Of a stretch of 22,690 nucleotides of DNA, positions 1 to 22,690 are shown piece after piece. Position numbers and translations under genes: made by a program. The notes beneath the pieces are model-generated. The model saw only the letters and a program-made list of their open reading frames with translations, made no database searches and was not told where the DNA came from. The stretch spans positions 9,213 to 31,902 of the forward strand of contig CALZJV010000021.1 of assembly GCA_945787595.1 (NCBI GenBank), in the 5' to 3' direction. Positions within the stretch are counted from its first letter, which is position 1, and the number at the start of each line of letters is the position of its first letter. Source of the DNA: an uncultured Desulfobacterales bacterium. Lineage in GTDB: Bacteria > Desulfobacterota > Desulfobacteria > Desulfobacterales > JAFDCJ01.

Positions 1-741
1 GGGCCTGTCTATATGGATTGCCGTGGTATCTCGCAAGATGATTACGAATATATGATGCTCTGGTTCGAGCATGAAGGTTTCAGCGCGCTTACAAACCATC
101 TGCATGCAAGGGGCATCGATCTCAGAAAAAACCCAATTGAATGGGCCACCTACGGGATGCGCGGCAGTTGCGGCAGTATTTGGCAGGACGTCAACGGTCG
201 GACCTCCATGGAAGGCCTATACGTCGCCGGCGATGAAACCACACGGAGCATTTCACCGGCGGCGACATTCGGTTGGATTGCCGGAAAGCAAGCGGCTAAA
301 TGGGCCGGGAATGTGGAAGCCGAAAACGGCAAAAAGGCCAAGGAATTGGTCGATGAGAAGAAGCGCTTCATAACTGAAATCGGACGCCGCGAAGAAGGGC
401 CGGACTGGAAAGAAGTTAACATCGCCTTGCAACAGATTATGAGCGAATATGCCGGGTCCATCCGGTCGGAAACCTTGCTGGAGGCCGGTCATAGTCACTT
501 GCGCCGATTGAAACAGGAGGCACGCGCCACCGTGGTAGCCAGGAATCCGCATGAGTTAGCGCGGACGTTAGAGGTGTTGAACCTGTTGGATCTGGGCGAG
601 CTTGTCTGTGTCGCGGCCAAAGAAAGAAAAGAAACAAGGGGGCAGCATAACCGCACGGATTATCCTTATACAAATCCGGTATTGGATAAATATCTGATTG
701 TTAAACATGTTGATGGCCGGCCGGTTACGGAATGGCGCTAA
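1..741 (+). CDS. AprA/FrdA-like FAD flavoprotein, C-terminal part (5' end outside window)
   Basis: The reading frame is open from base 1 with no start, so about 247 C-terminal residues are present and the FAD-binding N-terminus lies outside the window. The visible part opens with GPVYMDC, which corresponds to the GPIYMD stretch of adenylylsulfate reductase alpha (AprA). It continues through a GLYVAGDE motif, typical of the FAD-contacting end of the succinate dehydrogenase/fumarate reductase flavoprotein family, and a helical C-terminal domain. An ETRGQHNRTDYP element near the end matches the family's R-x-x-x-x-R-x-D-x-P signature. It is followed by a dicluster ferredoxin gene, as aprA is usually linked to aprB. 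The family oxidises or reduces organic acids or APS in the cytoplasm. A true APS reductase is unlikely, because the GSHSGCCG segment of AprA reads YGMRGSCG here. The substrate is unknown. Confidence 0.85.
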   Translation, partial: GPVYMDCRGISQDDYEYMMLWFEHEGFSALTNHLHARGIDLRKNPIEWATYGMRGSCGSIWQDVNGRTSMEGLYVAGDETTRSISPAATFGWIAGKQAAKWAGNVEAENGKKAKELVDEKKRFITEIGRREEGPDWKEVNIALQQIMSEYAGSIRSETLLEAGHSHLRRLKQEARATVVARNPHELARTLEVLNLLDLGELVCVAAKERKETRGQHNRTDYPYTNPVLDKYLIVKHVDGRPVTEWR

Positions 742-828
742 CAAAGCCTTAACGTTGCCTATCTTTGATATAACTGCCGTTGCAGATATTCTTGACACAG
801 TTGCCTTTACTGTGCCGACGCTGGTCGC

Positions 829-975
829 TCGATGCTTGTTACTCGATGCTGGATACTGGATAGTGGTTTCTGGAGACCAGATGTATCGATTTAACATCCG
901 GTGGAATTCAAATTTTCCCAGAATCGAGCATCAAGAGACCAGCATCCAGGCTCGAGTATCCAGAATCGAGGATCG
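829..975. repeat. Imperfect inverted pair of degenerate CTGGATNCTGGAT/CTCGAT tandem units
   Basis: The left arm (about 829-866) is built from short units such as ctcgatgctggatactgg. The right arm (about 921-975) carries the reverse complements, including ccagcatccaggctcgag and tatccagaatcgag. The arms could fold into a long imperfect hairpin with a loop of about 50 bases. This element takes up much of the 323-base gap between the flavoprotein and the ferredoxin gene. No gene is seen in the gap. It resembles in design, but not in sequence, the elements near 4506 and 5408. Confidence 0.6.
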
Positions 976-1064
976 CCTAATGATACCAAGGGATTTCGGC
1001 GAGACAGTATTGTTTGAGTGTGATATCCAACGCAACTAAAGGGAAAATCCAGGAGTCTTTGAAT

Positions 1065-1280
1065 ATGCCACCCGTTATTGACAAAAAAAAATGCAGCCAA
1101 TGCGGCCAGTGTGCCGACATATGCTCGGAGGATGTGTTCTTTGGCTCCGAGAAAAAAAAGACACCGTTTGTAGCATATCCGAAAGAATGCTGGCACTGCA
1201 ATGCATGCGTGCTGGCCTGCCCCGTGGATGGGGCTATCCGGTTAAGGATCCCGCTACCCATGATGGTGTGTTATAAATAA
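1065..1280 (+). CDS. AprB-like dicluster 4Fe-4S ferredoxin
   Basis: This 71-residue protein has two 4Fe-4S motifs: Cys10, 13, 16, 20 (CSQCGQCADIC) and Cys42, 45, 48, 52 (CWHCNACVLACP). The second motif, preceded by Pro-Lys-Glu, closely resembles the CWECYSCVKMCP segment of AprB, the electron-transfer subunit of APS reductase. It probably relays electrons to or from the upstream flavoprotein in the cytoplasm. The chosen ATG is preceded by AGGAG with 9 bases spacing. A longer in-frame start at 1014 lacks such a site and would add a non-homologous leader. The C-terminal tail ends in IPLPMMV, a motif that recurs as FPLNMLV at the end of the GltD fusion protein near 10060, which suggests a shared docking tail. 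It is separated from its partner by a 323-base repeat-bearing gap. Confidence 0.85.
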   Translation: MPPVIDKKKCSQCGQCADICSEDVFFGSEKKKTPFVAYPKECWHCNACVLACPVDGAIRLRIPLPMMVCYK

Positions 1281-1345
1281 CTCACCGTCTACAGGTAGTC
1301 ATTGCAATCGAAAACATTTTAACAACTAAAAAGAAGGAGGCCAAG

Positions 1346-2323
1346 ATGAAAAGATATTTAATTGTTTTGTCGGTGGTGGTTTTTATTTTAACAGGATTCC
1401 TTTTCGGCATTATTGCGCCGGCTCAGGCTGAGGACTATCCCAGCAAGGACATTCGATTGATTATCGGCGGCAAACCGGGAGGAGGATTTGACACATACGC
1501 CCGGGCGATTGGGCGCTACATGAAGAAATACCTGCCCGAAGGTGTGAATCTGATTGTGGAAAACAGACCCGGGGCCGGGCACAAGATTGCCATCACGATG
1601 GTTTATAATTCAGAGCCGGACGGCTACACCATTGGAATGCCAATGATGCCGGGGCTGTATTTCCCGCAGATGTTTGAGCAGCAAAAGTATGACATGACAA
1701 AAGTCACCTGGCTGGTCACGATTCTCAAGGATCCGAGGGTTCTTGCCATTGCACCCAACTCAAAGTTCAAAACCCTCAAGGATCTGCAACAGGCTGAATC
1801 GGTAAGGGTTCCCATCGTTGGTTTTTCGAGTGAAACCGGCGTCCTTCTCGCCAACGAGAAACTGGGTATCAATGCCAAGTACATCAGTGGTCACAAAAAC
1901 AGTAAAGAATCCGTGCTGGCGGCTTTGCGAGGTGACGGCGATGCCGTGGGCTTCACCTTCGGGTCTTTAAGGAAATTTTTTCTGAAGAAACAACTGATTC
2001 CCGTTGCGGTCCTTGGATCTGAAAAAAGGATCCCCCAGATACCGGATGTGCCGACTCTGGCGGAACTTGGTCAACCCGAATTGAATCAAATGCTGGGGAC
2101 TTATCGTGTTTTGGCTGGTCCGCCCAATTTGCCCCCGGATCGTGCGAAGTACCTGAGAGACAGTATCTGGAAGACCCTCAACGATGCTGAATTTGTGGCG
2201 TGGTCAAAGAAAGCCAAAAGGCCGGTCGAAGCGGTAAACGGTGAGGACACGCAAAAGACGTTGAATCAGGTAATGGGAGAGTATGTCAACTATAAAGATG
2301 TGCTTAAAAAATACGTAAAATAA
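1346..2323 (+). CDS. Tripartite tricarboxylate transporter substrate-binding protein (TctC/Bug family)
   Basis: This is a 325-residue periplasmic receptor of normal length for the TctC/Bug family. It starts with a signal peptide (KR, a hydrophobic core, cleavage predicted after APAQA near residue 28). Family hallmarks are visible: the KPGGGFDTYAR loop after the first strand, VENRPGAG near residue 75, and PDGYTIG near residue 92, which line the carboxylate-binding cleft. The ATG follows a strong GAAGGAGG. It is the first gene of a complete TTT set, followed by the large TctA and small TctB membrane subunits. The ligand is presumably a di- or tricarboxylate or an aromatic acid. Bug proteins are too promiscuous in sequence for a specific prediction. 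Confidence 0.92.
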   Translation: MKRYLIVLSVVVFILTGFLFGIIAPAQAEDYPSKDIRLIIGGKPGGGFDTYARAIGRYMKKYLPEGVNLIVENRPGAGHKIAITMVYNSEPDGYTIGMPMMPGLYFPQMFEQQKYDMTKVTWLVTILKDPRVLAIAPNSKFKTLKDLQQAESVRVPIVGFSSETGVLLANEKLGINAKYISGHKNSKESVLAALRGDGDAVGFTFGSLRKFFLKKQLIPVAVLGSEKRIPQIPDVPTLAELGQPELNQMLGTYRVLAGPPNLPPDRAKYLRDSIWKTLNDAEFVAWSKKAKRPVEAVNGEDTQKTLNQVMGEYVNYKDVLKKYVK

Positions 2324-2383
2324 CATTTAAAAAGAGTCCCATCACCATTCAAACGCTTTGCCTGCTAGTATCAGGAGATTGGA

Positions 2384-3883
2384 ATGTTCGATCTGGATGT
2401 TTTTGGGGAAACACTCAAAATCATGTTGAACCTGCGCGGAATCCTTATCCTGCTCTCGGGAACCGTCATCGGGATGATATTCGGCGCTATACCGGGATTG
2501 AGCGGTGTTACGGCCATGGTCGTTTTGATTCCGATGACATTTGGCATGGATCCGGTGACAGCGATGTTGCTGCTTGGCGCTGCCTACGGTGCCGCCACAT
2601 ACGGCGGCGCCGTTCCGGCCATATTGATCAACACACCGGGTGAGCCGCCCAACGCGGCCACGGTTCTGGACGGCTTTCCCATGTCTCAACAGGGAAAATC
2701 AGGCATCGCCCTTGGCGCTGCAGCAACCGCTTCCACCCTAGGGGGATTTATCGGTCTCATCGTCACGTTCTGCTTTATTCCGCTGCTGGCCAAGTTTGTC
2801 ATGGCTTTTTCCTATCCTGAATTTTTCATGATGACATTTTTCGGATTGTCCATTATCGCCGTTTTAGGGGAAGGGACCCTTTTAAAAGGGCTGGCAGCGG
2901 GAGGTTTCGGCATACTGCTTTCCTGCGTAGGGTACGATCCGATGACTTCTGAATTGAGGTATACCTTCGGGATTGAATATCTCTGGGACGGCATTGAGGT
3001 GGTGCCGGCTCTCTTCGGACTGCTGGCCATCGGGGAAGTTATGGATCTGCTGGTGAAGAAAAAGCCAATTGCCGAGCACGAGCTCGTTAACTCAAAAGGC
3101 ACAGGAGTATGGACCGGTGTGATGGCGACCTTGAAACAACCCTTTTTGATCATTCGTTGCAGCGGGATTGGGACTATTATTGGCGCCATACCGGGGGTCG
3201 GGGGCACCGTGGCCGGATTTATTTCCTATATGCACGCCAAACAGACGTGCCGCAATAATGAGAACTTTGGAAATGGAGATGTGCGCGGCGTTATGGCCGC
3301 CGAGGCATCCAACGATGCCAAAGAAGGCGGCGCCTTGTTGCCCACTTTGGCATTCGGCATTCCGGGAAGCGCCGGCATGGCCGTATTTTTGGGAGCATTG
3401 ACCTTGCACGGTATCGATACGGGTCAGGATATTTTCGTAGTCAACCTGGACGTGGTCTATATGCTGCTCATCTCCATGCTGGGATGTCATATCGTAGCCG
3501 CCATGATCGGTCTTTCGCTGGCCGATAAGATGGCCTTGCTAACGAAGATCAGACCTGTGCTTTTTGCACCTATTTTATTTTTGGTCTGCCTGATCGGCTC
3601 CTTTGCGCTTCGCAACAGTATTGGCGATGTCATTGTCACCCTGCTTTTCGGGCTTCTGGGATACGAAATGCGAAAGTTCGGCTTTTCGCGCATCGCTCTC
3701 ATTCTGGGGTTGCTGCTAGGCAATATGGCCGAGATATCATTTCGCCAGACCCTGATGACCGAGGCCAGGATCATGGGCTTCTTTACCCGCCCAATTTCAG
3801 TAATCCTTTTTATTCTTATTCTGGTTTCAGTCATTTTACCTTTTGTTCAGTCCTACCGGCGGAGAAAAATAAATGAAAAATGA
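2384..3883 (+). CDS. tctA: Tripartite tricarboxylate transporter large permease, TctA family
   Basis: This 499-residue polytopic membrane protein has the full TctA domain. The N-terminal half has GAIPGLSGVTAM and the conserved YGGAVPAILINTPGEP region. The second half repeats the fold with GAIPGVGGTVAGFISY followed by the conserved EASNDAKEGGALLPTLAFGIPGS segment. These two glycine/proline-rich motifs form the paired substrate and cation pathway in this family. AGGAG lies 6 bases before the ATG. The gene ends 11 bases inside the next gene (tctB-like), so the two membrane subunits are translationally linked. Length and motifs indicate an intact secondary transporter that works with the upstream periplasmic receptor. 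Confidence 0.94.
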   Translation: MFDLDVFGETLKIMLNLRGILILLSGTVIGMIFGAIPGLSGVTAMVVLIPMTFGMDPVTAMLLLGAAYGAATYGGAVPAILINTPGEPPNAATVLDGFPMSQQGKSGIALGAAATASTLGGFIGLIVTFCFIPLLAKFVMAFSYPEFFMMTFFGLSIIAVLGEGTLLKGLAAGGFGILLSCVGYDPMTSELRYTFGIEYLWDGIEVVPALFGLLAIGEVMDLLVKKKPIAEHELVNSKGTGVWTGVMATLKQPFLIIRCSGIGTIIGAIPGVGGTVAGFISYMHAKQTCRNNENFGNGDVRGVMAAEASNDAKEGGALLPTLAFGIPGSAGMAVFLGALTLHGIDTGQDIFVVNLDVVYMLLISMLGCHIVAAMIGLSLADKMALLTKIRPVLFAPILFLVCLIGSFALRNSIGDVIVTLLFGLLGYEMRKFGFSRIALILGLLLGNMAEISFRQTLMTEARIMGFFTRPISVILFILILVSVILPFVQSYRRRKINEK

Positions 3884-4340
3884 AGAGAAAATTTTCATGA
3901 TATTTCTTCTGTTCATTATGCTTCTGATGGTTTTTTTCAGTTTTAAATACAGCGGCGGATCAAAAATACTTCCCTTGATCAGTGGTGTTTTTTCGGCGCT
4001 AATCATGGGTTTCATGGTGATCATGTCGTTTTCTTCCAAAATTACCTCCTGGTATCAAAAATTTGAGAAGAAATCCGTTTTGTCCGAAAGGACGATGAAG
4101 GGAGATGAGAAAAAAAGAGAGATTTCCGTTATTGCCTGGTTTTCAGGATGTACGGTGGTGATCTACTTTCTTGGTTTTTTAGTCGGTATCCCGCTATTCC
4201 TTTTTTTGTTTTTAAAATTGTGGGCAAAGGAAAGCTGGCTGCTATCGGTGGTTTTAGCGACGGCTGTTTTAGTGGTCGTCTATTTTACATTCGTTTATAT
4301 ATTGAGAGTTCCTTTACACAGGGGAATGCTATTAACCTGA
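3873..4340 (+). CDS. Tripartite tricarboxylate transporter small membrane subunit, TctB family
   Basis: This 155-residue protein has four hydrophobic segments (about residues 7-24, 30-50, 88-107 and 115-146) separated by a charged cytoplasmic stretch rich in Lys and Glu, the usual TctB layout. Sequence conservation in this family is weak. The call rests mainly on topology, size and position directly after tctA, which it overlaps by 11 bases in a different frame. A GGAG lies 8 bases before the ATG, inside the end of tctA. TctB is required with TctA for transport, but its exact role is poorly known. No signal peptide cleavage site is expected. Confidence 0.8.
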   Translation: MKNEEKIFMIFLLFIMLLMVFFSFKYSGGSKILPLISGVFSALIMGFMVIMSFSSKITSWYQKFEKKSVLSERTMKGDEKKREISVIAWFSGCTVVIYFLGFLVGIPLFLFLFLKLWAKESWLLSVVLATAVLVVVYFTFVYILRVPLHRGMLLT

Positions 4341-4505
4341 GGAGACCGGGGGTTTGACCAAGGTGGTCGCCACATGAATCATCGACTGGATCATTTAAAC
4401 TCAGGTCATGGACAATTCGTCTCACTATATCCCAACCCGGATAAACTGGAAAAGTGGCCCCTGCGCGGCAGACCGGGCGCTGGCTATTTAGTAACGCAAA
4501 GCATA

Positions 4506-4586
4506 GATGTCAGGTGTCAGGTTTCGGGTGTCAGGAAGGCGATTCGCTAAATCCTAAATCCTGAAACCTGAACACTGAAACCCTAA
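4506..4586. repeat. Imperfect inverted pair of TGTCAGG/TTTCAGG-type quasi-repeats
   Basis: The left arm (about 4506-4537) consists of runs like gtcaggtgtcaggtttcgg. The right arm (about 4551-4586) carries cctgaaacctgaacactg and related units. Reverse-complemented, the right arm reads as the same TTTCAGG/GTTCAGG theme, so the region can fold into a short-looped imperfect hairpin. It sits in the 300-base gap between the TctB-like gene and the first aldolase gene. The rest of that gap (4341-4505) shows no gene. Confidence 0.6.
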
Positions 4587-4591
4587 GTTTT

Positions 4592-4607
4592 TGACAACAT
4601 GTTGTCA
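4592..4607. promoter_or_regulatory. Perfect 16-bp palindrome, candidate operator
   Basis: TGACAACATGTTGTCA is a perfect palindrome located 33 bases before the aldolase start codon. It overlaps a TTGACA hexamer (4591-4596) that could act as a -35 element, although no good -10 is visible 17 bases further on. Size and symmetry suit a dimeric repressor such as a GntR- or LysR-type regulator. No such regulator is encoded in the window. Confidence 0.45.
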
Positions 4608-4617
4608 GAAAAAATGG

Positions 4618-4635
4618 CCTTAGGGCCTAAGGGAG
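4618..4635 (+). promoter_or_regulatory. SD-sequestering hairpin before the aldolase
   Basis: CCTTAGG-G-CCTAAGG is a perfect 7-bp inverted repeat with a one-base centre. Its 3' arm runs into the GGGAG ribosome-binding site (4631-4635) of the ATG at 4641. Folding in RNA with such a tight centre would require opening the innermost pairs. If it forms, it would hide part of the Shine-Dalgarno sequence. The in-frame ATG at 4599 lies upstream of it and is the less likely start. Confidence 0.35.
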
Positions 4636-4640
4636 AAAAA

Positions 4641-5402
4641 ATGTCGGAAACAAACAAACCCAACACCGAACAGTTAAAAGCAACGCTGGCATTGGCGTGC
4701 CGAATCCTGGGGACCGAAGGACACGATGACTTGAATTTGGGCCATTTGAGTGTCAGAGCTCAGGAGCAATCTGATTTAATGTATATGAAAGGGCGGGGGC
4801 TATGCCTGAGTGAAATCCATGCCGAAGATCTGGTGGCCATCGATTTTGATTACAAGAAGGTGGCCGGCCAGCGTGACGCCCATGGGGAGTTGCCTATACA
4901 CATCGAAATATACAGAAAAAGGCCGGATGTTCATTGTGTCGTGCACACGCATCCGCTTTACGCGACGGCATTTTCCGCCACAGGACAAACCCTGAAGCCC
5001 GTGAACAATGAGGGCGTGCTGTTCGCAAAGCCTTTGCCGTACTTTGACAGGGTGACCGACCTCGTAGTGACTCCGGAGTTGGGTGAGGCCCTTGCAGATA
5101 AGCTTGGGGATGAAAAAGCAATTATCATGAAGAACCACGGTATCGTGGTTGTCGGAGAAAGCATCGAGCAGGCGACCGTCAGGGCCTTTTTATTGGAAAA
5201 GGCTGTCAAAACCCTGTTTGTTGCCAAGGTATTTGGCGAGCCGAACTGGACGGACGACGCCGAGGCGGAACGAAAAGCAAAGCGAATATTTACCGAACCA
5301 AAAACAAAAGCCATGTGGCAGGCCCTTGTGAGGCAGCTGGAGTTCAGAGAAGCGCCACTGAGGATTCTCAAGCTTCTGGAAGAACAGATGGCTAAAAGCT
5401 AA
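4641..5402 (+). CDS. Class II aldolase/adducin family protein
   Basis: This protein of about 253 residues has the class II (zinc) aldolase/adducin fold seen in L-fuculose-phosphate and ribulose-phosphate enzymes. The metal site is intact: Glu in HGELPIHIEIY, the HTH pair in VVHTHPLYAT, and the third His in KNHGIVVVG. The family cleaves or decarboxylates hydroxy- or keto-acid and sugar-phosphate substrates through a Zn-enediolate. The start chosen is the ATG with GGGAG 5 bases upstream. The earlier in-frame ATG at 4599 lies inside a palindrome and has no ribosome site. A second family member is encoded at 10236, with similar N-terminal and metal-site motifs, which suggests both serve related organic-acid pathways next to the transporters. 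The exact substrate cannot be inferred. Confidence 0.85.
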   Translation: MSETNKPNTEQLKATLALACRILGTEGHDDLNLGHLSVRAQEQSDLMYMKGRGLCLSEIHAEDLVAIDFDYKKVAGQRDAHGELPIHIEIYRKRPDVHCVVHTHPLYATAFSATGQTLKPVNNEGVLFAKPLPYFDRVTDLVVTPELGEALADKLGDEKAIIMKNHGIVVVGESIEQATVRAFLLEKAVKTLFVAKVFGEPNWTDDAEAERKAKRIFTEPKTKAMWQALVRQLEFREAPLRILKLLEEQMAKS

Positions 5403-5407
5403 TTACA

Positions 5408-5576
5408 GATATCGTTGATTGGTTGATTAGTTGACTGGTTAAGTGGTTTTAAATATGGATTTATCCCATATTTGCAAAATAATTGGACACTTCAAGTTTC
5501 AACAATCGTAACATTCTGAAATTATGACTATAATTTACCTAATCAACCATTCAACCAGTAAACTATTCAACCAGGT
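5408..5576. repeat. Imperfect inverted pair of TTGATTGG/TTGACTGG quasi-repeats
   Basis: The left arm (about 5408-5446) reads as degenerate units such as ttgattggttgattag and ttgactggtt. The right arm (about 5538-5576) carries cctaatcaaccattcaacc and gtaaactattcaacc, its approximate reverse complement. A loop of about 90 bases separates the arms. The element fills most of the 227-base gap between the aldolase and the EamA transporter gene. Confidence 0.6.
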
Positions 5577-5629
5577 CTGAATTATGATGATGGTACTTTC
5601 ATTCACTTTCTGGATAAAGGTAAAAGAGA

Positions 5630-6502
5630 TTGGCACCAGCGTTTGCCTTAATATCGGCCTTTTTATACAGCGTATCCATGGTAACGGCCCGTATCGGATT
5701 GAAGAACATGGATACATTTTCCGGTGCGTTCATCAGCATGGGGTTTTCGTTTGTCGGCTCCTTGATCCTGTTTATTTTCTTTGTTCCGATCAGCCGGTTC
5801 ACCGGCTGGGGTTTGATATATTTTATCATTGCCGGTTTATCCGGTCCCTGTATCGGCCGGCTTCTGCTGTTTGTCGGAATCAATCGCTTGGGCAGTTCAA
5901 CGGCATCGACGCTTTACTCGATTAAGCCTTTATTCTCGGCAATCGCCGCAGTTCTGATTTTAGGCGAAAGCCTGACAGCCGGAATTGCGGTTGCAACCGT
6001 GATCATGGTTGCCGGACTGGCCATTATCAGCTCCAAAGAAACCGGCAGCCGGATTCAAAGGTCATGGTCGAAAAAAGATCTGATTTTTCCTGTTGCGGCC
6101 GGAGCGGCTTACGGATTCGCACATGTTTTCAGAAAGATCGGATTAAATATAAACCATGATCCCCTGATGGGGGTTGTCGTTCAAAATGTAGCGGCGTTAT
6201 CGTTTTCACTGACACCTGCTCTGTTCAGGAAAAATCGGCATCAGGTCGTGTGGAAAAATCAAACCGCCTGGATTGCCTTCGGATTAAGCGGCATTTTTTC
6301 CGTGCTGGGCCAATTGTCATTGTTTCAGGCGCTTGAGATCGGTAGTGTCATTATTGTATCACCGTTGTCGGCCATCAGTCCGTTGTTCGTTATCGTGATG
6401 GCCGGTATTTTTCTCAAACAACTGGAACGTGTCACCTGGAAGATCACCGTCGGCGCGATTTTTATTGTTATCGGAACGGTTTTGCTGGCTCTTTTTCCTT
6501 AG
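5630..6502 (+). CDS. EamA/DMT-superfamily membrane transporter
   Basis: This 290-residue protein has about ten hydrophobic segments arranged as two homologous halves of about 140 residues, the EamA drug/metabolite transporter layout. The motifs near the ends of the halves fit the family: STASTLYSIKPLFSAIAAVLILGESL in the first and SVIIVSPLSAISPLFVIVMAGIFLKQLE in the second. The only usable start in this frame is TTG, because an in-frame TAA lies 9 bases upstream. An AAAGG 9 bases before the TTG could serve as ribosome site. Members export or import amino acids, nucleosides or small metabolites. Its place directly before the flavoprotein (53-base gap) suggests it handles a substrate or product of module B. 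It is intact in length. Confidence 0.85.
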   Translation: MAPAFALISAFLYSVSMVTARIGLKNMDTFSGAFISMGFSFVGSLILFIFFVPISRFTGWGLIYFIIAGLSGPCIGRLLLFVGINRLGSSTASTLYSIKPLFSAIAAVLILGESLTAGIAVATVIMVAGLAIISSKETGSRIQRSWSKKDLIFPVAAGAAYGFAHVFRKIGLNINHDPLMGVVVQNVAALSFSLTPALFRKNRHQVVWKNQTAWIAFGLSGIFSVLGQLSLFQALEIGSVIIVSPLSAISPLFVIVMAGIFLKQLERVTWKITVGAIFIVIGTVLLALFP

Positions 6503-6555
6503 TTTAGACTGTGGCTGCAACCGATCGATCAAAGATTTAAGTGGAGACATCGATC

Positions 6556-8202
6556 ATGACACATAAACTTGATGATCTGGGAATAATCATTGAAACCGAT
6601 ATTTTAATTTTGGGTTCCGGAGCTGCCGGTTGCGGTGCAGCCATTGGCGCCGCCGAGCAGGGAGCCCGCGCGGTGTTGGTTGATAAAGGAAAGCTTGAGA
6701 GTTCAGGCTGCCTGGGAGGCGGCAACGACCACTTCATGGCTGTATTGAATACCGACCCGGGAACCGACTCTGAGCAGGCACTGGTTGATTTCTACAAAGG
6801 CCCGACCAGCGGATATACACCCGAGATGATTTCTCGCTGGGCGCGGGCCATGCCCGCCATGCTCGATGTGCTGCAGGAGATCGGTGTGGATTTAATTAAA
6901 AATCCTGATGGCACTTTTCTGCGGACCGTTGGATTCGGTCAGCCCGGCAGCTGGTTTATCAATATCAACAAAGGTCAATTGATAAAGCGGCTTCTGGCTA
7001 AAAAAGTCCGGGCCGTCGGTGTTGATGTTATCGACCACGTGATGATCACCAAACTGCTGACAGCCGATAATAAAATCCTAGGGGCCATCGGTTACCATGT
7101 GCTGGATGGATCGCTTTATATTTTCAAGGCCAAATCCGTCATATTGGCGCTGGGCAACAGTGCCAATCGGGTGACAACCAATTCTACGGGAAATCCCTTC
7201 AACACCTGGCACAGCCCGTTTAATACCGGCAGTCAATTCGTGCTCGCTTATGAAGCCGGTGCCAGACTTATTAACCTTGATCTCAAGCAGCTGGCCACGC
7301 TGGTACCCAAAGGTTTCAGTTCCGCCGGTATGAACGGCATCAACAGTGTGGGCGCCCACGAATTGAATGCACTCGGCGAACGATTCATGGGAAAGTATCA
7401 CCCCATGATGGAAAACGGGCCGAGGCTCTTTCAAATTCTCGGAACACATCAAGAACTGATTGAAGGCAAAGGCCCTCCGTTTCACATGGATATGCGCCAT
7501 TGTGACACGGAGGAACTTTATCATTTGCAGCACGTGCTCATGCCTGGAGACAAGGCTACGTTCCTCGACTACTGTGAGCAGAGCGGTATTGATTTCGCGA
7601 AATATCCGATGGAGGTAGAGTTCTCGGAAATCGAGCTCAGCGGTACGCTCATGACCCGGGAAAATTTTGAGTCCACGGTGTGCGGCCTGTTCAACGGTTG
7701 TGTATTTTACAATTTTTCCGGATCCATGTGCAGCGGATACATAGCAGCCACCGAGGCGGCCGCAGCCTCATCGCAGGCCGAAGATCCTCCTTTAATTGAA
7801 CCGGAGGTCGTGCGCCGGGAAAAGGAACGTATCTTTAAACCAATGAATACGGGAGACGGGCTGAGGTACGTGCAATTTGAGAGTGCGATTCGCCAGGTGA
7901 TGAAATACTATATGGGGTTCGTGAGGAACCAGAAAGGCATGCAGATTGCCCTCGAACGGCTCGGCCTGATTGAGAGCTACTTCGATAAGCTACACACAAC
8001 GAACGCGCATGAATTGATGCGTGCCAACGAGGCTGTCCATCTTCTAAAAATATGCCAGCTCGCGATCATGGCTACTATGGAGCGCAAGGAGAGCGGCCGT
8101 ACAATCTATAAAAGAAGTGATTATCCTGAGCGCGATGAAGCCTATTGCAAAATGCTTGCCTTGTGGCAGGCAAACGGTCAGCCGCAAACGGCGTGGATGT
8201 GA
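6556..8202 (+). CDS. AprA/FrdA-like FAD-dependent oxidoreductase, module B
   Basis: This 548-residue cytoplasmic flavoprotein of the fumarate reductase/succinate dehydrogenase/AprA family has no signal peptide. The FAD Rossmann motif GSGAAG is at residues 20-25, and the acidic VLVDKG follows at the end of the second strand. AprA-like features include GGGNDHFMAV near residue 57, the ELNALGERFMGKYHPMM stretch and EGKGPPFHMDM (compare GRGPIYMDT of AprA), and the C-terminal GRTIYKRSDYPERD. The AprA catalytic His segment (GSHSGCCG) is not recognisable, so a different substrate is likely. GGAG lies 9 bases before the ATG. An upstream in-frame GTG at 6541 overlaps that ribosome site and is rejected. 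No separate ferredoxin gene follows. Instead the next gene carries a fused one. Confidence 0.88.
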   Translation: MTHKLDDLGIIIETDILILGSGAAGCGAAIGAAEQGARAVLVDKGKLESSGCLGGGNDHFMAVLNTDPGTDSEQALVDFYKGPTSGYTPEMISRWARAMPAMLDVLQEIGVDLIKNPDGTFLRTVGFGQPGSWFININKGQLIKRLLAKKVRAVGVDVIDHVMITKLLTADNKILGAIGYHVLDGSLYIFKAKSVILALGNSANRVTTNSTGNPFNTWHSPFNTGSQFVLAYEAGARLINLDLKQLATLVPKGFSSAGMNGINSVGAHELNALGERFMGKYHPMMENGPRLFQILGTHQELIEGKGPPFHMDMRHCDTEELYHLQHVLMPGDKATFLDYCEQSGIDFAKYPMEVEFSEIELSGTLMTRENFESTVCGLFNGCVFYNFSGSMCSGYIAATEAAAASSQAEDPPLIEPEVVRREKERIFKPMNTGDGLRYVQFESAIRQVMKYYMGFVRNQKGMQIALERLGLIESYFDKLHTTNAHELMRANEAVHLLKICQLAIMATMERKESGRTIYKRSDYPERDEAYCKMLALWQANGQPQTAWM

Positions 8203-8365
8203 GGGATTGGGGAATAACAAATATTATTGAAACTTGAGACTATAGAAGTATTTGACTCCAATTTCGGACAATTCAATACTTTGTTTCCTTGCAGGCTGCC
8301 TCCTGCATATAACCGCTTAACTGCGTGCCTTGAATTTGTATCGGGAACCTCTATGGAGGATAGTA

Positions 8366-10069
8366 ATGCCGCCAAAATTCAGCAGAGAATTAGAAGAAAA
8401 AATAATTTTTCCGGAGCACATGGCTGATCAGGCTCGAACCTCACCGTGTGAGGCCAATTGCCCGGCCGGCAATCCAATTCAAAAGATGAATACCTTAATT
8501 CAGGAAGACCGGATTGAAGACGCCTTGGCCTACATCAAGTCCAGAAATCCATTCCCGGGAATCACCGGTCGTGTTTGCTCACATCCCTGTGAACACGTTT
8601 GTAACCGCAGCGAATATGATGAGGGTCTGGCCATTCAGGCACTGGAAAGATTTGCGGCCGACCACGCCGATGCAACGCTCGTAAAGCGACCCCAAAGGAG
8701 AGAAAGGACCGGCAAAAAATTGGCGATCATCGGCTCCGGCCCAGCGGGCATGACATGTGCCTATTTTTCTGCACTGTTCGGCCATGATGTAAATGTCTTC
8801 GAGGCCTCACAAACCCTGGGCGGGATTCCGCGGACGGCTATTCCTGATTTTTGGCTGCCGAAAGATATTGTCGATCGGGAAATAGGAAAGGTGCTCGAAC
8901 TCGGTGTTCGGGCCCAAGCCAACACGGTTATCGGCAGGGATATTGCTTTTGAAAATCTCGCGGCGGAACATGATGCCTGTTTGGTTGCCGTCGGAACACA
9001 AAAAGACAGATGCCTGGATACTGACGGCTTCGAGCTGGCCCTTCCGGCCCTTTCTTTTTTAAAACAAATTAACCGGGGCCACCGCGACACCATTGCTGAC
9101 AGGGTTGTCATTATAGGCGGCGGTGGAGTTGCATTTGACTGTGCCTTAACGGCCAAACGCCTTGGTGCCGTGGAAGTTCATATTGTATGTGTCGAAGGGC
9201 TGGAGTGCATGTGTGCCCCTTCGCATGAAATCCGTCAGGCCGAAGCCCAGGGGATAATGATTCATACCTCCAGTATGATATCTGCTGTCCTGGAACGCAA
9301 GGGGAAAACAACCGGCATTGAGTGCTGCGAGATTTCGGCCTTTGAATTTGACGAAAAATCCTGCCTTTCGGTTGAACCCGTTTCGGGCGAAAAAAAGCTT
9401 TTGCCGGCCGACATCGTGATTTCCGCAGTGGGGGTAGAACCCGACCTCAGTTTTATTGCGGATAACAGTCAATTTGAAATATCCCCGGGGGTAAACTTGA
9501 AAGTGGATCCGAAAACCATGGCTACTTCTATGGCAGGGGTGTTTGCTGCCGGTGACGTTGTATCAGGACCATCGAGCGTTGCGCAGGCCATCGGCAGCGG
9601 GCGCCGTGCGGCTGTTGCCATTGATCGGTTTTTCAATAACAAGCGATCGCCGGAGTTGGACCGAATTGTCATTAGTGAAACCTGCCAGATAGTGGCACAA
9701 GAATTAATTTCCCAATCTGCGCCGCATGTGGTCGCGTATGAAGAAATTTGGAATGTTTTCCATCATGAAAAGCGGCAGCGCCAAATGACCGCCAAATTAC
9801 CTGCAGAGACGGCCATGCGTTCATTCGCGGAGGTTGATAAAGGCTTTGAGAAAGATGCGGCAATGATCGAGGCCGAGCGCTGTTTGCACTGCGGCCACTG
9901 CACTTCCTGCGGGTGCTGTGTTGACGATTGCCCCGGCCTCATATTGGAAATGAAGCCTGAAGGGCCGCGAGTCGCCTTTCCGGACGAATGCTGGCATTGC
10001 GGCTGCTGCCGAATCGCCTGCCCGAGCGGTGCGATTCTCTATGAGTTTCCTTTAAATATGCTGGTGTAG
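8366..10069 (+). CDS. GltD-type NAD(P)H oxidoreductase fused to an AprB-like dicluster ferredoxin
   Basis: This 567-residue protein has three parts. Residues 1-115 form the GltD/dihydropyrimidine-dehydrogenase-type Fe-S domain with Cys28, 32, 71, 75 and 79 (CEANCP, GRVCSHPCEHVC). Residues 118-445 form the FAD and NAD(P) double Rossmann unit, with GSGPAG at 123-128, VVIIGGGGVAFD for the nucleotide, and the FAD-closing MAGVFAAGDVVSGP. Residues 505-567 are a dicluster ferredoxin, RCLHCGHCTSCGCC...CP then DECWHCGCCRIACP, ending FPLNMLV. That last domain closely matches the free ferredoxin at 1065. The ATG has GGAGGA 5 bases upstream. Role inferred: it shuttles electrons between NAD(P)H and the adjacent AprA-like flavoprotein. 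GltB is absent, so it is not a glutamate synthase. Confidence 0.88.
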   Translation: MPPKFSRELEEKIIFPEHMADQARTSPCEANCPAGNPIQKMNTLIQEDRIEDALAYIKSRNPFPGITGRVCSHPCEHVCNRSEYDEGLAIQALERFAADHADATLVKRPQRRERTGKKLAIIGSGPAGMTCAYFSALFGHDVNVFEASQTLGGIPRTAIPDFWLPKDIVDREIGKVLELGVRAQANTVIGRDIAFENLAAEHDACLVAVGTQKDRCLDTDGFELALPALSFLKQINRGHRDTIADRVVIIGGGGVAFDCALTAKRLGAVEVHIVCVEGLECMCAPSHEIRQAEAQGIMIHTSSMISAVLERKGKTTGIECCEISAFEFDEKSCLSVEPVSGEKKLLPADIVISAVGVEPDLSFIADNSQFEISPGVNLKVDPKTMATSMAGVFAAGDVVSGPSSVAQAIGSGRRAAVAIDRFFNNKRSPELDRIVISETCQIVAQELISQSAPHVVAYEEIWNVFHHEKRQRQMTAKLPAETAMRSFAEVDKGFEKDAAMIEAERCLHCGHCTSCGCCVDDCPGLILEMKPEGPRVAFPDECWHCGCCRIACPSGAILYEFPLNMLV

Positions 10070-10074
10070 AAATT

Positions 10075-10096
10075 CATTGAGCAATATTGCTCAATG
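10075..10096. promoter_or_regulatory. Perfect 22-bp palindrome after the GltD fusion
   Basis: Both arms read CATTGAGCAAT on their own strand and meet without a spacer, six bases after the stop codon. There is no T-run on the 3' side, so it is not a standard intrinsic terminator. It may be an operator for the downstream aldolase gene (start 10236) or an RNA-end stabiliser. Confidence 0.45.
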
Positions 10097-10235
10097 TCGG
10101 TGGTTCTTTGTCTGTCGTTAGTTGTTGTTGGAAGGATTTTGATCATTTTCGATTGATGTGTATCCAAACTCACCCGAAAAGAGGCATCGGGGGGTTGGTA
10201 CACGCGAGACTCAAAAAGGCATTGAAGGAGGTACC

Positions 10236-10919
10236 ATGGAAGCCATTTCCGAATTGAAAGAAACGTTGATTACCGCTTGTCGCATCCTGGACCGGGAAGG
10301 AATGATGGACGAGCTGGGACATTTCAGCGTGAGGTGCCCGGAGAAGGGCGGTGTATTTATTAACGGTAAAGTCAGCCCGGGGCAGGCAACGGAAGAAGAT
10401 ATCATTCTGCTGGATCTTGAGGGGAACAAACTGGAGGGGGATCTGGAAGCGGCCTCTGAAAGCCCGCTGCATCTTGCCGTATACCAGCGAAGGCCGGATG
10501 TAATGGCAGTTGCCCACACGCATTCCCCCATGGTGGTCACCCTCAGTATTGCCGGGATTCCGCTGCGAACTGTTGAAAATCAAGGGGCAAGTGTCATCGG
10601 GCCAAGCGCACCTGTCTTTGAGCAATACGGATTGGTGGACAGCTTTGAATTGGGGTATGGCGTTGCAGATGCCCTTGGGGACCAGAATATATGCGTACTG
10701 AAATCCCATGGGAATATTGTGGTAGGAGGAAGTATTGAAGAGGTCTGTGTATGGACCATGTGGGCGGAGAAGGCCGCGCGATACCAATACCAGGCGATGC
10801 TTCTGGGCCAACCGCAATGGTATCCCGAGGGGGAAATCGCCAAGATGGTTCAACAGCAGCTTAAAGGCAAGGGCCATATTAGAACTTGGAATTATTACAA
10901 ATGGAAACTATCCCAATGA
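10236..10919 (+). CDS. Class II aldolase/adducin family protein, second copy
   Basis: This 227-residue zinc-dependent class II aldolase/adducin homologue has its metal ligands visible as Glu in ASESPLHLAVY, the HTH of AVAHTHSPM, and His of KSHGNIVVG. It shares the ACRILxxEGxxDxLGHxSV opening with the protein at 4641. It differs downstream, with a WNYYKWKLSQ end. AAGGAG lies 5 bases before the ATG. A longer in-frame reading from 10158 has no ribosome site and an unrelated leader. It closes module B and precedes the TAXI/TRAP genes of module C. It could act on a hydroxy-acid or phospho-sugar acid as an aldolase or decarboxylase. The reaction is not determinable from sequence. Confidence 0.85.
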   Translation: MEAISELKETLITACRILDREGMMDELGHFSVRCPEKGGVFINGKVSPGQATEEDIILLDLEGNKLEGDLEAASESPLHLAVYQRRPDVMAVAHTHSPMVVTLSIAGIPLRTVENQGASVIGPSAPVFEQYGLVDSFELGYGVADALGDQNICVLKSHGNIVVGGSIEEVCVWTMWAEKAARYQYQAMLLGQPQWYPEGEIAKMVQQQLKGKGHIRTWNYYKWKLSQ

Positions 10920-10940
10920 GCAGTGGCTTTAGTTTCCTTT

Positions 10941-10974
10941 CATTTAGTTTGACTGATGTCAGTCAACCCAAATG
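10941..10974. promoter_or_regulatory. Interrupted palindrome upstream of TAXI receptor
   Basis: The arms CATTTAGTTTGACTG and CAGTCAACCCAAATG flank a 4-base ATGT centre and pair at 13 of 15 positions. No T-run follows, so it is more likely an operator or a 5' leader hairpin than a terminator. It lies 50 bases before the start of the TRAP receptor gene. Confidence 0.45.
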
Positions 10975-11023
10975 AAGGGGTGGATCATCGAGGTAACCTT
11001 AAACTAAAATAGGGAGGATTAAA

Positions 11024-12034
11024 ATGCAGAAAAAAAGAACGTTAACAATTGTCATCGTTTTTGTGTTGGTGTTTGCTTTTATTTTAGGGCCGATGGCCGT
11101 ATCGGCCGCTGACAAAAAAGTCACCCGTAAAATGATTCTCGGGGGCAGGTTGGGCGATTCCTGGTTTGTGCTTTCCCAGGCCTTGGCCTATTTTGTGAAT
11201 AAACAGTCCGATTGGCTCAGGCTTGAAGTCGTGGCCACACCAGGGGTGAGCGCTGGCGCTGAGATCGCCAGCAAAGACTATGAGAAATATATCTTTATAT
11301 CCCCTTACTTCGGCATGAAGCTCAATCCGACCTCGAAGCGGATTAACAATTATGACAAGGAGCGCATCATCGGTTTCACTACCGGTAATGTATGGACCTG
11401 GATCACTTATGACAAGAATATCAAAACCGCCCAGGACCTTATCGGCAAGAAGGTATTTATCGGCAGGCCCGGCGGTGCCAGGGCGCACTTCGAGTCCGCC
11501 GTCCTGAAGGAATTGGGTATCCTGGATAAAGTCAAGCTGCTTCAGGGCGGATATGGCGGCGGCAGAAACGCCCTAAGAGACGGGTTGGCGGATGTGGCCG
11601 TGATGAACTTTGATTACGTCCTGCCCGCGGGTTTCAAGAAAGGAGCCTTGATAGAGGACCTCGAAACAAGAAAACCGGTCTATTATATAAACCTTATGCC
11701 ACCTGAGCTCCAAAAAAAATTGGGCATGGTCCCCTTAAAAATTTATGCGGGCGCGTTGGATAAAAAGACACAAAAAGAGGCGGTTTTCGCCTCTATCGAT
11801 TCAATTTACTGGTGCGCGGATGAACGGCAGGACGAGGCGGTGGTTCGTGAGGTCACCCGGATCCTATATGCGAACGCGGACAAGTTTTCCAGTTGGCATG
11901 TCCAGGGAGCGGGTATTAGCGAAGAATCCGTTCCTACCTGGATTATCAAAAAAGGGCAGATGCATCCCGCTGCGATGAAGTATTATAAAGATCAAGGCAT
12001 CAAGGTCAACCCGCTGAGCGATCTCTTGCCCTAA
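11024..12034 (+). CDS. TAXI family TRAP transporter solute-binding receptor
   Basis: This 336-residue secreted receptor has a signal peptide (MQKKR, a hydrophobic stretch, predicted cleavage after MAVSA near residue 29). It lacks a lipobox cysteine and so should be soluble in the periplasm. The mature part has the TAXI-family pattern: a SWFVLSQALAYFVN helix, VVATPGVSAGAE near residue 70, and KKVFIGRPGGARAHFESAVLKELG with the glycine-rich GGYGGGRNALRDGLADVAV segment that binds the ligand carboxylate. GGGAGG precedes the ATG. The fused TRAP permease follows 189 bases later, the usual pairing for TAXI systems. Family ligands include glutamate, 2-oxoglutarate and other carboxylates. The ligand here is not predictable. 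Confidence 0.9.
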   Translation: MQKKRTLTIVIVFVLVFAFILGPMAVSAADKKVTRKMILGGRLGDSWFVLSQALAYFVNKQSDWLRLEVVATPGVSAGAEIASKDYEKYIFISPYFGMKLNPTSKRINNYDKERIIGFTTGNVWTWITYDKNIKTAQDLIGKKVFIGRPGGARAHFESAVLKELGILDKVKLLQGGYGGGRNALRDGLADVAVMNFDYVLPAGFKKGALIEDLETRKPVYYINLMPPELQKKLGMVPLKIYAGALDKKTQKEAVFASIDSIYWCADERQDEAVVREVTRILYANADKFSSWHVQGAGISEESVPTWIIKKGQMHPAAMKYYKDQGIKVNPLSDLLP

Positions 12035-12057
12035 ACATCATTTCTACATGGTTGGGG

Positions 12058-12148
12058 CCGCCGGCGGGCCAAAAGCGATGGCGACCGCCGGCGTCAACCT
12101 GTGAGCAATGATCAAAACTGGGCATGGCTGGGGGCCGTTACTGATCAT
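12058..12148. repeat. GC-rich repeated palindrome and inverted ATGATCA pair in the receptor-permease gap
   Basis: CCGCCGGCG occurs twice (12058-12066 and 12085-12093). The self-complementary CGCCGGCG cores can pair into an 8-bp stem with a 19-base loop. Further on, ATGATCA (12108-12114) and TGATCAT (12142-12148) form a second inverted pair. A hairpin here could lower expression of the permease relative to the receptor, a common ratio in TRAP operons. No gene is seen in this 189-base gap. Confidence 0.4.
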
Positions 12149-12223
12149 GGAGTTTCTCTTGTCTGCTGAATGTCCCAGTGAAACGAGTAAGGCAAACCTA
12201 TACTTTATGTCGGAGGTTCGGAA

Positions 12224-14155
12224 ATGGGGGAAACGGAGAAACCGAAATTAGCTATAGAAAGGATTGTGAGTGTCGCTCTACCTATTGTGGCCCTTGTCAT
12301 GATTCTCTATCAGCTGGTCTACACCCAATATTTAATTCAGGGCCCCACAGCGCATAAGATTACGCATCTTGGATTGGCCTTCATGGTGGTGCTTTTGTCG
12401 CTTATGCATAAGGAAAAAGAAGGCCGGCCTTTGAGGTGGGTGTTGCTCGCGGTTTCATTGGGCTTTACAATATACTTGATGGTCAATCTCACTGAGATCA
12501 TGATGTATCGCCAATCTATTCCCATACCCTCCGATATCGTTGTCGGGGTGATCGTCCTTATCACCACTTTTATTGTGGCCTACCAGGTGCTTGGTAAAAC
12601 CTTTATTATTATTGCCGGGACTTGCATCGTTTATCTGGTATTGGGACGGTACTTTCCACACCCCTTTACCGTGGCGCCCGTTTCTTTTGCCCGGATTATC
12701 ATGTGGCTCAGCGCCGGGGTGGGCATCGAACAGGGGGTATACGGGCCGATCCTGGGTCTTTCCGCGAATTACCTGTTCCTGATGATTGTGTTCGGGGGGA
12801 TGCTCTACGCTTTCGGCGGTGTCAGATTTATCATGGGCCTGGGAAAATGGCTGGGGTCAAAGTTTAAGAGTGGACCCGCCGCCGTAGCCGTTGTTGGCAG
12901 TTCTTTGCTGGGGAGTATGACCGGAAGCACCGTGGCGAACGTGACCATTACAGGTGCCTACACCATCCCTCTCATGAAGAAGGGGGGCTATGAACCCAAA
13001 CAGGCGGCGGCTATTGAAGCGGCCTCATCCAATGGCGGTCAGATTATGCCGCCGATCATGGGCGCAACGGCTTTTATTATGTCCGGTTTTACCGGAATCC
13101 CTTACATCAAGATCGCTTTGGCGGTTTTAGTTCCGGCCATACTTTATTACCTCGGGCTGCTGATGTATGTCCAGATCAATGCCTACAAGTTGGATATTGT
13201 AGTCGAAAAGGAAGCCATCGATGTAAAGGCGCTCCTGTGGGATGCACCTCTCTTTGTTGTGCCTCTGGGCGTCCTTGTCTATTTGCTGGCCAAGGGGTTT
13301 TCACTTCCCTTTGTTGTGTTCTGGAGTATAGCGAGTCTCGTTATCCTGAGTCTGGCCCTCTGTTTCCGAGAAGAGGCACGTTTGAATTTCAAGGGAGTTA
13401 TTGAAGCGCTCACAAAAAGCGCCCGGACCGCTTGTGACGTGACAATCATCAACGCCCTGATCGGTATTGTTGCAACGTGCATCGAGACCAGTGGATTAGG
13501 AATTAAGCTTCCCCTGCTGGTGGGAGAGATCAGTCAGGGGATTATTTTCATCGCCCTCATCATAACAATGATAAGCTCTATTTTCGTCGGTATGGGTGTT
13601 CCGACGCCCGCTGCTTACATGCTGGTCGCAATAGGGGCTGCCCCTGCGCTTGTCAAAATGGGAGTGCCCATATTGCAGGCACACCTTTTTCCCATGATTT
13701 TCGCGGTCTTTTCGCATCTTACACCGCCAATCGCAATAGGGGCTCTGGTGGCATCCCAGCTTGCCGAATCCGAATACTGGCCGACTTCCTGGGAGGCGCT
13801 TAAAGCGGCATCCACAGCGTTTCTGCTGCCCTATTTTATTATATATGCCCCTGTCATTGTTCTTCAACCAGATTCAGGAATATTTATTTCCGTTATCCAG
13901 CTTGCGGCCATTCCTCTGGGTGTGCTCGCGCTTCAGATATTCTATTCCAGCTACTTTTTCGGTCATCTGGAAAAACCGAGGTGGATTGCCTTTGGTGTAA
14001 CAGCCCTTCTTTTTTTCATCTCGGTGTTCTCAAAAAGCTGGATATTCCTTGTAATGGGTGTCGCATTATTCATCATTAGCGCTTTGGGGCAGATAAAGAA
14101 AAAAAGACAAGCAGCAGGAGCACCGGAGTTGTCGGAAGGGACCTCTTTGACTTAA
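12224..14155 (+). CDS. TRAP transporter permease, DctM/DctQ fused (TAXI-associated)
   Basis: This 643-residue integral membrane protein has the small (DctQ-like) and large (DctM-like) TRAP subunits in one chain. Residues 1-150 hold four hydrophobic segments of the small-subunit part. From about residue 165 the large-subunit core shows the family GSSLLGSMTGSTVANVTITGAYTIPLMKKGGY motif, followed by EAASSNGGQIMPPIMGATAFIMS, which forms the first half of the sodium and substrate site. GMGVPTPAAYML and LTPPIAIGA in the second half are the matching repeat. The ATG has CGGAGG upstream. It takes up the ligand delivered by the TAXI receptor, driven by an ion gradient. Length is normal for the family and the gene appears intact. 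Confidence 0.93.
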   Translation: MGETEKPKLAIERIVSVALPIVALVMILYQLVYTQYLIQGPTAHKITHLGLAFMVVLLSLMHKEKEGRPLRWVLLAVSLGFTIYLMVNLTEIMMYRQSIPIPSDIVVGVIVLITTFIVAYQVLGKTFIIIAGTCIVYLVLGRYFPHPFTVAPVSFARIIMWLSAGVGIEQGVYGPILGLSANYLFLMIVFGGMLYAFGGVRFIMGLGKWLGSKFKSGPAAVAVVGSSLLGSMTGSTVANVTITGAYTIPLMKKGGYEPKQAAAIEAASSNGGQIMPPIMGATAFIMSGFTGIPYIKIALAVLVPAILYYLGLLMYVQINAYKLDIVVEKEAIDVKALLWDAPLFVVPLGVLVYLLAKGFSLPFVVFWSIASLVILSLALCFREEARLNFKGVIEALTKSARTACDVTIINALIGIVATCIETSGLGIKLPLLVGEISQGIIFIALIITMISSIFVGMGVPTPAAYMLVAIGAAPALVKMGVPILQAHLFPMIFAVFSHLTPPIAIGALVASQLAESEYWPTSWEALKAASTAFLLPYFIIYAPVIVLQPDSGIFISVIQLAAIPLGVLALQIFYSSYFFGHLEKPRWIAFGVTALLFFISVFSKSWIFLVMGVALFIISALGQIKKKRQAAGAPELSEGTSLT

Positions 14156-14228
14156 AAGAGATTTGACGATTTAGCAATAGGGTTGTGGTTCGGTTAGGAC
14201 ACTTGTTCTGAAATTAGGAGGATTTGGA

Positions 14229-14438
14229 ATGATCCGTAGCATTGATGCCAGGGTATGTGTGGGCTGCAGTATCTGCGAAATGATTTGTCCGGGCGATGTG
14301 ATTGTCATGGATTATGAAAAAATAGCCAGAATCAAGTATGCCCAGGATTGCTGGACGTGCTTCAGTTGTGAGCTGGCCTGTCCGGTTAAGGCTATCGATG
14401 TGCATCCCTTTCGTAAACCAAGGCCCATGGCCTGGTAA
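14229..14438 (+). CDS. AprB-like dicluster 4Fe-4S ferredoxin, module C
   Basis: This 69-residue protein has two 4Fe-4S motifs: Cys10, 13, 16, 20 (CVGCSICEMIC) and Cys41, 44, 47, 51 (CWTCFSCELACP). The QDCWxC lead-in to the second cluster matches AprB and the other two ferredoxin domains in this window. The tail is different (HPFRKPRPMAW). AGGAGG with 7-base spacing precedes the ATG. The gene is followed after 26 bases by the flavoprotein gene, so the order is ferredoxin then flavoprotein, the reverse of module A. It is presumably the electron carrier for that flavoprotein. Confidence 0.88.
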   Translation: MIRSIDARVCVGCSICEMICPGDVIVMDYEKIARIKYAQDCWTCFSCELACPVKAIDVHPFRKPRPMAW

Positions 14439-14464
14439 TCGGCATACGATCTAAGGAGGTTGGT

Positions 14465-16156
14465 ATGCAGGCAGATAAAACTTTGTGGGAGGTCTTGAAA
14501 TCCGATGTCCTGATTATCGGAGGTGGTTTTGGTGGACTGTGGGCTGCTCTGCGGGCGGCCGAGGGCGGCTCTTCCGTGATCCTGGTCGATAAATCTTTCG
14601 CCGGTAAATCCGGACATTCTTATTTTGCCGGGGGGGCGATGATGGTTTTGCTTCCGGAAGATGATCTGGAAGAATATGTTCACGATATCGCCTTGGGCAA
14701 CGAGTGGCTTGTGGATCAGGAAATGGTGGCCGCCGTCTTTGATGGGTCTTATGATCGGCTCAAGGATTTGGAGTCTTTTGGCATCCCGTTTCGCAAAAGT
14801 GGTGATGAGTATATTTGGACTAAGGCCCGGGGTACTGCGAATGTCAAAAATTTATGGCCGGAGCATGCCACAGCAGCGGATGAGGTGACCATCCTGCGGA
14901 AGGTTGCGCTTTCAAGAAATGTCCACATAGTTGATCATGTTTATGTTTACGACCTTGTCAAGAGTGATGATGGCAGCGTTACGGGAGCTGTCGGCGTTGG
15001 CGTGAAGGCTCTGAGGAATTATCTTTTTCACACAAAGAGTGTCATCGTCGCTACAAACTCCGGCGGTTACCGCGGTCATCATCTCGCCTGCGAATTGCAG
15101 GGGACCGGGCCATTTATGGCCTACGATGCCGGAGCAAGAATTAAAAATCCCGAGTTTCACTACATCAATATCCGGCCGGCCAGGCATGAGATCGAGGGCT
15201 CGGGAATTTTGCCGGCCATTGGTGCCAGGTGGACCAATGCAAAAGGTGTCCATTATATGGAAACCTATGATCCGGTGTTGAAGGACAGGGCGCCGGTCTA
15301 CAAAATCGTTGTGGCCGCCGCCAAAGAGGCCCTGCAGGGGAATGCGCCCATATCCATCGATGTCGAGGGAATGACGGAGGAAGAACGTGAAAAATTCCGT
15401 GTTCTTCAGGTGAGCCATGGCTGGATGCCGATTCTGTTCGAAAAATGCCGGCGCGAAGAGGGCTATGATCCATTGCTGGACAACATCGAATGGCAGCCGG
15501 CCTACGAGGCGAATAAACTCGGTGTTGATGCGGATGTGAACTGCAAAACCGCATTAGACGGTTTGTTTGCTGCCGGGATGGCCAGACCCCTGGGCATCAA
15601 TCCGTTTACAGGCTGGTCCATTGCTTCGTGCACCTGGTCTGGGTACCGAGCAGGTGAGCGTGCCGGCGCATATGCCAAAAACACAAAATTAAGAACTATC
15701 GATTTTTCCAGGTTGACGCAAAGCAGGGAAAAATTTTTTAAGCCGCTGGAATTCGAAGACAGCGTAGATCCCGACGACCTGATTCATGAGCTGCAGAAAA
15801 TCCTCTTTCCGGTGGATGCGCTGATAATCATGAGCGAACCCAAATTACAGCATGCCCTGGATCAGGTCTTGACGTTGAAGGCTGAGAAACTGCCCTGTTT
15901 GCAAGCCGCCGATGTCAGAACCCTGATCAAAGTCAAGGAAACCCAGACCATGATGCTTTCGGCGGAAATGACATTGATGGCAGCGATGATGCGAAAAGAA
16001 ACCCGGGAGAACATATTTTATCGGGAAGATAATAATGAGGTTGATAATAAAAACTGGCTGAAATGGATTTTTGCGGAAAAAGGCCATGATGGCGAAATTC
16101 ATTTTTCAACCGAAGATATTCCCTTCGAGAAATATCCGTTTCAGCCTGATGTTTAG
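14465..16156 (+). CDS. AprA/FrdA-like FAD-dependent oxidoreductase, module C
   Basis: This 563-residue cytoplasmic flavoprotein of the succinate dehydrogenase/fumarate reductase/AprA superfamily has its FAD motif GGGFGG at residues 19-24, with VILVDK at the end of the second strand and SGHSYFAGG as the flavin-contacting loop. The C-terminal FAD segment reads GLFAAGMARPLGINPFTGWSIASC, and the chain ends with MMRKETRENIFYREDNN and an acidic tail. AAGGAGG precedes the ATG. It is paired with the ferredoxin just upstream and with the TAXI-TRAP transporter, so an acid imported by that transporter may be its substrate. Neither the HYTMGG active-site segment of fumarate reductase nor the GSHSGCCG segment of AprA is present, so the reaction is unassigned. 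The three flavoproteins in this window are clearly different from each other rather than recent copies. Confidence 0.88.
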   Translation: MQADKTLWEVLKSDVLIIGGGFGGLWAALRAAEGGSSVILVDKSFAGKSGHSYFAGGAMMVLLPEDDLEEYVHDIALGNEWLVDQEMVAAVFDGSYDRLKDLESFGIPFRKSGDEYIWTKARGTANVKNLWPEHATAADEVTILRKVALSRNVHIVDHVYVYDLVKSDDGSVTGAVGVGVKALRNYLFHTKSVIVATNSGGYRGHHLACELQGTGPFMAYDAGARIKNPEFHYINIRPARHEIEGSGILPAIGARWTNAKGVHYMETYDPVLKDRAPVYKIVVAAAKEALQGNAPISIDVEGMTEEEREKFRVLQVSHGWMPILFEKCRREEGYDPLLDNIEWQPAYEANKLGVDADVNCKTALDGLFAAGMARPLGINPFTGWSIASCTWSGYRAGERAGAYAKNTKLRTIDFSRLTQSREKFFKPLEFEDSVDPDDLIHELQKILFPVDALIIMSEPKLQHALDQVLTLKAEKLPCLQAADVRTLIKVKETQTMMLSAEMTLMAAMMRKETRENIFYREDNNEVDNKNWLKWIFAEKGHDGEIHFSTEDIPFEKYPFQPDV

Positions 16157-16213
16157 CTATTTTCCATCCATAAATGGTCTTTTTGCCCAATCTCGGCGTC
16201 AATCGGCGCGTTT

Positions 16214-16250
16214 GTTTGTGCGACGTAGCATGCTACGTCTCCGCACAAAC
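16214..16250. repeat. Long near-perfect hairpin with 18-bp palindromic core
   Basis: GACGTAGCATGCTACGTC (16222-16239) is a perfect palindrome. It is extended by GTTTGTGCG on the left and CGCACAAAC on the right, with a 3-base bulge (CTC) on the right arm. No T-run follows. The element sits 58 bases after the flavoprotein stop in a 238-base gap without genes. It may be a REP-like extragenic element or an mRNA-end hairpin. Confidence 0.55.
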
Positions 16251-16334
16251 GCTTGATTTCCTTGACCTTGGACAAAAATCCGCATTTCTGGATTGGAAAC
16301 ACGACTGAGTGGCCAAACTGATTTTAACGGATTT

Positions 16335-16375
16335 ATGGACGGGCACTAGCTAATGCCCATCCATTGAATTTTTTT
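16335..16375 (+). terminator. Intrinsic-terminator-like stem-loop before the response regulator
   Basis: ATGGACGGGCA (16335-16345) pairs with TGCCCATCCAT (16354-16364) at 10 of 11 positions around an 8-base loop. Four bases later comes a run of seven T (16369-16375). It would end transcription of module C or act as an attenuator, because the response-regulator ribosome site begins only about 6 bases further on. Confidence 0.55.
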
Positions 16376-16394
16376 ACTACGAGGAGAAACATCC

Positions 16395-16889
16395 ATGACG
16401 GAAAAAGATCGCTTGACGGGCAAAAAAATTCTCATCGTCGATGATGAGCCGGATGTATTGGAAACACTGGAAGAATTTTTGACCCAGTGTGATATCAGCA
16501 AGGCAAGGACGTTTGATAAGGGCAAAGAACTGCTGGAAACCCAACGCTTTGATATAGCGATTCTGGATATTATGGGGGTCAGAGGCTATGAATTGTTAGA
16601 TGTGGCCGTCCAACGCAAGATTACCGCCGTCATGCTGACAGCCCATGCCTTGACTCCCGAAAGCATTGTCAAATCCTATAAAAATGGCGCAGCCTATTAT
16701 ATACCGAAAGAAGAAATGGCCCGTATCACAACGTTTTTAGAGGATATCTTGGATGCCCAGGAACGTGGCAGAAGCACGTGGCTGAACTGGCTTGATATGC
16801 TGACGGACTCTTATTGGGAGAAAAAATTCGGACCGGATTGGAAGACTAAAGATAAAAAGTTCTGGGATAATTTTATGGATCGTAAGTAA
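16395..16889 (+). CDS. Single-domain response regulator with C-terminal Trp-rich tail
   Basis: This 164-residue protein has a CheY-like receiver domain at residues 10-125. The acidic pocket is Asp16 and Asp17 (VDDEPDV), the phospho-acceptor is Asp58 (ILDIMG), the switch residue is Thr82 (MLTAHA) and the conserved Lys is Lys105 (YIPKEE), so it should be phosphorylatable. There is no DNA-binding domain. The last 35 residues form a hydrophilic extension with four Trp (WLNWLDM, DSYWEKKFGPDW, KFWDNFM). GAGGAG precedes the ATG. No histidine kinase is encoded nearby. Its position after module C, behind a terminator-like hairpin, suggests it is transcribed at a reduced level with the operon or from its own promoter. 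The output is unknown and may be protein-protein interaction through the tail. Confidence 0.88.
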   Translation: MTEKDRLTGKKILIVDDEPDVLETLEEFLTQCDISKARTFDKGKELLETQRFDIAILDIMGVRGYELLDVAVQRKITAVMLTAHALTPESIVKSYKNGAAYYIPKEEMARITTFLEDILDAQERGRSTWLNWLDMLTDSYWEKKFGPDWKTKDKKFWDNFMDRK

Positions 16890-16907
16890 AGTTTACAACC
16901 CTAAATG

Positions 16908-17567
16908 TTAGTGGTAGCGGATAGGCGGACTATGCCGCTTAATTATTATAGACTTTAGCCACTTATATGGTATCAGCATAGACACTCTCTTCTGATAGAT
17001 CAGGTATTTTTCTCCGAATTCCCTTATAAGTTTTTTTTCTTCAAGATAAGTTCCTACAATCAAATAGGATGTAAGTATTATATTTACTAATATCACTGAT
17101 ACGTCCAATTGACGTGCCCAAATAATTAGAATAGTTGCGAGATACCATGGATGCCGAGTTATGCCCAGGACACCTGAAGTGTCTATCTCACCTGTATCGG
17201 TCATCGCCTTGTTCGAGGTTCCTTCTTTTATCTGTTTAATTCCCAAGAACTGACGTACATCATAGTTACGCCCGCCAAGGAAGAACAACAAAACGGCTGT
17301 CACAATTACGAGCACTTGGCCTATGCACATATATCCCTTCCAATGAAATATAGCTTGAGTTCGTATCGAATAAGCAAATAAGGCGACAGGTATTAGAGTT
17401 AGAATTGCTATGAGGTTGAAAAAAAATCGATAAAAACGAAATCTAGGTCCGAAGTGTTTCTTAAAAAGTTCTATCACCGATGCCGATATCATTGTACTGT
17501 GTAAGACGCACCATGCTATAATGAGTAAAGAAAGGATTAGGTATTTAGTGTAATCTATTGGTTCCAT
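16908..17567 (-). CDS. Isoprenylcysteine carboxyl methyltransferase (ICMT)-like membrane protein
   Basis: This 219-residue membrane protein has about five or six hydrophobic segments. The C-terminal third carries the ICMT/PEMT-type motif: GVLGITRHPWYLATILIIWA (the RHPxY element that binds S-adenosylmethionine), followed by a hydrophobic helix and YLEEKKLIREFGEKYLIYQKRV (the E-E...G..Y..Y element). This arrangement is shared by bacterial membrane methyltransferases and NnrU-like proteins of unknown substrate. The ribosome site is weak and the ATG start is chosen by length. It is convergent with the response regulator (19 bases between the stops) and is not obviously part of the transporter region. 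The bacterial substrates of this family are mostly unknown. Confidence 0.75.
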   Translation of the reverse strand: MEPIDYTKYLILSLLIIAWCVLHSTMISASVIELFKKHFGPRFRFYRFFFNLIAILTLIPVALFAYSIRTQAIFHWKGYMCIGQVLVIVTAVLLFFLGGRNYDVRQFLGIKQIKEGTSNKAMTDTGEIDTSGVLGITRHPWYLATILIIWARQLDVSVILVNIILTSYLIVGTYLEEKKLIREFGEKYLIYQKRVSMLIPYKWLKSIIIKRHSPPIRYH

Positions 17568-17710
17568 AACAACGAATTATTTTAAGGAATTTTGAATATA
17601 AGACGGTAGATAGGCATTAAAGGTTACACATTATGGAAAATCCGGAACAGAGTAATGAATGAACAGCAATCAAAATGAAAACGGAAGATTGTGTGCAATG
17701 CCGGGATTTT

Positions 17711-18096
17711 ATGTTAAATAAAAGCCGCAGTGCAAAGCTGTTCATCCATAACGATCCCTAATGGTCTCAGACAGCATTCGATTTCGGTGGCGATCATCCA
17801 CTGCGCTATAATCATAGACTTACGCTGAAAACTCCCCGTCTGCTCAGTTAAATCAATTGGTTAATGAATTGAACTTTCTGATGGATCAGCAGTTGGAAAA
17901 GAAAAAAGCGGCTAAATTTTTGCGGTCTAACATGTTATCGAAAATTTCTGGTGTCAGTGGCCGCAATTATTCAGCCACCCGCCGATTTATGGAGCGAAAC
18001 CAGCACTTCAAGGAGCACGGTCTCCCCTGTGGACATTGCCATGTTCACTTGACCTTTTCCGGGGGTTGTACTATAGCGCAGGTGGAATCAACGTAA
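17711..18096 (+). pseudogene. Decayed histone-deacetylase/AcuC-like gene
   Basis: Frame one from 17711 reads SAKLFIHNDP, then a TAA (17759-17761), then WSQTAFDFGGDHPLRYNHRL. This resembles the N-terminal HDAC/acetoin-utilisation deacetylase start, where the family has FGPDHPLRPERL. That frame ends at 17849-17851. A second frame from 17857 carries GVSGRNYSATRRFMERNQ and later FSGGCTIAQ. These look like the family's helix before the active site and a damaged version of its GGLHHA motif. The catalytic His pair is missing. At least one nonsense codon and one frameshift separate the parts, so the gene is taken as broken. The assignment rests on short motif resemblance only. The remaining bases of the 583-base gap (17568-18150) show no gene. 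Confidence 0.4.
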
Positions 18097-18150
18097 TCTT
18101 CATGTCATGATGGACATAAATGCTATGAAATAAAGGAGTCGGTGCCTGCA

Positions 18151-18789
18151 ATGTTCGAAACTAAAGACAGCGTGGATTTTTACTGGGACCCGGTCTGACC
18201 GTGGTGTTGGATTACATCCAGGTGGATGATAGACGTCGGGTTGCAAAAACACATTCACATCAATTGGAAGCTTTTTAGCCTCAAACTAATTAACAGGGGA
18301 CGTGAGGTTAAGGAGGATTTCAAGATATTGCATGAAATCGGTCTGAAAGCTTTGCGTGTTGCCGCTGCGGTCCGCAGTGAATTTGGCAACGATGGAGTTG
18401 GAAAGATATATACCGCTCTGGGAGTGCGCTATCATCACGACCAGGAGGACATCGATGAGCCAGCAGTTTTGGAGGAAATCCTGCAAAATGGTGGTTTTCC
18501 CACCAGCCTGGTTGCTTCAGTTGACGATAAAGCCTGGGATAATGATATCCAGACCGATATGGATCACGCCATTGCCAAAGCCGGTAGCGATGTCGGCGTG
18601 CCGTTGATTGTGCTTGATGGGGGAGCCGGCGCTGGTTTTTTTGGCCCGGTCATGAGTCCGGCCCCTACAGGTAGGCAAGCTGTGAAGTTTTGGGATGCCA
18701 TCATTGCTGCCGGTAGTACACCCGGGTTTTTTGAGCTTAAACGGACGCGGGAAATTGGTCCATTGTTTGGGGAGCGTCCAGAGATTTAG
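18151..18789 (+). CDS. DsbA-family (Rv2466c-like) selenoprotein with UPWC active site
   Basis: Read with the in-frame TGA at 18196-18198 as selenocysteine, this is a 212-residue thioredoxin-fold protein. The start MFETKDSVDFYWDPV is followed by U16-P17-W18-C19 and then WITSRWMIDV. This aligns with the FWFDPLCPWCWITSRW active site of mycobacterial Rv2466c (mycothiol-dependent nitroreductase), with TGA exactly at the nucleophilic Cys19. The rest also fits that family: DVGVPLIVLDG, FFGPVMSPAPTG and STPGFFELKRTRE near the C-terminus. An AGGAG lies 12 bases before the ATG. Homology continues on both sides of the TGA in one frame, and a hairpin with an AGGT loop lies 17 bases after it. A stand-alone start at 18226 would remove the active site. 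A plain nonsense mutation in a Cys-type gene is the alternative. Confidence 0.82.
18215..18228 (+). promoter_or_regulatory. Candidate bacterial SECIS hairpin
   Basis: CATCC-AGGT-GGATG forms a perfect 5-bp stem with a 4-base loop containing GG. The loop Gs are 23 and 24 bases after the TGA at 18196-18198. In E. coli fdhF the SECIS loop (AGGUCU) has its Gs about 19 to 20 bases after the UGA. Spacing and loop composition therefore fit SelB recognition. A competing 5-bp stem TGGAT/ATCCA sits just upstream. Confidence 0.6.
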
Positions 18790-18933
18790 GATCGGCGGGA
18801 TGATTTTGTTGAGCCCTTCCCCAAGTGGGATATTTGGAAAATAGTGCTTCCACTGGATATTCTCTTTTGTCATCATTTCGAATGTGATCCATTTTTCCAG
18901 AACGTACTTATTCAAAAAACTCTTTCTTGAAGC

Positions 18934-19374
18934 CTATGTCCCAAGCAGACACTTCTCTGAACTATTATGGCTCTCATAGTACCGGGCTTCGATAAGGTTT
19001 CCTTCCGGGTCTCGAAAATAAATCGATGTTCCCGTACCGTGCGCGCCCCAGCGTGGTGCAGGCCCATCCTCTAAATCGACATTGTTCGTTTGAAGTCGCT
19101 GTAAAAGATCTTGCCAGGTCTCCTTACTCAAGGCAATACAGAAATGGTTCAAGTTTTCACGCCCCTGTCCGGCCCGAGCGATTTTCTGCCACATCTTTTT
19201 CGGAAACAGGTCGATAATCGTATCCGAATTCAGTCGCACAGAGGGAAATGGCACATCTCCAGCCCGGTATTCCTCCAAGCGTTCAGGCTTAAACATCAGT
19301 ATTTTCGAATAAAATGCGATCATCTTCTCGTCATCTTCCACATTCAATACGATGTGATCTATCAATCCTTCCAT
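18934..19374 (-). CDS. VOC (glyoxalase/bleomycin-resistance) family protein
   Basis: This 146-residue protein has the two-module beta-alpha-beta-beta-beta fold of the vicinal oxygen chelate superfamily. Metal-ligand candidates are in the expected places: His7 (LIDHIVLNV), His77 (LNHFCIAL) and Glu129 (EGNLIEARYY), preceded by the family FRDPEGN signature. Members include glyoxalases, dioxygenases and fosfomycin-resistance enzymes. The sequence does not single out one of these. The start chosen has GAAGGGA 6 bases upstream. An earlier in-frame ATG at 19398 has no better site. It is convergent with the selenoprotein gene, with a 144-base gap in which no convincing gene is seen. Confidence 0.82.
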   Translation of the reverse strand: MEGLIDHIVLNVEDDEKMIAFYSKILMFKPERLEEYRAGDVPFPSVRLNSDTIIDLFPKKMWQKIARAGQGRENLNHFCIALSKETWQDLLQRLQTNNVDLEDGPAPRWGAHGTGTSIYFRDPEGNLIEARYYESHNSSEKCLLGT

Positions 19375-19533
19375 ATTCAGTCCCTTCGAAAAAATCATAT
19401 CGTCTATAGTTATAGCCGTCGTCCCGAAAAACTTCCAAAGCGGCTCGGCCCTGCGACCAGGTGAAGTCGCGTTGTTATATGCAATATTTAAATTCGCGGA
19501 TAAGGCACGCTGCTAGGCGTCGCCTGCATGCAG

Positions 19534-20379
19534 TTAGAAGGCTTCATTGAACATTTCGTCTGTCATTGCGCCGTCACAGATCTTTGTTACCGGGCCGGTC
19601 ATTCTAGCGACAAAGCCTTTTGTGAACTGGATTCTCAGACTGCCGCCAGGCATATGTACCTTGATATCTGGTTCGCATAGGCCAAGCTTGTAAGCAACGG
19701 CTGCAGCGGCGGTACTACTGCTGCCCGAAGCCAGTGTGTAGCCCGCTCCCCGTTCCCAAATCTCAATCTGAATGTTGCTTCGATCCATGACTTTCATGAA
19801 TTGAACATTGGTACGATTCGGGAAACGAGGCTCTACCTCGATCAGTGGGCCGTAGCGACGGGCTTGGTCAGGTGACGGATTGTCCGAGAGGACAACACAG
19901 TGAGGATTGCCAACCGTTGCAGCGCAGTATCTCAGGACTTCGCCGTCGAACGCCAGTTTCTCATTTAGAACCTCTCGCGGGGCACCCTCAACGGGGATAA
20001 TCGTGCTGTCGAAACGAACCTCACCCATTTCCACTTCCACGCCCTTGCCGTCGGGACTGATCTCGCATGAGACCAAGCCACCGGGCGTCTCAACGGTGAA
20101 AGGCTGGTCAACGACGAGGCCTTCATCCCAAAGGAATCGTGCAAAGATACGGAGACCATTTCCGCTCTTTTCCGCTTCGCTTCCGTCAGGGTTGAAAATC
20201 CGCAGCCCGAAATCACAGCGTCTGCTATCCAAGGGACCAAGCAGAATTCCATCGGACCCTACGCCGTAGTTCCGGTGACAGATAAGACGAATAACGTCCG
20301 GATCGGGTTCCCCCTGTATTTCCGCCGGGAGGATCACGATGTAGTCGTTGCCCAATGCATGGTATTTCGAAAAGTCCAT
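19534..20379 (-). CDS. dapF: DapF-like (diaminopimelate epimerase fold) protein lacking both catalytic cysteines
   Basis: This 281-residue protein has the full DapF fold: FSKYHALGNDYIVI at the start, NYGVGSDGILL, FNPDGSEAEKSGNG near residue 70, VGNPHCVV near 160 and ERGAGYTLASGSSS near 215. In diaminopimelate epimerase the two active-site cysteines lie in the CGNG and ACGTGAC-type motifs. Here they are Ser72 (KSGNGL) and Ser218 (ASGSSST), and the nearby second-motif Cys is Thr223. Other binding-site elements look intact, so the fold and probably the substrate cleft are kept but the two-thiol racemase mechanism cannot operate as in DapF. It may be an isomerase or dehydratase of another type, by analogy with Cys-to-Ser/Thr members of the related proline-racemase-like family. 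The gene stands alone, with no lysine-pathway neighbours. The ribosome site is weak. Confidence 0.78.
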   Translation of the reverse strand: MDFSKYHALGNDYIVILPAEIQGEPDPDVIRLICHRNYGVGSDGILLGPLDSRRCDFGLRIFNPDGSEAEKSGNGLRIFARFLWDEGLVVDQPFTVETPGGLVSCEISPDGKGVEVEMGEVRFDSTIIPVEGAPREVLNEKLAFDGEVLRYCAATVGNPHCVVLSDNPSPDQARRYGPLIEVEPRFPNRTNVQFMKVMDRSNIQIEIWERGAGYTLASGSSSTAAAAVAYKLGLCEPDIKVHMPGGSLRIQFTKGFVARMTGPVTKICDGAMTDEMFNEAF

Positions 20380-20530
20380 TTTTTTCTTTCTATGTTCTCA
20401 TACAGGGGAAAAACCCGGAGATCACGTCTTGAATATTGGATCGGGAATACCTAGTGAAAATGTTATCCCGTGTCCTTTGGGTATAATGCCCGTGTTACTT
20501 CACGTCTGCTAAACTCCTTTTAATACCTTT

Positions 20531-20617
20531 TTATCCTAAAACCTTCTGAAGAATCTTATTAAGCTCCTGCATCTGATACGGTTTTACAATCGCACCACAA
20601 AAACCATAGTCCGTAGT
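20531..20617 (-). pseudogene. C-terminal tail of a receiver (hybrid kinase) domain, orphan fragment
   Basis: On the - strand the frame reads DYGFCGAIVKPYQMQELNKI and ends LQKVLG-stop at 20531. This is the usual last helix of a response-regulator receiver domain, with the conserved Lys-Pro (VKPY). No upstream part of a receiver domain is present. The frame meets a stop at about 20621 and the flanking sequence belongs to a truncated oxidoreductase gene in another frame. It is the second half of a rearrangement scar. Confidence 0.55.
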
Positions 20618-20895
20618 AAATCACATCTCTCCAAGCGCTCTATTTCTCTTTTTACCTCATCTGGTAATGTATTCGTTTTATACGCATTACGTTGTTCAGA
20701 CAGTGGTTCAAACCTTTCAGTAACGACTCTGTTTCTGTAATGCTCTGGTTTTTCGACTGGATCGAAATTTTCTGCGTAAAGGTCAGAAACTTCAACTCTA
20801 TTACCATCAGCCTCAAAAGTTTTTATCGCTGTATCCCTGAGCCAACCATTGAACGAGTTTGGTTCAGGATGGCTATACACTATCAATACGTTCAC
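20584..20895 (-). pseudogene. Truncated NAD(P)H-quinone-oxidoreductase-like flavodoxin-fold gene
   Basis: A GTG start with GGAG upstream opens MNVLIVYSHPEPNSFNGWL, the flavin-binding start of the NQO1/KefG-type flavodoxin-fold family. RLERCDLL follows, where intact members continue into the FQFPLWWFGMPA motif. After ERCDLL the frame instead reads RTMVFVVRL and stops at 20584. Only about 95 of the usual 190 or more residues are kept, so FMN/FAD and NAD(P) sites are incomplete. The junction lies around 20612-20625, next to a receiver-domain tail in a different frame. A short functional protein is unlikely. Confidence 0.72.
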
Positions 20896-20925
20896 GCATT
20901 ACTCCGGCTAGTTTTTGGGTGGGGC

Positions 20926-21429
20926 TTAACCGCCTTTCTTCCCTACCATAATCGTAATGGTGTTCGACTCGGCACGACCTTCCCACACGTCCCAGATATT
21001 GTGCCCGTGAAGCGATGAGGTGTCGAGAGTACACTTGACCTGGAAACGGCCGTGACTATGGAAGGTGTGTGAGAGGAGAACACTGATGACTGCGCCTGGT
21101 CTTACATCGCCACCAGGATACTTTCCATGGCCCAACGAGCCACCTGGGTGCGTGATTTCTGAGACCTTGCCATCCGACGATGTGACGGTTGATGTGATGA
21201 ATTGATCGATAAACTTGGGCCATGGCAAATTGATGGGTAAGGAAGAGACATTGGTTAGCTCGAGCGTCAAAAGAGCAGGTTGGCCTGCGACAACATCTGG
21301 CGGCGATATGAGCGTAGCTTTGAGTACAGCCGCAGAGATGGACTCTGGAACCGGCGCTTTCGCTGGTGTGATGTCAGCGCAGATACACATGATGCACAGG
21401 CCGAAGATGAGAACGATCGACTTCTTCAT
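20926..21429 (-). CDS. Small secreted protein of unknown function with a beta-rich (Ig-like) domain
   Basis: This protein of about 167 residues has an N-terminal signal peptide (MKKSIVLIFGLCIMCICADITPAKA). The mature part has alternating short beta-strand-like segments (ALLTLELTNVSSLPINLPWP, GAVISVLLSHTF, FQVKCTLDTSS, SNTITIMVGKKGG), which suggests a single Ig-like or BsuPI-like domain. His-rich spots (SHTFHSHGR, SSLHGHNIWD) are visible but their role is unknown. The ATG at 21429 is preferred because it starts the signal peptide directly. An in-frame ATG at 21456 would add nine residues. I do not recognise the family. It lies 113 bases downstream of the lipoprotein gene on the same strand and could be co-transcribed. 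Confidence 0.6.
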   Translation of the reverse strand: MKKSIVLIFGLCIMCICADITPAKAPVPESISAAVLKATLISPPDVVAGQPALLTLELTNVSSLPINLPWPKFIDQFITSTVTSSDGKVSEITHPGGSLGHGKYPGGDVRPGAVISVLLSHTFHSHGRFQVKCTLDTSSLHGHNIWDVWEGRAESNTITIMVGKKGG

Positions 21430-21542
21430 TACGATTCTCTTAATTCTGTATTTCATTGGTTAATTCCTACGCCGAACGCTGGGCATCACCTGGGCCATAA
21501 GCCGTCAGGCTTTTGGGATCAGCGTTAATCCCCTTGTTGGCT

Positions 21543-22568
21543 TTAATCAGTTTCGTCATTGCAATAATTATGAACCGTTGTGACAATTTCGTTCTCCATT
21601 TCATTTCTGTATAAATACGCTTCGTGACGAGGGATACCATCTGGAGGCCAATTCTTGGTGTAAATCGGCCAGTATCTTTCGTGAAAATCCAGAAACACGC
21701 CAAGCGCCATCATGTTAGCCTGCGATAACAAAACGGTAGCGGTCAATTCTGCACCATGAACCCGGCGGAACTCCCTAAACTTTTCGCCAATCGTCGGATA
21801 AACAGGGGTTGCATTCAGTACTGATTCAAAATTTCCGATTTTAGTGTCCAGGCTTGGACTGTCGAACCACTCGGGATTATTCCACTTGGGCTTTACAGCG
21901 GCGAGATCATCCAAAATTCCCATTATCTTCTGCTCTAACGTATTCGGAGTTAATTTTTTGTCAATAGTAACCCGGCCACTGACTTGATTACCTTTCAAAT
22001 ACTGTAGCCTCTGTTCGTTGTCCCACTTTCTTTGTCCCTTCAAAATCTCTTCTTGTAGTTTGGGCGTGTTGTATCTTGGCGGAAGCTGTGCCAAGTATTC
22101 TTTGGGAAATGGCACATCCTTATATTTGGCAAAGATGAACGAGGGAAATCGTGGTTTAAGATTGCGCCTTTTGCCATGAAAAGCCATTGCATACATTATC
22201 GTCAGAACATCGGCTCCATTCTCTTCTTCGATAATTAAAGGAGATAAGGATGTGCTTATTTCTAACGGGGAGTACTTTTCGAGGAACTTATATGCTTCTT
22301 TGGACAGAAAAACCTCGTAGTATTCTGAAAAGTGGATGGTGCCGGCGGCAATTCGAGATTCCGTCCATGGTTCGTGGTATTTGATTTTTGTGAACACGGG
22401 TTTGCTGAGTTTTTTGAACTCCCTCTGAATTTCACAGATTGCTGACATTGGATCTTTTTTGCTCAGCGGAGTAGGTGGTCCACTCGGAAGTTCATTTGCA
22501 GTGCAACCATCAAAAAAAAACAATACAAATAAGAGAATTGCGATTCGATGCGCGTGAGACCAACCCAT
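21543..22568 (-). CDS. Predicted lipoprotein of unknown function
   Basis: This 341-residue protein has an N-terminal signal (HRIAILLFVLFFFDGC) that ends in Cys22, compatible with a loose lipobox, so membrane anchoring in the periplasm is likely. The mature part is charged and mostly helical. It contains a proline-rich stretch (LPSGPPTPLSKKDP) just after the cysteine. No enzymatic motif was recognised. AAGGAT precedes the ATG. The nearest downstream gene is the small secreted protein at 20926-21429, also - strand. The two may form a pair of envelope proteins, but nothing else links them. Confidence 0.6.
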   Translation of the reverse strand: MGWSHAHRIAILLFVLFFFDGCTANELPSGPPTPLSKKDPMSAICEIQREFKKLSKPVFTKIKYHEPWTESRIAAGTIHFSEYYEVFLSKEAYKFLEKYSPLEISTSLSPLIIEEENGADVLTIMYAMAFHGKRRNLKPRFPSFIFAKYKDVPFPKEYLAQLPPRYNTPKLQEEILKGQRKWDNEQRLQYLKGNQVSGRVTIDKKLTPNTLEQKIMGILDDLAAVKPKWNNPEWFDSPSLDTKIGNFESVLNATPVYPTIGEKFREFRRVHGAELTATVLLSQANMMALGVFLDFHERYWPIYTKNWPPDGIPRHEAYLYRNEMENEIVTTVHNYCNDETD

Positions 22569-22690
22569 TTAGTATCCTTATTTCGTTGAAAGCTAACCAA
22601 CAAACCCCGCAGTTAGCGCAGTTTGCCTTTTATTAATAGGCGTTTAATGATGAAGCATGATCGAATGGCTAAAAAGAAGGTGCCAACATG

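Follow-up and report, generated by a model that had tools for sequence, protein, structure and literature searches.

A gene in the window, by which we mean the whole stretch of 22,690 nucleotides analyzed here, very probably encodes a selenoprotein form of an Rv2466c-type oxidoreductase with a DsbA fold, in which the UGA at 18196 would be recoded as selenocysteine (Sec) with the help of a downstream hairpin. The sequence comparisons on which this assignment is based indicate that the same hidden selenium form of the Rv2466c-like reductase most likely occurs in many other bacteria. The features concerned are the following.

18135..18140, + strand: AAGGAG, the likely ribosome-binding site for the ATG at 18151, as judged from the sequence.
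18151..18789, + strand: predicted Sec-containing Rv2466c-like (DsbA-fold) oxidoreductase of 212 residues with U16-P-W-C19, ending with the stop codon TAG.
18196..18198, + strand: in-frame TGA, predicted to encode selenocysteine and aligned with the nucleophilic Cys of CPWC; relatives have TGA at the identical place.
18215..18228, + strand: predicted apical hairpin of a SECIS element, CAUCC-AGGU-GGAUG, with comparative support; it begins 17 nt downstream of the TGA.
18226..18789, + strand: 187-aa ORF from an ATG, the product of standard gene calling (table 11, P0001), which does not include residues 16-19 (U-P-W-C).

Translation of the frame 18151-18789 gave a single internal TGA, as residue 16, and the GTG at 18142 is an alternative start to the ATG at 18151. 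A sequence-only reading of this DNA had proposed a probable selenoprotein of the Rv2466c-like DsbA family with a U-P-W-C active site. This was borne out by a Pfam search of the read-through protein, which gave a full-length match to PF22234 (Rv2466c-like) across the TGA, with residues 15-198 covering positions 1-180 of the 180 in the profile at an E value of 1.9e-49 and a score of 168.7 bits against a curated cut-off of 27. The C-P-W/F-C active site of PF22234 is found as U16-P17-W18-C19, with the TGA at its first position, and the window protein conforms to the Rv2466c fold of that family. The best structure match was the Rv2466c chain 4zil (phmmer; query 5-207, E 1.6e-40), in an alignment that crosses the TGA and pairs residue 16 with the first CPWC Cys, in agreement with the earlier statements that the TGA stands at the nucleophilic Cys and that homology is unbroken on both sides of it. 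It was also correctly foreseen that a gene finder would yield a cut protein from 18226 without the active site, as table-11 calling returned exactly the 187-aa product. A changed genetic code was rejected as an explanation of the TGA, since TGA is the terminator in 4 of the 18 other ORFs listed for the window and such a change is therefore unlikely.

Rv2466c of Mycobacterium tuberculosis (PF22234; PDB 4zil, 5xur, and 4nxi), which activates a prodrug according to the title of PDB 4nxi, is a mycobacterial protein with a Cys nucleophile, whereas the window protein belongs to a Desulfobacterales lineage and is predicted to have Sec in its place. The window protein also fits the concept of the DsbA-Mrx1 cluster, to which NCgl2339 and NCgl2478 of C. 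glutamicum (CPFC) belong; these are, unlike the predicted Sec form, Cys enzymes (PMC8280269). As that paper describes the cluster, the first Cys is nucleophilic, the second Cys is resolving, and the protein acts as a reductase and not as an oxidase, the best electron source for NCgl2478 being mycothiol/Mtr/NADPH (PMC8280269). A DsbA-like fold is further shared with FrnE of Deinococcus radiodurans (5cnw and 5xwh).

A scan of genome contigs with the pattern DPxUPWCW gave at least 120 loci, and 112 of the 120 among the matches listed were family members by frame and motif; the other eight (L032, L039, L053, L054, L060, L097, L102, and L111) were dropped as chance pattern matches. At least three loci are labeled Desulfobacterales (L049, L080, and L106), and the remaining ones among the matches listed have mostly Acidimicrobiia or other actinobacterial labels, some only that of "bacterium". 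Several loci are incomplete at the end of the stored DNA, and L106/L126 has a masked stretch that is read as X. Six genomes besides that of the window, all from one Desulfobacterales-labeled order, have the same TGA, so that a read error in the window, which the sequence-only reading had named as a potential refuter, is not credible. In an even sample of that order (to which G001, the genome carrying L080, belongs), the family was present in 11 of 291 genomes, six with the TGA, four with an open frame and Cys, and one with the domain end only. The corresponding phylum sample contained the family in 4 of 297 genomes, one of them with TGA, and a class sample for G004 (the genome of L001, with an Acidimicrobiia label) contained it in 153 of 296, with a TGA copy in at least 25 genomes among the matches listed. 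An in-frame TGA aligned with the Cys of homologues, which is expected of a bacterial selenoprotein and which the earlier reading had named as support if found in several species, was seen in many genomes. Among these relatives, a third Sec type with the motif DPLUPWCWQTARW was observed (L017, L022, L025, L028, and similar loci, mostly with Acidimicrobiia or Acidimicrobiales labels), and G006, the genome of L017, has a second, separate copy (L122) without a stop and with a CPFA motif. Motifs of the CPWA or CPFA type, in which the first Cys is kept and the second is lost, are common in the class-sample relatives L129-L137, L139-L148, L150-L154, and L156-L158.

The machinery for selenocysteine was found in the Sec-carrying genomes of the order, and none of the three refuters named by the sequence-only reading turned up in the material covered, which for the sel genes is these six genomes. 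SelA (610-626 bits), SelB (379-398 bits), and SelD were above their cut-offs in all six, the best SelD copy of every genome containing a TGA, and tRNA-Sec was detected in five. The exception was G001 (L080, CP070694), in which no tRNA-Sec above the cut-off was found in the whole assembly or near selB; SelA, SelB, SelD, and the Sec gene are all present in this genome despite that result. Four Cys genomes of the order also have tRNA-Sec, and the machinery alone therefore cannot tell the Sec and Cys forms apart. In the G004 class sample, SelB was above the cut-off in 161 of 296 genomes, namely in 24 of the 25 listed Sec carriers compared with 137 of the 271 others, among which there are unlisted carriers (p 2.5e-6, taking genomes as independent of kinship). 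The one listed carrier without SelB above the cut-off, G296, has a tRNA-Sec at 77 bits.

Support for the SECIS hairpin comes from comparison among relatives. By folding energy, the window hairpin was not significant (z -1.64, with 16 of 200 shuffles as good), and neither were longer cuts of the window under plain folding (z from -0.65 to 1.20). Rfam gave no family in the window at gathering scores, and two weak matches to eukaryotic families in a permissive scan of 18150-18350 were taken as chance. Silent sites were compared across 72 Sec genes with less than 85% protein identity to each other. Constraint above expectation was 0.75 bits per codon in the nine scorable columns from +1 to +12 after the TGA, compared with 0.08 bits per codon in the 171 columns beyond +14 (Mann-Whitney p 3.4e-6). 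Seven of the eight columns of highest constraint lie at +3 to +11 and one at -1, and the later columns +26, +28, and +58 are also high; the DPxUPWCW pattern used to collect the genes itself determines codons -3 to +4 in part and leaves +5 to +11 free.

Covariation was evaluated in 40 sequences picked for variety from the 72, including four from Desulfobacterales. The Acidimicrobiia consensus hairpin, GACGGCCC-GUU-GGGUCGUC, has a folding energy of -12.2 kcal/mol, and the register of the window hairpin differs slightly from it. In this alignment, 89.1% of cells were paired compared with 82.1 in shuffled alignments, and changes on both sides of a pair occurred in 14 cells compared with 2.7, a count that overstates their frequency because the 40 were picked for variety in this very stretch. 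None of 500 shuffles reached the observed paired cells, both-side cells, or covariation score, in a test that is inflated by the relatedness of the sequences. Changes on both sides were seen in three of eight pairs, a number reached by 34 of 500 shuffles and equaled when the hairpin was slid by +3; on every other measure, all slid versions scored lower. The third-position pair of the Thr and Val codons occurs as GC, UA, CG, and AU, all of them silent in Acidimicrobiia.

The codons also differ between Sec and Cys genes. Ser-Arg is encoded as TCC AGG in all seven Sec genes of the Desulfobacterales type (the window, L121, L123, L126, L175, L178, and L179) and in none of four Cys relatives, which use TCG or TCA followed by CGC (Fisher p 0.003, with several of the genes being close kin). 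Fold energy alone does not separate the two groups, because the stem of L178 is altered and folds otherwise and the Cys gene L174 is more stable than the Sec genes, in another shape. Taken together, silent-site constraint, covariation, and the contrast between Sec and Cys codons are found downstream of the UGA across relatives, and codons frozen at silent sites together with a covarying hairpin are, as supported by this comparison, what would be expected of a SECIS element.

These results bear on whether the TGA may instead be a real stop, in a disrupted (pseudo)gene or through a sequencing error, which we consider very improbable. In the closest genome, G783, dapF and a glyoxalase-type gene are found in synteny with the window at about 90% identity, and nucleotide identity over the family gene itself is 92%. 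The coding part before the TGA is absent from the assembly for its copy (L179, G783:C89), the rest of which is open, and 23 non-synonymous codon differences separate the two copies, compared with 14 synonymous ones (dN/dS 0.48). Because G783 lacks the N-terminal part and because of this dN/dS, at least one of the two copies may be decaying, or G783 may be misassembled. It also speaks for disruption that, of the 98 sites with conservation across 90% or more of 105 relatives, the window differs at 4, whereas the relatives differ at 2.1 on average and at most at nine. In contrast, the window has no change at any of the 83 sites for which conservation reaches 95% or more of the same relatives, and dN/dS downstream of the TGA is 0.07-0.09 against L121, L175, and L178, at a dS near saturation (1.6-2.3); the ratio was not computable for L123. 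Further arguments against a stop are the SECIS signature of silent-site constraint and a covarying hairpin, and the fact that six more genomes of the order, as well as Acidimicrobiia, have this TGA. Still more improbable is that the functional product is the 187-aa protein from the ATG at 18226, without any redox motif. Gene callers do report this product in the window and in relatives, but the sequence upstream of the TGA and spanning it is conserved at both the protein and the RNA level. Judged by the modeled fold, the short protein would be missing Sec16 and Cys19 as well as the first strand and the beginning of the first long helix.

A further question concerns novelty and is compatible with a recoded Sec codon in the window gene: the window protein could simply be part of the published set of DsbA-like UxxC selenoproteins, a possibility that we take seriously but hold to be the less probable one. 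Such proteins have been known since 2005. DsbA-like sequences with Sec are described from the Sargasso Sea (nine, COG2761; PMC1088965), in a 2006 survey (four in genomes, including Desulfovibrio desulfuricans and Anaeromyxobacter, with Deltaproteobacteria among them; PMC1794560), in the GOS survey of 2008 (63, 18, and 5 for DsbA 1, 2, and 3; PMC2398784), and in a 2016 survey (45 in 41 organisms; PMC5029168). By the descriptions in these four papers, the published proteins have the PF01323/COG2761 superfamily and UxxC in common with the window protein. The window protein matches PF01323 at 1.8e-10, and its D-P-x-U-P fits the motif DxxUP given for one of two PF01323 selenoprotein forms in a 2026 review (PMC13188914). 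The published sets may already include the PF22234 subfamily. The sequence-only reading had held that Sec is undescribed in this family; this stands insofar as our literature search found no paper linking a selenoprotein or Sec to Rv2466c, and it does not stand for DsbA-like UxxC selenoproteins at large, older "DsbA" sets of which may include the subfamily.

In protein databases, the Sec form would be largely concealed. Among the best 120 of 2763 relatives of the window protein, 99 were full-length, with CPWC in 96 and an altered motif in three, and 21 were short and started past the position of the TGA. When L067 from Acidimicrobiia served as the query, the best 120 of 2156 included 70 proteins with a length of 200 aa or more (46 CPFC, 23 CPWC, and one without the motif), together with 50 short ones beginning with MTARWV (43), VTARWV (6), or LTARWV (1), just past the TGA. 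No U residue was present among these 240 listed sequences. The short proteins are probably short owing to the TGA, as we infer where the DNA was not seen. As the listed short proteins begin behind the TGA and no longer contain the active site, the function suggested by their names is misleading; among the source names given for proteins listed in the L067 search are "mycothiol-dependent nitroreductase Rv2466c family protein" as well as "disulfide bond formation protein DsbA", each of them also carried by short proteins.

To describe the exchange of Sec and Cys, a quick tree of 157 hand-picked rows was built with one kind of support value, in which a "Cys" row has Cys at the first motif position and many rows are without the second Cys. 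Parsimony gave 15 changes between Sec and Cys, at least eight of them forced by starred branches. The window belongs to a set of 27 rows (23 Cys and 4 Sec; support 99), and a separate set of 95 rows (67 Sec and 28 Cys; support 100) has the labels Actinomycetota, Microthrix, or "bacterium" alone where the record of a row is known. A long branch leads to the third Sec type (L017-like, QTARW) and joins others that are long as well; the place of this type is unsure. On balance, although with moderate confidence, we favor a picture in which one Acidimicrobiia clade of Rv2466c-type reductases, represented by the 95-row set with its 67 Sec rows, normally has Sec in the active site, and in which Sec and Cys have been exchanged repeatedly, separately also in Desulfobacterales. 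The subfamily would escape notice in public databases owing to truncation of its proteins behind the TGA, and Desulfobacterales, if they are without mycothiol, would have to use another reductant.

No conserved operon was found around the family gene. The window shares no ORF other than the family gene with L171, L172, or L121, and the largest shared neighbor cluster comprised 16 of 113 pattern loci. A match to an NCBIfam enoyl-CoA hydratase model (E 0.026, far below the cut-off) was treated as chance. Elsewhere in the window, a Flavodoxin_2-like ORF on the minus strand (20584-20895, E 1.3e-10) stops early and the other frames downstream of it are full of stops, so that it looks like a decayed fragment. 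Positions 13-16156 form a dense region of uptake and FAD-enzyme genes, with TctC/TctA/TctB, two class II aldolases, EamA, an NMT1_3 binding protein, and a DctM-type permease, interspersed with fumarate-reductase-like flavoproteins.

Regarding the mechanism, SelB and Sec-tRNA would recode the UGA at 18196, aided by the hairpin at 18215-18228, for which the support is comparative. Sec16 would then take the place of the nucleophilic Cys, with Cys19 remaining as the resolving Cys, and by analogy with the chemistry of Rv2466c, a Sec16-Cys19 selenenylsulfide could form. The probable role would be the cytosolic reduction of disulfides or of mixed disulfides with small thiols. Mycothiol is a plausible electron donor in Acidimicrobiia, and another thiol or thioredoxin may be the likelier donor in Desulfobacterales.

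If this assignment is true, it would add selenium to an enzyme class that handles mycothiol mixed disulfides. It would also reveal a frequent selenoprotein in Acidimicrobiia, a group for which our literature search found little on selenoproteins. Furthermore, close Sec/Cys pairs, such as the window protein and its Cys relative P0004 (76% identity, among the best 120 of 2763), would lend themselves naturally to testing the contribution of Sec to a UxxC enzyme.
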